Positions 1 to 64,000 of a DNA stretch of 64,000 nt are shown piece after piece (the stretch's first letter is position 1; the number at the start of each line of letters is the position of its first letter). A program made the position numbers and the translations under genes. Source of the stretch: Paenibacillus sp. R14(2021) (GTDB lineage: Bacteria; Bacillota; Bacilli; Paenibacillales; Paenibacillaceae). The DNA is taken from NCBI RefSeq assembly GCF_019431355.1, contig NZ_CP080269.1, forward strand, positions 2,480,001-2,544,000, given 5' to 3'. Under the pieces are notes generated by a model, which worked only from the letters and a program-made list of their open reading frames with translations, ran no database searches and was not told the origin of the DNA.

Positions 1-347
1 TCCTCGCCTCTGCCCCGTTCCCAGCCATCCGGCAATGTACGTGATCGGCCGCTGCCGAGTACGACCGTCCGGGTACCAATCCTGTGCAATGCTTCTGCCG
101 CCGAATGGACGTATCTCCGCAGCCGTTCCCCATCGCGCTCAGGGCCAACAAGCTTCAAATCGCCGGGGAAGAAGATACTGAACGCGCTTACAGGAAGCGG
201 ACTGTCTACGTACGCCGGAAGCACTTCTCGATGAGCAGCCGTATTCTCCAGTTGAAGCGATACGACCGCGCACTCGATATAGTCAAACCCCAAATCCTTC
301 AGCAGCGCTGCATCTTCAATCCCTCTGCACCATCCATATGAAATCAT
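1..347 (-). CDS. Sugar phosphate isomerase/epimerase-like TIM barrel protein, N-terminal part
   Basis: The frame opens with ATG at 347 and runs off the left edge, so only about 115 residues are visible. The start MISYGWCRGIEDAALLK, followed by a strand-helix rhythm (GFDYIECAVVSL, then LPVSAFSIFFPGDLKLVG, then GTRTVVLGSGRSR), is typical of the xylose-isomerase-like / AP endonuclease 2 barrel family that includes sugar phosphate isomerases and epimerases. A strong GGAGGTG site lies 7 bases upstream of the ATG. The exact substrate cannot be told, since the metal-binding and catalytic residues lie in the missing C-terminal part. The assignment to the superfamily is fairly firm and the function is inference. 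Confidence 0.7.
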   Translation of the reverse strand, partial: MISYGWCRGIEDAALLKDLGFDYIECAVVSLQLENTAAHREVLPAYVDSPLPVSAFSIFFPGDLKLVGPERDGERLRRYVHSAAEALHRIGTRTVVLGSGRSRTLPDGWERGRGE

Positions 348-454
348 CTCCAGACACCTCCATTTGTATGTAAATGAATGGTACCATTTTTTGATGCTTC
401 GTCAAGACAAAGCTTCTGAAGGCGGTATAGGTGCGTAATTCCCCCGATATGGAC

Positions 455-486
455 AAAAAAAACGGACCTTCCTATTTGGAAGATCC
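455..486 (-). terminator. Intrinsic terminator of phoP
   Basis: On the minus strand a 9-base stem (GGATCTTCC / GGAAGGTCC, loop of 5) is followed by eight T residues. The phoP stop codon lies inside the hairpin, so termination is tight against the gene. Confidence 0.85.
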
Positions 487-1191
487 GAGTTTCTTCGGCA
501 TGACAAGCTTGTAGCCGACGCCGCGAATCGATTCGATTTCGACGGATTGCTGGCCAAGCTCGAGCTTCTTGCGAAGCGAGCTGACGTGAACGTCCACCGT
601 ACGCTGGCCTCCGATATAATCGAAGCCCCATACGACGTTCATGAGATCATCGCGGGTAATGACCATACCCGGACGCTGAACCAGATAGAGCAGCACTTCG
701 AACTCCTTCGGCCGAAGCGGAACTGTCTCGCCGTTCAGAATGACCTCATACCGCTCCGGGTAAATGGACAGATCGCCGGCCGTGATTACCTTGTCCGTAG
801 ACTCCGTCAGTTTGGCGTCGTCATGATTCGTCCGGCGCAGCACGGCAGATACGCGGGCCAGCAGCTCGGCAACGCCGAACGGTTTCGTCATGTAATCGTC
901 CGCGCCGCGCTTCAGACCCTGAACGACTTCCTCTTCGGCATTCCGCGCGGTAAGAACGATAACCGGCGTACGGTTGCCGTTCTGCCGCAGGCGTGACAAA
1001 ATTTCAAACCCATTCATGCCGGGCAGCATAATATCGAGAATAATGAGATCAAATGAACGCTGCAACGCAACTTGCAAACCCTCCGCACCATGATCGATAA
1101 CGGTCGTATCGTATCCTTCCTGCGAAAGGTTATACGATAACAGTCTTGCCAAAGTCGGCTCGTCTTCAATGACCAACACTTTTTGTGTCAT
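472..1191 (-). CDS. phoP: OmpR/PhoP-family response regulator, probable PhoP
   Basis: A 239-residue two-domain regulator. The receiver domain (about 4-118) shows the acidic pocket E9/D10, the phospho-acceptor D53 in the run LIILDIMLPGMNGFE, and the conserved Lys in DDYMTKPFG. A winged-helix DNA-binding domain (about 135-230) carries RPKEFEVLLYLVQRPG and RTVDVHVSSLRKKLE. The start is placed at MTQKVLVIEDE, 12 codons inside the longest frame, because GGGGGT stands just upstream and the receiver fold begins there. The sensor kinase gene is directly upstream in the same direction. The likeness is to PhoP, which in Bacillus controls the phosphate starvation response; the pairing and target genes are inferred from family resemblance only. 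Confidence 0.8.
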   Translation of the reverse strand: MTQKVLVIEDEPTLARLLSYNLSQEGYDTTVIDHGAEGLQVALQRSFDLIILDIMLPGMNGFEILSRLRQNGNRTPVIVLTARNAEEEVVQGLKRGADDYMTKPFGVAELLARVSAVLRRTNHDDAKLTESTDKVITAGDLSIYPERYEVILNGETVPLRPKEFEVLLYLVQRPGMVITRDDLMNVVWGFDYIGGQRTVDVHVSSLRKKLELGQQSVEIESIRGVGYKLVMPKKLGSSK

Positions 1192-1248
1192 GTTGACCCC
1201 CAGGCTACCATGGCAGATGCCGCACATGGTTTCGCATTTCTAAATCCT

Positions 1249-1277
1249 ATCATAGCATTGACCTGGCAAAGGGTAAA
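1249..1277 (-). promoter_or_regulatory. Possible sigma-A promoter for phoP
   Basis: On the minus strand TTTACC, a 17-base spacer and TATGAT precede phoP, predicting a start near 1242 and a leader of about 50 bases. The -35 box falls inside the intercistronic hairpin. Two imperfect boxes make this tentative. Confidence 0.4.
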
Positions 1278-1289
1278 CCCCTCGCCAGG
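1262..1289 (-). other. Hairpin between phoR and phoP
   Basis: CCTGGC...GCCAGG with an inner GGG/CCC pair forms a stem ten bases past the phoR stop codon. There is no T-run, so it is more likely an RNA processing or partial termination point than a full terminator. Confidence 0.5.
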
Positions 1290-1299
1290 CGAACGAATT

Positions 1300-3111
1300 C
1301 TATTGAATGACTGGCAGCTCGATCGTGAACGTCGAACCGCTGCCAACCTTGCTCTCCACAGTGATCGTTCCTTTGTGCAGCTCCACCAAATGCTTGACGA
1401 TGGAGAGTCCGAGTCCGGTACCGCCTGAGCTCCGAGATCTGGCTTTGTCCACGCGGTAAAAGCGTTCAAAGATGCGCGGCAGGTCCTTCTTAGGTATTCC
1501 CATCCCCGTATCGGAAATATGAATGCGGATGTGCTCGTAATTTTCTTGACCGAACTCGTCCAGCGTCGCGTTCGGATCATGCACCGGCTCCACGACGATG
1601 CTGACGCAGCCGCCTTCCGCCGTATAGGCGATGCCGTTCGCAAGCAGATTCATAACGATCTGCCGAAGACGATCCTCGTCTGCTTCTACGTATAGTCCCT
1701 GTTCGACCTTCGCCGTGACCCGAATTTGCTTGCGCACCGCCTCCGCGCTCATCAGCTCCATCGTCTTGTTGACAAAGGACGAAAGCTCAACAGGCGAATA
1801 GAGCAGCGGCACCCGGCGGGATTCAATCTTCGACAGCTCCAGAATATCCCCGATAAGACGGTTCAACCTGTCGCTTTCATCATAGATGATCTGCAGGAAC
1901 GAGCGGGCCGTTTCCGAATCGTCAACTGCGCCGCCGAGCAGTGTTTCGGCGAAGCCTTTAACCGCTGTGACCGGCGTCTTCAGCTCATGGGATACGTTCG
2001 CCACGAATTCGCTCCGCATCCGCTCCAGCCTGCGAATTGCCGTAACATCCTGCAGGACGAGCAGTACGCCTTCGAACTCCTCATCGTTTTCAAAGATCGG
2101 CACCAGATTCAGATCAAGGAGACGTTCCGTCGGAAAATAAAACGTCACTTCGTCCCGCAGATGCTCTCGCAGCTCGAGCGCTTCTTGAATAAATTGCGTT
2201 AGCTCATACTGCTGCTTCGCGGACGCATAATGTTGGCCGATGATCTCGCGTGCCGGGAAGCCGAGAATCTCCTCCGCCATTCGGTTGAACAGCACAATCG
2301 TCCCGTTGGCGTCGATCATGACAACGCCGTTAATCATGTTGTCGAGCACGCTCGCCAGCTGGCTTTCATTCTGATGAATGCGGGTCATCTGCACCTGAAG
2401 ACTGTCCGCCATCGCATTGATGGCCATCCCCAGCTCGCCGATTTCATCGTTTCGCTTCACGACAACCCTTGCCTTGTAGTCCAAGTTCTTAATCCGCTTG
2501 GATACCCGCGTAATCTGTTCCAGCGGCCGCGTCAGTCCTCGTGCGACCCGGTAGCTGATAATCGCGGCAAGAATAAACAGAATGAGCAGCCCTATGATCA
2601 GCGTCATCCAGATGCGCTGTACGCTCTCATCCACCTTCTCCAGGCTGAGCGCCAGGCGAATGATATCCGAATTCGGATTTTTGGGATCCACCAGCATCGC
2701 CACGTAGAGCAGATTCTCTTTCAGCGTATCGCTGTAACGAGTTGTCTGTCCGATGCCTTCCTTCTTCGCTTGCATGACTTCCTCACGCGTTGAATGGTTG
2801 TCCATCGTACCGGGAGCATGGTCGGAATCGCCGAGCACGGTCCCGTCGCCGCGAATGAACGTAATCCGCGTATCCGTAATTTCCTTAAGCTGCTGCGCCT
2901 GCTGCGTATAGTACCCGAACAGCTCGCTTGGATCTCCCTGTTTCCATTCCATATGATCAAGGATGATTCTCATTTCCCGCACCATATTGTCCTGCAGGGC
3001 TTCCAAATGGTTGTCCCGATAGGTTTTGCCCATAAATAATCCGGCTGCCAGTACCGCAAGTCCGATCATGGTGATCATGATTAGTGTCAGCCGCACGCGA
3101 AAGCTATTCAT
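1300..3111 (-). CDS. phoR: Membrane sensor histidine kinase, probable PhoR
   Basis: A 603-residue sensor kinase. Transmembrane segments at about 8-27 and 168-190 enclose an extracytoplasmic sensor region; a HAMP segment (about 190-245), a PAS domain (about 250-360), a HisKA domain with H375 in NVSHELKTP, and an ATPase domain with the N box MNLLANGIAY, the G1 box ISDTGMGIPK and the G2 box GGTGLGLSIVK follow. The start at 3111 was preferred over one 13 codons upstream because AGGGGGT precedes it and the membrane helix begins at once. This architecture matches PhoR of Bacillus and Paenibacillus. The kinase gene comes before the regulator gene here, the reverse of the phoP-phoR order in Bacillus subtilis. 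Confidence 0.8.
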   Translation of the reverse strand: MNSFRVRLTLIMITMIGLAVLAAGLFMGKTYRDNHLEALQDNMVREMRIILDHMEWKQGDPSELFGYYTQQAQQLKEITDTRITFIRGDGTVLGDSDHAPGTMDNHSTREEVMQAKKEGIGQTTRYSDTLKENLLYVAMLVDPKNPNSDIIRLALSLEKVDESVQRIWMTLIIGLLILFILAAIISYRVARGLTRPLEQITRVSKRIKNLDYKARVVVKRNDEIGELGMAINAMADSLQVQMTRIHQNESQLASVLDNMINGVVMIDANGTIVLFNRMAEEILGFPAREIIGQHYASAKQQYELTQFIQEALELREHLRDEVTFYFPTERLLDLNLVPIFENDEEFEGVLLVLQDVTAIRRLERMRSEFVANVSHELKTPVTAVKGFAETLLGGAVDDSETARSFLQIIYDESDRLNRLIGDILELSKIESRRVPLLYSPVELSSFVNKTMELMSAEAVRKQIRVTAKVEQGLYVEADEDRLRQIVMNLLANGIAYTAEGGCVSIVVEPVHDPNATLDEFGQENYEHIRIHISDTGMGIPKKDLPRIFERFYRVDKARSRSSGGTGLGLSIVKHLVELHKGTITVESKVGSGSTFTIELPVIQ

Positions 3112-3161
3112 TGTTCGTTTACCCCCTGGGCTGTTTCCTTCACTCCCCATCGTACTTCCAC

Positions 3162-4079
3162 TTAGCCTTCAGCGCCAGCCGCTGGTTTATTAAGCTTTTG
3201 TAAAAAATAATGATGCAGCGTTGCAAGCGGCTGTTGAATGAGGATAGACAGGACGACGGGGACCGCGGTCAGCGGACTGAAATACCCCATCGCCAGCACG
3301 ATGCCAAGCGATATGTTGCGCATCCCGGTTGCATAGGATACCGTCACTTGAAGCTCACGGCTGCGATACCGCATCGTACCGAAATAACCGACCGCGTAGC
3401 AGATGCCGACCATCCCGATGGAAAGCGGTACGAGCCGAAGCAAATCTCCGCTCATCGTCGCCATATATGGCGCGATCGCAGCTGCATTCAAGAGCACGAC
3501 GCCTACGAAGCACAGCTTGGACAGCGGCGCTGCGTAAGGCTTCACGGCCTGCTGGATACGGCCCCTGGTCCATTCATAGAGCGCAACGCCAAGGATCGTC
3601 GGCGCTACGATTAAGAGAAGCAAATCGCTCATCATCTGCGCCGAATCCGTCTGTACCGCTTGATGGAACAGCAGATGAATGCCTGCGGGCACGATGAACG
3701 GGCTGATCGCGGAGTCGATGACGACCATCGCGAGAATGAGCGGTACGCTGCCCGCAGACATGCCGACCCACAGCACGGTGGAGACGCCGAGCGGTATGAT
3801 CGTAAACAAGACCAGACCGACGACATAAGGCGAATCCGCGCCGAACAGCATGGTGCCGAGCCCATAGGCGATCAAGGGCGACAGCACATGCGCGAGCAGA
3901 AACGTGAGCACCATCACGCCGGGACGGCTGATGACCGCACGCAGCTGGGCGACGCCGCACCCAAGGGCCATCGTCAGCGTCACGTAGGCGAACATATACG
4001 GGACGGCAGGCACCAGCCGCTGCAGATGCGAAGAAAAAAAGAATCCCAGGACAAGAGATCCGGGGATAATAAAAAACAT
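3162..4079 (-). CDS. BASS-family (bile acid:sodium symporter-like) transporter
   Basis: A roughly 305-residue, very hydrophobic protein with about nine to ten membrane segments. Two family features are visible: a polar-interrupted helix LAMVVIDSAISPFIVPAG in the first half and YATGMRNISLGIVLAMG in the second, corresponding to the crossover-helix motifs of the BASS/SBF family that move organic anions with sodium. Substrates vary widely in the family, so none is given. The ATG at 4079 has only a weak ribosome site; the same frame upstream back to a stop near 4143 encodes NQKFEQW, which looks like the usual family N-terminus but has no ATG, GTG or TTG, so either the start is short or a base is miscalled. 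It lies 50 bases upstream of phoR in the same direction, probably in one transcript. Confidence 0.75.
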   Translation of the reverse strand: MFFIIPGSLVLGFFFSSHLQRLVPAVPYMFAYVTLTMALGCGVAQLRAVISRPGVMVLTFLLAHVLSPLIAYGLGTMLFGADSPYVVGLVLFTIIPLGVSTVLWVGMSAGSVPLILAMVVIDSAISPFIVPAGIHLLFHQAVQTDSAQMMSDLLLLIVAPTILGVALYEWTRGRIQQAVKPYAAPLSKLCFVGVVLLNAAAIAPYMATMSGDLLRLVPLSIGMVGICYAVGYFGTMRYRSRELQVTVSYATGMRNISLGIVLAMGYFSPLTAVPVVLSILIQQPLATLHHYFLQKLNKPAAGAEG

Positions 4080-4162
4080 CCATTGTTCAAACTTCTGATT
4101 GAAGGCAAGCCCAAAGCTGCGCGTAAGACATCCCTCTTTTGTCTATTTCGGATCGGATTTGC

Positions 4163-5707
4163 TTATTTGAAGACCGGTGCTTTGAACTGCTCCAGCTTCG
4201 CAAAGGAATCCTTGTCGACTTCTGCATGCAGACTGTTACCGTGAGCATCCATCGTCACGACAGCCGCGAATCCTTCCGTCTTCAGATGCCACATGGCTTC
4301 CGGTATGCCGAATTCCATGAAATCGACGCCGTTGACGTTCTTGAAGCACTGCGCATAATACTGCGCTGCGCCGCCGATGGCGTTCAAGTACACAGCCCCA
4401 TGCTCCTGAAGCGCCGCCAGCGTCTTCGGTCCCATGCCGCCTTTACCGATGACGGCGCGGATGCCGAACTTCTTAATGATATCGCCTTGATAAGGCTCCT
4501 CGCGGATACTCGTCGTCGGTCCAGCCGCTTTCACATGCCAGCCCGCTTCATCCTTCATCATTACCGGACCGCAGTGATAAATGACCGAGCCGTTCAGATC
4601 GATCGGCGCGTCGTGCTCCATCAGATGATGGTGGATCGCATCGCGGCCCGTGTGCATTTCGCCGTTAATGATGACGATATCGCCGACTCTCAGGCTGCGC
4701 ACATCTTCTTCCGACAGCGGCGTGTTCAGGACGACCTCGCGGCGCTCGGCGCGCTCGGTTACCGCTTCCGCAGCTTCGTCGGCCGCGCCGTTCTTCATCG
4801 GCGTATCGGAGCCGCTTGGATAGATCCAGGACTGAATCTCGCCGCTCTCCGCGTTCAGCAGCACGCCTTGGCGGCGGTACGCCCAGCAGTTATACGCAAC
4901 AGAGACGAAGAAGCTTGCCGGCAAGCGGTTCATCACGCCGGCTTTACAGCCGAGCAGCGTCACTTGTCCGCCGAAGCCCATCGTGCCGATGCCGAGCTTG
5001 TTGGCGTTCTCCATGACGTAGTCTTCCAATTGAGCCAATTCAGGAATAGCGTTCGTATCGTCGGTATGACGGAACAGCTGCTGCTTCGCAAGCTCGTAAC
5101 CTGTCGTCCGGTCGCCGCCGATGCCTACGCCGATGAAGCCGGCGCTGCAGCCTTGACCCTGCGCTTGGTAGACAGCATGCATCACGCATTTGCGAATGCC
5201 GTCCAGATCGCGCCCCGCTTTTCCGAGACCCGGAATTTCCATCGGGAGGCTGTATTGAATATTCTTGTTCTCGCAGCCGCCGCCTTTCAAGATAAGACGA
5301 ACGTCGATGGTGTCCTGTTCCCATTGCTCGAAATGGATAACGGGGGTACCCGGACCAAGATTATCGCCGGTGTTGGCGCCAGTAAGGGAATCCACGGAGT
5401 TCGTGCGGAGCTTGCCGTCTTTCGTCGCGCGCGCGATCGCGCTGCGGATCTGCTGCTTCATGACGATTTGATTCGCTCCCACGGGCGTGTGAACGATAAA
5501 GGTCGGCATCCCTGTATCCTGACAAATTGGCGAAACGTTGGTTTCGGCCATCTCGATATTCGTTGCGATGGTTGATAGTGACAGGCCTGCGCGCGTCGCC
5601 CGGTCCTCGGCCTCCTGGGCGGACTGAATAACCTTGCGGACATCACCCGGAAGGTTCGTTGACGTTTCTACGATAAGGTCATAAACGCTTTGTTCAAAGT
5701 GCTGCAT
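4163..5707 (-). CDS. Class I fumarate hydratase (4Fe-4S, fused alpha/beta)
   Basis: A 514-residue class I fumarase, interconverting fumarate and malate in the citric acid cycle. The N-terminal (alpha) part carries NVSPICQDTGMPTF with C62, the run GGGCENKN, GQGCSAGFIGVGIGGDR with C187 and AYNCWAYRR with C274; C62, C187 and C274 are spaced as the three cluster ligands of iron-sulfur fumarases. The C-terminal (beta) part shows HTGRDAIHHHL, TTSIREEPY and RAVIGKGGMG. Both halves are fused as in FumA/FumB of Escherichia coli, unlike two-subunit TtdAB enzymes. L-tartrate dehydratase is the main alternative within the family but fused length favours fumarase. It is divergent from the YfbR-like gene across a very AT-rich gap (5708-5871) that probably holds both promoters. 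Confidence 0.9.
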   Translation of the reverse strand: MQHFEQSVYDLIVETSTNLPGDVRKVIQSAQEAEDRATRAGLSLSTIATNIEMAETNVSPICQDTGMPTFIVHTPVGANQIVMKQQIRSAIARATKDGKLRTNSVDSLTGANTGDNLGPGTPVIHFEQWEQDTIDVRLILKGGGCENKNIQYSLPMEIPGLGKAGRDLDGIRKCVMHAVYQAQGQGCSAGFIGVGIGGDRTTGYELAKQQLFRHTDDTNAIPELAQLEDYVMENANKLGIGTMGFGGQVTLLGCKAGVMNRLPASFFVSVAYNCWAYRRQGVLLNAESGEIQSWIYPSGSDTPMKNGAADEAAEAVTERAERREVVLNTPLSEEDVRSLRVGDIVIINGEMHTGRDAIHHHLMEHDAPIDLNGSVIYHCGPVMMKDEAGWHVKAAGPTTSIREEPYQGDIIKKFGIRAVIGKGGMGPKTLAALQEHGAVYLNAIGGAAQYYAQCFKNVNGVDFMEFGIPEAMWHLKTEGFAAVVTMDAHGNSLHAEVDKDSFAKLEQFKAPVFK

Positions 5708-5871
5708 GAGTCCAATATGGCTCCTCTCTCTGTTCGCGAATCTACTTTACCTATATAATCTATATTATAATGACTACAATCTATCATACCACAAACCTAC
5801 CTAGTGAACATAACGCATTCGAGGCCGCCCGCCGCCTCCTATTTCCTACAAAGAAGGAGCATTCTGTAAGC

Positions 5872-6465
5872 ATGGAGAGTCATTTTACAGCTTATATGTA
5901 CCGGCTTCGCTATATCGAGCGATGGAGCTTAATGCGCAATACAACCCGCGAAACAGTCGCGGAACATTCCTATCATGTTGCGCTTCTTGCTCATATGCTC
6001 TGCGAGATTGGCAACCGCATCTTCGGGCGGTCGCTGAACGCAGACCGCGCAGCTTCGATGGCGTTGTTCCACGACGCCGCGGAAGTATTCACCGGCGATA
6101 TTCCGACGCCGGTCAAGCATCACAACCCCAAGATGCTCGCGAACTTCCGCGAGATCGAGGCGCTGGCCGCGGAGCGGCTGCTTGGCATGGTGCCGGAGCC
6201 GCTGCAGGATGCGTACGAGCCGCTCATCATCGGCTCATCGCCGGACGCCGAGCAGGCCGAGCTGCTCAAGATGGTGAAGGCAGCCGACCTGCTTGACGCC
6301 TATATGAAATGCTTGTCCGAGCTGTCCTCCGGCAACCGCGAATTCACCGTGGCCAAAGGCCAGACGGAAGGGAAACTCACCGCGCTCGACATGCCCGAGG
6401 TCGACTGGTTCCTATCCGAAATGGCGCCGAGCTTCAGCAAGACGCTAGATGAGCTGTCGGAATAA
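5872..6465 (+). CDS. HD-domain hydrolase, YfbR-type 5'-deoxynucleotidase
   Basis: A 197-residue metal-dependent phosphohydrolase. It shows the YfbR arrangement: RNTTRETVAEHSYHVA (first metal His), LFHDAAEVFTGDIPTPVK (the HD pair) and KAADLLDAYMKCLSE (distal Asp). YfbR removes phosphate from deoxyribonucleoside 5'-monophosphates, helping nucleotide turnover in the cytoplasm. The start MESHFTAYMYRL was chosen over an ATG 34 codons upstream because AGAAGGAG at 5852-5859 precedes it and the extra N-terminal segment has no family counterpart; AT-rich TATAAT-like runs at 5753-5770, upstream of this start, fit a promoter. It converges on the bstA-like gene and ends before a long inverted repeat. Confidence 0.8.
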   Translation: MESHFTAYMYRLRYIERWSLMRNTTRETVAEHSYHVALLAHMLCEIGNRIFGRSLNADRAASMALFHDAAEVFTGDIPTPVKHHNPKMLANFREIEALAAERLLGMVPEPLQDAYEPLIIGSSPDAEQAELLKMVKAADLLDAYMKCLSELSSGNREFTVAKGQTEGKLTALDMPEVDWFLSEMAPSFSKTLDELSE

Positions 6466-6560
6466 AGGAGAAAGGCCGCGGTCCTGCTTCCGAGTCCTGC
6501 GACGGACTTCGCGCACAACTGTCCGCAGCCTGCGCTGCTGCATGGCGAGGCGACAGCTGA

Positions 6561-6612
6561 ACGAACAATGGGACCGGGCGCCTATGCAAGGCGCTCCGGT
6601 CCCATTGTTCGT
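6561..6612. terminator. Long inverted repeat between convergent genes, probable bidirectional terminator
   Basis: Arms of 22 and 23 bases (ACGAACAATGGGACCGGG.. against its complement, one small bulge) enclose a 7-base loop and abut the stop codon of the minus-strand gene. There is no T-run on either side, so termination strength is uncertain, but the position between converging genes supports the call. Confidence 0.6.
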
Positions 6613-7155
6613 CTAGTTCCAGCCAGAACGCTTCGCCAGCTCCGTAATGTGAGCCAGATGATGCTTCCCATGCCATGCATAACTGCCGAGATTATAATCG
6701 AGCCGGATGTCCTCGCCTGAAGACGGATGGCGGAAGCCCCGCGCGTACTCCGCCGCGCTCATGCGGCTCAGCAGCTTGACCCACCGCTCGTGAAGCGCGT
6801 CCAGCAAGGTCAATGACAGCTCAACCGGCGTATCCAGCGAATCCGGCAGCTCCGCCCAGCGTTCCTCGTAATAGGGCCGAATGGTCGGATGCTCCTCCGT
6901 CAGCGCGAGCTTGAAGCGGACGAAGCTGTTCATGTGGCTGTCCGCCACATGATGAACGACCTGCCTAACCGTCCAGCCGCCATCCCGGTAAGGAGTGTCC
7001 AGCTGCTCCGGCGACAAGCCCGTCACAGCGCCGCGCAGCCCAGCCGGCAGCGCGGCAACCTCCTCGATCCAGGCCTTCCGCTGGGTTTCGGAAATATCGC
7101 CCGTATGGTCAAACGTTCCGATCGGGTACCGAAGTCTCTCCAATTCCGTTGTCAT
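6613..7155 (-). CDS. bstA: DinB-fold protein, BstA/YfiT-like putative bacillithiol S-transferase
   Basis: A 180-residue four-helix-bundle protein. It begins MTTELERLRYPIGTFD, as YfiT of Bacillus subtilis does, and carries the metal triad candidates VVHHVADSHMNS and WHGKHHLAHITEL near the expected positions. YfiT/BstA proteins bind a divalent metal through three histidines and are linked to transfer of bacillithiol to electrophiles during detoxification. AGAGGAG precedes the ATG. The family call is firm; the transferase activity is taken from homologues. Confidence 0.75.
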   Translation of the reverse strand: MTTELERLRYPIGTFDHTGDISETQRKAWIEEVAALPAGLRGAVTGLSPEQLDTPYRDGGWTVRQVVHHVADSHMNSFVRFKLALTEEHPTIRPYYEERWAELPDSLDTPVELSLTLLDALHERWVKLLSRMSAAEYARGFRHPSSGEDIRLDYNLGSYAWHGKHHLAHITELAKRSGWN

Positions 7156-7284
7156 GTCCGTATGCTCCTCTCTGCCATTTCTTCTTGATTAGTATAGCAG
7201 AATAAATGAGGAGGCTTAGGGACAATCCGCGGCCAGCATCACGGCCAGGCTGCAGTTTGGTCCGCATTGCCGTAAGCGCAGCTA

Positions 7285-8331
7285 TCACGGATGCAGAAGG
7301 TTCTGCTCCGCCAGCCGGTTCGCTGCCTGCCAGGTCTGCAGGCCTTCCTGCTGCGCGATTTCGAACACCTGCAGCAGCGTACCGTAAACCCGCTCCACGC
7401 TTCGCTTCATATCCGCTTGAGCAAGCCCCTGCAGCTCGCATGCCGTGATAATGAGTCCGCCCGCATTCAGCACATAGTCCGGCGCGTACAGAATGCCTCG
7501 CTTCTCCAGCTCTTCGCCATGCCGTATTTCTTCCAGCAGCTGATTATTCGCCGCGCCCGCGACGATTTTGCACCGAAGCTGCGGAATCGTAACGTCGTTC
7601 AAGACACCGCCAAGCGCGCACGGGGCGAAAATATCGCAGCTCTCGCCGTAAATATCATCCGGTGCCGCGGCCTTCGCATGGTAGGCTTTCACCGCTCTCT
7701 CCACTCTACTGCTATCGATATCCGCAATAACGAGGTTCGCGCCGGCATCGCGGAGCATGCCGCACAGCAGAAATCCGACCTTGCCAAGCCCCTGCACGGC
7801 TACCGTCCGACCATTCAAATCCCCGCTGCCCAGCAGAAAATAAGCCGAAGCCTTCATGCCCAGAAACACGCCGTATGCCGTCATCTCGGCCGTAAAATCG
7901 CCCGCCGCCATGATCGTGCCCGTCGTATCTGTCACATGGGCGGTTTCGAGGCGAATCCAATCCATATCCCGTACCGTCGTGCCGAGATCGACGCCGGTTA
8001 CATAACGCCCCTGCAGCCGTTCGATGAAGCGGCCCAAGGTGCGGAATTTCGCTGCGCTTTTGTCCGTCTGCGGGTTGCCCACGATAACGGCCTTGCCTCC
8101 GCCATAGGGCAGGCCGAAGACGGCCGCTTTGTACGTCATGCCCCGCGCGAGCCGAACCGCGTCGAGGACAGCGTCATCCTCTGAATCGTACATCCACATG
8201 CGGCATCCGCCGAGCGCGGGCCCCCTTGTCGTGCTGTGAATGGCAATAACCGCTTGCAGCCCATCCTGCTCCTCTTGGCAGAATACCACTTGTTCCACGT
8301 GCAGACGCTTCATTTCCTTCCAGACGTCCAT
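7285..8331 (-). CDS. Leucine (branched-chain amino acid) dehydrogenase
   Basis: A 348-residue Glu/Leu/Phe/Val dehydrogenase. The N-terminal substrate domain carries GPALGGCRMW, the helix ALRLARGMTYK-like run AVRLARGMTYKAA and the glycine-rich YGGGKAVIVG with the catalytic Lys; the dinucleotide domain has VAVQGLGKVG and later KIVAGAANNQL and YAPDYVLNAGG. It interconverts branched-chain amino acids and 2-oxo acids with NAD, feeding branched-chain fatty acid primers or catabolism. The start is the second ATG, because the first seven codons themselves contain the GGGGGTG ribosome site. It lies 72 bases downstream of the MFS gene. The C-terminus is a little shorter than that of Bacillus homologues. 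Confidence 0.88.
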   Translation of the reverse strand: MDVWKEMKRLHVEQVVFCQEEQDGLQAVIAIHSTTRGPALGGCRMWMYDSEDDAVLDAVRLARGMTYKAAVFGLPYGGGKAVIVGNPQTDKSAAKFRTLGRFIERLQGRYVTGVDLGTTVRDMDWIRLETAHVTDTTGTIMAAGDFTAEMTAYGVFLGMKASAYFLLGSGDLNGRTVAVQGLGKVGFLLCGMLRDAGANLVIADIDSSRVERAVKAYHAKAAAPDDIYGESCDIFAPCALGGVLNDVTIPQLRCKIVAGAANNQLLEEIRHGEELEKRGILYAPDYVLNAGGLIITACELQGLAQADMKRSVERVYGTLLQVFEIAQQEGLQTWQAANRLAEQNLLHP

Positions 8332-8403
8332 GCCAAGCACCCCCTTCATACAGAGACTAATTAGTATGAGCAGGGGGTATGAATTATGCGAACAGCCAGA
8401 CAG

Positions 8404-9636
8404 CTACTCGCGGATCAGCCAAAATAACACAAATTGCAGCACGGCTGCGCTGATCAGCACGACGGGCAGCCAGATGGAAGAGAGATCCTGTGAGAAAAAC
8501 AGCAGCACGATAATGGATAGCACGCGGCCCGCGTTCAGGAATACTTCCCGCATCACGACCGATTCCACTTTCAACTGACCCTTCAGCGGCAGCGTTCCGA
8601 TCAGGCCGTAATAATAGGAAGTGAGCGTATTGACCGCAAGCGGATTGCAGATGGAGAAGGCGATCATAAATACAAGCACCGTCCACGTCGTCACATCGTA
8701 GAGCATGAACACGGCGCCGAGCACGATGCCGCTGGAGGAATAAAGCACGAACTTGCGTACCGGCTCCTTCTTCGCCCGCCTGGAGATGATATACCCCGTA
8801 ATTACCGTCAGCGACGAGAAGAACACGCCCAAATAACCAACGAGATCCTCCCTGCCGACCGTTTGGAAGAGTAAGATATTAGGAAGGAACAGCATGATCC
8901 CCTGAAAAAGCCCGAGGATGAAGAACGCCGCCAAACCCTTGACCCACAGCGCGTTCCGGCGCATGACAAGTCCCATGAGTTTCAAGTAGTAGGCCTTATG
9001 GTGGGAGACGACGGTAGGAATGCGGAAGCTGATGACGGAAGCTACCACAAACATGACGAAAGCAACCATGAACGTAATGATATATCCGCTCAGCCCGTCG
9101 TTGATGCCAATAATGAAGCCTGCCAGCGCGGGACCGACAAGGCCGGCGGAGTTGAACACCACCATATTAATCGCCAGAAACCGAACGCGGTTCAGCTCCG
9201 TGGATACGTCATACATGAGGACCAGATAGCCGGTCCAATAGAGTCCCGCCGCCATGCCGTTAAAGACCGCGAACAGGTAATACCATTCCGCGACCTTCTC
9301 CTGCGCAATGACGACCAGCAGATAGAACAGCGCAATCGTCACGATTCCGAGCCGATAAGTAACCATCCGGTCCTTCCGTTTGGCGATCCAGCCGCCCAGC
9401 GCGAAAGCAACGGGGGTAAAGAAAAACACGATGATATTGTAGACACCGTTAACATGCAGATTCTGCGTAAGCCGCCATAAATACAAATTCAAAAACAAAC
9501 CCGACATCGAGGCACCGAACTGGAAGCACCCGTGTATAATTAGCGCGGTGACCGCTTCCTTCCCGAGACGCCGCTCCGGTGTTACCGCCCTGCTGGCCCG
9601 CAGGTTATTCCATTTCAGCACAATGCCCGTTCTCAT
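8404..9636 (-). CDS. Major facilitator superfamily transporter
   Basis: A 410-residue membrane protein with about twelve segments. The early run FGASMSGLFLNLYLWRLT and the cytoplasmic loop GGWIAKRKDRM (loop 2-3 motif A) mark an MFS carrier; the pattern resembles the uncharacterised YqgE group of Bacillus. Substrate is unknown. The start at 9636 was chosen because GGGAGGA lies 10 bases before it, whereas the ATG 11 codons upstream has no site. The following leucine dehydrogenase gene starts 72 bases after the stop and may be cotranscribed, so transport of an amino acid or oxo acid is possible but unproven. Confidence 0.75.
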   Translation of the reverse strand: MRTGIVLKWNNLRASRAVTPERRLGKEAVTALIIHGCFQFGASMSGLFLNLYLWRLTQNLHVNGVYNIIVFFFTPVAFALGGWIAKRKDRMVTYRLGIVTIALFYLLVVIAQEKVAEWYYLFAVFNGMAAGLYWTGYLVLMYDVSTELNRVRFLAINMVVFNSAGLVGPALAGFIIGINDGLSGYIITFMVAFVMFVVASVISFRIPTVVSHHKAYYLKLMGLVMRRNALWVKGLAAFFILGLFQGIMLFLPNILLFQTVGREDLVGYLGVFFSSLTVITGYIISRRAKKEPVRKFVLYSSSGIVLGAVFMLYDVTTWTVLVFMIAFSICNPLAVNTLTSYYYGLIGTLPLKGQLKVESVVMREVFLNAGRVLSIIVLLFFSQDLSSIWLPVVLISAAVLQFVLFWLIRE

Positions 9637-9966
9637 CGCTTTAAAGTCCTCCCTAAGGTAAAGCCGCATTCAGCTTGGAGTCATTGTATCACAGGCTCTC
9701 CCTTGGAAATTTTCTCCTATTGCGCGTTAAGGGCCAAATAAACCCATATGCTTCCTTAATGATGGATTTGATCGGCAAAACCGCTCTTTCTTGTCTATTC
9801 GGTTGCAATAAGAACGGTTGGTTTCGCTTGACGAACGTGGAAGCGCTTTATCCCTAGTTAAAATGTCGTAATCAGCCAGTAATTATGTCTGTAACGCCCC
9901 CTGTCGATTATTCCGTTCTCCCTTACAATGAAGGGGAAACGCAACCGATGAAGGAGGCAATTATCG
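9637..9966. other. Divergent intergenic region, 330 bases
   Basis: Holds the 5' regions of the MFS gene (minus) and the rhamnosidase gene (plus). Visible elements are TTGACG at 9828-9833, an overlapping cre-like site at 9838-9851 and AAGGAGG at 9951-9957 just before the rhamnosidase start. A 60-codon frame at 9675-9857 has no ribosome site and no recognisable content, so I treat the region as non-coding. Confidence 0.7.
9838..9851 (+). promoter_or_regulatory. cre-like catabolite control site
   Basis: TGGAAGCGCTTTAT differs little from the CcpA operator consensus of low-GC Gram-positives (TGWAARCGYTWNCW type) and has the central AAGCGCTT palindrome. It starts 4 bases after a TTGACG -35-like box, a position from which CcpA would block transcription of the glycosidase in rich sugar. 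A clean -10 box is not apparent. Confidence 0.5.
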
Positions 9967-12870
9967 ATGTGGCAAGCATCATGGATATGGGGCGAAGGCA
10001 AAGCAAGTCCCCGGAATGAATGGCGCTGTTTCCGCAAAACGTTCCATTACGAGGGCGCTGCCCCTCGCAGCGAGACTAAGCTGAGACTGACCGCGGATTC
10101 CCGCTACGTCCTAACCGTGAACGGGGTGCAGGTCGGCCGTGGACCGATCCGGTCTTTCCCCTCCGAACTGCCTTACGATGAATATGTAATCGGCCATCTG
10201 CTGAACGCAGGGGAAGATAATACGATCGCGGTGCTCGTCATGCACTACGGCCTCGCGACGTTCCAATATTTGCGCGGCCGCGGCGGGCTGCTGCTGCAGG
10301 TCGACCAATATGCCGAAGACGGCGTTGAACCGGAGACGCTTGTGCATTCAGACGCGTCATGGACAACCGCGCTGCACGGCGGCTACGATGCGACTTCCCA
10401 GCGCATCTCCTGCCAGCTTGCATTCACGGAGCGCTATGACAGCCGCAGCTGGAGCGCCGATTGGACGGTCGCCGGGTTCGATGATTCCGCTTGGGAGCAA
10501 GCCGCCGTCATCGGCAAGCCCGGCATGGCGCCTTGGACCTCCATCGTCCCGCGTCCGATTCCGTATTTGACGGAAGAGCCGATCTATCCTACACGCGTGG
10601 AGGAAATGAACTATGTGAAGCCCGTCCCTTGGAGCGCAGTGTTCGACGTGCGCACAATCATGGTGCCGGAGAGCGTCAACCACGCCAATCCCGTGACGAT
10701 CATCGGCCTGCTGGCCGCCGTCGTGACGATGAAGCAGGACGGCGTCCTGACAATCGGCAGCGTCGACAATGGCCGCATGCCGCTGCGCGTCAGTCTCGGG
10801 GGCCGCTGGTGTGCCGAAGAAAATTATTATGGCGAAGCCCCGCAGGAGTTCGTGCAGGTTCGGCTCGCAGCCGGCGAGCACTTGATGCTGCTCGACTTGA
10901 ACCGGGGCATGCACGGACATGCCTATCATCTGGGGCTGGACAGCGATGTTCCGTTCGAGATCCGTTCACCGCTTGACGGTCAAGGACAGCGCGTCAGCGA
11001 AGACGTGCCTTTTGCCGCTATAGGACCGTTCGGCTGGGCGGAGCATATCGACCATCAGCCGGATCAGATCATCGACCGGAATCCGGCCGAGTACCAGAAG
11101 GTGAAAGGCTCTGTCTCCGAACAGCAGCTGATGGCAGAATTCGGAGCGCTCGTTCGTCCGATCGATCGGCAGCTGTACCATACGGACGATGTCTACACGC
11201 AAACCGCTTGGCGCGTTGTCGATCAGCCGCAGCGAGTGCCTTCGTCCCTGCAGCGCGCTGTACTGGCAAGCGCCGATGCGGGCGTCATTCCGGTGCATTC
11301 GGAGCTGGATACGGAAATCATCATCGATCTGGGCCGTGAATTAACCGGTTATATCTCCTTCGATCTCGATGCCGGCGAGGGGACGATCATTGATGCGTAC
11401 GGCTTCGAATACATGCGCGACGGCTGGCGCCAGTATACGTACGAGCTGGATAACACGCTGCGCTATACGGCGCGCGAGGGCAGACAGTCGTATACGTCCG
11501 TCGTCCGCCGCGGGCTCCGCTATTTGGCCGTTACCGTCCGCAGCGCTTCCAGACCGGTGAAGCTCTACGATATCAAGCTGCTGCAGAGCAATTTTCCTGT
11601 CGCGAATGCAGGCACCTTCCATTCGAGCAATGCGATGCTGAACGAAATTTGGCGGATCAGCCGGGATACGACGCGGATGTGCATGGAGGATACGTTCGTC
11701 GACTGTCCGGCGTTCGAGCAGACCTTCTGGGTCGGAGATGCGCGGAACGCGTCGCTCATCAACTATTACGCGTTCGGCTCATCTGAAATCGTCGAGCGCA
11801 TCCTTCGGCTCGTGCCGAAGTCGGCCTTCCAGACGCCGCTGTACGGCGATCAAGTACCGAGCGGCTGGAGCAGCGCCATTCCGAACTGGACCTTCTTCTG
11901 GGTGACGGCCTGCCTGGAGCATTATCACTATACCGGCAACGAAGCCTTCGCGCGCGAGCTGTGGCCGCATGTCCGCTTTACGCTGGAGCATTACCTGCAG
12001 AAAATCGATGAACGAGGGCTGTTCAAGATCAAGGGCTGGAATCTGCTCGACTGGGCGAATTTCGAGCAGCCGGGCGACGGCGTCGTATCGCCGCAGAACA
12101 TGTTCCTCGTGAAGGCGCTTCGCGACGCGGCGCTGCTTGCGGCTGCAGCGGGGTATAAGGAGCAGCAGGCTCGGTTCGAAGCGACAGCAGATCGGCTGCG
12201 CGAAGCGATCAATCTTCATCTCTGGGATGAAGGCCGTCAGGCTTATCGCGACTGCATCCACATTGACGGACGCCCTTCCGAGACGACCAGCATGCAGACA
12301 CAGGTGGTCGCCAGCCTGTGCGGCATTGCGGAAGGCAAGCGGGCCGAGGTGCTCGAAGGCTATATCGTGGAGCCGCCGGCTTCGTTCGTCCAGATCGGAA
12401 GCCCATTCATGTCGTTCTTCTACCATGAGGCGCTTGCGAAGCTGAACCGCCAGCGCGTCATGACGCAGGACATTCTGACCCAGTACGGCGCGATGGTGGA
12501 CAACGGCGCGACGACCGTCTGGGAGGTGTACCCGACGAGCGGGATTACGCACAATCCGAACATGCTGACCCGCAGTCACTGCCATGCCTGGTCCGCCGGA
12601 CCGGTCTACTTCCTCGGCTCGGAGGTGCTTGGCGTCCGCGGCTTGACGCCGGGCTGGACGAAGGTGCGCATCGCACCGCAGCCATCAGGCCTCGCTTGGG
12701 CGCGCGGATCCGTTCCGCTGCCAGGCAGCGGCCGCATCGACGTCTCGTGGCGGCTGGACGAAGCCGCGAAGCGCATGAAGCTACGCGTCGTGTCGCCGGT
12801 TGAGGTCGAGCTGGACATTGCGGCGCCGGCTGGGTATGAGCTGGAGCTTGAACAGATTGTAGTCGGGTAG
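9967..12870 (+). CDS. GH78-type alpha-L-rhamnosidase
   Basis: A 967-residue glycosidase without signal peptide, hence probably cytoplasmic. The N-terminal beta domains begin MWQASWIWGEGKASPRNEWRCFRK and contain the accessory-domain pattern LTADSRYVLTVNGVQVGRGP. The (alpha/alpha)6 barrel carries the GH78 signature DTFVDCPAFEQTFWVGDARN with the likely acid E584 and TTVWEVYP with the likely base E853; the C-terminal beta sandwich includes LGVRGLTPGWTKVRIAP. Rhamnosidases remove terminal rhamnose from plant glycosides and rhamnogalacturonan fragments taken up by the cell. GAAGGAGG sits 9 bases before the ATG. It is a single-gene unit with a cre-like site in front and an intrinsic terminator behind. 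Closely related barrels act on other sugars, so substrate is inferred from family. Confidence 0.85.
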   Translation: MWQASWIWGEGKASPRNEWRCFRKTFHYEGAAPRSETKLRLTADSRYVLTVNGVQVGRGPIRSFPSELPYDEYVIGHLLNAGEDNTIAVLVMHYGLATFQYLRGRGGLLLQVDQYAEDGVEPETLVHSDASWTTALHGGYDATSQRISCQLAFTERYDSRSWSADWTVAGFDDSAWEQAAVIGKPGMAPWTSIVPRPIPYLTEEPIYPTRVEEMNYVKPVPWSAVFDVRTIMVPESVNHANPVTIIGLLAAVVTMKQDGVLTIGSVDNGRMPLRVSLGGRWCAEENYYGEAPQEFVQVRLAAGEHLMLLDLNRGMHGHAYHLGLDSDVPFEIRSPLDGQGQRVSEDVPFAAIGPFGWAEHIDHQPDQIIDRNPAEYQKVKGSVSEQQLMAEFGALVRPIDRQLYHTDDVYTQTAWRVVDQPQRVPSSLQRAVLASADAGVIPVHSELDTEIIIDLGRELTGYISFDLDAGEGTIIDAYGFEYMRDGWRQYTYELDNTLRYTAREGRQSYTSVVRRGLRYLAVTVRSASRPVKLYDIKLLQSNFPVANAGTFHSSNAMLNEIWRISRDTTRMCMEDTFVDCPAFEQTFWVGDARNASLINYYAFGSSEIVERILRLVPKSAFQTPLYGDQVPSGWSSAIPNWTFFWVTACLEHYHYTGNEAFARELWPHVRFTLEHYLQKIDERGLFKIKGWNLLDWANFEQPGDGVVSPQNMFLVKALRDAALLAAAAGYKEQQARFEATADRLREAINLHLWDEGRQAYRDCIHIDGRPSETTSMQTQVVASLCGIAEGKRAEVLEGYIVEPPASFVQIGSPFMSFFYHEALAKLNRQRVMTQDILTQYGAMVDNGATTVWEVYPTSGITHNPNMLTRSHCHAWSAGPVYFLGSEVLGVRGLTPGWTKVRIAPQPSGLAWARGSVPLPGSGRIDVSWRLDEAAKRMKLRVVSPVEVELDIAAPAGYELELEQIVVG

Positions 12871-12872
12871 TG

Positions 12873-12915
12873 AAAAAGAGCAAGAAGCGCGAGCGACGCG
12901 CCTCTTGCTCTTTTT
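12873..12915 (+). terminator. Intrinsic terminator of the rhamnosidase gene
   Basis: AAAAAGAGCAAGA...TCTTGCTCTTTTT with an inner GCGC/GCGC pair directly after the stop codon; the flanking A and T runs make it bidirectional, and the converging downstream gene ends at 12946. Confidence 0.85.
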
Positions 12916-12945
12916 GTATGAACAACCTTATTCAGACGAGCCAAA

Positions 12946-13476
12946 TTAATCGCTGATCGCTTTTAAGTCGTCGGCTTGAGGGACTTTTTCATCTATTAAT
13001 AGGCTTAACTGAATAGGACTAAGATGTCGATTTTCGGAGATGATGTTATTGATTCGTTCTCCAAGATCGAACATCGGTCTTCTTTTAGACCCAAGGAGCG
13101 CCTGCGCGTAGCTTTCGATTAACTGATGCTCGGAAGTGCCCTCCCTCCAATACGAATGCGCCCAATCTGCGAAAGACATGGAATGAACAAATGGAAGCTT
13201 CTTTGCTTTGGCTTGGAATGCGTCCAGCTCGACAAGCCATTTTGTTTGGAGCGATGCTACCTTATCGTCATAATACTCGGTTCCTTCAACATGCAATACA
13301 TCCAAATAAGTATTGACTTCAGTGGCGGGGGAATGCTTCTCGCCATGAACCAATTCTATGAAAAATGACAACTCCTCCAGCGTAAAGAAACCGATCAGCT
13401 CGTTCAACGACTCTTCTCGTATCGTATTCCAGGAATCAATCGCGAACTTCATCGCCTTTTCTACATTCGCATACAC
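12946..13476 (-). CDS. Unknown protein, probably with a frameshift near its start
   Basis: No family was recognised. The frame encodes 176 residues from a GTG, acidic and helix-rich (FFTLEELSFFIELVHGE, then LLGSKRRPMFDLGERINNIIS), probably a soluble cytoplasmic protein. Overlapping it in the next frame, an ATG at 13535 with a good GGGGAGAGG site encodes MFTQKITLELRDEVFEEYRR and then stops at 13461; the helical sequence continues smoothly if the frames are joined at about 13477 (EEYRR then VYANVEKAMKF). The gene is therefore likely a 196-residue protein broken by a one-base change at an AAGGTG run, either real or a sequencing error. Alternatively the GTG is a true coupled start. Confidence 0.5.
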   Translation of the reverse strand: MYANVEKAMKFAIDSWNTIREESLNELIGFFTLEELSFFIELVHGEKHSPATEVNTYLDVLHVEGTEYYDDKVASLQTKWLVELDAFQAKAKKLPFVHSMSFADWAHSYWREGTSEHQLIESYAQALLGSKRRPMFDLGERINNIISENRHLSPIQLSLLIDEKVPQADDLKAISD

Positions 13477-13660
13477 CTTCGGTATTCCTCAAAGACCTCA
13501 TCTCTGAGTTCAAGCGTTATCTTCTGTGTGAACATGCAAGCGACCTCTCCCCTGTAAACAGCCTGAACGATCCACTGGCTGCATTTGACGTTAATTAGCA
13601 TTATATAATCATGGATAATTGAGGAAACAAATTTTCTGACAATCTCGCTCACGCATTTCA

Positions 13661-13695
13661 CACAAAACAACCCGCAGGAGAAATGCTCCTGCGGG
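13661..13695 (-). terminator. Intrinsic terminator of the aldo/keto reductase gene
   Basis: A perfect 10-base stem CCCGCAGGAG / CTCCTGCGGG with a 5-base loop is followed on the minus strand by TTGTTTTGTG. It lies 60 bases after the reductase stop codon. Confidence 0.8.
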
Positions 13696-13755
13696 CCGTG
13701 CTTCATTGATTGATCTAAGAGTTCCAAGTACTTCTATATCTCAGCAAAACCAAGC

Positions 13756-14733
13756 CTACCACGAATAAGCGCGCGGCGCATCGCCGCCCGGTCCCGGGAA
13801 GATCTCGTCGATCCGCGCGAGCGTCGCGCTGTCCAGCTCAAGCTCTACCGCGCGCAGCGAACGCTCGAACTGCTCCAGCGTCCGTACGCCGATAATTGGC
13901 GCGGTTACCGCCGGGTTCGCGATCAGCCACGCGAGCGAAACAACGTCCTCGCGCTCGCCGAGCTCGTCGCACAGCGCGCCGTATGCTTCCAGCTGGGCGG
14001 CATGCTTCTCCAGACGCGAAACGTCGCCGCTGCGTTTACCGGCTCCGCCGCGGCGGATGTTGCCTGCGAGCAGGCCGCCGTCGAGCGGGCTCCACGGAAT
14101 AACGCCGATGCCAAGACCTTGGGCAGCCGGAAGCACTTCCAATTCCGGCAGACGGCAGAGCAGATTATATTTGTGCTGCTCCGAGACCAGTCCGAGGATG
14201 CCGCGCGCCTTCGCCTCACCCTGCGCGACGGCGAGGTCCCAGCCCGCGAAGTTGCTTGAGCCGACATAGCCGATCTTGCCTTGATTCGCCGCGGTTTGGA
14301 ATGCGCCCCACAGCTCGTCCCAGCTCACGTTTCGATCGACATGGTGCATCTGGTAAAGCTCGATATGATCGGTTTGCAGTCGCTGCAGAGAGCCCTCCAA
14401 ATGACGGCGAAGCTTATAAGCGGACAAGCCTGAATCGCGGTTTGGGCCGTCGTGCTTGTCGCTCATGTCACCGTAAAATTTCGTCGCCAGCACCGTACGC
14501 TCGCGGCGTCCGCCGCCCAGCTTGAACCAGCGGCCGATGATTTCTTCCGTGCGGCCTGCGTTCTCGCCCCACCCGTAGACGTTTGCCGTATCGAAGAAGT
14601 TAATACCGGCGTCAAGCGCCGCATCCATGATGCGAAAGGCTTCCTGCTCTTCCGTATCGACGCCGAAATTCATCGTACCCAGGCATAGCTGACTGACCTT
14701 CATGCCCGATCGTCCCATATACGCAACCTTCAT
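13756..14733 (-). CDS. Aldo/keto reductase
   Basis: A 325-residue TIM-barrel NADPH-dependent oxidoreductase. The catalytic tetrad is visible: Asp and Tyr in FFDTANVYGWGENAG, Lys in TVLATKFYGD and His in LYQMHHVDRNV. The C-terminal cofactor segment reads VTAPIIGVRTLEQFERSL. The start MKVAYMGRSGMKVSQLCLG matches the family; AAAAGGAG stands 13 bases ahead, and the longer frame would run through that site. The protein belongs with the YajO/YghZ/Tas-like soluble reductases, which reduce diverse aldehydes; the natural substrate is not predictable. No obvious operon partner. Confidence 0.88.
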   Translation of the reverse strand: MKVAYMGRSGMKVSQLCLGTMNFGVDTEEQEAFRIMDAALDAGINFFDTANVYGWGENAGRTEEIIGRWFKLGGGRRERTVLATKFYGDMSDKHDGPNRDSGLSAYKLRRHLEGSLQRLQTDHIELYQMHHVDRNVSWDELWGAFQTAANQGKIGYVGSSNFAGWDLAVAQGEAKARGILGLVSEQHKYNLLCRLPELEVLPAAQGLGIGVIPWSPLDGGLLAGNIRRGGAGKRSGDVSRLEKHAAQLEAYGALCDELGEREDVVSLAWLIANPAVTAPIIGVRTLEQFERSLRAVELELDSATLARIDEIFPGPGGDAPRAYSW

Positions 14734-14813
14734 TCCGTGTTCACAGCTCCTTTTCATTTCGTTGACTCACATGAACGGCAGGCATATCGCCCGTACTGCA
14801 GTAAGTAAGCATG

Positions 14814-14845
14814 AAAAAATAAGGAAAGGTTTCCCTCTCCTTATT
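14814..14845 (-). terminator. Intrinsic terminator after the small acidic gene
   Basis: Minus strand AATAAGGA...TCCTTATT stem followed by TTTTTT, between the stop at 14884 and the next gene start at 14733. Confidence 0.75.
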
Positions 14846-14883
14846 ATAAGGAAGTCGCCGTCACAATTGAATGTCACAAAGTC

Positions 14884-15144
14884 TTATTTATCTGCCCGCA
14901 TGTCCGTGACGGCATCTCGGATGGCGCGGTAGAATTCCCGCCAATGCGGCGCAGCGCCGGGCGGTCCGAGCCTCTCTCCGTCCGCAGCTGCCGCATCTTC
15001 CGCGTCGTTCGCCTCATCGCTCTGCGGTTTCGCCGGCAATTCGGCCGTGTCAGCCGGCAGCTCCTGCTCCTGCTTAGCTTCCCGTTCGGCTTCTTGCGCT
15101 GAAGCCGCCGGCATCCTCTTCCTGTTGACTAATTCTTCCGCCAT
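14884..15144 (-). CDS. Small acidic protein of unknown function
   Basis: An 86-residue frame that I do not recognise. GGGGAGG lies 8 bases before the ATG and a terminator follows, which supports a real gene. The sequence is of low complexity, rich in Ala, Glu, Asp and Pro (for example ANDAEDAAAADGERLGPPG), and is probably disordered except for a C-terminal helix REFYRAIRDAVTDM. It starts 55 bases after the stop of the SNF2 helicase gene, in the same direction, so it is likely the last gene of the SWIM-SNF2 transcript. Confidence 0.55.
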   Translation of the reverse strand: MAEELVNRKRMPAASAQEAEREAKQEQELPADTAELPAKPQSDEANDAEDAAAADGERLGPPGAAPHWREFYRAIRDAVTDMRADK

Positions 15145-15198
15145 CGTGCAGGCCTCCCCGCTCTGATGTTAGTGCTGCACGTGTTCAATCTTCCACGC

Positions 15199-18135
15199 TC
15201 AGCCCTTCAACCGGTGCTTGCGCAGCGAGAACAGCTCGCGGAGCTCGTCGGTCGACAGTTCCGTAATCCAATTCTCTGAGCCGCTGACGACTTGATCGTT
15301 CAGCAGCTGCTTGCGCGAAATCATATCGTCGATCCGCTCTTCCAAAGTACCTAGGGTAACGTATTTGTGCACCTGTACATTACGCCGCTGACCGATCCGG
15401 AACGCTCGGTCCGTCGCTTGGTTCTCGACGGCCGGGTTCCACCAGCGGTCGAAGTGAATGACATGGTTCGCTGCCGTCAGGTTAAGCCCCGTTCCGCCTG
15501 CCTTGAGCGAGAGCACGAACGCGCAGCGCTGCTCCGCCTCGTCCTGGAAGGAAGCAATCATCGCATCGCGATCCGCCTTTGGCACCGCGCCGTAGAGATA
15601 CGGCGTCGGCACGCCGATTCGCTCTTCCAGCAGCCGCTTGAGCGTCGCGCCCATCTCCACGTACTGAGTGAAGATCAAGCAGCGCTCGCCTTCGGCTGCA
15701 ATCTCCTCGACCATTTCCAGAAGCCGCAGCACCTTGTTAGAACGCTCAGGATCCCATGCACTAGGCAGGAAATCACGATCCTCCTTCAAGAGCAGGCTGG
15801 GATGATCGCAAACCTGCTTCAGCTTCGTCAGCGTTGAGAGAATCAAACCGCGCCGCTGCAAGCCTCCCGCCTTCTCAAGGCCGTTCATCAGCTCGGAAAC
15901 GATGTTCTCGTAGATCGCGCCCTGCTCCACCGTGAGCGATAAGTAGGTGTTCATCTCGTTCTTCTCCGGCAGCGACAGCTGAATGGCAGGATCCTTCTTG
16001 AGGCGCCGCAGCATGAACGGCTTCACCCACCGCTGCAGCTCCGCGATCCGCTCCTCGTCGCGCTCCTTCTCGATCGGAAGTACAACCGCCTTGCGGAATT
16101 CATTCAAGCTGCCGAGATAGCCCGGATTCGTAAAATCATACAGCGACCACAGCTCCGTGAGCCGATTCTCCATCGGTGTTCCTGTCAAGGCGATGCGATG
16201 ATTCGCCGGGAAGCTTCGAATGGCGGAGGACTGCTTCGTGTAATAATTTTTGATGTTCTGCGCTTCGTCTAGGCAGACCACGTCCCATGATACGGATGTC
16301 ATCTCGTTCTCGTCGATCGGCGCGAGCGTGTACGAGGTGATGACCAGATCGACCTCCGAGACTGCGGTCTGGAAGGCATCGCCATGCGCGCGCCGCGGCC
16401 CGTAATGAACGAGTACCCGCAGCCCAGGGGCGAATCGCTCCAATTCCTTCTCCCAGTTGCCGATCACGGATGTCGGGCAGATCAGCAGCGACGGCCCGAG
16501 CCCGCCGGTTTCCATGACATGCTGCAGGTAGGCGGTGAACTGAATTGTTTTGCCAAGCCCCATGTCGTCGGCTAGGCAAGCCCCTAGCCCGAAGCGACGC
16601 AGGAAGGCAAGCCACGACACGCCTTGCAGCTGATAATGCCGCAGCTCGCCTTGGAAAGCCGCCGGCTTCTCGATGAGCGGCAGATCCGCAGACTCGTTCA
16701 GCTTGCCGATCCAACCAGCCAAATGCTCGTTCAGCTCCACCTCCGCGGTCAGCGCTTCGCCGAGCTCGCTCTCCGGCACCAGCTCCGTCTCTCCGCGCAG
16801 ATGCATCTCGAACACATCCCGCATCGTAAAGCCTTTTTTGCCGCCGTTCTTCTTCAGCCATTTGCGCAGCCGCTCCATGTCGCCCGGGTCTAGATGCACC
16901 CATTCGCCGCCGATATGCATCAGCCGCTTATTCTCGGAGGCCAGCTTCATGAATTCGGCTTCGCTCATGTCGACATTGCCGACCGCGAGCTTCCAATCGA
17001 AATCGACGATCTGCTGCAGCCCGAACATCGACTGCTCGGCAGAGCCGACCGACGATTTCACCTTCGCCTTCAGGCGCATCTTGCGGCTGCGCGCCGCTTC
17101 CCACCATGCAGGAAGCAGCACGGAGCAGCCTGCCGCTAGCAGCTTGACGCTCGCGTGCTCCAGGAACTCCCACGCCTGACCGTCGGTCAAGTCTGTCGTG
17201 ACCAGTCCCTGGCCCGGACCAGCTTCGCCGTCAGCCTCCGCGCCTTCTGGCGTCCATTCCGGCAAAGCAGCTGCCCATTTCATTTCTTCCTTCATCATTC
17301 GGCTTGCGAAATGCGGCAGCCATTCCACCGGCACATCGGCAGGAAGCTGGAACCGGAGAAGCTCAGCTTGCCCGGCTTCCAATACAGGCTCAAGCGTCAG
17401 CCAGCGGCCTCCATCCGTGCGGTCCTGCACCGCAGGACGCAGCTGCCAGCCATGCCCTTCGTTCGGCTCGAGCAGTTGAATGGCAATCCGAAACGGCACA
17501 TGATCCTGCTTCAGGCCGATGGCGACGAGCCAGTCGTCTTCATCCGCCGCTTTCGTCAGCAGGGCGCCTTCACCGGTCGCGGAGGCCGCGCTGCGCCAGG
17601 CGTCTCCAGCCGCTGGCCGGGTCGCGATCAGCTCTTCCACGATGCCGCTGAGCCAGCCTTGCGCCGCATGAATATCGCCCTGCGCCTCAAGCTGCGGAAC
17701 GAGCGCCCGCCAAGCTTCCAGCGCTTCCGCCTCGCGCTGCGGCACATCCAGCCGCCATGCGCGCGACTCCGACTGCCAGCGCGACCAATCCGGCGCATAC
17801 CAGCCGTTCATAAGCGCCTGTCGAAGCAGCTTCGCAAGCTCAGACAGCCGCTGCAGCCGCTCCGTCCACTCCACCTGCAGCAGCGTTACAGGCTCGGGCG
17901 AGAAAAGGTAATCCATCGCGATTGCCGGCGGAAGCACCATTTCCGTCCGTTTCAGCCGTTCATTGCTCGATTCTTCGATTTCCGCGCCGTACCAGGATGC
18001 TTTATGCCAAGCGAACAGCAGCCGGCGCAGCCGAAGCGTTAAGCCGGCGGCATGCCCTGCCGCAAGCACGATCCCTTCGCCTTCCTTCCAAAACCCGTCT
18101 AACAGAACCGTCTCTGTGCCTGTGTATCCTCTCAT
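15199..18135 (-). CDS. SNF2-family DNA-dependent ATPase/helicase, YwqA-like
   Basis: A 978-residue Swi2/Snf2 ATPase. The first half is the bacterial SNF2-associated region; the motor follows with Walker A LADDMGLGKTIQF (about 515-527), CPTSVIGNWEKEL, the Walker B variant CLDEAQNIKN (about 620), LTGTPMENRL, and the second RecA lobe with LKAGGTGLNLTAANHV and ATDRAFRIGQRRNVQV (about 905). It should remodel or translocate on DNA. The start at 18135 overlaps the stop codon of the SWIM gene by four bases (ATGA), so translation is coupled. Bacillus subtilis carries the same kind of pair as ywqA/ywqB. Biological role is unresolved in the family; DNA repair or genome maintenance are the usual guesses. 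Confidence 0.9.
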   Translation of the reverse strand: MRGYTGTETVLLDGFWKEGEGIVLAAGHAAGLTLRLRRLLFAWHKASWYGAEIEESSNERLKRTEMVLPPAIAMDYLFSPEPVTLLQVEWTERLQRLSELAKLLRQALMNGWYAPDWSRWQSESRAWRLDVPQREAEALEAWRALVPQLEAQGDIHAAQGWLSGIVEELIATRPAAGDAWRSAASATGEGALLTKAADEDDWLVAIGLKQDHVPFRIAIQLLEPNEGHGWQLRPAVQDRTDGGRWLTLEPVLEAGQAELLRFQLPADVPVEWLPHFASRMMKEEMKWAAALPEWTPEGAEADGEAGPGQGLVTTDLTDGQAWEFLEHASVKLLAAGCSVLLPAWWEAARSRKMRLKAKVKSSVGSAEQSMFGLQQIVDFDWKLAVGNVDMSEAEFMKLASENKRLMHIGGEWVHLDPGDMERLRKWLKKNGGKKGFTMRDVFEMHLRGETELVPESELGEALTAEVELNEHLAGWIGKLNESADLPLIEKPAAFQGELRHYQLQGVSWLAFLRRFGLGACLADDMGLGKTIQFTAYLQHVMETGGLGPSLLICPTSVIGNWEKELERFAPGLRVLVHYGPRRAHGDAFQTAVSEVDLVITSYTLAPIDENEMTSVSWDVVCLDEAQNIKNYYTKQSSAIRSFPANHRIALTGTPMENRLTELWSLYDFTNPGYLGSLNEFRKAVVLPIEKERDEERIAELQRWVKPFMLRRLKKDPAIQLSLPEKNEMNTYLSLTVEQGAIYENIVSELMNGLEKAGGLQRRGLILSTLTKLKQVCDHPSLLLKEDRDFLPSAWDPERSNKVLRLLEMVEEIAAEGERCLIFTQYVEMGATLKRLLEERIGVPTPYLYGAVPKADRDAMIASFQDEAEQRCAFVLSLKAGGTGLNLTAANHVIHFDRWWNPAVENQATDRAFRIGQRRNVQVHKYVTLGTLEERIDDMISRKQLLNDQVVSGSENWITELSTDELRELFSLRKHRLKG

Positions 18136-19721
18136 GTGATGATTTTTCCCCTCCACAGCTCTTCCTGCAGGGCGCGCAGCCGTTGATGCTTCCGAACGAT
18201 TCCGTCCACGAACCGGCTCCACGCTTCGCTTTGCTTCTCCGCCTTATACAGCTTCTCGAGCCGTTTCATCAACTTCACCGCCTGCCGGTACCCTTGCCGG
18301 TTGCGAGAGCGGATCGCGCCGTCGATCGCCTGATGATAGATCGGATAGAGCACTTGCGGCGCGGCCTTGCTGATTTCGCGCATGAGCTGTACATCGATAT
18401 CATCCGGCTCAATGCCGAAGAGCAGCTGGAGATCCGCCCATTTCGTATATTGCTGGATATCCAGCCAATGCTCCGTGAGCGAAGCATAGGAATACGGAAG
18501 GAACGAGACTAAGTATGTTTGCCAGCGCGGATTGTCCGGCTGCTGCCGGTCCGCGAGCCGGCACATCGTCAAGAACGGCCCGAATGCCTTGGATTTGCGC
18601 TCTACGGAGAGCCCGCTGAATAAATAGCCAATCCAATCCTCCAGCTTGCTCCAATTGCGATCTTCCAACCGCTGCAGCGCGCAGTCGCAGGCAAGCAGCG
18701 CCGTCCGGTTAAACGCGGTTCTGCTAAGCAGTTCAATCGCTTCGCCGTCGCGACCATCCGCGAATGCCAAATAAGCGAGCGCCATCGGCATGAAAAACCC
18801 GATATGCGCTTTGCTGCCGGCCTGATGGAGCTGCTCCGTCAGATAAGCCTCTTCCTGCTCTCTTAGCCGCTCATCTTCGATCAATGACGACCAGAGGGAG
18901 AAATACAGCATCTCCCAGCGGTGCAGCTGAAGCTCGCGATCCATCTCCCGATCATGGAAGACGGCAATCAAGCTGTTCAGGCCAGCCCGCTCCTCCTGCG
19001 TCAGCGCTGCTGGCGCGATCTCCCCGGCAAGCTCGTAATATTGATTCAGCCACGGCTCCGTCATTCGCGTGAACGCCATCTCGCTATAATAGCGCTTGAA
19101 GCTATCCGTATTCGAATAAGCACGCTCTGCCTGTTCTAGCACGAAGATAATGCCATGCATCCAGTGCAGACGCCGCATGCCTTCGCTCCATGATTTAGAG
19201 ATTGCCTTCACGGCCGTCAACACCGACTGCAGCGGATGCAGCGAATGTCCGCACAACCGCCAGGTTTCGCCGTGCTTGGCTTCCATCTCGAGCAGCCATT
19301 GCCCGGGGCGCGGTCCCGCACCGTCAGTCGACGCCGCGTTCTTCTCGACACCTCGCTTAGCCGGGCTCTCCGCCAAGGCGAGCACATCGCCGTAAAGCAG
19401 ACGATTGTGCACTTCATCCGGGCTTAAGCCGGCATAGGCGTAATACGCATAGAATACGGCTGCCATATGCTTGCAATATCCCTTGGCAGGACATGTACAG
19501 GTGCTGTAGCCAAAATCATCGCTGTCCAGCGTCACCGCATAGATCGCTGTCCCCTTGACAACGCCGTATATCGATGAGCTTTCCATAACCTGGATAGAGA
19601 GTACTTTCTCGCGGCGGTAATAATCAAAGCCTCGTTCCAGCACATCCAGCGGAATGCTGCTTGCTAGTGCAGCTTCCAATGCTTGCAGCCGCCCGTCATC
19701 CAGCCGAAAAAATGTGCTCAT
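18132..19721 (-). CDS. SWIM zinc-finger protein, YwqB-like
   Basis: A 529-residue protein with a SWIM finger near the N-terminus: CTCPAKGYCKH at about residues 74-84 (CxC...CxH), preceded by the usual strand pattern YAVTLDSDDFGYST. The rest is mainly helical and may be a protein-protein platform. The start MSTFFRLDDGR was chosen because GGAGG precedes it by 7 bases. It is translationally coupled to the SNF2 helicase gene through an ATGA overlap, as expected for a two-component complex in which the SWIM protein binds DNA or the helicase. UDP-glucose dehydrogenase lies upstream; Bacillus subtilis also has ywqA and ywqB near the ugd gene ywqF. Confidence 0.85.
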   Translation of the reverse strand: MSTFFRLDDGRLQALEAALASSIPLDVLERGFDYYRREKVLSIQVMESSSIYGVVKGTAIYAVTLDSDDFGYSTCTCPAKGYCKHMAAVFYAYYAYAGLSPDEVHNRLLYGDVLALAESPAKRGVEKNAASTDGAGPRPGQWLLEMEAKHGETWRLCGHSLHPLQSVLTAVKAISKSWSEGMRRLHWMHGIIFVLEQAERAYSNTDSFKRYYSEMAFTRMTEPWLNQYYELAGEIAPAALTQEERAGLNSLIAVFHDREMDRELQLHRWEMLYFSLWSSLIEDERLREQEEAYLTEQLHQAGSKAHIGFFMPMALAYLAFADGRDGEAIELLSRTAFNRTALLACDCALQRLEDRNWSKLEDWIGYLFSGLSVERKSKAFGPFLTMCRLADRQQPDNPRWQTYLVSFLPYSYASLTEHWLDIQQYTKWADLQLLFGIEPDDIDVQLMREISKAAPQVLYPIYHQAIDGAIRSRNRQGYRQAVKLMKRLEKLYKAEKQSEAWSRFVDGIVRKHQRLRALQEELWRGKIIT

Positions 19722-19826
19722 GGCGCGCCCTCCGATCCTAAATAACCATTCCAACCATTATACCACAATGACCGGCGTTTTCACGTGCAAGCATGAAGAA
19801 GCTTCCGCAGCCGCGCAAGCCATCGC

Positions 19827-19871
19827 AAAAACTCGCAGAGGTGATCCTTCGGAAAGGAACCCTTCTGCGAG
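19827..19871 (-). terminator. Intrinsic terminator of the ugd gene
   Basis: On the minus strand CTCGCAGAAGG pairs with CCTCTGCGAG around an inner CCTT/AAGG stem and is followed by TTTTT, 26 bases after the ugd stop. It separates ugd from the SWIM-SNF2 operon. Confidence 0.8.
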
Positions 19872-19896
19872 CTGCCAATTTCATTATTAGGCCGTC

Positions 19897-21192
19897 TTAC
19901 TCATCGTTGCCGATTCCTTGATAGAAATACCCCATGTCCCGCATAAGGCGGGCATCCAGCAAATTTCGTCCGTCAAAGAAATTAGGCTGGTCAAGGATAT
20001 TCTTCATATGACCCCAATCCGTCTGCGCGAATTCAGTCCATTCCGTACACAGCAGTACGGCTTCTGCGCTGCTTAATGCTTCTTCCACGCTGGTGCAGAC
20101 ATGAACGGCGCTGTACGCCGCTCCCTTCGGCAGTGCAGCAATCGGATCGTACAAACGAACTTGTGCGCCTTCGAGCAGCAGCTGCTCCATCACGCGTAAC
20201 GCCGGCGCTTCCCTGATGTCGTCCGTATCCGGCTTGAAGGCAAGCCCCAGAACCGCGATGGACTTGTTCGTGAAGCTTCCGAGACGCGCCCGCGCTTTGC
20301 CCAGCAAATAAGCGAACTGCGTGCGGTTAACTTCCATGACTTGTTCCAATATATGAAGCTCCACATTATTTTTGTGAGCGGTATTTACAAGCGCCGATAC
20401 GTCTTTTGGAAAACAGGATCCCCCGTAGCCAAGACCGGCATGGAGAAAGTTCGCGCCGATCCGATGATCGAGACCCATGCCTGCGGCAACTTCCTTAACA
20501 TTGACGGCAAGCTCGTCGCAGAGCTTGGCAAGCTCGTTCATATAGGAAATCTTCGCAGCCAGGAAAGCGTTGGATGCATATTTGATCAGCTCCGCCGTTC
20601 TTGGCTTCGTGACGACGAACGGACACGCGAATCCGCGGTAGAGCGCCTGAAGCTGTTCCGCTGCCCGGCGGCTGTTTGCCCCGATTACGATCCGATCGGG
20701 ATGCAGGGCGTCCTCGACCGCCTTGCCTTCCCGCAGAAACTCAGGGTTGGACGCGACATCGAACGGATACGCCTCCTGCTGCGCGCCTGCGATCCAAGAC
20801 GTAATCTGCTCTTGCGTGCCCACCGGAACGGTGCTCTTCGTAACGACGAGCTTATACGTCGTCATCAGTCTGCCGATATCCTCAGCCGCCTGCTTGATAT
20901 AACTTAGATCTGCGCTTCCATCCGGCCGCGACGGTGTCCCAACGCAAATAAATATGACGTCATGCGCCGCAATGGCCGCTTTCTTATCCGTCGTGAACAG
21001 CATTCTGCGGCTCTGCACATGTTTGGCGATCAGCTCTTCAAGGCCGGGCTCGTGAAAATGCAGGTTCCCTTTCTTCAGCTGCTCGATCTTGTTGGCATCG
21101 ATATCAAGTCCGGTTACCTGCCATCCTGTTTCGGCAAAAACCATAGCGGTCGTTGCCCCGACATAGCCTGTACCGATGACTAAAATCTTCAT
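19897..21192 (-). CDS. ugd: UDP-glucose 6-dehydrogenase
   Basis: A 431-residue UDP-glucose/GDP-mannose dehydrogenase family enzyme, oxidising UDP-glucose twice to UDP-glucuronate with NAD. The Rossmann start MKILVIGTGYVGATTAM, the pattern FICVGTPSRPDGSADLSYI, ASNPEFLREG, the catalytic Cys in GLGYGGSCFPKD (C260) and the C-terminal lobe VLGLAFKPDTDDIREAPA are all present. Length and spacing match TuaD/Ugd enzymes. It overlaps the nucleotidyltransferase gene by four bases (ATGA), so the two are coupled: the first makes the UDP-sugar, the second makes the uronic acid. Use in spore or cell-surface polysaccharide is inferred from the glycosyltransferase genes that follow across the divergent promoter region. 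Confidence 0.92.
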   Translation of the reverse strand: MKILVIGTGYVGATTAMVFAETGWQVTGLDIDANKIEQLKKGNLHFHEPGLEELIAKHVQSRRMLFTTDKKAAIAAHDVIFICVGTPSRPDGSADLSYIKQAAEDIGRLMTTYKLVVTKSTVPVGTQEQITSWIAGAQQEAYPFDVASNPEFLREGKAVEDALHPDRIVIGANSRRAAEQLQALYRGFACPFVVTKPRTAELIKYASNAFLAAKISYMNELAKLCDELAVNVKEVAAGMGLDHRIGANFLHAGLGYGGSCFPKDVSALVNTAHKNNVELHILEQVMEVNRTQFAYLLGKARARLGSFTNKSIAVLGLAFKPDTDDIREAPALRVMEQLLLEGAQVRLYDPIAALPKGAAYSAVHVCTSVEEALSSAEAVLLCTEWTEFAQTDWGHMKNILDQPNFFDGRNLLDARLMRDMGYFYQGIGNDE

Positions 21193-22181
21193 ACATCCTT
21201 CACCTCTCCATGAGTAAACACGCCGGCAATAATGGAATGACTGCCAATAATCACATTTCTAAGCGGAGATGGCAGATTCTCTAGATGAACGCCATTCAGA
21301 ACGATGCTGTCCGCAATCCGGCAATTCATCAGCTTGGCCTCCGCGCCGATGGACACGTAAGGGCCGATATGGCAATTCTTCAATACGCTGTTCTTGTCAA
21401 TTGCAACTGGCTGGGTAATGGTGCAATTCTCCAGCACCACCGATTCGTGAATCCGGTTCCCCTGCGCTTCTTCGCCCAGCAGCCGCTCGTTAGCCTGCAG
21501 CCAGCGATCCATCGTGCCGACGTCCAAGTTCAGCTGATCGGTGACATGGTACGTCACGACATGCCCATGATCAATCAAACACTGAATCGCATCGGTAATT
21601 TCGTACTCGCCCCGCTTGGATGGCCGGATGCGATGAACCGCATGAAAGATTTCCGGCGTGAACGCATAGGCGCCTAAGACCGCCAGCTTGGACTTCGGAA
21701 TCGCCGGCTTCTCTTCCAAGCCGACAATGCGAGATTCCCGTATTTCCGCGATGCCGTAATCCTTCGGAGCCGCGACCTCCGCGAGCAGCAATGATGCTTG
21801 TACACCGCCAAGCTCGATATCCCGCTTCAATGCCGTCAAAGGCGCGGATATCAAATTATCGCCAAGCAGCAATAGAAATGCTTCTTCTGCAATAAAAGCC
21901 TGCGCTTGCTTCACGGCATCGGCAATCCCCTTCGGTTCATGCTGATAGATGTACGTGATCGCGACGCCAAGCGCTTCTCCCTCACCGAAATGCGACCGAA
22001 TATCGGACTCCTGGGAAGGATGGATGACAATGCCGACCTCACGGATTCCCTGCTCCAATAATTTGACGATCGATAGCTGCAGCAAGGGCGTGTTTGCAAC
22101 AGGAATTAGCGTTTTCGGCCGATTGCGCGTAAATGGATATAATCGGCTTCCTTTCCCTGCACAGAGTATTAATCCCTTCAA
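21189..22181 (-). CDS. Sugar-1-phosphate nucleotidylyltransferase (long RmlA/GalU-like form)
   Basis: A 330-residue enzyme with the nucleotide-binding signature MKGLILCAGKGSRLYPFTRN and PKTLIPVANTPLL, then GIADAVKQA and LLLLGDNLI (metal-binding Asp), VGLEEKP, and GEYEITDAI. After about residue 235 hexapeptide-like repeats (ESVVLENCTI, NSVLKNCHIG, PYVSIGAEA) form a left-handed beta helix, as in the long thymidylyltransferase-like group. It couples a nucleoside triphosphate with a hexose 1-phosphate. Whether UTP or dTTP is preferred cannot be read; the coupled ugd gene favours UDP-glucose. The start is TTG at 22181, with GGGGAGAGAGG upstream. Confidence 0.85.
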   Translation of the reverse strand: MKGLILCAGKGSRLYPFTRNRPKTLIPVANTPLLQLSIVKLLEQGIREVGIVIHPSQESDIRSHFGEGEALGVAITYIYQHEPKGIADAVKQAQAFIAEEAFLLLLGDNLISAPLTALKRDIELGGVQASLLLAEVAAPKDYGIAEIRESRIVGLEEKPAIPKSKLAVLGAYAFTPEIFHAVHRIRPSKRGEYEITDAIQCLIDHGHVVTYHVTDQLNLDVGTMDRWLQANERLLGEEAQGNRIHESVVLENCTITQPVAIDKNSVLKNCHIGPYVSIGAEAKLMNCRIADSIVLNGVHLENLPSPLRNVIIGSHSIIAGVFTHGEVKDV

Positions 22182-22394
22182 AGCCTCTCTCCCCTCTCCA
22201 TTAACTGCTATTATTCTATGAAAATAGCTTTCTATTGGTATAGGCCAAGTACGGATAACGTATAAATATACTTTTATACGGATAGACGAAGCACCCTACG
22301 AATATGATGAAAGCGCCGTGTCCTGCACAGATGTCCATACATATCCTACATAGAATGCCTATTGAAGATATCGACCTAAGGAGCTGTGAGACGA
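22182..22394. promoter_or_regulatory. Divergent promoter region between the two sugar gene sets
   Basis: An AT-rich segment (22215-22290) with an inverted repeat CGTATAA...TTATACG (22259-22281) lies between the minus-strand nucleotidyltransferase and the plus-strand glycosyltransferase. CATATCCTA at 22340-22348 fits the sigma-K -10 pattern CATAnnnTA for the plus strand but no good -35 is at the right distance, so the factor is open. Confidence 0.35.
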
Positions 22395-23435
22395 TTGAAA
22401 ATTGTTCAGATATCAACTAATACGATCACTGTCCCGCCGAAGAAATACGGGGGCACACAGCGAGACGTTCATTATTTGACGGAGGAATTGGTAAAGCGCG
22501 GCCATGAGGTTATCCTATTCGCGAAGAAAGGATCAACCTGCAAGGCGACCCAGCTGTTCGAATATGAATCTAACGACCGCTCGAAGCAGCTTGATTTCAT
22601 CATCAAGAACATGCCGGACGACGTGGACATCATCCATGACCATTACGGCATCGTCGCCAAGACCAATCCGCCCATCCCCACGATCCATCAATCCCATTCC
22701 AAAACCATCCGCAGCGGAGCCGTGCAAATTCCGGTCTACGTAAGCAAGTTCATTCTGCGCAAATACGGCAAAAAACGGGGCTACGCCGTCTACAACGGCA
22801 TCCGCCTCGAAGACTACACGTTCAGCAAAACCAAGAAAAACTATCTCTTGTTCCTCGGCCGGCTAATCAAGGAGAAGGGCGTTCATGTCGCGATCCAGGT
22901 GGCCAAGAAAACAGGGAAGAAGCTCATTATCGCAGGCACGATGAACGACAAATCGTACTATCGGGCCAAAATCAAACCGCATCTCGGCAAAAAAATTCGC
23001 TACGTCGGCGCCGTCGGCGGACAGCGCAAGCGCGAGCTGCTAGCCAATGCCAGCTGCGTGCTGTTCACGTCGGTCTGGGATGAACCGTTCGGACTCGTCC
23101 TGGTCGAGTCGCTGGCAAGCGGCACTCCGGTGCTCGGCTTTCGCAAAAGCGGTGTAGCCGAGGTGCTCAAGGGCTTGCCCCAGCTGACGTGCAGCAATAC
23201 GAACAACATGATCGCGAAGGTCAGGTCGCGCAAACGATTTCCGAGTGCGCACAAATGCCGGCGATATGTCAGAAACCGTTTCACGGATATCATTATGACC
23301 AATGAGTTTCTAAAGCTCTACAACAAGATCCTGAGAAAAAACTTGTACAAAATCAAAAAAAATTCCGTTTGGAATAATCGAAAGGCACAGCTAGAGTCCA
23401 AGTCCTCTTTGAATGGAGATGAGCAATTCTCATGA
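22395..23435 (+). CDS. GT4-family glycosyltransferase
   Basis: A 346-residue GT-B fold retaining glycosyltransferase. The N-terminal acceptor domain starts KIVQISTNTITVPPKKYGG and contains DIIHDHYG; the donor domain shows LLFLGRLIKEKGVHVAI, KLIIAGTMND and the family E-x7-E motif EPFGLVLVESLASGTPVLGF. The C-terminal tail is unusually basic (KILRKNLYKIKKN). TTG at 22395 is preferred as start because AAGGAG at 22378-22383 is 11 bases away; a GTG at 22386 is only 2 bases from that site. It overlaps the next gene by four bases. Probably adds a sugar from an NDP donor to a surface polymer; donor and acceptor are not predictable. Confidence 0.85.
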   Translation: MKIVQISTNTITVPPKKYGGTQRDVHYLTEELVKRGHEVILFAKKGSTCKATQLFEYESNDRSKQLDFIIKNMPDDVDIIHDHYGIVAKTNPPIPTIHQSHSKTIRSGAVQIPVYVSKFILRKYGKKRGYAVYNGIRLEDYTFSKTKKNYLLFLGRLIKEKGVHVAIQVAKKTGKKLIIAGTMNDKSYYRAKIKPHLGKKIRYVGAVGGQRKRELLANASCVLFTSVWDEPFGLVLVESLASGTPVLGFRKSGVAEVLKGLPQLTCSNTNNMIAKVRSRKRFPSAHKCRRYVRNRFTDIIMTNEFLKLYNKILRKNLYKIKKNSVWNNRKAQLESKSSLNGDEQFS

Positions 23436-24121
23436 TTACCGTTATTGCATGTACGATGAGACCCGCATATATCGACAATGTCTTCGATAACTATGACCGG
23501 CAGCTGTGGAAGGATAAACAGATGATCATCGTTCTGAACAATGACAAAATGGATATCGAGCAGTACCAGCTGCGGGCGGCCCAATATCCGGAGAACGAAG
23601 TCAGAGTGTTCCAGCTGCCACAGCGGTATAGGCTGGGCAAATGCATGAACTTTGCCATCGCTCAAGCCGCGAACGGCATCATTGCCAAGTTCGATGACGA
23701 CGATTATTATGGACCTAAATATTTGCGGGAAGCCGGCCGGGCCATCAAACGCGGCAGAGCTGCTATAGTCGGCAAACATACCTCCTATATTTACTTTACA
23801 TCGAAAAGAACGCTGATGATCTTTCGCCGCGGTAAAGAATGGAAATATCAGCGCAGCATTAAAGGAGGCACGCTGGTCTTTCGGCGGTCGGTTTGGAACC
23901 GGGTCAAATTTTCGGAATTCAGGCGTGCCGGGTCGGATTCCAGCTGGGTGGGAAGATGCGTTCGGAGAGGATATCGCGTCCTTTCCTTATCCAAGAGGCA
24001 TTATGTTTGCATCCGCAGAAAGAACTCAAGCAGCCATACACAAAGAAAGAGCACGCGGCTCTATATGTCCCACTGCAAATTTGTTCGCAGAACAAATAAT
24101 TTCAAACGTTATGTAAAATAA
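23432..24121 (+). CDS. GT2-like glycosyltransferase (short)
   Basis: A 229-residue GT-A fold protein. It opens with the donor strand MITVIACTMRPAYIDNV, then DRQLWKDKQMIIVLNND and the metal site IIAKFDDDDYYGPKYL. It is shorter than most GT2 enzymes and has a very basic C-terminal half (RRGYRVLSLSKRHYVCIRRK). The product of 25633-26451 is a clear paralogue, sharing IAKFDDDDYY and the arrangement of basic residues after it. It is coupled to the preceding GT4 gene by an ATGA overlap, so both act in the same pathway. Processing of a nucleotide sugar supplied by the neighbouring dehydrogenases is inferred. Confidence 0.8.
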   Translation: MITVIACTMRPAYIDNVFDNYDRQLWKDKQMIIVLNNDKMDIEQYQLRAAQYPENEVRVFQLPQRYRLGKCMNFAIAQAANGIIAKFDDDDYYGPKYLREAGRAIKRGRAAIVGKHTSYIYFTSKRTLMIFRRGKEWKYQRSIKGGTLVFRRSVWNRVKFSEFRRAGSDSSWVGRCVRRGYRVLSLSKRHYVCIRRKNSSSHTQRKSTRLYMSHCKFVRRTNNFKRYVK

Positions 24122-24146
24122 TGCCCGGCTTGAACAGGAACCGTTC

Positions 24147-24176
24147 AAGGTCAACCCGATGTCGCGAGTTGACCTT
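24147..24176. terminator. Hairpin between convergent genes
   Basis: AAGGTCAAC / GTTGACCTT, a perfect 9-base stem with a 12-base loop, between the converging GT2 gene and dehydrogenase gene. No T-run follows, so it is a weak terminator call. Confidence 0.45.
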
Positions 24177-24193
24177 AGCGCCTTATTGCCGGC

Positions 24194-25516
24194 TCACTGC
24201 ACCGGGCGCGCTCCGTTCCCTAGCGTAACCAGCTTCGCGCCGGGCCGCAGCGCGGTGATGGCATTGCGCGTGTCGTAGACAAAGGAAGCGTGATCGGCGA
24301 TCAGCCGGATCGGCAGGGAGCTGTGATGCGTAAGGATCACCAGGCAATCCGCGACCTCCAGCGATTCCGCCGTAAGCTCGGCACGCTCCAGTTCGCTCCC
24401 GTCCGTCAGCCGGATTTTCGCAAGATACGGATCGGAATAGCCGACATCGGCGCCTTGCTCCCTGAGCGCTTCGATAATCGCGATCGCGGTTGACTCCCGG
24501 ACGTCGGCGATATTCTGCTTATACGTCACGCCGTACACGACAATTCGTGCGTCTCGGAGGGATTTCCCTTCGGGCAGATGCTTCCGAATCTCTTCCACCA
24601 AATAAGCAGGCATGCCATCATTAATGTGCTGGGCGATCTCGATGAAGCGGCTCGTTTGGCCCGACTGGGCAGCTTTCCACTGGAGGTAGAACGGATCCAC
24701 AGGAATGCAGTGCCCGCCTACGCCGGGACCGGGGTAGAAGGCGCTGAAGCCGTAGGGCTTGCTCGCGGCAGCGGCAATGATTTCCCATGCGTTTAAGCCA
24801 AGATGATCGCAAAGCATCGCCATTTCATTGATGAACGAGATGTTAATGAAGCGATACGTATTCTCGAGCAGCTTCATTGTCTCTGCGGCTGCCGTCGAAG
24901 ACACCGGGATCACGGTCTCGAACACGCTCCGATAGATCGACTGAACCCGCTCCAAGCAGGCTTCCGTTACGCCGCTGACGATTTTCGCGATCTGATGGAA
25001 GCTAATGCTTCGGTTGCCGGGATCAATGCGCTCAGGGGAATACGCCAGATAGAAATCGCGGCCGGCCTTCCTGTCTTCCCCCTCCAGCAGCGGCTGCACC
25101 TGTTCCGTGGTCGTCCCCGGGTAGGTCGAACTCTCGACAATCACAAGCTGACCGGGCTGCAAATGAGCGGATAGGCGACGGCAGGCGTCGAGCAGAAAGC
25201 CCAAATCCGGCGTATGGTCCGGCGCGAGCGGCGTCGGCACGCAAATAATGATCGTCCCCGCCTTGGCTGCATCGGCATAATGTCCGGTGATCATCAGTAT
25301 TCCTTCCGCCAAGCAGCTGCCGAGCTCCTGATCGGAAACGTCCTGAACATGACTTCTCCCGGCACGAAGCGATTCAAGCTTGCGCGGGTCAGTATCGATG
25401 CCGACAACGCGGTACCCCTTCGCAATGAAATTCATGGCAAGCGGCAATCCAACGTAACCAAGACCAATGATGCCAACTGTCCGCGCCTTCTCCGTATCCT
25501 GGCTAAACGCTACCAT
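24194..25516 (-). CDS. UDP-N-acetyl-hexosamine 6-dehydrogenase (WecC/TviB-like)
   Basis: A 440-residue nucleotide sugar dehydrogenase of the group that oxidises UDP-N-acetylmannosamine or UDP-N-acetylglucosamine to the uronic acid. Seen are TVGIIGLGYVGLPLAMNF, IIICVPTPLAPDHTPDL, VIVESSTYPGTTTEQV, LAYSPERIDPGN, KLLENTYRFINISFINE and the catalytic Cys C270 in PGVGGHCIPVDPFYL. The VPTPL and PGVGGHCIP forms distinguish this group from the UDP-glucose enzyme at 19897-21192. Start at 25516 has GGAAGGAG 8 bases ahead. TAAGATATG at 25552-25560 reads CATATCTTA on the coding strand, a sigma-K -10 match, but no -35 is evident. Which epimer is the substrate cannot be decided. Confidence 0.87.
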   Translation of the reverse strand: MVAFSQDTEKARTVGIIGLGYVGLPLAMNFIAKGYRVVGIDTDPRKLESLRAGRSHVQDVSDQELGSCLAEGILMITGHYADAAKAGTIIICVPTPLAPDHTPDLGFLLDACRRLSAHLQPGQLVIVESSTYPGTTTEQVQPLLEGEDRKAGRDFYLAYSPERIDPGNRSISFHQIAKIVSGVTEACLERVQSIYRSVFETVIPVSSTAAAETMKLLENTYRFINISFINEMAMLCDHLGLNAWEIIAAAASKPYGFSAFYPGPGVGGHCIPVDPFYLQWKAAQSGQTSRFIEIAQHINDGMPAYLVEEIRKHLPEGKSLRDARIVVYGVTYKQNIADVRESTAIAIIEALREQGADVGYSDPYLAKIRLTDGSELERAELTAESLEVADCLVILTHHSSLPIRLIADHASFVYDTRNAITALRPGAKLVTLGNGARPVQ

Positions 25517-25632
25517 TTTGTTGTCTCCTTCCAAAGCACAGCTCACTTCTATAAGATATGAATCTTGCTTCCAGCCGGCACAGGCTTATAGCCTGGATCA
25601 CATTTACTATTTTCATGAGGAGGGCGATACTT

Positions 25633-26451
25633 ATGATACTCAATTCGGGCACAGGCGTTTCCATCATTACCGCAACGATCCGTAAGAATCGTATGTTCGA
25701 TATTTTCCAAAACTATCAGCGCCAGCAGTGGGCGGCCAAAGAACTAATCGTGATCGTGAACGACAACAGCATCGATCTGGCTCCCTATCAAGCGCTCGCG
25801 GCGCAGTATGATCATGTTCGCATCTTCCGCGTGGATGAAAGCAAGAATCTCGGTGCTTGCCTCAATTACGGTGTTGCCCGCGCGCGCTATGGCTGCATTG
25901 CTAAATTCGATGACGACGACTATTACTCGCCCTGCTACCTTGATGAAGCCATGCTCCTCTTCACCAAGACGAACGCGGACATCATCGGCAAACGCTCCTG
26001 CTACTTCTTCTTCCCGCACCGCTCGGTCCTGCTGCTGCGCAAGACGACCGTAAAACCCTATGGACGCTGCAACCGCATTGCCGGCGCAACCATTATGTTC
26101 CGCAAGCGCGTCTTCAAGAAGGTCGCCTTCAACACGAAGCTTCCGTTCGGAACCGATGCTCGGTTCGTTCAAACCAGCATGCGCAAAGGGTTCAAGGTCT
26201 ACACAAGCTCCTCCTATAACTTCGCCGCTTACCGCCGCGCGAACCGAAAGTCGCATACGTGGAAAGTATCCGAGCAGCAGCTGCTCGCGTCGAAAGGCGC
26301 CACGATCATTTTCACGCCGGATTTCAAAACGCATGTGGACCGGACCTTGGAGCAGCTGCCTCTCCCTGCCCGCCTAAAGACTGCACCAGCGAAAGCAGTG
26401 AGTAACATTTACCCCGGACACAGCAAGACCGTTTTCCCTCCATCCCGCTGA
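25633..26451 (+). CDS. GT2-like glycosyltransferase
   Basis: A 272-residue GT-A fold enzyme, paralogue of the 23432-24121 product. The fold signature is VSIITATIRKNRMFDIFQNY, then KELIVIVNDNSID, LGACLNYGVARARYG and the metal site IAKFDDDDYYSPCYL; GATIMFRKRVFKKVAFN and TDARFVQTSMRKGFKV follow. The start MILNSGTGVS at 25633 has AGGAGG 10 bases ahead, whereas the longer frame lacks a site. It is divergent from the dehydrogenase gene and converges on the ATP-grasp gene with only three bases between stops. The tail is basic and Pro-rich. Donor and acceptor are unknown. Confidence 0.82.
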   Translation: MILNSGTGVSIITATIRKNRMFDIFQNYQRQQWAAKELIVIVNDNSIDLAPYQALAAQYDHVRIFRVDESKNLGACLNYGVARARYGCIAKFDDDDYYSPCYLDEAMLLFTKTNADIIGKRSCYFFFPHRSVLLLRKTTVKPYGRCNRIAGATIMFRKRVFKKVAFNTKLPFGTDARFVQTSMRKGFKVYTSSSYNFAAYRRANRKSHTWKVSEQQLLASKGATIIFTPDFKTHVDRTLEQLPLPARLKTAPAKAVSNIYPGHSKTVFPPSR

Positions 26452-26454
26452 CTG

Positions 26455-27189
26455 CTATTTACCGGGATAGGCTTTGGCATACCGCATGATCCGCCGGAAC
26501 ACCTTGGGATCTTTATGCTTCCTGAAGATATAAGGGTCTGGTCTCGTATTAACTTCGAGTATCCAAGGATGCATCGTTTTGTCCATCGCAATATCAAGGC
26601 CGATCTCATAGACGCCGGGGAAAGCGGTCTGCATCGCTTTGCCTGCCTGCGCACCGAGCTTCGACAGGGCAAGCAGCTTCGCTGCGACTTGATCTGTATT
26701 GGAGCGGAGCAGGACATCCGCCGACACGATTTTGCCGCCGCTGTGGTAGTTCGTGACGATCTTGTTCTTGGCTGCGACTCTTCCGATAATGCCTGTCGTT
26801 TCCCAGGATCTGCCCGGCGCGAATTGAACCATGACCCGGATGTCGAACCGCCTGCCTTCGTATTCGAGCAGATGAATCCCCTTCTGCACAAGATACCTTC
26901 TGCCTCTTGTTTGACGAAGAATGGATTGATAGAGCGAGGCGAACTGATCGAACCTACGAATCTTTTTCCCGACTTGATAGTTGTAGCCTTCGCCCGAACG
27001 CTCGACCCGTATGACACCGTTGCCGTATGTTCCGCGATCGGGCTTGACGTAGACCATGCCATGTCGCTGCAATAGTTGAGAGAGCGATGCCCCTGTCATC
27101 TTCAAGGTTTCTGGCACATACTGGGCCAAGAGAGCGTTTCGCTCGATTGCGGCTGTTTTTCTCCATTTACTCCCTACATAACGCGACAT
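26455..27189 (-). CDS. YheC/YheD-type ATP-grasp protein (spore coat-associated family)
   Basis: A 244-residue ATP-grasp enzyme of the YheC/YheD group, several members of which are linked to the Bacillus endospore coat. Visible are VYVKPDRGTYGNGVIRVE (nucleotide-binding Lys and Gly-rich loop), YLVQKGIHLLEYEGRRFDIR, the IGLDIAMDKTMHPWILEVNT segment carrying metal-binding acids, and TRPDPYIFRK. The protein is shorter than YheC and YheD, which have an extra N-terminal domain. ATP-grasp ligases join a carboxylate to an amine or thiol through an acyl phosphate. The neighbouring dehydrogenases make uronic acids, so amidation of a polysaccharide carboxylate is a plausible but untested role. It follows the GT4 gene by 12 bases, one operon; AAGGGGG precedes the ATG. 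Confidence 0.8.
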   Translation of the reverse strand: MSRYVGSKWRKTAAIERNALLAQYVPETLKMTGASLSQLLQRHGMVYVKPDRGTYGNGVIRVERSGEGYNYQVGKKIRRFDQFASLYQSILRQTRGRRYLVQKGIHLLEYEGRRFDIRVMVQFAPGRSWETTGIIGRVAAKNKIVTNYHSGGKIVSADVLLRSNTDQVAAKLLALSKLGAQAGKAMQTAFPGVYEIGLDIAMDKTMHPWILEVNTRPDPYIFRKHKDPKVFRRIMRYAKAYPGK

Positions 27190-27201
27190 AGGAACCCCCT
27201 T

Positions 27202-28293
27202 CTACTTCAGTTCTCCTTGATAGATCTCCATGAGCCTCGCGGCGGTCAGTTTCCAGCTGAACCGATTCCTTGCATCTTCCCTGGCTTGGGCGGATAACCG
27301 GCTGCAGAGCTCCGGATCCTTCGCCAGCTTGACGATTTGGGAAGCAAAGGCGGCCGGCTTGCCGTAGGTGTCGACGAGCAGCCCGTTGCGTCCATGATGG
27401 ACGATCTCCGGTATGCCGCCGATTCTCGAAGCAATGACGGGCAGTCCGCTGGCCATTGCTTCCACGTTGACGAGTCCGAATGCTTCATGCTTCTGCGACG
27501 GACAAACGAAGCAATCGCCAGAGCGATAAAACTTAGGCATCTGCGTGCGGGATAGATTGCCCTTGAAAGAAACGGGGACCTTAAGCATGCGCGCGGTCCT
27601 CTCTAAATAGGCTTTGTAGGCCGGCTTGGTTGAACCTCCGGCGATGGACAGCTGAAGCGAGGGTACGGATTTGCGCGCAAGCTTGAACGCCTTTAACAGG
27701 GTAGGGACCCCTTTTCTCGGGATGAGTCTACCCGCGAACAGCAGATGCAGCGAGCCGGAGGAGGTTCGTTTGGCCGGACTGAATTTCGTCGTATCGACGC
27801 CCAAATGAACGAATTTGATTTTGCCGCTATGCGCCGGAAAACGCCGAATCAACGAATTTTGCAGCGACATGCTGTTGCCGACGATGACATCCGCCCCCAT
27901 CATGTCGCTATTCGCTTTGCGCGTCGTTGTCATCGGACTTGAGACAAAGGTCATTGAATGCATAAACAGGGAGATCGGCGTACCCGGGAATGCACGTCTA
28001 ACCGCGTTGACGAAGCTCGGTCTGTTGTCGATCTGGATCATATCGTAGCTGTTCCCTCTCACCTTCTGCAGCACATTCTTCAAATAAGCCTGCTTTGAGC
28101 CGCCGGACACTCGCTGGATGACGACGTTGTTCATGACGGATTCGCGAGGCAAATTCTTTCGGAGCAGGCTTACAACCGTAACCTGATGCTCGCTTGAAAT
28201 TCGCTTTGTGATTTGATAGATGCAGCTCTCCACAGAACCGCTTCTCGGCGGCGGTACGGGAATTTGCTCAGGTGCAATAATCAGCAGTCTCAT
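27202..28293 (-). CDS. GT4-family glycosyltransferase, CotSA-like
   Basis: A 363-residue GT-B enzyme. It begins MRLLIIAPEQIPVPPPRSGS, has YDMIQIDNRPSFV, the donor-site segment LLFAGRLIPRKGVPTLL and the E-x7-E motif EAFGLVNVEAMASGLPVIAS followed by GGIPEIVHHGRNGLLV. The opening and order of motifs resemble CotSA and YtcC of Bacillus spore coats. The start at 28293 has GGGAG 7 bases ahead; the longest frame begins 48 codons upstream in a non-coding segment. It is the first gene of a two-gene operon with the ATP-grasp gene, and an imperfect sigma-K-like promoter precedes it. Link to the spore is supported by context, not proven. Confidence 0.82.
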   Translation of the reverse strand: MRLLIIAPEQIPVPPPRSGSVESCIYQITKRISSEHQVTVVSLLRKNLPRESVMNNVVIQRVSGGSKQAYLKNVLQKVRGNSYDMIQIDNRPSFVNAVRRAFPGTPISLFMHSMTFVSSPMTTTRKANSDMMGADVIVGNSMSLQNSLIRRFPAHSGKIKFVHLGVDTTKFSPAKRTSSGSLHLLFAGRLIPRKGVPTLLKAFKLARKSVPSLQLSIAGGSTKPAYKAYLERTARMLKVPVSFKGNLSRTQMPKFYRSGDCFVCPSQKHEAFGLVNVEAMASGLPVIASRIGGIPEIVHHGRNGLLVDTYGKPAAFASQIVKLAKDPELCSRLSAQAREDARNRFSWKLTAARLMEIYQGELK

Positions 28294-28329
28294 TCCATGC
28301 TCCCTTCGATCCCTCCAAAACTTGTCATA

Positions 28330-28357
28330 TACTCTATTCAACGATCTAGCGCGTGTT
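28330..28357 (-). promoter_or_regulatory. Tentative sigma-K-like promoter before the CotSA-like gene
   Basis: On the minus strand AACA, a 15-base spacer and AATAGAGTA match the sigma-K consensus (mACm, about 16, CATAnnnTA) except at the first base of the -10. Such short motifs occur by chance; the genomic context raises the odds. Confidence 0.3.
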
Positions 28358-28383
28358 GCTAGGCTGCTATCAATAGAAGACAT

Positions 28384-28423
28384 AAAAACAGATGGCCCCC
28401 GACAAGTCGGAGGCCATCTGTTT
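28384..28423 (-). terminator. Intrinsic terminator of the sensor kinase gene
   Basis: AACAGATGGCC..CCGAC / GTCGG..GGCCATCTGTT with one mismatch, a 2-base loop and TTTTT on the minus strand, 35 bases after the kinase stop codon. Confidence 0.88.
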
Positions 28424-28458
28424 ACGCGAAGTGCCAATCTGGCAGCACTTGCTTTCGA

Positions 28459-30210
28459 TTAAAAAGGAATTTTAATAATGAATGCGATTTTATCCGCGGT
28501 ATGAATGTCCAGGGAGATAAAGCCCTTGTATTTATCGACAATCGATTTGACGATATGCAGCCCGAGACCGGAATGGCTGTTATTCTTCGACGAATAGCCG
28601 GCTTTAAACAACGGCTTGCCCTTCAATTCTTCGATACGGAAGCACGTATTGCTGATTGAGAATTGGAAGTAACCCGCTTTATGGCTTGCTGCGATATGAA
28701 CGCGGCGATCGCCTTCCTCATGCGTCATCACTTCGTCAAAGGCATTATCGATCAAATTGCCGAGCAGCCTCGTCATGTCCAGCGACTTAATGCCGAGCTC
28801 CAGCCGGTTGATCTCGCTGAATTCGCAGGTGAAATCCACCTTCAATACTTCCGCCTGCAGCATTTTGGACCGGATCAGCGCCGCGATGGCCGGATCGCCG
28901 ATGTTGATAATATCGTTCATCTGACGAATTTCGCCGGTGAGTTCCGAGGCATATGCTTTCAGCTCCTCCGTCTTGCCGAGCTCCGCGAGGGAATGGATCG
29001 TCTGCACATGGTTCATGAAATCATGCCGCTGCGCCCGAATCGATTGGAAGAGTCCATTGATTTCATCCAGGTACGTTTCCTGCGCCTTGCGTACAAGCTT
29101 ATCTTGCGATTTGCGATAGGAAGTAACGACCCAATAGAGAAAGATCAGACTAAGCACGGTTACCCCGGTCATAATGAAGGCAATGTTCCTAAACTGCATA
29201 TCCAGCGCTTGCTGCACCGTACTGTAATCGGCGACCACAGACAATACATAGCGCTGAATCGGCTGGCCTTCCCCATCAAGCATGCTCTTGGCTGTATCGC
29301 TTACATCGACGGGCAGAAACAGCTTGATGACGTGCTTGCCGTTAATAACGGCGTCCTGGTACACCTTCTCGTTCGTACTCACGGCCAGCTTCACATTCTT
29401 CCCGTCGTGCGCGTGCTTGAATGTATAGCTGCCGTACGAAATCGGGCTTTGCGTCATATGACTCAGCTGCTCGCCGTTCTCCGTAATGGTCAGATGCTCA
29501 CCGTCCTCGAAGGTCGCCGGATTGATGATCGTAATTTCTTGAAGTGACTGATTCTCGGCTAACGTCTCGTTAATCAATCTTGTTACGCCCGTACTCTGAT
29601 CGTAATCCAGCTGCCTGCTGGCATAGCTTATGTATGGATCGATTAAATAATTGGTAGAACCGTCGTAATAATAGCCCCACTTGTGAATCTTATCCGTGGT
29701 CGTCGAGGAGAATTCGAAAGGGCCTGTCCAGAAATTGGTCAAGCTCTGTCCCCAATTGACCGTGACCTGTTTATCGTCGAACAATTGATTAAAGGCGGTG
29801 TACCATGGATTCCAGCTGTTCGTCCGGTAGCCGGACCGTTCCTTGGGATCCGACGATTTATACAGCACAATGCTGTCCGTCGTCCGCTTCAGCAGCGTAA
29901 TATCCACAAGCTCAAGCTTCTTGGCCAGTTCTTCAAGCTGGCTGTTCGTTACCTTCTCGACATCCGGATTTAATGCGTATTGCGAGGCGATGGAAGCGGC
30001 GCGCAGTTCCCGCCCGATCTCTTCTTGGTATTTCTCCGATCCGCGGCGCGAGACTTCGATCGAGACGCCGATTTGCTTCGCCGCGGTTTCAAGCTCATGC
30101 TGAAGACTGACTTCGAGCGAATGTTTGGTCGTCACATAATAAATCGTGTTGTTCACGCCTAAAAGCAAAGCAATTAAAATAATAACCAACAGCCAAACTT
30201 TACGACGCAT
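28459..30210 (-). CDS. Membrane sensor kinase with SpoOB-type histidine box, no partner regulator
   Basis: A 583-residue sensor kinase. A first membrane helix (about 4-22), a long extracytoplasmic region of about 310 residues that looks like a double Cache sensor (TNSWNPWYTAFNQLF, then KWGYYYDGSTNYLIDPY), and a second helix (about 345-365) precede the kinase core. The phospho-acceptor box QRHDFMNHVQTIHSLAE is of the SpoOB/CitA type; the ATPase part shows LLGNLIDNAFDEV (N box) and SGLGLHIVKSIVDKYKG. Such kinases normally pair with CitT-type regulators for small ligands, but none lies next to it. Start at 30210 has GGAG 12 bases ahead; a TTG 13 codons upstream lacks a site. Confidence 0.8.
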   Translation of the reverse strand: MRRKVWLLVIILIALLLGVNNTIYYVTTKHSLEVSLQHELETAAKQIGVSIEVSRRGSEKYQEEIGRELRAASIASQYALNPDVEKVTNSQLEELAKKLELVDITLLKRTTDSIVLYKSSDPKERSGYRTNSWNPWYTAFNQLFDDKQVTVNWGQSLTNFWTGPFEFSSTTTDKIHKWGYYYDGSTNYLIDPYISYASRQLDYDQSTGVTRLINETLAENQSLQEITIINPATFEDGEHLTITENGEQLSHMTQSPISYGSYTFKHAHDGKNVKLAVSTNEKVYQDAVINGKHVIKLFLPVDVSDTAKSMLDGEGQPIQRYVLSVVADYSTVQQALDMQFRNIAFIMTGVTVLSLIFLYWVVTSYRKSQDKLVRKAQETYLDEINGLFQSIRAQRHDFMNHVQTIHSLAELGKTEELKAYASELTGEIRQMNDIINIGDPAIAALIRSKMLQAEVLKVDFTCEFSEINRLELGIKSLDMTRLLGNLIDNAFDEVMTHEEGDRRVHIAASHKAGYFQFSISNTCFRIEELKGKPLFKAGYSSKNNSHSGLGLHIVKSIVDKYKGFISLDIHTADKIAFIIKIPF

Positions 30211-30359
30211 TTCCCTGGACGCTCCGATCAAATTCCGAATTTTACACAAGCTTCGCAGATAAAGTCAACCTGCAAAGCTCCTATAATTATGAACGATTTT
30301 TGATAGAGTGACAATGAGAGAATTGAACAATACTGGCAAGAATCATATAAAGAAAGCGA

Positions 30360-30390
30360 AAAAATTCGCCCTCCAGCGGTGAGCGAATTC
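30360..30390 (-). terminator. Intrinsic terminator of the TPR protein gene
   Basis: AATTCGC / GCGAATT stem with a 13-base loop and a TTTTTT run on the minus strand, just after the stop at 30399. Confidence 0.7.
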
Positions 30391-30398
30391 GAAGATGG

Positions 30399-31073
30399 CT
30401 ATGATTTCATCCTTCTCAGCAAGGCAAGGATTGCCCATTTGCGTTCCTGCCGCCGTTTGTAACGAGGCAGCGCGCGATAAATCTCCTTACATTCCGCAAG
30501 CGAGCGCCGCGCTTCTTCCTTCTGGCCCAGCAGCTCGTATAAACCTGCAAGTTTGTAATAGGCTTCAATGGAAGAGGAATGGATGGCGCGGAACGCTTGG
30601 AGATGACCTACCGCCTTTTGCGGATCCTTCTTGGCATATATAGCCGCGAGCCGCAGGTAAGGCGTGCCGTATTTGACTCGCGGATTAATGGACAAGGCGT
30701 TGCCGATTGCAGCTTCCGCCGCCTCCATCTCGCCTAGATGCATTAGAGAGGTGCCGAGATCGTCCCAGAACTCGGCCGAATTTTCCAGTGCATCCTGCAG
30801 CGGCATCAGCCATCCCTTCGCTTCCTTATCGTGTTTGCGCTCGATGAGCAGTCTGGCCAATTCATGCTTGGCCGGAATATCGTTCGGATTCATCCGAATT
30901 TGCTGGCGCAGCCGTCCGATTGTCCGCAGACGCCGGATCGGCCGCACGATACTCGGCGTTAATCCAATGAACCTGCGTTCCAGCGCATAGAAAATAACGA
31001 TCAGTACGATTACGGCCAGAATCGGGCTTCCTGTGAGCCACCATAACAATCCGAATAATAAGACTTTAATCAT
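30399..31073 (-). CDS. Membrane-anchored TPR protein
   Basis: A 224-residue protein. An N-terminal hydrophobic stretch of about 30 residues (LLFGLLWWLTGSPILAVIVL onward) anchors it, and the cytoplasmic part holds tetratricopeptide-like repeats: NDIPAKHELARLLIERKHD, AEFWDDLGTSLMHLGEMEAAE with INPRVKYGTPYLRLAAIYA, and SIEAYYKLAGLYELLGQKE. TPR arrays bind other proteins. The start MIKVLLFG was chosen because AGGAGGT stands 5 bases ahead. No partner is evident; the glutaminase gene is divergent. Confidence 0.72.
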   Translation of the reverse strand: MIKVLLFGLLWWLTGSPILAVIVLIVIFYALERRFIGLTPSIVRPIRRLRTIGRLRQQIRMNPNDIPAKHELARLLIERKHDKEAKGWLMPLQDALENSAEFWDDLGTSLMHLGEMEAAEAAIGNALSINPRVKYGTPYLRLAAIYAKKDPQKAVGHLQAFRAIHSSSIEAYYKLAGLYELLGQKEEARRSLAECKEIYRALPRYKRRQERKWAILALLRRMKS

Positions 31074-31215
31074 GTTACCTCCTGCAGATCGTTGCATATT
31101 GGAAAACCTTCCATTATTGTACACGAACTCTTATTAGGCGCAAAGCGATAATTGCAAGAGAGTTGCGCATGCGGCCCGGAGAAACGTACACTGTAGACAG
31201 CAGAAGGAAATGGAA

Positions 31216-32169
31216 ATGGAAGGATGGAAGATCAGCATGGATGAAATACGAAATATACTGCCCGCATGGGTGGAAGCAAGCCGGCTGCACGCCGGCGAAG
31301 GACGCGTCGCCTCCTACATCCCGGAGCTTGCCAAGGCGCCCCAGCAGGCACTCGGCATTGCGGTCATGGGACCAGACGGAAGCCTCCTAGCCGAAGGGGA
31401 CAGCAGTCTGTCCTTCACGATGCAAAGCATATCCAAAGTGTTTACGCTCATGCTCGCGCTGATGGACAACGGGGAGGAAGGCGTATTCGCCAAGGTCGGG
31501 ATGGAGCCGACCGGCGACGATTTCAATTCCATGCTCAAGCTGGAGCTCGTGGAACCGGGCAAGCCGTTCAATCCGCTGATTAATGCGGGGGCTATTGCGG
31601 TCACCTCATTGATCAGCGGCGATACGCCGGCAGCCAAGATGGCACGCATCCTCGCTTTCTTCAATCATGCGGCAGGCGGCGCCGATCTGGCCGTTAATGC
31701 CGATGTCTACCGGTCCGAATCGGCAACGGCGCATCGCAACCGGTCGCTCGCTTATTTCCTGAAGGATAATGAAGTGCTGGGCGAAGAAATCGACGTCGAG
31801 GATGTGCTTAGCGTCTACTTCCAGCACTGCGCCGTGGAGATTACCTGCGTCCAGCTTGCCCGCATGGCGCTTGTTTTGGCCTTTAACGGGACTGACCCGA
31901 TCAGCGGCCGGCAGTTGATTCCGCGCAGATACGTGCAGATCGCGAAATCGTTCATGCTGATGTGCGGCATGTACAATGCTTCCGGCGAATTCGCCGTCAA
32001 GGTCGGCATTCCTGCCAAAAGCGGCGTGTCCGGCGGTATTCTCGCCCTCGTTCCCGGCCGGTACGGCATCGGCATTATCGGTCCGTCGCTGGGCAGCAAG
32101 GGTAACAGCACCTCCGGCGTTCATCTGCTGGAGACGATGTCAAGCTCCTTGAATTGGTCCATCTTCTAA
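31216..32169 (+). CDS. glsA: Glutaminase
   Basis: A 317-residue serine-dependent glutaminase of the beta-lactamase-like fold, hydrolysing glutamine to glutamate and ammonia. The catalytic SISK motif (QSISKVFTL), PFNPLINAGAIAV, the tyrosine and asparagine in DVYRSES and RNRSLAYFL, and CGMYNASGEFAVKVGIPAKSG-like C-terminal active-site residues (NASGEFA, AKSGVSGG) are present. VASYIPELAKAP near the start is also conserved. Three ATG codons are possible (31210, 31216, 31237); 31216 is chosen because AGAAGGA lies exactly 7 bases before it, but 31237 aligns best with short family members. A single-gene unit with its own terminator. Confidence 0.9.
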   Translation: MEGWKISMDEIRNILPAWVEASRLHAGEGRVASYIPELAKAPQQALGIAVMGPDGSLLAEGDSSLSFTMQSISKVFTLMLALMDNGEEGVFAKVGMEPTGDDFNSMLKLELVEPGKPFNPLINAGAIAVTSLISGDTPAAKMARILAFFNHAAGGADLAVNADVYRSESATAHRNRSLAYFLKDNEVLGEEIDVEDVLSVYFQHCAVEITCVQLARMALVLAFNGTDPISGRQLIPRRYVQIAKSFMLMCGMYNASGEFAVKVGIPAKSGVSGGILALVPGRYGIGIIGPSLGSKGNSTSGVHLLETMSSSLNWSIF

Positions 32170-32172
32170 ACA

Positions 32173-32215
32173 ACAAAACGCTCGCCCAGGTTAATGAACC
32201 GGGCGAGCGTTTTGT
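32173..32215. terminator. Bidirectional intrinsic terminator between glsA and the exporter gene
   Basis: ACAAAACGCTCGCCC / GGGCGAGCGTTTTGT with inner GGTT/AACC and a 4-base loop; T-runs on both strands. It serves both converging genes. Confidence 0.9.
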
Positions 32216-32233
32216 TTGTATTCATGCGTGCGA

Positions 32234-33703
32234 TTAGCCGACGTGCATCATCATTTCGGGCTGGCTGCCCTCTTCGCCTTCTACCTTCGCAGGCTTGCGA
32301 AGCATGAGACCCAGAACAGCTCCGAAAACGGCGATGAATGTGAGCACAAGGAACGTATCCCCGAACGACAACGACCATGCATCCAATGGATTTTTGTGCG
32401 TGGGCGAGTACAAAGTCATCCGTTTGGCAAGAATCGTGGACAACCCTGCTACCGCGAAAGATGTCATGACCTGCTGCGCGGCATTCGTCAGCGACGTTAC
32501 GCGGCTGACGAGATCGCGCGGCGCAGCCTGCATTAAATGCGTGTTGAGCGGCATCATGGACAATCCCATTCCTGCGCCGAGCAGCGCCAGCGGGCCCATA
32601 ATCATAGTCGTCGTGCTAGATTCCGCATTAACATGAGACAAGATGAATGCAGCCAGCGTAACGAGCAGCAGTCCGATGAAGACTAGCGGCCTTGCACCGA
32701 TTTTATCGAAAAGCTTACCGCCGATTGGCATGAAGACCGCTGCTGCGATTGCTTGCGGCAGCATGATGAGACCCGTCTCGAACGCGGATTTGCCATGCGC
32801 GTTCTGCAGGAACACCGGAACGAGGAACATCGTGCCAAACAGCGCGATTTGCGAAATCCACTGTACGATAATGCCGCGCGTGAAATCCGAAGAGCGGAAT
32901 ACGCGAAGCTCCAGCAGCGGCTCCTGGCGTGACAGCTCGGCAATGACGAACAGAATCAATGCGACCGCGCCTACAACGATACCGGTAATCGTCTTCGCCG
33001 ATCCCCAGCCGTTCGAGCCTTCGCTTACGCCGTAGGATAGACCCGCGAATGCGATTGGAGCGAGAATAAAGCCAAGTCGATCCAGTGCTGCAACGGCTTT
33101 GCGCTCAATGCGCGGAAGCGTGCGGATACCGAGGATTATGCCGACGATACCAATTGGAATATTGATGAGGAAGAGCCATTTCCAAGTGACGTAGTCGATC
33201 AACCAGCCAGCAAGTACAGGACCAAGTGCGGGAGCAAGCAGGATCGGAATCCCCATCATCCCCATGACCTGGCCGACTTTCTCTGGCGGGCTGAGGCGAT
33301 ACGTGAAGGCCATTGCGATCGGAAGCACCATGCCTCCGCCGAGACCTTGAATAATCCGGAAGACAATGAGCATTTCAATCGAACTCGCGAAAGCGCAAAG
33401 AAGCGAACCCAGCGTAAACAGAAACACCGAAATCAGAAAAACCTGCTTTGCGCCGAAACGATCCGACAGCCAGCCAGCAAGCGGAATTGCAGCCGCTTGT
33501 GCCAGCGCATAGCCCGTAACCGTCCAACCTACGACTTTAAAGCTGGAATGGAACTCTTCAATTAGACCTGGAATAGCCACGTTGACCGCCGTACCGTCCA
33601 GCACGACCATGAAAATACCGATAATGATGGCCGCAAGCGGAGCTAAAATTTTCTTAATCGAAAATTCCTCGCTGCTCACAGCAGATGTTGCTTGTGCAGA
33701 CAT
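32234..33703 (-). CDS. EmrB/QacA-type (DHA2, 14-helix) MFS exporter
   Basis: A 489-residue drug:proton antiporter-like protein with about fourteen membrane helices. The motifs of the DHA2 family are clear: motif D1 near LDGTAVNVAIPGL, motif A GWLSDRFGAKQVF, motif B RIIQGLGGGMVLP, and motif C LLAPALGPVLAGWLIDYVTWKW. It probably expels a toxic organic compound. It is divergent from a TetR-family gene, with a palindromic operator between, the classic set-up for a drug-inducible pump. GGAGG lies before the ATG. A TTGACA, 17-base spacer, TAAGCT promoter (minus strand) lies just before the operator. Confidence 0.9.
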   Translation of the reverse strand: MSAQATSAVSSEEFSIKKILAPLAAIIIGIFMVVLDGTAVNVAIPGLIEEFHSSFKVVGWTVTGYALAQAAAIPLAGWLSDRFGAKQVFLISVFLFTLGSLLCAFASSIEMLIVFRIIQGLGGGMVLPIAMAFTYRLSPPEKVGQVMGMMGIPILLAPALGPVLAGWLIDYVTWKWLFLINIPIGIVGIILGIRTLPRIERKAVAALDRLGFILAPIAFAGLSYGVSEGSNGWGSAKTITGIVVGAVALILFVIAELSRQEPLLELRVFRSSDFTRGIIVQWISQIALFGTMFLVPVFLQNAHGKSAFETGLIMLPQAIAAAVFMPIGGKLFDKIGARPLVFIGLLLVTLAAFILSHVNAESSTTTMIMGPLALLGAGMGLSMMPLNTHLMQAAPRDLVSRVTSLTNAAQQVMTSFAVAGLSTILAKRMTLYSPTHKNPLDAWSLSFGDTFLVLTFIAVFGAVLGLMLRKPAKVEGEEGSQPEMMMHVG

Positions 33704-33828
33704 GTATTCCCTCCTACTCCATAATTCCCGTGTCGGAACAAGGCCTGTTAAACCTTACATTGACCCTCAGTCATACCAGAGCGTACAATGAAGGCATCGC
33801 AAGCTTGCCGGACCGAACGGTTTTTTAT

Positions 33829-33848
33829 AAATGGACAATTGTCCGTTT
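33829..33848. promoter_or_regulatory. Palindromic operator between the exporter and tetR genes
   Basis: AAATGGACAATTGTCCGTTT, a near-perfect 20-base palindrome with a perfect GGACAATTGTCC core. It overlaps TATAAA (33826-33831), the likely -10 of the tetR promoter, and lies just downstream of the predicted exporter start, so a bound repressor would shut both genes. Confidence 0.65.
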
Positions 33849-33936
33849 CATACTTTAAAGCTTACCTAACAACGCCCTCGTTGTCAATGAAAGACAATGT
33901 GAATTTTTGCAATATTATTTAGGAGGTTATTGGCTC

Positions 33937-34542
33937 ATGCAGCAGCGCAGCGAACGCAAAGACGCCGCCAGACACCGTGAACTCATCTTAGATACGGCTT
34001 CCCAGTTGTTTCATGAACATGGCGTAGAAAGCGTCAGCATGCACCAAATCGCCAAATCCGCCGGCGTGGGACAGGGCACGTTATACAGGCGCTATTCCTC
34101 CAAAGCCGAGCTATGCTTGGAATTGCTCATGGACAGCTTTCGCCGATTCTCAACCTCTATTGAGGTCTATCTGACCCAAACAGCCGAAGCCCCCGTGAGG
34201 GAACGAATTGAAGGCTTCCTCAATAGATGGGTCGAATATACCGACCAAGATATCGAATGGTTGAACGCGATCAAGCCGCGGGAATTATGTACAGAAGATG
34301 ATATGAGCGTTTATGACTCGGAGCCCTTCGTCTTTGTAACCAGCACGTTCAAGCACCTCTTGGACGAGGCGGTTCAGAGCGGCGTCTCGCGGCCGTTCAA
34401 TACCGAATTTGCTGCTTTTACGATGGTATCGTCCAGTCCCAGCACGTACTTCTACTTCACGAAGGAGCGCGGACTGACGCTCGAAGAACTTCAGAAGCAG
34501 TATGTCGATTATTACTCAAGACTATTCTTCATCGATAAATAA
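33937..34542 (+). CDS. TetR/AcrR-family repressor
   Basis: A 201-residue regulator with an N-terminal helix-turn-helix domain (about 10-55) reading ILDTASQLFHEHGVESVSMH, then SAGVGQGTLYRRYSSKAEL, the typical TetR recognition helix. The C-terminal ligand domain is helical and not similar to any I know well enough to name a ligand. The start MQQRSERKDAARH has AGGAGG 10 bases ahead; ten further upstream codons were rejected. Its divergent position and the palindrome at 33829-33848 indicate that it represses the exporter and itself. An intrinsic terminator follows. Confidence 0.88.
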   Translation: MQQRSERKDAARHRELILDTASQLFHEHGVESVSMHQIAKSAGVGQGTLYRRYSSKAELCLELLMDSFRRFSTSIEVYLTQTAEAPVRERIEGFLNRWVEYTDQDIEWLNAIKPRELCTEDDMSVYDSEPFVFVTSTFKHLLDEAVQSGVSRPFNTEFAAFTMVSSSPSTYFYFTKERGLTLEELQKQYVDYYSRLFFIDK

Positions 34543-34568
34543 ACTGAATTCGCTCGCAAACGACAAGT

Positions 34569-34614
34569 GGACGCTTCAAGCGTGTCAGCCTAACGGCTGC
34601 CTGCAGAAGCGTCC
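34569..34614 (+). terminator. Probable terminator of the tetR gene
   Basis: GGACGCTTC / GAAGCGTCC outer stem with an inner CAGCC/GGCTG hairpin, followed by TCCTTTATT. The T-run is interrupted. The remaining bases to 34775 show nothing recognisable. Confidence 0.6.
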
Positions 34615-34775
34615 TCCTTTATTCCGCTGCATACTACGGTATCACGAGGTCATCCTTAGCCTAGCCGTTTAGATGCATCGGAAGAAGCGAGGCCAATCGT
34701 CAAAAAACCTTCTTGCATCGGTTCCGACGAGCGGAAACGGTGCCAGAAGGCAGAGCAAGGTATGCAGTGAAGTGG

Positions 34776-34997
34776 TCAAATTTTTAATTCCCCAAGCTTT
34801 ATAAGCTCGACAACCGCTTGTGAACGACCTTTTACGTTTAATTTCTGCATAACATTAGAAATATGGTTCCGAACGGTCTTCTCACTGATGAACAGCTGCT
34901 GCGCTATATCACGCGTTGTTTTGTCCTGTACCAGCAGTTCGAATACCTCGCGTTCACGATGAGTTAATAAGAACTTGCTCTTCTGGTCGCTACCCAT
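34776..34997 (-). CDS. gerE: GerE, late mother-cell sporulation regulator
   Basis: A 73-residue LuxR/GerE-type DNA-binding protein, almost the same length and sequence as GerE of Bacillus subtilis (74 residues). LLTHREREVFELLVQDKTT, then IAQQLFISEKTVRNHISNVM and VKGRSQAVVELIKLGEL form the four-helix domain. GerE acts with sigma-K in the mother cell to switch spore coat and crust genes on or off. AAGGAGGGG precedes the ATG, and a sigma-K-type promoter lies 67 bases upstream. Its presence proves an endospore-forming host and makes spore roles for nearby surface genes more likely. Confidence 0.95.
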   Translation of the reverse strand: MGSDQKSKFLLTHREREVFELLVQDKTTRDIAQQLFISEKTVRNHISNVMQKLNVKGRSQAVVELIKLGELKI

Positions 34998-35063
34998 TGA
35001 TGTTTGTCACCCCTCCTTGCTCGGGTTTTTATGGTTTAACAAGGTTAAGGGATACAGTCAACT

Positions 35064-35092
35064 TATCATATGAAGGGGCGAATGCAGTGGTG
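35064..35092 (-). promoter_or_regulatory. Sigma-K-type promoter of gerE
   Basis: On the minus strand CACC, a 16-base spacer and CATATGATA match the sigma-K consensus (mACm, N16, CATAnnnTA) at every defined position. In Bacillus subtilis gerE is transcribed by sigma-K, which agrees. Predicted leader is about 60 bases. Confidence 0.65.
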
Positions 35093-35184
35093 CGGTTATC
35101 CGTAAAAATGGGCGGGAATCCTCATGTTCGCTCTGCATATCTTCACCGGGACGCTCTTGGGCAAACATGCTGCTGCAGCATACG

Positions 35185-35231
35185 AAAGGGACGCCGACTC
35201 GTCATTTGCGATGACGAGTCGGCGTCCCTTT
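35185..35231 (-). terminator. Terminator hairpin of the PhyH gene
   Basis: A perfect 21-base inverted repeat, AAAGGGACGCCGACTCGTCAT and its complement, with a 5-base loop, 57 bases after the dioxygenase stop. No long T-run beyond the stem end CCCTTT, but the stem is very stable. Confidence 0.75.
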
Positions 35232-35287
35232 GTAAGAGCATATATGGAATCTTATCGTCTTCATTAACAATGTTCAGCCTGTACCAG

Positions 35288-36202
35288 CTACCGCCGCCAA
35301 TACGCTTCATGCGGGTAGCGGTACTGCTCCGGCCGCTTCGGAGAACAGATCGCGAATCCGCCTTCGGGCTTGTATGCGAACGGCGTCTCATCCTTCGCGT
35401 ACTCCGCAGCTTGGCGGCGCACGATGCAGTCCAGCAGCATATGCTGCTTCAGCGCCAGGTACTCCAGCGTATGCGGACCGAAGCCCGCTTCGATCTCGCC
35501 GGGACGAAATTCGAAGTAAATCGTACGGCGCAATGGATTGCCGTCGCCCGTTGGGGAACCGTGAAGTACCTCGATATCATGGAAGATGACATCGCCGGGC
35601 TGCATCGGCACCGGAATTGCATCTTCCGTCATGAAGCCCGGCTGTGCGCAGCGTGAATCAGCCGCTGCCTTCGTCCATTTGTTGCTGCCCGGAATCACCC
35701 ATAAGCAGGTTTGCAAATCGGCCTCGTCGAGATAGAAATCCACGTTGAAGATTGGACGCGGATCCGTGCAGCCGGCAGGCACGGCCGCATCGCGGTGCCA
35801 TGGAACGATCACGCCTTCGTTCGGCGCCTTCAGCACCATGGAATCCCACGTCGGGATAAAGTTCCGGCCCTGCAGAATCTGTACGGAACGCAGGATAAAC
35901 GGATGGGCGAGCATAACCTTCATTGAATCGCTTTTATCTATGACGTATTCAACCCGCCGCAGCACCGATTGGCCTGATTTCACACCAATGCCGTACATAT
36001 AATCCGGATCGTCAGCCACGCCTGCCGCTCCTTGCTCGTACAGTCGCTGCATGTCCGCTTGCACCTGCTTCAACTCTTCGCCGACCAACACATTCCGTAT
36101 GACCAAGAAGCCGTTATCTCTGAAAAACTGCGCCTGTTCTTCGGTTATGCTTGCCTGTAGTCGCGCATCGATAATCGGTAAATTCACATCGGTCAGCCCC
36201 AT
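35288..36202 (-). CDS. Phytanoyl-CoA dioxygenase (PhyH) family protein
   Basis: A 304-residue Fe(II)/2-oxoglutarate dioxygenase. The iron-binding facial triad is visible as H and D in PWHRDAAVPAG and the distal His in IFHDIEVLHGSPTGDG, with the oxoglutarate-binding Arg in PLRRTIYFEFRPGE. DNGFLVIRNVLVGEELKQV is the usual N-terminal segment. Bacterial PhyH proteins hydroxylate varied small molecules; the substrate here is unknown. The start MGLTDVNLP was preferred because GGGAG is 9 bases ahead; longer frames run into the promoter. A 14-base palindrome, 36237-36250, lies just upstream. The gene stands alone between terminators. Confidence 0.82.
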   Translation of the reverse strand: MGLTDVNLPIIDARLQASITEEQAQFFRDNGFLVIRNVLVGEELKQVQADMQRLYEQGAAGVADDPDYMYGIGVKSGQSVLRRVEYVIDKSDSMKVMLAHPFILRSVQILQGRNFIPTWDSMVLKAPNEGVIVPWHRDAAVPAGCTDPRPIFNVDFYLDEADLQTCLWVIPGSNKWTKAAADSRCAQPGFMTEDAIPVPMQPGDVIFHDIEVLHGSPTGDGNPLRRTIYFEFRPGEIEAGFGPHTLEYLALKQHMLLDCIVRRQAAEYAKDETPFAYKPEGGFAICSPKRPEQYRYPHEAYWRR

Positions 36203-36236
36203 CCGCAATCGCTCCCATTCCGATTTAGAATGCTTC

Positions 36237-36250
36237 ATACTTGTAAGTAT
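36237..36250. promoter_or_regulatory. Palindrome upstream of the PhyH gene
   Basis: ATACTTGTAAGTAT has complementary 6-base arms around GT and overlaps TATACT on the coding strand, a possible -10. Placement suits an operator, but no regulator gene is adjacent. Confidence 0.3.
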
Positions 36251-36287
36251 AAGTGACCGGCCAAACGAAGTATGTCGCTTTAGTAAC

Positions 36288-36329
36288 AAAAAAACAGTCG
36301 ATCCGCGGCTGGGCCGTGAATCAACTGTT
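36288..36329 (-). terminator. Intrinsic terminator of the YhcN-like lipoprotein gene
   Basis: Minus strand AACAGTTGAT..CGGC / GCCG..ATCGACTGTT stem with a 3-base loop followed by TTTTTTT. Confidence 0.85.
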
Positions 36330-36362
36330 CGGATCTGGCTTATAGTAAGGATGATGATGCCA

Positions 36363-37505
36363 TTATTTCAGCTGGACTCGATGGGGAAAGATCCGGTCGA
36401 CCATGGCGTTGAATTCCGCAATGAAGCCCTGAATCGGATGGCCAAGCCTCACATCGTTCATGTATGCCGTCATCCGATTAACAAAGTCCGGATTCGACGA
36501 TACATAGACTTCTTTGATTTGCGGTGACATGCGCTTCACTTCCTGCGCGATTCGATCTTTAAGGGACCCCGGTGCCGCGTTACTCATCTCCGTGCTGTTC
36601 TCGCTGTACGTTGACATGCCTCTTGACATCGGCAGCTCACGGTTCATCGCACTGTTCATGCTGGTACCGTAATTCTGGCCATTGTTCGTGCTGCCATACA
36701 TTCCGTTATTCGTACCGTTCATCGTTTGCGGTAAAGAACGGCCGACCATCGGGCTGTTTCCCGTCACACGGTTCACATCCCTTTCACCAGTGCGCATCAC
36801 GTTGCCGACATCGTTAACGCCGTTTCGCATCATGCGGTTTACGTCGCTTACACCGTTTCGTGTCATACGGTTCACATCGTTCACGCCAGTTCGTGTCATG
36901 CGGTTCACATCGTTCACGCCGTTGCCGATCACTCGGTTCACATCGTTCACGCCGTTTGCGATCACCCGGCCCATGTCGTTCATACCCTTCGACAGCATGC
37001 GTCCGACGCTTGGCACATTGGTCGATATGGAGCTTGCACGCGGACCTGTATGCATATTCGACATATAAGGCCGCATGTAAGCCTGCTGCGACCGGCTAAG
37101 CGGCGTTGGCGCAGTCAAGCTCATCGATTTAGGTCCCTTTGCATCTGCCCGGTCCTTCAAGGAAACGGCCACGTAAGCATTATCGTCGGTCAGCATGACA
37201 TAAGCTTTGTTCACTTCCGGCATACGTTCAATACGTTCGGCAATGGCGCTGCTCATTTCCAGCCGATAATTTTTGTGGAGACCGACCAAATTATTGCTGT
37301 TCAGCCGGTGTCCATCCACGCGGTTCATTTCGTTCATCTGATCATTGGCAAAACGGGTATTCAAAATCCGGTTGCCGTTCATGTCGTATTCCACGCTGTT
37401 GCCACGAATATTTCGGTTGCCAAGCTCGCCGTGATTGCTGCTACAACCTGCCAGCACCGTCGATATCATCGCTCCCGCTGCCAGCATCGCCCACTTCCGC
37501 TGCAT
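36363..37505 (-). CDS. YhcN/YlaJ-type sporulation lipoprotein with tandem-repeat insert
   Basis: A 380-residue lipoprotein: signal MQRKWAMLAAGAMISTVLAG with the lipid-receiving Cys at 21 (LAGC). Residues about 80-120 (SSAIAERIERMPEVNKAYVM, DDNAYVAVSLKD) and the last 75 residues (LKDRIAQEVKRMSPQIKEV, FVNRMTAYMNDVRLGHP) both look like pieces of the YhcN/YlaJ domain found in spore-associated lipoproteins. Between them lie seven tandem 11-residue repeats of the type NGVNDVNRMTR and an Asn/Met/Gly-rich linker. The start was set at MQRKW because GGAGG stands 8 bases ahead; the longest frame adds 52 unlikely residues. A possible sigma-G promoter precedes it. Location at the spore membrane is by family analogy. 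Confidence 0.8.
   Translation of the reverse strand: MQRKWAMLAAGAMISTVLAGCSSNHGELGNRNIRGNSVEYDMNGNRILNTRFANDQMNEMNRVDGHRLNSNNLVGLHKNYRLEMSSAIAERIERMPEVNKAYVMLTDDNAYVAVSLKDRADAKGPKSMSLTAPTPLSRSQQAYMRPYMSNMHTGPRASSISTNVPSVGRMLSKGMNDMGRVIANGVNDVNRVIGNGVNDVNRMTRTGVNDVNRMTRNGVSDVNRMMRNGVNDVGNVMRTGERDVNRVTGNSPMVGRSLPQTMNGTNNGMYGSTNNGQNYGTSMNSAMNRELPMSRGMSTYSENSTEMSNAAPGSLKDRIAQEVKRMSPQIKEVYVSSNPDFVNRMTAYMNDVRLGHPIQGFIAEFNAMVDRIFPHRVQLK
36759..36989 (-). repeat. Seven 33-base tandem repeats inside the YhcN-like gene
   Basis: Consecutive 33-base units encode 11 residues each: KGMNDMGRVIA, NGVNDVNRVIG, NGVNDVNRMTR, TGVNDVNRMTR, NGVSDVNRMMR, NGVNDVGNVMR, TGERDVNRVTG. The middle units are nearly identical in DNA, and outer ones have drifted, the usual picture of slippage-driven growth of an array. 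Confidence 0.9.
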
Positions 37506-37555
37506 CGTCTCATCCTCCGTTTCATCATCTGAACCGTACTGATGCGGCCCGATAA

Positions 37556-37585
37556 TAGCGTTAGCCGAACGGGGGAGAGCTATGC
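37556..37585 (-). promoter_or_regulatory. Tentative sigma-G-like promoter of the YhcN-like gene
   Basis: Minus strand GCATA, an 18-base spacer and AACGCTA. The -35 and spacing fit the sigma-G pattern (GnATR, N18, CATnnTA); the -10 misses two bases. The predicted start is about 44 bases before the ATG. Confidence 0.3.
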
Positions 37586-37775
37586 TTGGCAACTTTTTAG
37601 CTATTGAGCCATTTGGGCTCCTTGCTTCGATCTCCGATCCACGCTGATTCTGCAGCTGCACGCCACCACAACGACTACAGAAGTATCGCCATCGAAAGTG
37701 AACGATCTCAACGAGGGAACGATCGAAAACTGCTTTACAGAAGCGTCCCCAACACTTATGCTAAACCAAGCTACA

Positions 37776-37806
37776 GTCATATTTTTCCTATTTCTGTACA
37801 TATTCT
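37776..37806 (+). promoter_or_regulatory. Sigma-E-like promoter of the RCC1-repeat gene
   Basis: GTCATATT (perfect sigma-E -35), a 15-base spacer and CATATTCT (five of eight against CATACAAT). The start would fall near 37813, very close to the ribosome site GGAG at 37820-37823. The -10 also fits the sigma-K form CATAnnnTA, though without a matching -35. Confidence 0.5.
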
Positions 37807-37829
37807 AGTCAAACATCAGGAGTGAACTT

Positions 37830-39008
37830 ATGCGAACGATCAAAAGAACAGGTCTGCTTGTACTAATGCTTATCTTCGCAACATCCCTATTGGCAAATCT
37901 ATTATATGCAGAGGCGGTAAACCCCGTTAAGAAAATGATTGCCGGAGGCGGTCGTAGTCTTATTCTGCTGCAGGACGGCACGCTCGTGATAAGAGGCGGA
38001 GGATTTCTTGAGCATTACGATAAACATGGCTTTGGCGTGCTTAGTAACGGGAATAGCAACTGGAAGGATATAACGGCTTCGGGAAGTGCGATATATGGCA
38101 TAAAAAATGACGGGACGATGTGGGCATCAGGATTTAACGATGTCGGGCAATTAGGAACTGGCGATACGGATACGGGCCAAAAAATGAGACAAATCGGGAA
38201 GAACAAGAAATGGAAAATAGTAACGAGCGAATATGCCCATGCGGCGGCAATTGCCGAAGACGGCTCCTTATGGACATGGGGGCTGAACGGTGGAGGTCAG
38301 ATTGGCGACGGCACGTTAACGAACAGACATGTCCCGACGAGGGTAGGTACTGCTACAGATTGGATAGAAGTATATACCGGAACCTGGAATACCGTAGCTG
38401 TGAAGCGCGATGGAAGCGTATGGGCCTGGGGGAATACTTGGGCCAGCATAATAAATGCAGAATATGCTACAAAGGGTAAAAAGGCTGTAACGAAGCCGCT
38501 CAAAATAGTGGATAAACTGAATTACAAAAAAATGTCCATCGGCTCGCAAGATACCATGTTCATCAAGAAAGACGGCACTTTGTGGGGCTGGGGATACGAT
38601 TATAAGCGCAGCGCCTATAATCTTACTAGAATAAGCAATGAGAAATGGAAGGACGTTGCAGTCGGATCTTCGGAATTCGGAAGACCTAGCTATGCGATCA
38701 AGGAAGACGGCACATTATGGACCATTACAAAGCAAAGCATGGAAAAAAAGCAAGCAGGTGTTACTCGTAGCGTGCTTTCTGGGGTACAAATCAAAAGCAT
38801 CTCTACGGATCATGATTGGAAGGCGCTTGCAGAGCAGCCGGATAGCAGCAATAATATGATCTTTATGAAACAAAATGGAAAGCTTTACGGCCTAGGTTTT
38901 AATAGTAGTGGGGAATTGGATGAACCAAGAGCAAATAAACCGTTTAAAGAGCTTTCTGTAATCGGAGAACTGACTGCCATTAATAACTATTACATTCAAA
39001 GCAAGTAA
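37830..39008 (+). CDS. Secreted RCC1-repeat beta-propeller protein
   Basis: A 392-residue exported protein. The N-terminus RTIKRTGLLVLMLIFATSLL with a cleavage site around YAEA/VNP is a signal peptide. The mature part carries RCC1-type blades, each with a kDGTlwawG core: NDGTMWASGFNDVGQLGTGD, EDGSLWTWGLNGGGQIGDG, RDGSVWAWGN, KDGTLWGWGYD, EDGTLWTI and a last QNGKLYGLGFNSSGEL, giving about seven blades. RCC1 propellers bind proteins or, in some bacteria, cell-wall and host factors. GGAG stands 8 bases ahead of the ATG. A sigma-E-like promoter and sporulation neighbours suggest expression in the mother cell. Bases are more AT-rich than in the surrounding genes, a hint of transfer. Confidence 0.8.
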   Translation: MRTIKRTGLLVLMLIFATSLLANLLYAEAVNPVKKMIAGGGRSLILLQDGTLVIRGGGFLEHYDKHGFGVLSNGNSNWKDITASGSAIYGIKNDGTMWASGFNDVGQLGTGDTDTGQKMRQIGKNKKWKIVTSEYAHAAAIAEDGSLWTWGLNGGGQIGDGTLTNRHVPTRVGTATDWIEVYTGTWNTVAVKRDGSVWAWGNTWASIINAEYATKGKKAVTKPLKIVDKLNYKKMSIGSQDTMFIKKDGTLWGWGYDYKRSAYNLTRISNEKWKDVAVGSSEFGRPSYAIKEDGTLWTITKQSMEKKQAGVTRSVLSGVQIKSISTDHDWKALAEQPDSSNNMIFMKQNGKLYGLGFNSSGELDEPRANKPFKELSVIGELTAINNYYIQSK

Positions 39009-39058
39009 ATCGGATTGTTCGGATGATGCCGATCCGATATGGCAGCAGGACGTATCGT

Positions 39059-39084
39059 AAGCCCGGCATGATATTGCCGGGCTT
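39059..39084 (+). terminator. Intrinsic terminator of the RCC1-repeat gene
   Basis: AAGCCCGGC / GCCGGGCTT, perfect 9-base stem, loop of 8, followed by TATTTGTTGTTC. The next 150 bases to the ger operon show no further clear element. Confidence 0.85.
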
Positions 39085-39233
39085 TATTTGTTGTTCTTCC
39101 TGGATGCTGAGCGCGGAATACTCGCGAACCAGCAGTTCGCTTAACCAACAATGTTTACCGGGGACATCTTTGGATAAAACGGATGATTTTGGATAAGGTA
39201 TTAACATTACTTTAGCCAAAGGAGCGCATTTCA

Positions 39234-40787
39234 TTGAAATTCCGTAAATATCGTTCCGCAAGGATTGCCACAGAACCTGTTCTACATGCTCCTCATGCCG
39301 GCTGCGATATTCCGATCGTGTCAACCCTCTCGAAAAATGAACAACTCTTAAAAGGGATCTTCCAAAATTGCTCCGATGTCGTGTTCCATTCCACTCCAAC
39401 GCCCATGCATACCGAAACGCTCGCTCTATACATCAACGGCTTGCCCGATACGAAGCATTTGGATGATATCATCCTGAACTCCCTCATCGGCTCCGACTCG
39501 CAGAGCCCGCAACAGGCGTTTCACAAGAATTTTACCCCTGTCAGCATGTCAAGGAAGGTAGCATTACTATCCGACGTCGTTGATAGCGTCTTAGGAGGCG
39601 AAGTCGTTTTTCTATTTGAGGGAGAAGAGCATGGCCTTGCGGTATCCGTTCAAGGTAATGAAAGAAGGGCGATTGAAGACCCGCCTTCGGAGCCGGTCAT
39701 TCGCGGCCCTCGCGAGGGATTTGTGGAAAGTTTATTGACAAATACAAGCTTGTTGCGCAGAAGGCTGCGGAGCGCCAATTTAAAAATCGAGATGTCTGAA
39801 ATCGGACAGCTCTCCCGTACGGAGGTCGCAATCGTTTATTTGAAAGACATTGCGAAAGATGAGCTTGTGAACAACGTTCGTGACCGACTAAATCGTATCC
39901 AAATCGACGGGGTGCTGGAGTCTGGATATATCGAGGAATTTATCGCGGATGCCCCGTACTCGCCGTTCCCCCAAATTCAAAACACAGAACGCCCTGACGT
40001 CGTGATTGGGAGTCTTCTTGAAGGAAAGGTAGCCATTATAACCGACGGTACCCCCATCGCATTGATACTGCCAATGACTTTTTGGGCCGGGCTGCAGGCG
40101 AGCGAAGATTATTACGAAAGATCGTTCATTTCGACGCCTATTCGTTGGCTGCGCATATTATTTACGTCCGTATCCTTATTACTTCCTTCCATGTACGTTT
40201 CGCTAGTGAGTTATGACCATCCGGCTTTGCCTACCAATCTCCTCCTTAGCATCGCATCGTCGCAGAGACTGTCCCCCTTTCCGGCTATCATCGAAACGCT
40301 TCTAATGGAGATCACGTTTGAAGCCTTGCGCGAAGCAGGGGTACGACTTCCCAAAGGCGTGGGCTCCGCAGTCACCATTGTCGGCGGAATCGTCATCGGA
40401 CAAGCGGCCGTTCAGGCGGGCTTTATTTCAGCCCCGGTGGTTATCGTTGTCGCAACTACGGGAATCGCATCGTTCATCATTCCCCGGTATAATTTCGGAC
40501 TGGCTTTCCGTTTGTTAAGATTCCCGCTGCTTCTGTTGTCTGGTTTCATGGGCTTCTTCGGGTTAATGATTGGCATTATTGCGATTATCATTCATTTAGC
40601 TGCGCTCCGTTCCTTTGGCTTGCCCTACCTCTTTCCGGTGGCACCTCTGTCGATGGTTGGATTAAAGGACGTATTTCTTCGTAAGGCGTGGTTCAGTATG
40701 AACTTACGACCAAGCTCGGCGGCTCAAAATAACCTCTTAAGGATACCGCCGGAACAGCAGCCCGATCAACGCAACAAAGGGGATTAG
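39234..40787 (+). CDS. Germinant receptor A subunit (GerA family), operon 1
   Basis: A 517-residue inner spore-membrane protein. The soluble N-terminal half includes the conserved VIRGPREGFVESLLTNTSLLRRR-type segment (here GPREGFVESL) and PQIQNTERPDVVIG, DGTPIALILP; the C-terminal half has about five to six membrane helices with FPAIIETLLMEITFEALREA and RLPKGVGSAVTIVGGIVIGQ. A subunits act with B and C proteins to sense nutrients and start germination. The start is TTG at 39234 with AAAGGAG 10 bases ahead. First gene of an A-B-C-D operon. Ligand not predictable. Confidence 0.93.
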   Translation: MKFRKYRSARIATEPVLHAPHAGCDIPIVSTLSKNEQLLKGIFQNCSDVVFHSTPTPMHTETLALYINGLPDTKHLDDIILNSLIGSDSQSPQQAFHKNFTPVSMSRKVALLSDVVDSVLGGEVVFLFEGEEHGLAVSVQGNERRAIEDPPSEPVIRGPREGFVESLLTNTSLLRRRLRSANLKIEMSEIGQLSRTEVAIVYLKDIAKDELVNNVRDRLNRIQIDGVLESGYIEEFIADAPYSPFPQIQNTERPDVVIGSLLEGKVAIITDGTPIALILPMTFWAGLQASEDYYERSFISTPIRWLRILFTSVSLLLPSMYVSLVSYDHPALPTNLLLSIASSQRLSPFPAIIETLLMEITFEALREAGVRLPKGVGSAVTIVGGIVIGQAAVQAGFISAPVVIVVATTGIASFIIPRYNFGLAFRLLRFPLLLLSGFMGFFGLMIGIIAIIIHLAALRSFGLPYLFPVAPLSMVGLKDVFLRKAWFSMNLRPSSAAQNNLLRIPPEQQPDQRNKGD

Positions 40788-40805
40788 AATGAGGGGGCCC
40801 GTAAT

Positions 40806-41909
40806 ATGAAAACAGAGAAGCTCTCGCCGTGGCAATTTATCATTATAACGTGTGTCTCGGTATTGGGTACGGAAATCTTTAACATCGCTGCCTTCCCTGC
40901 ACAATTCGCCAAGCAGGACGCATGGTTGTCCGTCTTGATTGCCCCGATTTCGGGGGTTTGGTGCATACTGGTTACAACCTCGCTCGCTGCCCGTTACCCT
41001 AACATGACAATTATCGAGTACAGCAGGCGCATTTTAGGAAAATGGTTAAGTAAGATAGTGGAAATGTACTATTTGAGCGTGCTTTTCGTATACACTTGCG
41101 TCATTTCAAAGGTCATCATCGATTTGATCGTGTTGATTTCCCATCCGCTCACCCCTCATGTTGTCATACTGATCATGCTGTTCAGTGTCTGCGGAATCGC
41201 TGCTTGGTATGGAATAGCAGTCATCGGCCGATGCGGCGAGATCATTTTTCCGATCATGATCGTCATCGCTCTCTTGATCTTATTGTTTACGATCCGAGAT
41301 TGGGATTCCCTATATCTTCGCCCTGTTGCGGAGCACGGGCTGCTTCCGATTTTGCGGGGTGCCGCTGTGCCCAGCGGATGGCATGGCGAACTCATGCTTA
41401 CGGCGTTCTTGATTCCGCTGCTGAACCAACCCGGAAAGGCCCGTAAGGCATCGCTGTACACGACGGTTATCATTACGCTTTTTATGCTGAAAACCGTACT
41501 CGAATGTACGCTTGTCGAAGGCCCGCTCGTCTCGAAATTCCCGTTCCCTTACGCGGCGGTTATCCGCTACATAAGTTTAGGTGACGTGCTAGAACGGATC
41601 GACCCCGTTTTTTTACCGATTTGGGTCTCCGCGGGATTCCTTAAACTGGCTACGTTTCTTTTTGTCACTTGTCTCTGTCTCAGTCGGATCTGCCACGTGA
41701 ACAACCAGAGAACGGTTACCCTGCCGGTAATGCTCGTCATTTTTGTCGGAACGCTTTGGACGATGAAGAGCGCGCCGGGAATGGATGCTCTCTTGCAGTT
41801 CTACTTCTATTCCTTCCCCGTCGCAAGCTTCATTGCTGCCAATCTAATTCCGTCCCTTCTGTTAGGCATTGATTGGATTCGTTCAGCTTGGAGGGTCGCA
41901 CATGATTAA
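40806..41909 (+). CDS. Germinant receptor B subunit (GerB, APC-superfamily), operon 1
   Basis: A 367-residue membrane protein with ten helices and an amino-acid-transporter fold. It begins KTEKLSPWQFIIITCVSVLG and continues with EIFNIAAFPAQFAKQDAWLS; the pattern of ten short helices and lack of a large soluble part are typical of GerAB/GerBB/GerKB. B subunits probably bind the germinant. It follows the A gene by 18 bases and overlaps the C gene by 8 bases. Confidence 0.92.
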   Translation: MKTEKLSPWQFIIITCVSVLGTEIFNIAAFPAQFAKQDAWLSVLIAPISGVWCILVTTSLAARYPNMTIIEYSRRILGKWLSKIVEMYYLSVLFVYTCVISKVIIDLIVLISHPLTPHVVILIMLFSVCGIAAWYGIAVIGRCGEIIFPIMIVIALLILLFTIRDWDSLYLRPVAEHGLLPILRGAAVPSGWHGELMLTAFLIPLLNQPGKARKASLYTTVIITLFMLKTVLECTLVEGPLVSKFPFPYAAVIRYISLGDVLERIDPVFLPIWVSAGFLKLATFLFVTCLCLSRICHVNNQRTVTLPVMLVIFVGTLWTMKSAPGMDALLQFYFYSFPVASFIAANLIPSLLLGIDWIRSAWRVAHD

Positions 41910-43107
41910 CAAGTGCGCCGCGGCGAGTGCGATCATTGTCGTATGCTCGCTTATTACCACTGGGTGCTGGGACAGACAAGAAGTCAAAAATTTGGCGATT
42001 GTTACGGCAACCGGCCTAGACTACAACAAGGACGGTACGTATACGCAAAGCGTTCAGATCGCGATTCCGTCACCGACGACGCAAGCCAGCGGCGGCGGCA
42101 ATGATCAAAAAACTTTTTTCGTCATCTCAGCCAAAGGAAAAACCTTAGCCGATACGCGCCAGCATTTGCAGCAAACCATACATCTTAAGCTGTATTATTC
42201 GCATCGCAGAGTGATCATCATCGGCGAGCAAATGGCGAGAAACGGACTGGAACAAGTGCTTGACAGCTTTCATCGAGAAATTGACATGCGGATGAGGAAC
42301 ATGGTGTTCGTAACCAAAGGAACGGATGCCGCTGCGATGCTGAAATCTCCGGTAACACTTGAATCCATTCCAGCCGATCAGTTTCGGTATCTGCATTTAC
42401 AACCCTCGGGCAGATCGACAACGATTATGAATTTCGATGCGACGGCATCTTCCGAAGGCATCGATCCGACTATGGGTGCATTCGAGGTGGTTCAAGAACA
42501 TTCCTCTGACGAATCGGCGACTTCTCAAACAACGGCTCCCAAGCCGCGCATCAAACTTTACGGCGTAGGGATATTCAAGAAATTGAAGCTGGTCGGTTAT
42601 CTGAATGACGAAGAAACCCGTGCCTTGAACTGGATCACAGGGAATATCACCGATTCTTACCTGACCACGTACATTCCGCAAGGACACGGTAATGTCAGCG
42701 TGCACATATTGGGGGCTAAGCGAGCCATTCATTCAAAAGTATTAGGCAAGACGATAAGAATGAACGTCTCTGTATCAGGTGAATGCGAGCTTATCGAAGA
42801 TGGTACCGATCTCGACTTTAGTCGACCTGAAAACGTAAAGCTCGTGAATGATATCCTCTCTTCGACAGTGAAGCGATCCATCGAAAATTCCGTGAAGAAA
42901 ACCCAGCAGCTTTACAAGGCGGATGTCTTCGGGTTCGGACGTATTTTCCACGCCGCGCATCCGCAGGAATGGAAGCAGCTCTCTGCTCCTTGGTCAACCC
43001 TATATCCGCAAGTTGACGTAACCGTTCATACCCAAATATCCGTTATCGGCAGCGGCTTCGCGAAAATGCCGCTGTACCGAAACGAAAGCTCAGGAGAGGT
43101 CAAATGA
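41902..43107 (+). CDS. Germinant receptor C subunit lipoprotein (GerC), operon 1
   Basis: A 401-residue lipoprotein. The signal MINKCAAASAIIVVCSLITT ends at GCWDRQEVKNL, where the Cys of TTGCWD is lipid-modified; the CWDRQEV form is the hallmark of Ger(x)C. The rest contains the three-domain soluble portion with RHPLQQTIHLKLYYSHRRVI-like segments (LYYSHRRVIIIGEQMARNG) and a C-terminal FGRIFHAAHPQEWK. The start has GGAGG 8 bases ahead, within the B gene. Acts with A and B subunits on the outer face of the inner spore membrane. Confidence 0.93.
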   Translation: MINKCAAASAIIVVCSLITTGCWDRQEVKNLAIVTATGLDYNKDGTYTQSVQIAIPSPTTQASGGGNDQKTFFVISAKGKTLADTRQHLQQTIHLKLYYSHRRVIIIGEQMARNGLEQVLDSFHREIDMRMRNMVFVTKGTDAAAMLKSPVTLESIPADQFRYLHLQPSGRSTTIMNFDATASSEGIDPTMGAFEVVQEHSSDESATSQTTAPKPRIKLYGVGIFKKLKLVGYLNDEETRALNWITGNITDSYLTTYIPQGHGNVSVHILGAKRAIHSKVLGKTIRMNVSVSGECELIEDGTDLDFSRPENVKLVNDILSSTVKRSIENSVKKTQQLYKADVFGFGRIFHAAHPQEWKQLSAPWSTLYPQVDVTVHTQISVIGSGFAKMPLYRNESSGEVK

Positions 43108-43340
43108 AGGAGATCCTGAACGTTCTGTTATTCTCTACGTTGGTTTCCGCGGCGACGATCATTCAAGTTCGCAGACTCATTCGCAAAAACGAGCGGAAAA
43201 CATCCATGACGTACATTGCGGTAATGATTGTTGTCGTGTTCATGTATGCCGTTGTGACCCTGAAAGCAAAACTCATGTTTAATCCGATGAGCATTTTGCA
43301 GATCCCTTTGGAGAATATCGGTAAATACCTGTTCAAATAA
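43104..43340 (+). CDS. Small two-helix membrane protein, D subunit of ger operon 1
   Basis: A 78-residue protein with two hydrophobic helices (LNVLLFSTLVSAATII at about 5-20 and YIAVMIVVVFMYAVVTL at about 37-53) around a basic loop RRLIRKNERK. It overlaps the C gene by four bases (ATGA). Similar two-helix D proteins accompany some GerA-type operons in Bacillus and modulate receptor output. I assign it by position, size and topology, not by sequence identity. Confidence 0.7.
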   Translation: MKEILNVLLFSTLVSAATIIQVRRLIRKNERKTSMTYIAVMIVVVFMYAVVTLKAKLMFNPMSILQIPLENIGKYLFK

Positions 43341-43367
43341 TTAACATCGACAACCCTATACACTGCA

Positions 43368-43403
43368 GGGGCCGGGTGCACCTCGTAATCGGTGTCCCGG
43401 CCC
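43368..43403. terminator. Hairpin between the two convergent ger operons
   Basis: GGGCCGGG..CACC / GGTG..CCGGCCC with an 8-base loop. T-runs are absent, but the stem lies between the two stop codons and can stop transcription from both sides. Confidence 0.65.
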
Positions 43404-43416
43404 TTGCTGTACGACT

Positions 43417-44493
43417 TCATTTTCTGATTCCCATTTCTCTAAGCTTCACCTTAACATGCAATTTAACGTCTACCGTTCGATATTCTTTCTTCCATTCATC
43501 TTCATGCCAATTTCGCGTTTTACTCCTTACGAAATCCCCTAATCCAAGCGGATCGATCCCTGCTTCTTTAAACAATTGGATGAGACCCATTCCATTCGCG
43601 GTAAGATCCTTTTCGTAACGGTCTTTGATTCGCTGCTTCGCTTCCATTGGAAATCGAAGCCCTCTCGATTCAATCAATTCGCCGCTTAGGCTCAGGTTTA
43701 TCGTGATTTTCGGAGGCTTCGTTTGTTTACTGACGTGATAACTTACGTTCGAACCCACGTCTTGAAGCGCAGCGTAGGATCCATCGTCCAGCTTGGCCTC
43801 CAGGACACCTTCCTTCACCTTGCCTAGAAGGAGCTTCATGAGCCGCATCTGCTTCTCGTTCAGCGCCATCACGTATTTATCGTCCTTAAATAAAGCCAAT
43901 CCGGCTATCATGACTTGATTATTTTGCAATTTAAGGAGAGGCAGAAAAGGGTCCATGCCTTTGCCCAAATAGGCGTACTCGAACTCGTGCAGGGTTTGCC
44001 TCGGCACTAACCCGCTTCGCACGTTCGTATCGAGCAGGTTATACAAAAAGATCCCTTTCTCCGCATCGGAACTGAAATTCGCCTGCAGCAGCTCCTTTGC
44101 ATTGCCATCGACAATGGCCAAATACATCCTTCGCGAAATTTGAGCGTCTCGCAAAGCCACATCCAAATTTATAGCCAGCCCTTTCGCCGCCAGATCTTTC
44201 CCATATAGCAACACCGATAGCTTACCGGAATTAATGGGCCGATCGACTTGCATGTCCATTAAATCCTTAATCGTCTTGGCCGTGTGGCCGACCTTGGATT
44301 GCAATAGATTCGACACGGCACCCGGTTTCCCGGCTTGAAATTTGGGCATCGCCATCGTTAATTCGATTTGTTCGTTCGGCGCCTCATCCATGGCGCAGAC
44401 CATGAACAGGGAAATGCGATCGACAATTTGCTGCTTCACGCACCCCGTTAACAGAAAACAGATGGCAAGCAGGAGGAAGAGAATCCGCTTCAT
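43417..44493 (-). CDS. Germinant receptor C subunit lipoprotein, operon 2
   Basis: A 358-residue lipoprotein: KRILFLLLAICFLLTGC carries the lipobox LLTGC followed by VKQQIVDRISL. The body has the Ger(x)C arrangement with LSVLLYGKDLAAKGL, AQISRRMYLAIVDGNAKELL and the C-terminal GLGDFVRSKTRNWHEDEW. It is less typical than the C protein of operon 1, lacking the CWDRxEV form. It overlaps the B gene by four bases. No D-type gene follows. Confidence 0.88.
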   Translation of the reverse strand: MKRILFLLLAICFLLTGCVKQQIVDRISLFMVCAMDEAPNEQIELTMAMPKFQAGKPGAVSNLLQSKVGHTAKTIKDLMDMQVDRPINSGKLSVLLYGKDLAAKGLAINLDVALRDAQISRRMYLAIVDGNAKELLQANFSSDAEKGIFLYNLLDTNVRSGLVPRQTLHEFEYAYLGKGMDPFLPLLKLQNNQVMIAGLALFKDDKYVMALNEKQMRLMKLLLGKVKEGVLEAKLDDGSYAALQDVGSNVSYHVSKQTKPPKITINLSLSGELIESRGLRFPMEAKQRIKDRYEKDLTANGMGLIQLFKEAGIDPLGLGDFVRSKTRNWHEDEWKKEYRTVDVKLHVKVKLREMGIRK

Positions 44494-45578
44494 ATCGTTC
44501 TTCTCGCCATCATTCTGATTCTATTGACGATAAACAGGAACGGAACATACGCATAAATCATATAAAAACCGAACTGGGTTAACGTCGTTTGCACGTCCTC
44601 GATTCGATGACGGTCCGGGATCAGACATACGGCAATAAAGACCATAATGATCAAGAACGGCAGGACGGTCAATTGCTTCACGGTAAACATGAATTTCAAC
44701 ATGCGGCTGGAAGCCCACAAGCAGAAGCAGATGATCGGAATGACCGAGAGGATCTGCGAAACGGCGCCGACGAATTCGAAGCGTTCGATAAAAGGAAATT
44801 GGACGAATTTATATTTGGTTAATTGCGGCCATATTTCCTTCGATAATTGTTCGGGCTTGAACAATAACAAGGAGAAGAAAATAATAATCAGGTAAGTCAC
44901 TGTCGTAAGCAAGTTAGCCCAATGTGCCCATTTTTGCGATTTGTTCGGCGTTCGAATGAACGTGTAGCAGAAAAAAAGCATCTCCACGCCCATAAACGGA
45001 AACGTCATTCCCTTCCCTGCTTGGATGATCGCGCCAAGCGAATGATCTAGCACGGGCGTTAAATTGTTGAAATGAAAAAAACCGGCTGCAAAAAACACGA
45101 CGATCACCGTAAGATAACGCACGGAGCAAACCACGCAAATGCCCACGATAACTCGAAATCCGCCTGCTGTGATGTAATAAGCAAGCAGAAGCAGAACCAA
45201 TGCCAATGCCCATGTTACAAGCTCGGGAAACAGCCATACTTGTATGATTTCGATAAACTCCCGCAAATAAAAGCATGCAACGGTCAGGAAGTACGCGATA
45301 AAAATCACGTTCAGGCTCTCTCCTGCCCATTTTCCGAAAAAAAGGCGATGAATCCGGAATAGATCGGTTTCATGATGGTTGAGAATGTCGTATATCATCC
45401 AAATGATGACGTGGAAGCTAATCCCGCATAGAATGACGCTGATCCACGAATCTTGGCCGGCGGCTTGAATCAGCTTGTTCGACATGGAGAGGTATTCGTT
45501 TCCGATTTGCATCGAATTAAATAAGATAAAAACCAGGAAAGGCGATATAGTCAAACGCAGATGTTCCGTTGATTTCAT
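44490..45578 (-). CDS. Germinant receptor B subunit, operon 2
   Basis: A 362-residue membrane protein with ten helices of the GerAB type; TISPFLVFILFNSMQIGNEY and FPFMGVEMLFFCYTFIR are characteristic segments. The start MKSTEHLRL at 45578 has GGGGGTG 8 bases ahead and stands 24 bases after the A gene stop; the longest frame would overlap that gene. It overlaps the C gene by four bases. Confidence 0.9.
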   Translation of the reverse strand: MKSTEHLRLTISPFLVFILFNSMQIGNEYLSMSNKLIQAAGQDSWISVILCGISFHVIIWMIYDILNHHETDLFRIHRLFFGKWAGESLNVIFIAYFLTVACFYLREFIEIIQVWLFPELVTWALALVLLLLAYYITAGGFRVIVGICVVCSVRYLTVIVVFFAAGFFHFNNLTPVLDHSLGAIIQAGKGMTFPFMGVEMLFFCYTFIRTPNKSQKWAHWANLLTTVTYLIIIFFSLLLFKPEQLSKEIWPQLTKYKFVQFPFIERFEFVGAVSQILSVIPIICFCLWASSRMLKFMFTVKQLTVLPFLIIMVFIAVCLIPDRHRIEDVQTTLTQFGFYMIYAYVPFLFIVNRIRMMARRTI

Positions 45579-45601
45579 TTTTGCATCACCCCCGAGCCGG
45601 T

Positions 45602-47092
45602 TCATTCGTCTATATCTCGTTTTTTCCTTTTGTTATCCTTCTCGAATCTTACGGGCTTGGGCGATCGGAAGAAGCTGAACCGATGATGAAACTTGGCATA
45701 TGGAGGGCGAATGACGGTATCGTACAAATCGGAAGTGCGAAAAGGATAAAACGGAACCAAGTACGGCATCCCGAGAGACGTTAATCGCAGCAGATGCGCA
45801 AACAAGGCAAGCGTGCAAATTGAGATTCCCAATAATCCCCATAATTGAGCTGCGAAGATAAAGGGAAACCGAATCACCCGAATGGTAGCGCTCATTCGAA
45901 AAACAGGCGTAGCGAAAGAAGCAAGCGCCGCCAAAGCCACAATAATCAATAAAAAGTTGCTTGTAAGCGCAGCTTGAACGGCGGCCGTACCAAGCACGAT
46001 ACCTCCGACAATGCCAATGGTTTGACCGATTTTCGAAGGCAATCTGGCGCCGGCTTCTCGCAGCAATTCGATGGCAAGCTCCATAATGAGCACTTCCACG
46101 ACAGGAGGAAACGGGACATTGATCCGCGAAGAAACGATCGTGGGCAAAAAGACGTTCGAAATGCCCTGACTGTGATAAGTCATGACCGCCACATATAAGG
46201 GTGAGGCAAAGACGGAGAACATGACTGCAGACATGCGAATCAGCCTCATTATAGACCCGATAATCCACGGTAAATAGTAATCCTCATACGAAATGAAAAA
46301 TAACCACAAGTTAACTGGCGCCATAAACGCAGTTGGGGATCCGTCCATGAGAACGCAAATTTGTCCCGACGATAAGGCCCAGGCAACGTAGTCAGGCCGT
46401 TCGGTTCCGAGCGTCTGCGGAAAGATGGAGTTGGCATTATCTTCAATCATTTGCTGCAGCAAGGTGGTATCCGTGATTTGATCGAATTGCACGCCCGCGA
46501 TGCGCTGCATGCATGTATGAATATATCGTTCGTTCGTTATTCCCTCTATATAACAAACCGCAATTCTCGACTTCGATATGCTCCCTACACTGAGTTCTTT
46601 GATACGCAATTCGGGTACGGAAATTCGCTGGCGAATCAAGTTAAGATTGATGTCCAATGATTCAACGAAGGCTTCTTTCGGTCCTTCCACGGTGAACTCG
46701 ATTTCAGGTATCGTTACGCTGCGACCGTTGAATGCGGCGGCATTGACTAGAATACATCGATGGCTTTGATATCCATATTGAATAGCGACATTTCCCCGTA
46801 AGATTTTGTTTTGAATATGATTCCAATCGAAGGATATTTCTTTTTCCGCAATCGGGATCGATTGATACAAATCGGCGAAAGAGATGTCCGAATCTCTGCT
46901 CAGGCAGCCCAGAATATGTTGATGCAAGATTTTTGGTTCTGTAGAAGATTTATAATAGCCGATGTAATAAGGCTCATTCTTCGTTTGATGCTCGTAGCAA
47001 ACAAAATCCGATGATTCACTAAGCTCCTTCCATAAACGGGGGACTGCATCCATTCTGATCACTCTTTTCCAATTTTCAACTCTCACGTTCAT
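45602..47092 (-). CDS. Germinant receptor A subunit, operon 2
   Basis: A 496-residue GerA-family protein. VEGPKEAFVESLDINLNLIR, FPQTLGTERPDYVAWAL, MDGSPTAFMAPVNLW, then PPVVEVLIMELAIELLREAG and RLPSKIGQTIGIVGGIVLG align with the A subunit of operon 1, about 4 kb away. ATG at 47092 has the weak site GAAGTGAG; a second ATG 13 codons later (47053) is possible. First gene of an A-B-C operon on the minus strand, converging on operon 1. Ligand unknown. Confidence 0.92.
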   Translation of the reverse strand: MNVRVENWKRVIRMDAVPRLWKELSESSDFVCYEHQTKNEPYYIGYYKSSTEPKILHQHILGCLSRDSDISFADLYQSIPIAEKEISFDWNHIQNKILRGNVAIQYGYQSHRCILVNAAAFNGRSVTIPEIEFTVEGPKEAFVESLDINLNLIRQRISVPELRIKELSVGSISKSRIAVCYIEGITNERYIHTCMQRIAGVQFDQITDTTLLQQMIEDNANSIFPQTLGTERPDYVAWALSSGQICVLMDGSPTAFMAPVNLWLFFISYEDYYLPWIIGSIMRLIRMSAVMFSVFASPLYVAVMTYHSQGISNVFLPTIVSSRINVPFPPVVEVLIMELAIELLREAGARLPSKIGQTIGIVGGIVLGTAAVQAALTSNFLLIIVALAALASFATPVFRMSATIRVIRFPFIFAAQLWGLLGISICTLALFAHLLRLTSLGMPYLVPFYPFRTSDLYDTVIRPPYAKFHHRFSFFRSPKPVRFEKDNKRKKRDIDE

Positions 47093-47244
47093 TGTCTCAC
47101 TTCAAGCGGATACTTATTCACAATCAAAGCATGGCTTAACGTATAGAGAAGAGATAGGCCAAAGAAATAGGGATAGGCGAAAGAATCCCATTAGACGCAT
47201 GACCGTCATCGAGGGCGGAGGCCGGCTAAGAAATACGCAGCACG

Positions 47245-47290
47245 AAAAAAGCGGCAGCCGTGGACCTTGTAAGTCCTCGTCTGCCGCTTC
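47245..47290 (-). terminator. Intrinsic terminator of the SRPBCC gene
   Basis: Minus strand AGCGGCAG..GGAC / GTCC..CTGCCGCT stem with two inner mismatches and a TTTTTT run. The bases 47093-47244 between this and operon 2 show no clear element. Confidence 0.85.
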
Positions 47291-47308
47291 TATTAGGTTA
47301 CGCGACGC

Positions 47309-47833
47309 TTAAGTCGCCGAATTCAAACCGAGCTGCTCCGCATAACGATCGTGGAGCTCCTGCCAGCCGTATTTATAAGCATTAAGCCCTGCCATCGAGG
47401 GCATATCCTTGCCGGCAGCAACGCCGGTTAATCCGTCCAGACAGAGATGCCAGCCCGCGGCATAGGAAGCTGCCTGCTTGCGGTCCGTGAAGGTGTGACG
47501 AAGCGTAAGGACTGTCGCTGTGCCTTCGCCGCTCAGCTCCCAGCGCAATACGTCGGTTCCCCAGCTGAATACGAGCACATGCGGCGCTTGGACTTCCATG
47601 ACGCGGCCTTCGCCTTCCTCTGCCTCCGGAACGCCGACTGGCGTCAGACGAACCTCCCCGGTCTCGGTTAAATCCCTATTAGGCTTAAACGGTCCCCAGC
47701 TTGGAATCTTCTCGGCTTGGGTAAGGACAGCCCAGACTTCCTCGCAAGCATGCTCGAGCGTTTGCTCGAGTACAACGACCCATTGGCCGCCTTCCTCAAG
47801 CAGCTGCACATTGTCCACACGTTTCGTATTCAT
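47309..47833 (-). CDS. SRPBCC-fold (AHSA1/START-like) protein
   Basis: A 174-residue protein of the AHSA1-like group. VLEQTLEHACEEVWAVLTQ and the GPFKPNRDLTETGEVRL stretch open the fold; VLVFSWGTDVLRWELSGEG and TLRHTFTDRKQAASYAAGWH are the usual central strands, and GWHLCLDGL leads into the long C-terminal helix. These proteins bind hydrophobic ligands; no substrate can be named. The start MNTKRVDNV was chosen since GGGAGGGAA stands about 10 bases ahead. Confidence 0.75.
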   Translation of the reverse strand: MNTKRVDNVQLLEEGGQWVVVLEQTLEHACEEVWAVLTQAEKIPSWGPFKPNRDLTETGEVRLTPVGVPEAEEGEGRVMEVQAPHVLVFSWGTDVLRWELSGEGTATVLTLRHTFTDRKQAASYAAGWHLCLDGLTGVAAGKDMPSMAGLNAYKYGWQELHDRYAEQLGLNSAT

Positions 47834-47890
47834 CGTTTCGTTCCCTCCCGTGAATATTTTCAAATTCAGCTGGGCTGCGCCGACATTATG

Positions 47891-47923
47891 AAAAAAACCG
47901 AAGTGCCTCAGGTACTCCGGTTT
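47891..47923 (-). terminator. Intrinsic terminator of zur
   Basis: Minus strand AAACCGGAGTACC / GGCACTTCGGTTT with a 3-base loop and a TTTT run directly after the zur stop. Confidence 0.85.
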
Positions 47924-47929
47924 CCTTCG

Positions 47930-48412
47930 TTATTGGCAGGCCTCGCAAATGCCGTAAATTTCAAACCGGTGATTCAAGATCTTATAGCCGCCGGGCACAT
48001 GGACCTGCTCCATTGGACAATAGTCGAAGCTGAGCGTTTTCTCGCAGTTCACGCAGATTAGATGATGATGGTGATGCGACAAGCAGTTTGCCTTGAACTT
48101 CAATCCGCCGTCCATCGAATAGAACTGCTCCAACACACCCATTTCGCTCATCATCCGCAGGTTCCGGTACACGGTATCAAAGCTCATGCTCGGATACGTA
48201 AGTACCATATTATCGTAAACGTCCTTCGGCGAGAGATAACCGCCATGCTCCGAGATGATCATGACCATCGATTTGCGCTGGTCCGTAATCCGCCAGCCGT
48301 TACGCGTCATGGCAGCGAGCATTTCCTTGGCGTTCTCTTCTGCGCTGATCGAAGTCGAACAGTGTTCGCGAACGTGGAGATGATCGCCTTCGTTATGATG
48401 TTCATCGCTCAT
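47930..48412 (-). CDS. zur: Fur-family zinc uptake regulator, Zur
   Basis: A 160-residue Fur-superfamily repressor. The winged helix carries GWRITDQRKSMVMIISEHGG and YPSMSFDTVYRNLRMMSEMG; metal sites are LSHHHHHLICVNCEKT and YGICEACQ (two CxxC pairs for structural zinc). The order of these motifs, with the run SFDYCPMEQV and the ending FEIYGICEAC, is close to Zur of Bacillus subtilis rather than Fur or PerR. It should repress zinc uptake genes when zinc is plentiful. An extra His-rich N-terminal tail (SDEHHNEGDHLHVREH) may hold metal. AGGAG precedes the ATG by 9 bases. No Zur box was recognised upstream. Confidence 0.85.
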   Translation of the reverse strand: MSDEHHNEGDHLHVREHCSTSISAEENAKEMLAAMTRNGWRITDQRKSMVMIISEHGGYLSPKDVYDNMVLTYPSMSFDTVYRNLRMMSEMGVLEQFYSMDGGLKFKANCLSHHHHHLICVNCEKTLSFDYCPMEQVHVPGGYKILNHRFEIYGICEACQ

Positions 48413-48489
48413 TCGTCATCTCTCCTGTCTGTTTCTCCTATCCCTTATTACCTACTACTGTAACAAAAAATAGCGGACACGCCAAGGGC

Positions 48490-48533
48490 GCAGGCCGATT
48501 GCTGCGGGACATACGGTCCCGAACGCGGCCTGC
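48490..48533. other. Large hairpin between zur and the GH-D glycosidase gene
   Basis: GCAGGCCG / CGGCCTGC arms enclose an inner GGGAC/GTCCC hairpin. It lies upstream of zur and downstream of the glycosidase terminator; no T-run, function unknown. Confidence 0.4.
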
Positions 48534-48547
48534 TGGGCAGAACAAGA

Positions 48548-48576
48548 AGGGCACCCCGGTAAATCCGAGGCGCCCT
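48548..48576 (-). terminator. Terminator of the transporter-glycosidase operon
   Basis: AGGGC.CC.CGG / CCG.GG.GCCCT stem, 5-base loop, followed on the minus strand by TCTTGTTC, 31 bases after the glycosidase stop codon. Confidence 0.7.
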
Positions 48577-48606
48577 CCTAGTCAATCCCCTTGCCGTCAT
48601 CGGCGC

Positions 48607-50667
48607 TTACGACAATCCAGTCAGCTTCAATAGGACGGATTCCGCGGGCGCAAGCGGCAGCTCAATATCTCCGCTGCCCTCGGCAACTGTGCCCGCCCAT
48701 AGATCTTTGAGCGTATATGCATGCGTGCTCCCGCCTGCAATGACACGATCGAGCAGGACGCGTTTAAGCGCAGGCGATCCTTTGTCATAATTAAATACGG
48801 CCAGATAGATCACGTGCTCCCCGTCTTCCTTCGCTTCCAGCATGAACATATCCGCTGCCCCCGAGCCGTAAGCTCCCTCGATGGGCAAGAAGGTTTCCCC
48901 GCGCCGCGCCAGCGTTATGACCTCCGCGTTCGGCAGCCACTCCGCCGCTCTTGCCCTTGCCTCTTCCTTGCGGAAATCGTCTCCGAGCAGCAGAACCGTT
49001 CCGCTGATAACGGACGCGTTCAACCGGCTTCTTCCTTCCTGATCCGAGGTTGCTTCTTGATTAAAGCTCTTGTACAGAACGGTATGATCGGGATCATTGA
49101 ACCGGTAGAGCGCCCCGCTCGCCCACCAGGCATTGGTGAGCGAATTCAGCATATACTCGGTATCTGCCAGCATGCCGAAGGCATCGCATGAAATGCGCCG
49201 GCTATGTCCGTACTGATAGGGAAACAGCGGCGCGATCGACAGATTAATATGGAAGGGCCGGCCGATTCGTTCAGGATCCAGCCGCCGGCGAATCGTCTCC
49301 ATGCCGAGATTGTACGCTTGAATGCCCGTCTGAATCGACTTGTCGTAGTGCCGGCCTTCCAGCGCCCCATGCCCGAGAAAGTCGAGCTTCACATACGCGA
49401 AGCCAAGCTCCACGAAACGGTCCAGACAATAGGCTGTCCGCAGCACGCTGCCGGGATGCGTCGGATCAATGGCGAGCCCGCCGTCCAAGTCCGGCAGTAC
49501 GTTTCCTTCGCGGTCGCGCAGGAGCAGCTCGTCATACGTGTAGCGACCGTCCGTACCTTCGACCGCACGCCCGGTATCCCTGCCCCAGAAGGCAAAGGGC
49601 GTCCAGTAGATGCCGGCCTTCTGGCCGTTCCCATGGACATGCGCTACCGCCTGCTCCAGCTGCTCCGACGATAAATTCGTCCAGAACGAGTCGAAGTTGA
49701 TATATACGTCGCCTTGATTATGAAAGCCTTCCTTCTGCATCTGACTCAGAAAATCCGACGTCGACACGTACAGCTCGTAATCCAGCTTGTCAGCTGCGGC
49801 GGACCAGCTGTTCCAGCCGAAAGGCACGCCGTGCTCCCACGCTAGAGCAGGCGTAACCGCGGCATTGGCCTGCCCGAATGCTTCAAGACCCCGGCGGTAA
49901 TCGCCGTAAGCGCCGATCCAGATGACCGGCGACGTCAGCACCGTTCCGCTCACCGTGCCATGAGGAATGCTGTCCCGCGTCAGCTCCCCCGCTGCTCCGC
50001 CGTACACTTCGATGCGCTCGATGGCCGCGCCGCTTCCGCTCGATAATTTAAGCCCTGTTTTCCATGTGTCGTGCAGGACTGAACCGATTACGATTCCGTT
50101 TCTGGACCGCGGCTCATAAACAGCGGTGACCTCATAGCTCTCCAGAGTGCCCGGCATCTCTACCGATTCGTAACGTACCCACTTGTCGTTATCGAACGGC
50201 ACCAGCAGCGCCTGCAGCTCCGATTGGACTGAAGCCGCTCCCAGCTTCAGCGTCCCCGCTTCCTCGCAGCTGATGAGCGGCGCCATGTAACTGGATGCCA
50301 GCCCTTCACCCTCCGGCGCTTCCAGCTCGAAGGATACCGTGAGAAACGGCCTCCCCTCATATACGGTAAAATGCTGCATCAGAAGCGGCAGCTCCGGCGA
50401 CGAATGCCTGATCGTTACGCGCTTGCCATGACCCAGCGCTTCCCGAACAGTCTCGCACCCAGCCTCATGCTGGAGGTAATCCGTCGTGAACCGGTGCTCC
50501 TCCTGCCAATCGTAGGCCGAGGCTGCGCCGATGAGCGCCGAGCCGTCGCGCCATTTGACCTCGTAGGTTCCCGCTTCCGTGTTCACATGCAGCGCCAGCA
50601 AACCGTTATCCACCGTCAATACCGTTTCTTCCGTCTTCGTTTCGATCGGGCCATGCTCCACGTTCAT
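48607..50667 (-). CDS. Clan GH-D glycosidase, alpha-galactosidase-like (GH27/GH36 type)
   Basis: A 686-residue cytoplasmic glycosidase. An N-terminal beta-sandwich of about 270 residues precedes a TIM barrel with FGWNSWSAAADKLDYE (the GWNSW entry of clan GH-D), IYWTPFAFWG, the likely nucleophile Asp in FAYVKLDFLGHG, the likely acid Asp in SRRISCDAFGM and FNDPDHTVLY; a C-terminal beta domain ends the chain. It resembles alpha-galactosidases, but beta-L-arabinopyranosidases share these features. The start MNVEHGPIE has GGGAGG 9 bases ahead; an upstream ATG lies inside a hairpin. Last gene of the ABC transporter operon, so it probably digests the imported oligosaccharide. Confidence 0.8.
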   Translation of the reverse strand: MNVEHGPIETKTEETVLTVDNGLLALHVNTEAGTYEVKWRDGSALIGAASAYDWQEEHRFTTDYLQHEAGCETVREALGHGKRVTIRHSSPELPLLMQHFTVYEGRPFLTVSFELEAPEGEGLASSYMAPLISCEEAGTLKLGAASVQSELQALLVPFDNDKWVRYESVEMPGTLESYEVTAVYEPRSRNGIVIGSVLHDTWKTGLKLSSGSGAAIERIEVYGGAAGELTRDSIPHGTVSGTVLTSPVIWIGAYGDYRRGLEAFGQANAAVTPALAWEHGVPFGWNSWSAAADKLDYELYVSTSDFLSQMQKEGFHNQGDVYINFDSFWTNLSSEQLEQAVAHVHGNGQKAGIYWTPFAFWGRDTGRAVEGTDGRYTYDELLLRDREGNVLPDLDGGLAIDPTHPGSVLRTAYCLDRFVELGFAYVKLDFLGHGALEGRHYDKSIQTGIQAYNLGMETIRRRLDPERIGRPFHINLSIAPLFPYQYGHSRRISCDAFGMLADTEYMLNSLTNAWWASGALYRFNDPDHTVLYKSFNQEATSDQEGRSRLNASVISGTVLLLGDDFRKEEARARAAEWLPNAEVITLARRGETFLPIEGAYGSGAADMFMLEAKEDGEHVIYLAVFNYDKGSPALKRVLLDRVIAGGSTHAYTLKDLWAGTVAEGSGDIELPLAPAESVLLKLTGLS

Positions 50668-50696
50668 CTTCCCCATCCTCCCAGTTAAATGGATGA

Positions 50697-50718
50697 AAGG
50701 GGGCATGACTGCCCCCTT
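50697..50718 (-). other. Intercistronic hairpin between binding-protein and glycosidase genes
   Basis: AAGGGGGC / GCCCCCTT with a 6-base loop ten bases after the binding-protein stop, followed by TTCATCC. Such hairpins commonly protect the abundant upstream message and cut read-through to the enzyme gene. Confidence 0.6.
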
Positions 50719-50727
50719 CGCTGCAAC

Positions 50728-52395
50728 CTATTTCCAAAGCTCCAGACGGGCCTTGTAATTGTCCGTGATCGCTTGCTCAACTTGTTCGTCGCCCGCCGCT
50801 TTCATCTCCGACAGCATCTTGTCGAAGCCGGCATTGGCGTCTTGCTCGGATTTCGAAATGATGATCTTGGTGAGGGACTGCTTCATAATATCCTGCACCT
50901 TCTGGTAGCTTAGCGAAACCGGCGTGCCGCCTTCCGGATTCAAATTGTCGTACGGCGACGTGTCGTAGACGGAATCGAGCAGGTTCTTCGTTGCCATTTG
51001 CTCGATCTCTCCTCTGTTAAGCTTGGAAATATCGTACGGCGTGCCGTCGGAGCCAAGGCCGTTCTTGATGAACCACGTCCATGTCCGAATACCTGTCTTC
51101 TTCGTTTCCCCAGCCCAATCGTCCTTCAGACCCTTCAGTACATCCGCATTCGGCGTGTGCTTCCCGTCCTTGGCGTCCCAAGTTTGGCCTTGAACGCCCC
51201 ACATAAGCAGATACTGGCCTTCCTCGCTCGCCAGGAAGTTGATGAACTTCATCGTTTCTTCCGGATGCTTGTTCTTCTTCGTGATGGCGATGGCATCCCA
51301 CCCGAGCGGGCTGCGCGGTCCGTACGTTGTCTTCGCAGGGTCGGTGCCAGGAGCTACGACTTTATAAGCAAACAGCTGCTTGTCGGCACTGCCGCCCTTC
51401 TTAAGCGCGCCGTTCGCGCCGCCGAGATCCCAGTACGCCGATACGGTCGAGAAGGCGATACCGTTCGAGATCTTCTGCTCCCACGTTTGCGTTTTGTTCA
51501 CGGCCCAATCCTGCTCGATCAAGCCTTCGCGGTACAGTTTGTTCATGTACAGGATCATCTCGCGGTATTTCGGGTCCTTCACGTCGAATTTCAGGCTGTC
51601 TCCGTCCTCGAAATACGGCTTCATGCCCCACATGCCCTTGAAGGAGCCCAGCACGGCGCCCATGTTCTCCGCGTTCAGAATGAGCGGAATCGAGGCTTTG
51701 CCGTCAATGTTCGGATACTTCGCCTTGAAATCCTTCAGCAGCTGCTCGAATTCGTCTGTCGTGAAGGGCTGTCCGCCCTCGGCCTTGTCAGGCGCAAGCT
51801 CTTTCAGGAAGTCTTTACGCATTTGCACGCCGAATACAGGGTCGTTGTCCATGCCGTACCAGTTGGAGAGGTAATAGTTCTTGCCGTCCTTGAAGCGCGT
51901 CTTCTGCAAAATATCGCCGTACTGCTGCTTCACGTCAGGTCCGTACTTGTCGATCAGCTCGTTAAGCGGAATGATCGCGCCAGCCGCGATGTATTTGTTC
52001 ACGATGTCGCCGCCGCGGTCCATCAGGATGATGTCCGGCAGGTCGTTCGAGGCCAGCATGAGGTTCAGCTTCTCGGACGGATTGCCCGTTGGCTGCTGAA
52101 TTTCAACCTTCACGCCAGTGCGCTTCATAATTTCCTGCGCCACGGGATTGTCGAAAGCGGCGCCTGTATTTTTATCAAAGAAGGTCAGCGTGATCGGCTC
52201 CGACGGTTTATCGGCGTTTGCCGTATCCGCGTTTGCCGCATCCGTACCCGTATTCGCGTTCTTCGTGTTCGTATTCGCGGCAGCCGTATTCCCCGTATTG
52301 TTCGCATCGTTCGATCCATTGCTTCCGCAGCCGGCAAGCAGCGCCGGCGTAAGGGCCATTGCCAGTATCAGCGGCAGCACTTGTTTTTTCTTCAT
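50728..52395 (-). CDS. ABC transporter sugar-binding lipoprotein (LipO-like)
   Basis: A 555-residue extracellular solute-binding protein. KKKQVLPLILAMALTPALLA leads to the lipobox LLAGC (Cys 22), followed by a 45-residue Asn/Ala/Thr/Asp linker of degenerate repeats. The mature domain has the large CUT1 binding-protein form: LTFFDKNTGAAFDNPVAQEI, LNLMLASNDLPDIILMDR and HPEETMKFINFLASEEGQYL. Length above 500 places it with LipO/YtcQ-type proteins that bind oligosaccharides. The gene stands 114 bases after the second permease and before the glycosidase; a leader of that length may carry its own control. Confidence 0.88.
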   Translation of the reverse strand: MKKKQVLPLILAMALTPALLAGCGSNGSNDANNTGNTAAANTNTKNANTGTDAANADTANADKPSEPITLTFFDKNTGAAFDNPVAQEIMKRTGVKVEIQQPTGNPSEKLNLMLASNDLPDIILMDRGGDIVNKYIAAGAIIPLNELIDKYGPDVKQQYGDILQKTRFKDGKNYYLSNWYGMDNDPVFGVQMRKDFLKELAPDKAEGGQPFTTDEFEQLLKDFKAKYPNIDGKASIPLILNAENMGAVLGSFKGMWGMKPYFEDGDSLKFDVKDPKYREMILYMNKLYREGLIEQDWAVNKTQTWEQKISNGIAFSTVSAYWDLGGANGALKKGGSADKQLFAYKVVAPGTDPAKTTYGPRSPLGWDAIAITKKNKHPEETMKFINFLASEEGQYLLMWGVQGQTWDAKDGKHTPNADVLKGLKDDWAGETKKTGIRTWTWFIKNGLGSDGTPYDISKLNRGEIEQMATKNLLDSVYDTSPYDNLNPEGGTPVSLSYQKVQDIMKQSLTKIIISKSEQDANAGFDKMLSEMKAAGDEQVEQAITDNYKARLELWK

Positions 52396-52509
52396 AGAAC
52401 ATTTCCCCCTATTGGCATATTGGATGACAGCTGTTTACGATCGCATGCAGCAGGCCGTGCGTACGCTGGCCGGCCATCCCCCCTCTCAAGGAACTGAACA
52501 AGATCCAGC

Positions 52510-53400
52510 TCAGCTCTTCACGGCGCCGAGCGTCATGCCTTTCACGAAATAGCGCTGCAGGAACGGGTATACCATGACGATCGGCAGCGTAGCGACCATG
52601 GTCGCGGCCATCCGGATCGTATCCGACGAGACGGCCAGCCGCTTGCTGGAATCGGCGAGCTTCTGGGCATCCGACACCATCGCGCCTGTCTGATACTGAT
52701 TCAAGATTTTTACAAGCACCGCCTGCAGCGTCTTCAAGCTCGACTTGTAGGTGAACACATAAGAATCGAACCAAGCATTCCAATGGCCGATGGCCGTGAA
52801 CAGCGCAATCGTCGCCAGTACCGGCACCGTAAGCGGCAGAATAATGCGGAAATAAATGTGCAGGTCGTTGGCGCCGTCTATCTTGGCCGATTCCGTAATT
52901 TCCTGCGGGAGCTGCTCGATGAAGGTCCGAATGAGAATCATATAGAACACATTCATGAGACCCGGAAGAATGAACACCCAGAAGGTATCGATCAGGAATA
53001 GGTTCTTCAGCACCATATAATAAGGAATGAGACCGCCGCCGAAGTACATCGTGAAGATGAAATAGAGCGTTACCGGCCGCCGTATAACGAGGTCGCGGCT
53101 GCTCAGCGGATAGGCGAGCAAGCTGATCACGATTACCGTCAACGGCGTGCCGACGAGCGTCCGCGCCACCGTCACCCACACGGCATGCAATATTTCGCGG
53201 TCGGTCAGAATTTCTTTGTAGCTTGTAAAGGAAAGCTCGCGAGGCCAGAAATAAATGCCCCCTTTAATGGTATCGGACGCGCTGTTCACCGACAGGATGA
53301 ATACGTTCCAGAAGGGGTAAAACGTCACGAATACGATCAGGATCAGAAAGAGATATACCACGCCGGTGTACAGCAGGTCTCCCATCGATCTGCTTCTCAT
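52510..53400 (-). CDS. ABC sugar permease, YtcP-like (CUT1, second permease)
   Basis: A 296-residue permease with six helices. It starts RSRSMGDLLYTGVVYLFLIL; the EAA loop that docks on the ATPase reads EITESAKIDGANDLHIYFRI; the end VYPFLQRYFVKGMTLGAVKS is the family's signature C-terminus. It pairs with the LplB-like permease 31 bases upstream. No ATPase gene lies in the operon, as is usual for these systems, which share an MsmX-type ATPase encoded elsewhere. Confidence 0.9.
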   Translation of the reverse strand: MRSRSMGDLLYTGVVYLFLILIVFVTFYPFWNVFILSVNSASDTIKGGIYFWPRELSFTSYKEILTDREILHAVWVTVARTLVGTPLTVIVISLLAYPLSSRDLVIRRPVTLYFIFTMYFGGGLIPYYMVLKNLFLIDTFWVFILPGLMNVFYMILIRTFIEQLPQEITESAKIDGANDLHIYFRIILPLTVPVLATIALFTAIGHWNAWFDSYVFTYKSSLKTLQAVLVKILNQYQTGAMVSDAQKLADSSKRLAVSSDTIRMAATMVATLPIVMVYPFLQRYFVKGMTLGAVKS

Positions 53401-53431
53401 GTCATCACTCCTCTCTCGTTTGATCCGCGGC

Positions 53432-54403
53432 TTAGAACAGCGCTTGATCGTTTACTTTTTTGGCAAGTCTATTCACGATGAGCACTAGAATGAAGGCAAC
53501 CAGCGACTTGAACAATCCGACCGCCGCGCCGTACGAGAACATGCCGTTCTGCAAGCCGTATCGGTAGGTGTACGTGTCGATGACGTCCGAATATTTAAGC
53601 ACGAGATCGTTCTGCATTAAGTACTGCTGGTCGAAGCCCGCATTCAGCACGCCGCCGACCGCCAGAATAAGCAGGATGACGATCGTGGGACGAAGCGCCG
53701 GAAGCGTCACATGCAGCATCTGCCTGATCCGGCTAGCGCCGTCGACCCTTGCCGCTTCATAGAGCTCCGGGTTAATGGACGTAATAGCCGCCAGATACAT
53801 AATGGCGTTAAAGCCCATGTCCTTCCACATGTTGGAGAAGCCGATGATCCACCAGAAATAATGACCGTTCTGGAAGAAGCCGATCGGTTTGTCCGTAATG
53901 TGGAGCATGACGAGCAGCTTATTGACGAGTCCCTGCGTGGAGAGCAGCGAAATAATAATGTTGGCCGCGATAACCCAAGAGATGAAATGCGGCAGATAAG
54001 AAACCGTTTGCACAAAACGCTTGAACACGCCGCTTCGAACTTCGTTAATCGCGATCGCCAGAATGATCGGCGCCGGAAATCCGAGTGCGAGACTGAGCAA
54101 GCTCTGAGCGAGCGTGTTACGCAGGATAATCCAGAAGTCCCCGCTGTTGAAGAAATACCGGAACCATTCCAGCCCGACGAATTCGCCGCCGAAGAACGAA
54201 TCCATGAACGAGCCGCCCGGCTGATAGTTAATAAAGGCCATGTACAAGCCGAACATCGGCGTATACGAGAACAACAGGGTGCATATAAAAGCCGGCAGGA
54301 TCATCAGCCATAGCAGCTTCTGAACGCGTAACCGCTTCCAAGTTCCGCCGCGCCTCACTGCCCGCGCCATGCCCGCAGCCGATGGTTCCACATTGATTTT
54401 CAC
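53432..54403 (-). CDS. ABC sugar permease, LplB-like (CUT1, first permease)
   Basis: A 323-residue permease. LLWLMILPAFICTLLFSYTP opens the first helix, MFGLYMAFINYQPGGSF follows, and the EAA loop is ELYEAARVDGASRIRQMLHV. The start is GTG at 54403, with GGAGG 9 bases ahead; the longest frame adds 27 upstream codons without support. First gene of the operon, divergent from the YesN/YesM-type regulators. A TATAAT at 54450-54455 (minus strand) may be the -10, with a poor -35, which fits activation by the regulator. Confidence 0.9.
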   Translation of the reverse strand: MKINVEPSAAGMARAVRRGGTWKRLRVQKLLWLMILPAFICTLLFSYTPMFGLYMAFINYQPGGSFMDSFFGGEFVGLEWFRYFFNSGDFWIILRNTLAQSLLSLALGFPAPIILAIAINEVRSGVFKRFVQTVSYLPHFISWVIAANIIISLLSTQGLVNKLLVMLHITDKPIGFFQNGHYFWWIIGFSNMWKDMGFNAIMYLAAITSINPELYEAARVDGASRIRQMLHVTLPALRPTIVILLILAVGGVLNAGFDQQYLMQNDLVLKYSDVIDTYTYRYGLQNGMFSYGAAVGLFKSLVAFILVLIVNRLAKKVNDQALF

Positions 54404-54531
54404 GTTTGCTTTCCTCCGTCCATAGTGGTGTCGCTTCGGGAACAATCCCATTATAGGAAACTTCCATGCGCCGAATCCATGCAAACATCCGCCGATTCAT
54501 GCTCCAAATTACCGCATTTCTGTTCCTCCCA

Positions 54532-54560
54532 TTGTTGAATTTCATCAAGCGGCATACAAT
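54532..54560 (+). promoter_or_regulatory. Sigma-A-like promoter of the YesN/YesM-type genes
   Basis: TTGTTG, 17-base spacer, TACAAT, with a predicted start near 54567 and a 42-base leader to the ATG at 54609 with AAGAAGGA. Confidence 0.5.
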
Positions 54561-54608
54561 AAACGAGAGTCATAGTTTCCATTTTAGACGGGAAGAAGGA
54601 ACACGGCC

Positions 54609-56186
54609 ATGTATTCAATCCTGCTTGTGGACGACGAAAAGATGGAATTGGAGACGCTTTCGCACTATGTGCCGTGGGAGGCGATGAATATCGCCGTCGC
54701 CGGGACGGCGAAGAATGGAAGAGAAGCGCTCGAGCTGGCGAAGCTGCTGGATCCAGACATTATCTTGACCGATGTGCGCATGCCGATCATGGACGGACTG
54801 GAGTTCGCGAAGCGAGCCAAGCAGCACAGCAAACGGGTAAAAATCGTATTTTTAAGCGGTCATGACGAATTTCAATATATCAAAGCGGCGCTCTCCGTGG
54901 AAGCGTCCGGCTATTTATTAAAGCCGATCGATCATGACGAGCTTCGGCAGCTGATGGAGAAAGTCAAGCTGAAGTGCGATGAAGCGAGGCTGGCGGAGCA
55001 GACGGAAGCCATGGTGAAGGAGAAGCTCCTGCGCACGCTGCTCATCGAGCAGAACGGCGAAGTCCGAGCGGAAGCGGCAAACAAGCTGCTGCGGCTGGAC
55101 GGCATGCCGAATTTGTTTCGCGGCGCACTGCGAGCCGCCTGCCTGACGCTGAGCTGGACGAACGCGGATCAGAGCTCGGCCTCCGGAAGCAGCAGGCCGA
55201 AGCAGTTGGAAGCCAGCGTAAGCGAAGCCGTCCATTCCAGACTGAAGACGCTCGGCTACGCGGGAGAGCTCGTTGATTGGGAGTACGGTACATTTGCCGC
55301 CCTCTACCCCGCCGCTCATCCCGATCATACCGATGAGCTGTGGAAGAACCTCCAGAAGGAAATGGCCGAAAGCTTCCCCGTTCAGCTCACCGTCGGCATT
55401 TCCCGCGCCGGCAGCCGGCTTGAGGAGGCGCTGAACCTGTTCAAGGATGCCCGTATCGCGGCAGAGCATGCCTTCTATTATGGGAAGGGCGCGCTGCTGC
55501 GACTGGAAGAGATGCGAGCACCGCTTACGGAGGAAATCGGCATCGAAGCGTATCAAACGGCGATATGCCGCGCGATCGGGCAGCTGAAGCCCGAGGAAGC
55601 GGAGCTGGAGATCGAACGGTTCATGGGAAGCCTCAAGGACCGTTACGTGCACCGCCATTTGGCGCGGGCCGCCGCCGTTCGGCTGCTTTCTGCCGTTAAG
55701 CAGCAGCTCGGCTCCTCCATGAAAGATACGGAGGCCGGGCCGATTCACGGCGAGTGGGAAATCATGAACAACTGCGAGGTGCTTGATGACATCGGCGACT
55801 ATCTCAAGCATGTGTGCGGAAGCTTGATTCTCGTCCTCTCGGAGAAGGATAAGGACCGTCACCTGCAAATCGCCCGCAATATCGAGGCCATCATTGACCG
55901 TTCCTGCCACCAGCCGATTTCGGTCGAGGATATTGCGAAGGAAATTTACCTGTCGCCGAACTACATTCGCACGATCTTTAGGGAAAAGATGGGCCGCACC
56001 ATTTTGGAAGCGGTTACGGACAAGCGAATGGAACGCGCTTCCGCACTGCTTGCTGACAAATCGCTGAAGATTCACGAGATTGCCGGTCAGGTCGGCTACG
56101 AGAACGTCTCGTATTTCTGCTCGTTATTCCACAAGACCACAGGCGTCACGCCTAACCAGTACAGAAAACAATTTTATGGCAATTGA
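54609..56186 (+). CDS. YesN-type response regulator with AraC output domain
   Basis: A 525-residue regulator. The receiver domain (about 1-125) shows YSILLVDDEKMELETLSHYV, the phospho-acceptor Asp in DIILTDVRMPIMDGLEF and KPIDHDELRQL; a middle domain of about 270 residues is poorly conserved; the AraC domain (last 100) has VEDIAKEIYLSPNYIRTIFR and IHEIAGQVGYENVSYFCSLF, two helix-turn-helix units. It should activate the divergent transporter operon. Overlaps the kinase gene region closely: the kinase GTG is 12 bases after the stop. Confidence 0.9.
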   Translation: MYSILLVDDEKMELETLSHYVPWEAMNIAVAGTAKNGREALELAKLLDPDIILTDVRMPIMDGLEFAKRAKQHSKRVKIVFLSGHDEFQYIKAALSVEASGYLLKPIDHDELRQLMEKVKLKCDEARLAEQTEAMVKEKLLRTLLIEQNGEVRAEAANKLLRLDGMPNLFRGALRAACLTLSWTNADQSSASGSSRPKQLEASVSEAVHSRLKTLGYAGELVDWEYGTFAALYPAAHPDHTDELWKNLQKEMAESFPVQLTVGISRAGSRLEEALNLFKDARIAAEHAFYYGKGALLRLEEMRAPLTEEIGIEAYQTAICRAIGQLKPEEAELEIERFMGSLKDRYVHRHLARAAAVRLLSAVKQQLGSSMKDTEAGPIHGEWEIMNNCEVLDDIGDYLKHVCGSLILVLSEKDKDRHLQIARNIEAIIDRSCHQPISVEDIAKEIYLSPNYIRTIFREKMGRTILEAVTDKRMERASALLADKSLKIHEIAGQVGYENVSYFCSLFHKTTGVTPNQYRKQFYGN

Positions 56187-56197
56187 GGGGGACCACC

Positions 56198-57997
56198 GTG
56201 CGACGCTTGCTTGACCGATTCTTGATACGGCCCTTCCTGGATATGCGTCTTCGCAACAAGCTGTTCGTGGCGCTTGGACTCGTTTCCGTTGCGCCCCTCC
56301 TCTTCTTCGCCGTCTATTCCTACGAAACGATGAAGAAAGAGCTGAGTCGTCAAATGTACGCCAGCATGACCACAACGACCGACCAGATCGGATCCAATCT
56401 GAAGATGAAGCTGGATGCGTATGCCAAGGTCTCCTCTTCGCTCTATCTGGACCGGCGGCTGCGCGACTTCCTGTCGGCGGATTACACGAACAGTGACGCG
56501 TATATCGATGGCTATGATTATATCGACGGGGTGTTTCGCAGCATGCTCGTCACGAATTCCGACATTACGAGCATTTCGATTTACCAGGACAATTTCACCC
56601 TGCCGCCGGACCAAGTGTTTATCCGGCGCACGAACGATACCGTCCGGCAAGCGCCTTGGTACAAGGCGGCAAGCACAGCTTACGGCAATGTGACCTTCAC
56701 GCCGATGGCGGCCACCAACCCAACCGATCAGCAAGTCACACAGGGCGTTCAAGAGCGCAAGCCATCCCGAATCGTGCTCGCCCGTCTGCTCGACAACGAC
56801 AGCCTCAACTATCCTTACGGTGTCCTGACGATGGACATCCCCGAGAACGACCTATATGCGCTCATGGAGAAGGAGAATAAGAACAAGGATTTGTTTATCG
56901 TGTCGGACAAAGGCTTCATTATCTCCGGCCGTGACAAGGGCAAGCTGAACCATCAGCTGAGCGATTATGTCAAGGGAAGCTGGGGATCCGGCAATACCGG
57001 CACCTTCCTTGGAGAATACGACAACGAGAGCGTCTACGTCGTATACAACACGATCGAGAACGGCTGGAAGGTCGTCTCCATCGTCTCCTACGACAATCTG
57101 CTAAGCAATGTGAAGCTCGCGTTCTCCCGTCTGTTCACGCTGGCGAGCTTCAGCGTCGTAATTGCTATTATTCTGATCTATATCGCCGCCCGCATGTTTA
57201 CCAAGCGGATCGAGACGCTGCTGCAGATTACGCGCCGGATCGAGCGCGAGGACTTCGAGGTGCAGGCGGGTTCGATCTCGCATGACGAAATCGGCCGGCT
57301 CATGTTCGCCATGACGAAGATGGCCCGCCGCATGAAAGCGCTGATTAACGAAGTATACAAGAAGGAAATCGCGAAGAAGGAAGCCGAGATGAACATGCTG
57401 CAGGCGCAGATCAATCCGCACTTCCTTTACAACACGCTTGCTTCCATATCGGCACTAGCTGTTCGGAATCATGACGACCGGATTCAAGCCATGGTCACGC
57501 ATCTTGCCAAGTTCTACCGCATCTCGCTGAACAAAGGGAAAACGATCGTAAGCCTCGGCGAAGAATTGAAGCTGACCAATTCTTACATTATGATCCAGCA
57601 GCTTCGGTTCAACGGCCTGCTGCATATGCATTACCTGGTCGAAGATGCCGCACTTCCCTATCCTGTCGTCAAGCTGGTGCTTCAGCCCTTCATCGAGAAT
57701 GCCATCAACCATGCCATCTGGGATGACGATGCCGGCATCAATATCATTATTAAAGCACGCGTCGAGGAAGATACGCTCATTCTTGAAGTCATCGACGACG
57801 GCATGGGCATGCGACCGGAAACGCTGGAGAGACTCCGCAGGGAAGACACCGGGGACAGCGCATCCGGGTACGGCATCCGAAACGTCGACCGGCGTATCAA
57901 GATGACGTTCGGCACCGATTACGGGGTCCATATTCACAGCCGCTTCGGGATCGGCACGACGGTGCAGCTGCGGGTTCCTTTGAGCGGACCCTTGTAA
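56198..57997 (+). CDS. YesM-type sensor histidine kinase
   Basis: A 599-residue membrane kinase: helix at about 22-42 (LFVALGLVSVAPLLFFAVYS), a Cache-type extracellular sensor, second helix (SVVIAIILIYIAARMF), HAMP segment (LLQITRRIEREDFEVQAG), the PF06580-type histidine box INPHFLYNTLASISALA and an ATPase domain with LVLQPFIENAINHAI and DDGMGMRPE, GYGIRNVDRRIKMTFG. The start is GTG at 56198 with GAGGGGG 6 bases ahead; a TTG 5 codons upstream is inside that site. It probably senses the sugar or its lipoprotein complex and phosphorylates the preceding regulator. Confidence 0.9.
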   Translation: MRRLLDRFLIRPFLDMRLRNKLFVALGLVSVAPLLFFAVYSYETMKKELSRQMYASMTTTTDQIGSNLKMKLDAYAKVSSSLYLDRRLRDFLSADYTNSDAYIDGYDYIDGVFRSMLVTNSDITSISIYQDNFTLPPDQVFIRRTNDTVRQAPWYKAASTAYGNVTFTPMAATNPTDQQVTQGVQERKPSRIVLARLLDNDSLNYPYGVLTMDIPENDLYALMEKENKNKDLFIVSDKGFIISGRDKGKLNHQLSDYVKGSWGSGNTGTFLGEYDNESVYVVYNTIENGWKVVSIVSYDNLLSNVKLAFSRLFTLASFSVVIAIILIYIAARMFTKRIETLLQITRRIEREDFEVQAGSISHDEIGRLMFAMTKMARRMKALINEVYKKEIAKKEAEMNMLQAQINPHFLYNTLASISALAVRNHDDRIQAMVTHLAKFYRISLNKGKTIVSLGEELKLTNSYIMIQQLRFNGLLHMHYLVEDAALPYPVVKLVLQPFIENAINHAIWDDDAGINIIIKARVEEDTLILEVIDDGMGMRPETLERLRREDTGDSASGYGIRNVDRRIKMTFGTDYGVHIHSRFGIGTTVQLRVPLSGPL

Positions 57998-58019
57998 GGC
58001 TGATTAGGCTTAGCCGGAA

Positions 58020-58068
58020 AAACAGCAGGAGCCAAGGACGGTATAACGTCCTTGGCTCCTGCTGTTTT
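58020..58068. terminator. Bidirectional terminator between the kinase and protease genes
   Basis: AAACAGCAGGAGCCAAGGACG and its perfect complement around a 6-base loop, with T-rich flanks. It serves the converging kinase and M48 genes. A related hairpin stands at 59547-59594. Confidence 0.9.
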
Positions 58069-58124
58069 GAATAAACGATGCAAATTAAATTGGTTATACA
58101 TGGGATGTAATCCAGCCGCCTCTG

Positions 58125-59411
58125 TCACCAATACAATTGGTCTTGAAACTCAAGAATTAGTTTCTTTTGCATACGAGGCTCCAATTCTTTCAGCTCCGTC
58201 TCCAGATTGACCACATGCTCGTCCGAAATGCGCACGCCTGCGCTGGCATGATAATGATGCTGCATAAATTGCAGCCGATAAGCACTCGGCGGATGCGTAT
58301 AATGGAGCCTCGAGCCTTCCAGCAGCTCGATGCGTCTGATTCGCTCGCGTTCGCGATCGGGCATCGCGTCAACAATCCCCTTGTACGCATCGAAGAAACT
58401 CCCCGTATGCTGATTCAACACATGGCGCTGCAGCGCGGTCCTAAACGTCTGCGCGCCGTACATTTTCTCCGCCAGCCCAAGGGCGGCGTCGGTACCGCCG
58501 ACTTCGGCGCTCTTGTAATCGGCTAAATACTCGCTTTTTTGCGATTCGTAGAAATACAGATGAATATACAAATTTGCCAGTAACCAAGGCACATAGGAAA
58601 GCAGCCCCAATATATATCTGGAAATGAGTACCGTCAAATTCCTTTCAATCTCACCTGCGTCCTGCGGATCCATCAGTTCGCTCCATCTGAGCAACGTCCG
58701 ATAAGCAGTCAGCGTAAAGTGGCCGCTAAGGCTGTCCTGGTTAACGCCGTGCGCGATTTCATGGCTGATCAGCGCCACTTTCTCCTCGCTGCTCAAGATG
58801 CAGAATAACGGCAGCCCGAGCGTAACGTATCGCTTCATGCGCCACCCTGCCTGTTGGTAACTTGCGTTATAACGATGATCGATAATAAGCCCATCGATTC
58901 TCGGGAGCTTCATATAATCACTAACCTCGTCCACCAGTCCGTAGAGTGCACCGTTTTCTTCTCTGGATAAGAGAACGCCGTCCATTTCTAGTTTCGGTAA
59001 CCGAGGCGCCGAGAACCAAACGGCAAGCGCGGCGATTAAGCCGATGATGATATCAAAATAGTATGGCCCCCGAATGCCTTTAATGATTAATACGCAAGCC
59101 CCCACAGCCATAGTCGCCGTAATGCCGTGAATCAGCGTGGCGAAGCCCATTGTGGCGAGCTTATTTTTCGTCAGCCTGGGTCGGAAGCCCTTCTCATTCA
59201 TCATATCGCGAAGCAGCTTCGAACCGAGCTTTCGCCCAAGCCTAAGATACGCAGCCGCGAATCGATCATGCGTTATGGATTCGAATGCTTTAAGATTCCA
59301 TCCGCACTCGCACCAAGATGGATAATGCCAATGCTTGGGTACCTGTTTGCCGCATTGCGGACAGCTTTCGAAAGATACCATATGGCTTACCGGAATTTCT
59401 TGTGTTTGCAC
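58125..59411 (-). CDS. M48-family zinc metalloprotease with N-terminal zinc ribbon
   Basis: A 428-residue membrane protein. The N-terminus carries a zinc-ribbon-like pair CPQCGKQVPKHWHYPSWCEC; two helices follow (about 80-130, LIHGITATMAVGACVLIIKG and YFDIIIGLIAALAVWFSAP); the protease domain has the HExxH site in KVALISHEIAHGVNQD and a third ligand Glu in QKSEYLADYKSAEVGG, with THPPSAYRLQFM near the C-terminus. M48 proteins include HtpX, which clears damaged membrane proteins. The zinc ribbon is not part of HtpX, so the substrate is open. Start is GTG at 59411 with GAGGAG 9 bases ahead. Flanked by two related hairpins. Confidence 0.85.
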   Translation of the reverse strand: MQTQEIPVSHMVSFESCPQCGKQVPKHWHYPSWCECGWNLKAFESITHDRFAAAYLRLGRKLGSKLLRDMMNEKGFRPRLTKNKLATMGFATLIHGITATMAVGACVLIIKGIRGPYYFDIIIGLIAALAVWFSAPRLPKLEMDGVLLSREENGALYGLVDEVSDYMKLPRIDGLIIDHRYNASYQQAGWRMKRYVTLGLPLFCILSSEEKVALISHEIAHGVNQDSLSGHFTLTAYRTLLRWSELMDPQDAGEIERNLTVLISRYILGLLSYVPWLLANLYIHLYFYESQKSEYLADYKSAEVGGTDAALGLAEKMYGAQTFRTALQRHVLNQHTGSFFDAYKGIVDAMPDRERERIRRIELLEGSRLHYTHPPSAYRLQFMQHHYHASAGVRISDEHVVNLETELKELEPRMQKKLILEFQDQLYW

Positions 59412-59542
59412 GAATATGCTCTCCTCTGTTATGTAAATTGCCAGCCGACTCCCTACAGCTGTTATTCGTTATGCTGTGCTTTCCACCATAGTTGACTTCA
59501 TTCGATGATTCGACAAAACGATAGAAAAACCTTCCAAATGCG

Positions 59543-59594
59543 AAAAAACAGCAGCTGCCAAGGACGATTAATAAAGTCCCAGGCTGCTACTGTT
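59543..59594 (-). terminator. Intrinsic terminator of rph
   Basis: Minus strand AACAGTAGCAGCC..GGAC / GTCC..GGCAGCTGCTGTT with mismatches and TTTTTT. It shares 17 of 20 arm bases with the hairpin at 58020-58068, and the bases after it are also alike. Confidence 0.8.
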
Positions 59595-59631
59595 TGTTTA
59601 AACGATTGGTGGGATTTAACCTATTCAGCCA

Positions 59632-62238
<2,607 letters not shown>

Positions 62239-62262
62239 CTAACCATTAAATTGAGAAAACAT

Positions 62263-62291
62263 TTGACAAGAGTTTACCGGCATGGTAGGAT
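62263..62291 (+). promoter_or_regulatory. Sigma-A promoter on the plus strand, divergent from rph
   Basis: Perfect TTGACA, 17-base spacer, TAGGAT. Predicted start near 62298. No plus-strand protein gene follows; a terminator lies 115 bases on. Confidence 0.55.
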
Positions 62292-62345
62292 TAAATTGTA
62301 AGATGTTATATTAATGTTCATATGACTATAAACAGTCGTGATATG

Positions 62346-62374
62346 ATTATATCATGGTGTCTATTTATGTGCAA
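62346..62374 (-). promoter_or_regulatory. Probable promoter of rph
   Basis: Minus strand TTGCAC, 17-base spacer, perfect TATAAT; predicted start near 62338 and a leader of about 110 bases. It lies inside the small-RNA transcript of the other strand. Confidence 0.5.
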
Positions 62375-62379
62375 TATTT

Positions 62380-62412
62380 AAGAACCTGGTAAAGTAGCCC
62401 AGGTTCTTTTTT
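62380..62412 (+). terminator. Intrinsic terminator on the plus strand
   Basis: AAGAACCTGG / CCAGGTTCTT stem, 9-base loop, TTTTTT. On the minus strand the U-run would be missing (AAATATT follows), so the site works for a plus-strand transcript although no plus-strand protein gene exists here. Confidence 0.75.
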
Positions 62413-62538
62413 GATTTTCCGCTGCTATTTAGTTATATCAAAAACATATTGATATTGTTGTTTGGAGCATTTGATAATAAAATCCGTGATTAACATGCTG
62501 CCAAGCCGACTTGCAACAATTTAAATAGCATTGGGTTT

Positions 62539-63096
62539 TTAACTATATTCTATTTCTTTCCGGTCATCCGTACGATCGTACCGAATCCAGCTCATCTCTT
62601 CGATACCGAGCAGCTCTTTAAACTTCTCTACAGCAATGAAATCCTCCTCACCAAACGATAGGTTCCCGGCAAGGAGTTCTTCAATAGCTTTGATCTGCTC
62701 TTCCCTCAGTTCGAATACCCTAAAAGCTTCGGCTTGGGGATTTTGGTTCATATAACCCTCCAACACGGAAGCCCCCACTTCGCCGTATTCATCCATCAGC
62801 TCTTCGATATCTCCGTCCATCAACTCGTAAAGCACCTGAAGATTCGAAACGACTTCTCCTCCTTGCAATATTTCAAACCCCCAGCCATGATCCTCCAGGT
62901 TGGTAAAGTACAAGATTGGACAATGTGCCGATAACGTCTTGAGCTGCTGCGATGCCGCAAATTCGCCGTCTTCCGATGTGAAGAATGCCAGCCACTTCTC
63001 ACTTAGCTTAAGCATTGGCGTACCTGCAGGGAGCTTTTCAATAAGCTTTGGTTGATCAACCGTTCGAATGATATTGCCGTATGTAAATTCACTCAT
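62539..63096 (-). CDS. Unknown acidic soluble protein
   Basis: A 185-residue protein of no family I recognise. It is acidic (EELMDEYGEVGASVLEGY; LLAGNLSFGEEDFIAVEKF), without signal or membrane segments, and probably mixed alpha/beta: KLIEKLPAGTPMLKLSEKWL, CPILYFTNLEDHGWGFEIL and VVSNLQVLYELMDGD. The start MSEFTYGNIIR has GAGAGGTG 8 bases ahead; the longest frame adds 16 codons including that site. Preceded by the terminator of the upstream glycosidase gene and therefore a separate unit. Confidence 0.65.
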   Translation of the reverse strand: MSEFTYGNIIRTVDQPKLIEKLPAGTPMLKLSEKWLAFFTSEDGEFAASQQLKTLSAHCPILYFTNLEDHGWGFEILQGGEVVSNLQVLYELMDGDIEELMDEYGEVGASVLEGYMNQNPQAEAFRVFELREEQIKAIEELLAGNLSFGEEDFIAVEKFKELLGIEEMSWIRYDRTDDRKEIEYS

Positions 63097-63206
63097 ACTT
63101 GCACCTCTCTCTGAATCGATCAACAACTGATCTGAATCCTTCATTAATTCGTGGGAAGCGCGACGAATTCCTTCGTGAAAAAGTATTGCACCTGACCCAA
63201 ATCGCC

Positions 63207-63239
63207 AAAAAGCCGGGGAGGCGATGCTCCCCGGCTTTT
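63207..63239 (-). terminator. Intrinsic terminator of the partial GH-D glycosidase gene
   Basis: AAGCCGGGGAG / CTCCCCGGCTT, perfect stem with a 6-base loop and T-run on the minus strand, 27 bases after the stop. Confidence 0.88.
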
Positions 63240-63266
63240 CTTCGCGCTATCAGCGCCTACTTCTTG

Positions 63267-64000
63267 CTAATGATCGCCGTGCTGCTTCGCCGGCTCCAAG
63301 CGGTACAGCTTCGACTCCATGCCTTCCAGCTGTACGGTTAGTTGACCCTTCGCTTCGGCACTCGCATTCGTCCACAAATCGGTCAGCTTATAGCTCGTCG
63401 AACCGTCCAGTCCAGCCCGCGCCAGGTCAATCGTCTTGCTAACCGGCGTCTTGCCGTAATTGAACACGGCCAAATAATAGCCGTCCTTATCCTTCAGCAC
63501 GAACGTATCTGCCGCCCGCGCGCCAGTATTACCCTCCGTCGCCCCGAAAGCTTTGCCTAGCTTAGCAACATCCAACACGCTCTTGTTGGTCAGAAGCGTC
63601 GTCATATAGTCCTGCGCCTGTTGGTTATGAACATCGTCGGAGTTCAGGAAGACGGTTCCCGATATGACGGCGGAGTTCACCCGCGAACGTGCTTCGATTA
63701 ACGATCCCGCACGCGACAACGCCATATGGTCGGGATCCGTGTAACGATAGATCGTGCCGTTCTGCCACCAGCCGTACGTAAGCGCGTTCAGCTCGAATTC
63801 CGTATCGGATATGCTTCCGAATGTGTCGGTCGCGATCCGGCGGCTGTGCGCGTATTGGCTCGGGAAGAGCGGCGCTATGGATTCGCTGATGAACATCTGG
63901 TCCGCGATCAATCCGTCGACATAAGCCATGCCTTGATTATAGGCTTGCGTGCCCGTTCGAACGCCCGGGTCGAAGTGACTGCCTTCCAGTGCGCCGTGCG
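63267..64000 (-). CDS. Clan GH-D glycosidase, C-terminal part (alpha-galactosidase-like)
   Basis: The frame enters from the right edge and covers about 244 C-terminal residues. HGALEGSHFDPGVRTGTQAY matches the segment after the nucleophile in the 48607-50667 product, and ESIAPLFPSQYAHSRRIATD (acid/base region) with RYTDPDHMALSR follow the same plan; the C-terminal beta domain includes YYLAVFNYGKTPVSKTIDL. It is a paralogue, clearly diverged from the first copy. Whether the full protein is secreted cannot be seen because the N-terminus is missing. Confidence 0.8.
   Translation of the reverse strand, partial: HGALEGSHFDPGVRTGTQAYNQGMAYVDGLIADQMFISESIAPLFPSQYAHSRRIATDTFGSISDTEFELNALTYGWWQNGTIYRYTDPDHMALSRAGSLIEARSRVNSAVISGTVFLNSDDVHNQQAQDYMTTLLTNKSVLDVAKLGKAFGATEGNTGARAADTFVLKDKDGYYLAVFNYGKTPVSKTIDLARAGLDGSTSYKLTDLWTNASAEAKGQLTVQLEGMESKLYRLEPAKQHGDH

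Follow-up and report, generated by a model that had tools for sequence, protein, structure and literature searches.

Between positions 19897 and 28293 of the window, a 64,000-nucleotide stretch of the genome of Paenibacillus sp. R14(2021), eight neighbouring genes belong to the families that a sequence-only reading had assigned to them, and Pfam and NCBIfam profile searches of all eight agree on each. Four of these genes form a core. The minus strand carries UGD (19897–21192), of the UDP-glucose 6-dehydrogenase type, and NTP (21189–22181), a sugar-1-phosphate nucleotidyltransferase of the RmlA-long or AglF-like kind, while the plus strand carries the glycosyltransferases GT4a (22386–23435, family 4, with the conserved start probably a TTG at 22395) and GT2a (23432–24121, family 2). 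As that reading had also reported, NTP/UGD and GT4a/GT2a each overlap by the four bases ATGA. UGD (PF03721/PF00984/PF03720) has the catalytic loop GYGGSCFPKD, its PDB relatives are UDP-glucose dehydrogenases, and it scores 474 bits against TIGR03026 and 481 bits against the TuaD model, the latter under the TuaD cut-off. NTP (PF00483) ends in a left-handed β-helix tail and scores 293 bits against TIGR01208, under the cut-off of 320; the nucleotide that it uses may be UTP or dTTP. In Haloferax, AglF and AglM combine a UTP-glucose-1-phosphate uridylyltransferase with a UDP-glucose dehydrogenase to supply UDP-glucuronate for protein glycosylation. The NTP-UGD pair resembles this two-step supply, and both NCBIfam models match, under their equivalog cut-offs; AglF-AglM serve archaeal N-glycosylation, and we claim no orthology. 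GT4a (PF00534/PF13692) carries the motif EPFGLVLVE and GT2a (PF00535) the motif FDDDDYY. Structures of SpsA have been solved (PMC7439481), yet GT2a matched zero PDB chains at an E-value threshold of 0.01, and its predicted structure was discarded (mean pLDDT 48.6).

The other four genes are more loosely attached. The usual third glycosyltransferase gene, GT2b (25633–26451, plus strand; PF00535), shares the FDDDDYY motif and is 36% identical to GT2a. An optional second dehydrogenase gene, UgdB (24194–25516, minus strand; TIGR03026), encodes the motif GVGGHCIPVDP; this motif and the nearest PDB chains (the UDP-ManNAcA dehydrogenase 4r16, and Cap5O) point to an N-acetylhexosamine substrate, with profile scores under the equivalog cut-offs. 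Also optional are GT4b (27202–28293, minus strand), a family 4 glycosyltransferase gene with the motif EAFGLVNVE and 139 bits against PF00534, and, 12 bp beyond it, a YheC/D-type ATP-grasp ligase gene (26455–27189, minus strand). The PF14398 match of the ligase (190 bits) spans residues 5–239 of 244, and the gene is one of 13 with such a match in the host genome. Neither the locus nor its annotated neighbours include a gene for a flippase, a polymerase, an initiating transferase or an ABC exporter, which bears out what had been said of export functions.

The gap between NTP and GT4a holds two opposed predicted sigma-K-type promoters that are near-invariant in ten genomes. Mean column identity across these genomes is 0.97–0.99 in the promoter elements versus 0.73 over the full gap, and the elements are its most conserved 9-base windows, besides a 5′ leader stretch before the Shine-Dalgarno sequence. 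The predicted promoter of GT4a-GT2a (22315–22364, plus strand) comprises a GCCGTG element, the −10 sequence CATATCCTA (22340–22348) and a GCCTAT box downstream; it is without a good sigma-K −35. We know of no described site that matches the GCCGTG element. This promoter is kept in ten genomes and also stands upstream of the paralogues GT4a′ and GT2a″, which are dispersed in the host genome. The predicted sigma-K promoter of NTP-UGD (22212–22245, minus strand) is GCCTA-TACC-N16-CATAGAATA, with a GerE-like box, GCCTA, directly adjoining the −35. Its −10 site (22212–22220) is invariant at eight of nine positions across ten genomes, and a plasmid copy has CATAGAGTA at the matching position. Read as ATACC-N15-TCATAGAATA, this promoter shows the spacing of 15 bases described by Eichenberger et al. 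for sigma-K promoters (PMC517825), and the predicted gerE promoter, GCACC-N15-TCATATGATA, has the same layout.

Further along, the predicted −10 of UgdB (CATATCTTA, 25552–25560, minus strand) is partly kept, as CATAGATTA in P. glycinis and as CATAG--TT in another relative. A conserved region before GT4b (28300–28375, minus strand) reads GCCTA-nCAACA, with GAATAG about 14 bases on, and where GT4b has been lost the same sequence precedes yheC/D. The CATAnnnTA boxes reported earlier do lie at 22212–22220, 22340–22348 and 25552–25560; the whole window has 16 such matches versus 15.9 in shuffled sequence, so the count alone proves nothing, and it is position and conservation that are informative. 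Genome-wide, GCCGT-N(19,20)-CATAnnnTA occurs at seven sites versus 14 in reversed controls, which is no enrichment; three of the seven are directly upstream of GT4a, GT4a′ and GT2a″, and the one further exact-spacing match examined lies within a coding region. A strict GerE-box/sigma-K pattern gave two sites in the whole genome versus one in the reversed control, so no regulon was found by that route.

Comparison across related genomes shows that the eight genes, which had been taken for one set, are modules that can occur apart and happen to be combined at this site, and not one conserved locus. The core, with NTP-UGD facing GT4a-GT2a, is present at all ten chromosomal loci and on one Paenibacillus urinalis plasmid; the GT4a orthologues are 70–78% identical and syntenic, and the divergent layout of NTP-UGD against glycosyltransferase genes recurs in three more distant genomes that lack GT4a. 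Around this core the content varies: GT2b is next to it at eight of ten loci, GT4b at five, YheC/D at four, and UgdB is present at three. The proposal that the cassette has two kinds of uronic-acid supply must be narrowed, because the second uronic acid is confined with UgdB to those three loci. Single glycosyltransferase genes elsewhere stand alone with a matching promoter. With a fixed core and variable GT2b, UgdB, GT4b and YheC/D, the cassette is, judged by analogy, a mobile and modular mother-cell glycosylation set of the kind known from ytdA-ytcA/cotSA of B. subtilis, with apparently different glycosyltransferases. Such sets reshuffle, can be carried by plasmids, and can drop GT4b yet keep its promoter.

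The sequence-only reading had also noted gerE and other spore genes nearby. These are present (gerE at 34776–34997; a YhcN/YlaJ lipoprotein gene and a gerA-type operon at 36–43 kb of the window), but closeness to gerE counts little because the cassette has different neighbours in several relatives. SpoIVA was present in all cassette carriers tested, and three genomes from another genus of the family, which lack SpoIVA, have zero matches to GT2a and few or none to YheC/D. A phylum-wide link between GT2a and SpoIVA was dropped as proof: all 14 carriers are positive, but 83% of the sampled genomes sporulate anyway, giving a chance probability of about 0.07. GT2a-like proteins (30–36% identity) in Citrobacter and Nonomuraea records indicate that the glycosyltransferase family is not spore-specific. 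A repeat scan of the compared loci gave no convincing collagen-like targets; one is annotated on the plasmid that carries the core. The assignment to the spore made in that reading is supported by the sigma-K-type promoters predicted in ten genomes and by the absence of the glycosyltransferases from the SpoIVA-less sister genus. The deep conservation of these predicted late-sporulation promoters makes it very probable that the cassette serves to add acidic sugars to the surface of the spore.

The best explanation, in which we have good confidence, is that the core genes form a cassette for glycosylation in the mother cell, which places coat or crust sugars and is driven by sigma-K late in sporulation. 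Gene families, catalytic motifs, synteny and conserved promoter sequences are direct observations; control by sigma-K and GerE, the substrates, the acceptor and the place where the enzymes act are inferred, as follows. Sigma-K RNA polymerase would turn the core on, probably with modulation by GerE. NTP would make an activated glucose, most likely UDP-glucose, which UGD would oxidise to UDP-glucuronate; among the dehydrogenases of the genome, UGD would be a copy reserved for sporulation. GT4a and GT2a, usually with GT2b, would then transfer sugars to a coat or crust acceptor in the mother-cell cytoplasm during coat assembly, and no exporter would be needed because the acceptor surface faces that cytoplasm. 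In three genomes UgdB may add a second acidic donor, an N-acetylhexosaminuronic one. GT4b and the YheC/D ligase would form a separate unit, often alongside the core, in which the ligase may attach an amino acid or peptide to a glycan or coat protein.

Like enzyme types build the spore-surface glycans of B. subtilis under sigma-K (PMC2860764, PMC7439481, PMC517825). The closest analogue, ytdA, ytcA, ytcB, cotSA, ytcC, cotS and ytaA, was described in 2009 (PMC2860764); the claim that the Paenibacillus set is undescribed as one locus stands for the exact set in the literature searched, but not for its kind. Both clusters combine a nucleotidyltransferase, a UDP-glucose dehydrogenase and GT4 enzymes, both vary in gene order between species, and the sigma-K/GerE link of the Bacillus genes would be matched here by the conserved promoter sequences. 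CotSA and YtcC are likened to GT4a and GT4b by family only. In contrast to the Bacillus cluster, the host NTP is RmlA-long-like and not COG1210, the ytcB epimerase and CotS/YtaA kinase are missing from the cluster, and there are two short GT2 enzymes plus, at some loci, a HexNAc-type dehydrogenase. A search for the kinase (TIGR02906) gave no host-genome match over the cut-off, and among ten carriers one only (G051) exceeded it. The sps, yfnHGFED and cgeAB-cgeCDE genes of B. subtilis (PMC7439481, PMC11708026) likewise include mother-cell GT2 and nucleotide-sugar genes, but their legionaminic-acid and rhamnose genes are absent among the eight. The ligase shares name and PF14398 domain with B. 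subtilis YheC/YheD (PMC7911427, PMC517825), whose genes are sigma-E-dependent and SpoIIID-assisted (PMC517825), whereas the ligase gene of the host comes after GT4b, has another conserved promoter and is one of the 13 matches in its genome. Spore-surface sugars affect spore sticking and wetting, and knowledge of them comes mostly from a few Bacillus species; a literature search found no paper on Paenibacillus spore glycans. The conserved gene set and mapped candidate promoters make glycan synthesis in Paenibacillaceae spores directly testable.

Short glycans on coat proteins fit the genes as well as a polymer does. A sporulation-specific role on small molecules or single protein sites instead of a surface polymer, with one sugar per glycosyltransferase and an amino acid added by YheC/D, is possible if rather doubtful: the glycosyltransferases are short, a polymerase is missing, modules reshuffle and lone glycosyltransferase genes share the promoter, but the dedicated NTP-UGD supply suggests bulk demand and the Bacillus analogues act on a visible glycan layer (PMC7439481). 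We consider it unlikely that this is a plasmid-borne, duplicating Paenibacillaceae cassette with a private GCCGTG element for a novel late-sporulation activator and a YheC/D that aminoacylates the glycan; in that reading, GCCGTG would tie the glycosyltransferase units together at a fixed distance from the sigma-K −10. It is improbable that the full eight-gene set acts as a single locus for one heteropolymer of glucuronate and amino-sugar uronate. All eight genes are adjacent in the host, and one locus of P. glycinis (L009) keeps seven of them in the same order, but UgdB, GT4b and YheC/D join the core at three, five and four of the ten loci, GT2b′ and UgdB′ form a separate pair at 1.12 Mb, and P. 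sacheonensis (L010) has GT4b-YheC/D where the core is absent. P. glycinis is a close relative of the host. That the genes make a vegetative capsule, teichuronic acid or a secondary cell-wall polymer and lie near spore genes by chance is very improbable, since the resemblance of UGD to TuaD (481 bits) and of UgdB to Cap5O and UDP-ManNAc dehydrogenases, which like TuaD belong to capsule or wall pathways, is set against the missing flippase, polymerase, initiating transferase and exporter, the conserved sigma-K-type promoters, sigma-70-like sites at chance level only in the region, and UGD-type genes elsewhere in the genome that could cover vegetative needs. A terminator scan of the region was likewise at chance level, with one exception, a strong 17-bp hairpin before GT4b.

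All eight genes named in the sequence-only reading were found in the window (2480001-2544000 of one 5.98-Mb contig), with families and catalytic motifs as it had stated; the closest named relatives found were Paenibacillus glycinis and P. sacheonensis. The UDP-glucose 6-dehydrogenase (UGD) has GYGGSCFPKD, a motif of UDP-glucose dehydrogenases, and the UDP-N-acetylhexosamine-type enzyme (UgdB) has GVGGHCIPVDP, a motif of N-acetylhexosamine dehydrogenases. Both family 4 glycosyltransferases (GT4a and GT4b) carry E-x7-E and the family 2 pair (GT2a and GT2b) share FDDDDYY. Read from the sequence, the transcription units are NTP-UGD (NTP being the sugar nucleotidyltransferase) on the minus strand, GT4a-GT2a (plus), UgdB (minus), GT2b (plus) and GT4b-YheC/D (minus), where YheC/D is an ATP-grasp ligase. 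Between GT4b and a sensor kinase gene, a hairpin of 17 bp followed by a T-rich tail (28386-28423, minus strand) is probably a terminator insulating GT4b-YheC/D. The kinase itself (28459-30249; DcuS/MalK-like, with SPOB_a and GHKL domains) has a TPR protein gene as its other neighbour, and no response regulator gene adjoins it.

The core, NTP-UGD divergent from GT4a-GT2a, is present in identical layout in ten chromosomes (G000, which is the genome of the window, and G002, G003, G005, G007, G014, G015 (P. glycinis), G021, G041 (P. kobensis) and G051), with 64-79% identity between glycosyltransferase proteins. GT2b comes next in 8/10 loci, and is reduced to a short remnant in G007. UgdB lies between GT2a and GT2b only in G000, G015 and G021; GT4b adjoins the core in five genomes (G000, G002, G007, G014, G041) and YheC/D in four (G000, G005, G015, G021). 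Three more distant genomes (loci L075-L077) have NTP-UGD divergent from GT2a, with GT4a missing. Searching relatives thus recovers the core but no constant set of eight. With these counts, and with paralogues lying apart, the modules are separable and the eight genes do not form one fixed set; nor are two uronic-acid supplies a property of the cassette, as UgdB is in only three of the ten loci. In G003, G014, G002 and G007 the flanks are unrelated to those in the window, which indicates that the cassette moves; proximity to gerE is therefore true of the window and unlikely to be a conserved link.

G000 also has paralogues: GT4a' and GT2a' stand as a pair at 1.618 Mb, GT2a'' is found at 0.703 Mb, and GT2b' and UgdB' form a divergent pair at 1.125 Mb. 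Since core-related modules occur apart in this and other genomes, the window locus is a local assembly of modules. An IS110-family transposase adjoining GT4a'-GT2a' (L071 8187-9134, ~1.616 Mb) is consistent with dissemination by mobile elements. The full core, together with a PIG-L deacetylase, was found on a P. urinalis plasmid of 62 kb (L083, NZ_CP118103.1, 9455-14757; source human blood), a case of a spore-type glycan cassette carried by a plasmid. The plasmid also has a collagen-like protein gene ~2-3 kb away and a mercury-resistance operon. Beside NTP-UGD and GT2a in L077 (G009), 12889-15835 encodes a hexapeptide acyltransferase and proteins of the alginate-lyase and BKACE families; these may trim or otherwise modify the same glycan.

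The sigma-K consensus has AC at -35 and CATAnnnTA at -10, and GCCTA is a GerE-like box. The NTP/GT4a gap of 204 bases has a mean column identity over ten genomes of 0.73 as a whole, 0.99 at the minus-strand -10 CATAGAATA, 0.98 at the plus-strand -10 CATATCCTA and 0.97 at the NTP -35 and GCCTA box. The predicted NTP-UGD promoter is ATACC-N15-TCATAGAATA; as an internal comparison, the predicted promoter of gerE (34776-34997) is GCACC-N15-TCATATGATA. For sigma-K, the optimal gap between the 5-base -35 and the 10-base -10 is 15 bases (Eichenberger et al., PMC517825). The predicted GT4a promoter has a good -10, no clear AC was found at its -35, and a GCCGTG element begins 25 bases ahead of the -10. 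This element recurs ahead of GT4a' and GT2a'' and ahead of the P. glycinis and P. sacheonensis paralogues; in L075-L077 it takes the form GCCGTTTCT. A third conserved region, the putative GT4b promoter, reads GCCTA-nCAACA then GAATAG in seven genomes. In P. glycinis, G021 and G005, GT4b is absent from this place and the sequence lies upstream of the YheC/D gene (L009 9720-10030, L066 6260-6602, L069 6090-6424); most simply, GT4b would have been deleted and its promoter kept or captured by YheC/D. Conservation of the predicted -10 of UgdB is only partial.

The window's CATAnnnTA count is unremarkable (16 vs 15.9 expected). Three sites fall on the right strand of three upstream gaps, against ~0.07 expected by rough estimate from the window's site density. 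Genome-wide, neither promoter pattern was enriched over its control, and 3/7 GCCGT sites lie just upstream of glycosyltransferase paralogues. Cross-species conservation is the stronger argument for the promoters than site statistics.

SpoIVA is present in 13/13 core or partial-core carriers tested, and in three genomes of a same-family genus where SpoIVA is absent (G027, G045, G058) GT2a is absent too. Across the phylum, 14/14 GT2a carriers sporulate, which is uninformative because 330/398 sampled genomes also do. YheC/D genes are expanded in G000 (13 matches) and relatives (about ten in most others), and few or absent in G027, G045 and G058 (four, three and none; weak, best E 1.8e-14).

Most likely, the mother cell would obtain UDP-glucuronate from NTP and UGD late in sporulation. 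GT4a and GT2a, in most genomes joined by GT2b, would then assemble an acidic glycan, short or repetitive, on a component of the developing coat or crust. No exporter would be needed, because the acceptor surface is exposed to the cytoplasm of the mother cell. In three genomes UgdB would provide another acidic donor, and the role of YheC/D can only be guessed at from its ATP-grasp fold. Bacillus spore glycans are likewise synthesised in the mother cell and attached to proteins of the coat and crust (PMC11708026). Of the systems described so far, the closest is the Bacillus cluster of ytdA, ytcA, ytcB, cotSA, ytcC, cotS and ytaA, of shuffled gene order and with cotS-ytaA under sigma-K/GerE control; no genome is reported to have its kinases without these glycosyltransferases, nor the reverse (PMC2860764). 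Both systems combine a nucleotide-sugar supply with glycosyltransferases, which here are putative spore enzymes. A CotS-family match over the cut-off was absent from G000 and present only in G051 among the ten core carriers.

Elsewhere in the window, CATATTCTA (37799-37807) ends 23 bases ahead of an RCC1-repeat protein gene (37830-39008), which has a YhcN/YlaJ lipoprotein gene on one side and a gerA-type operon on the other and is possibly a further sporulation gene.
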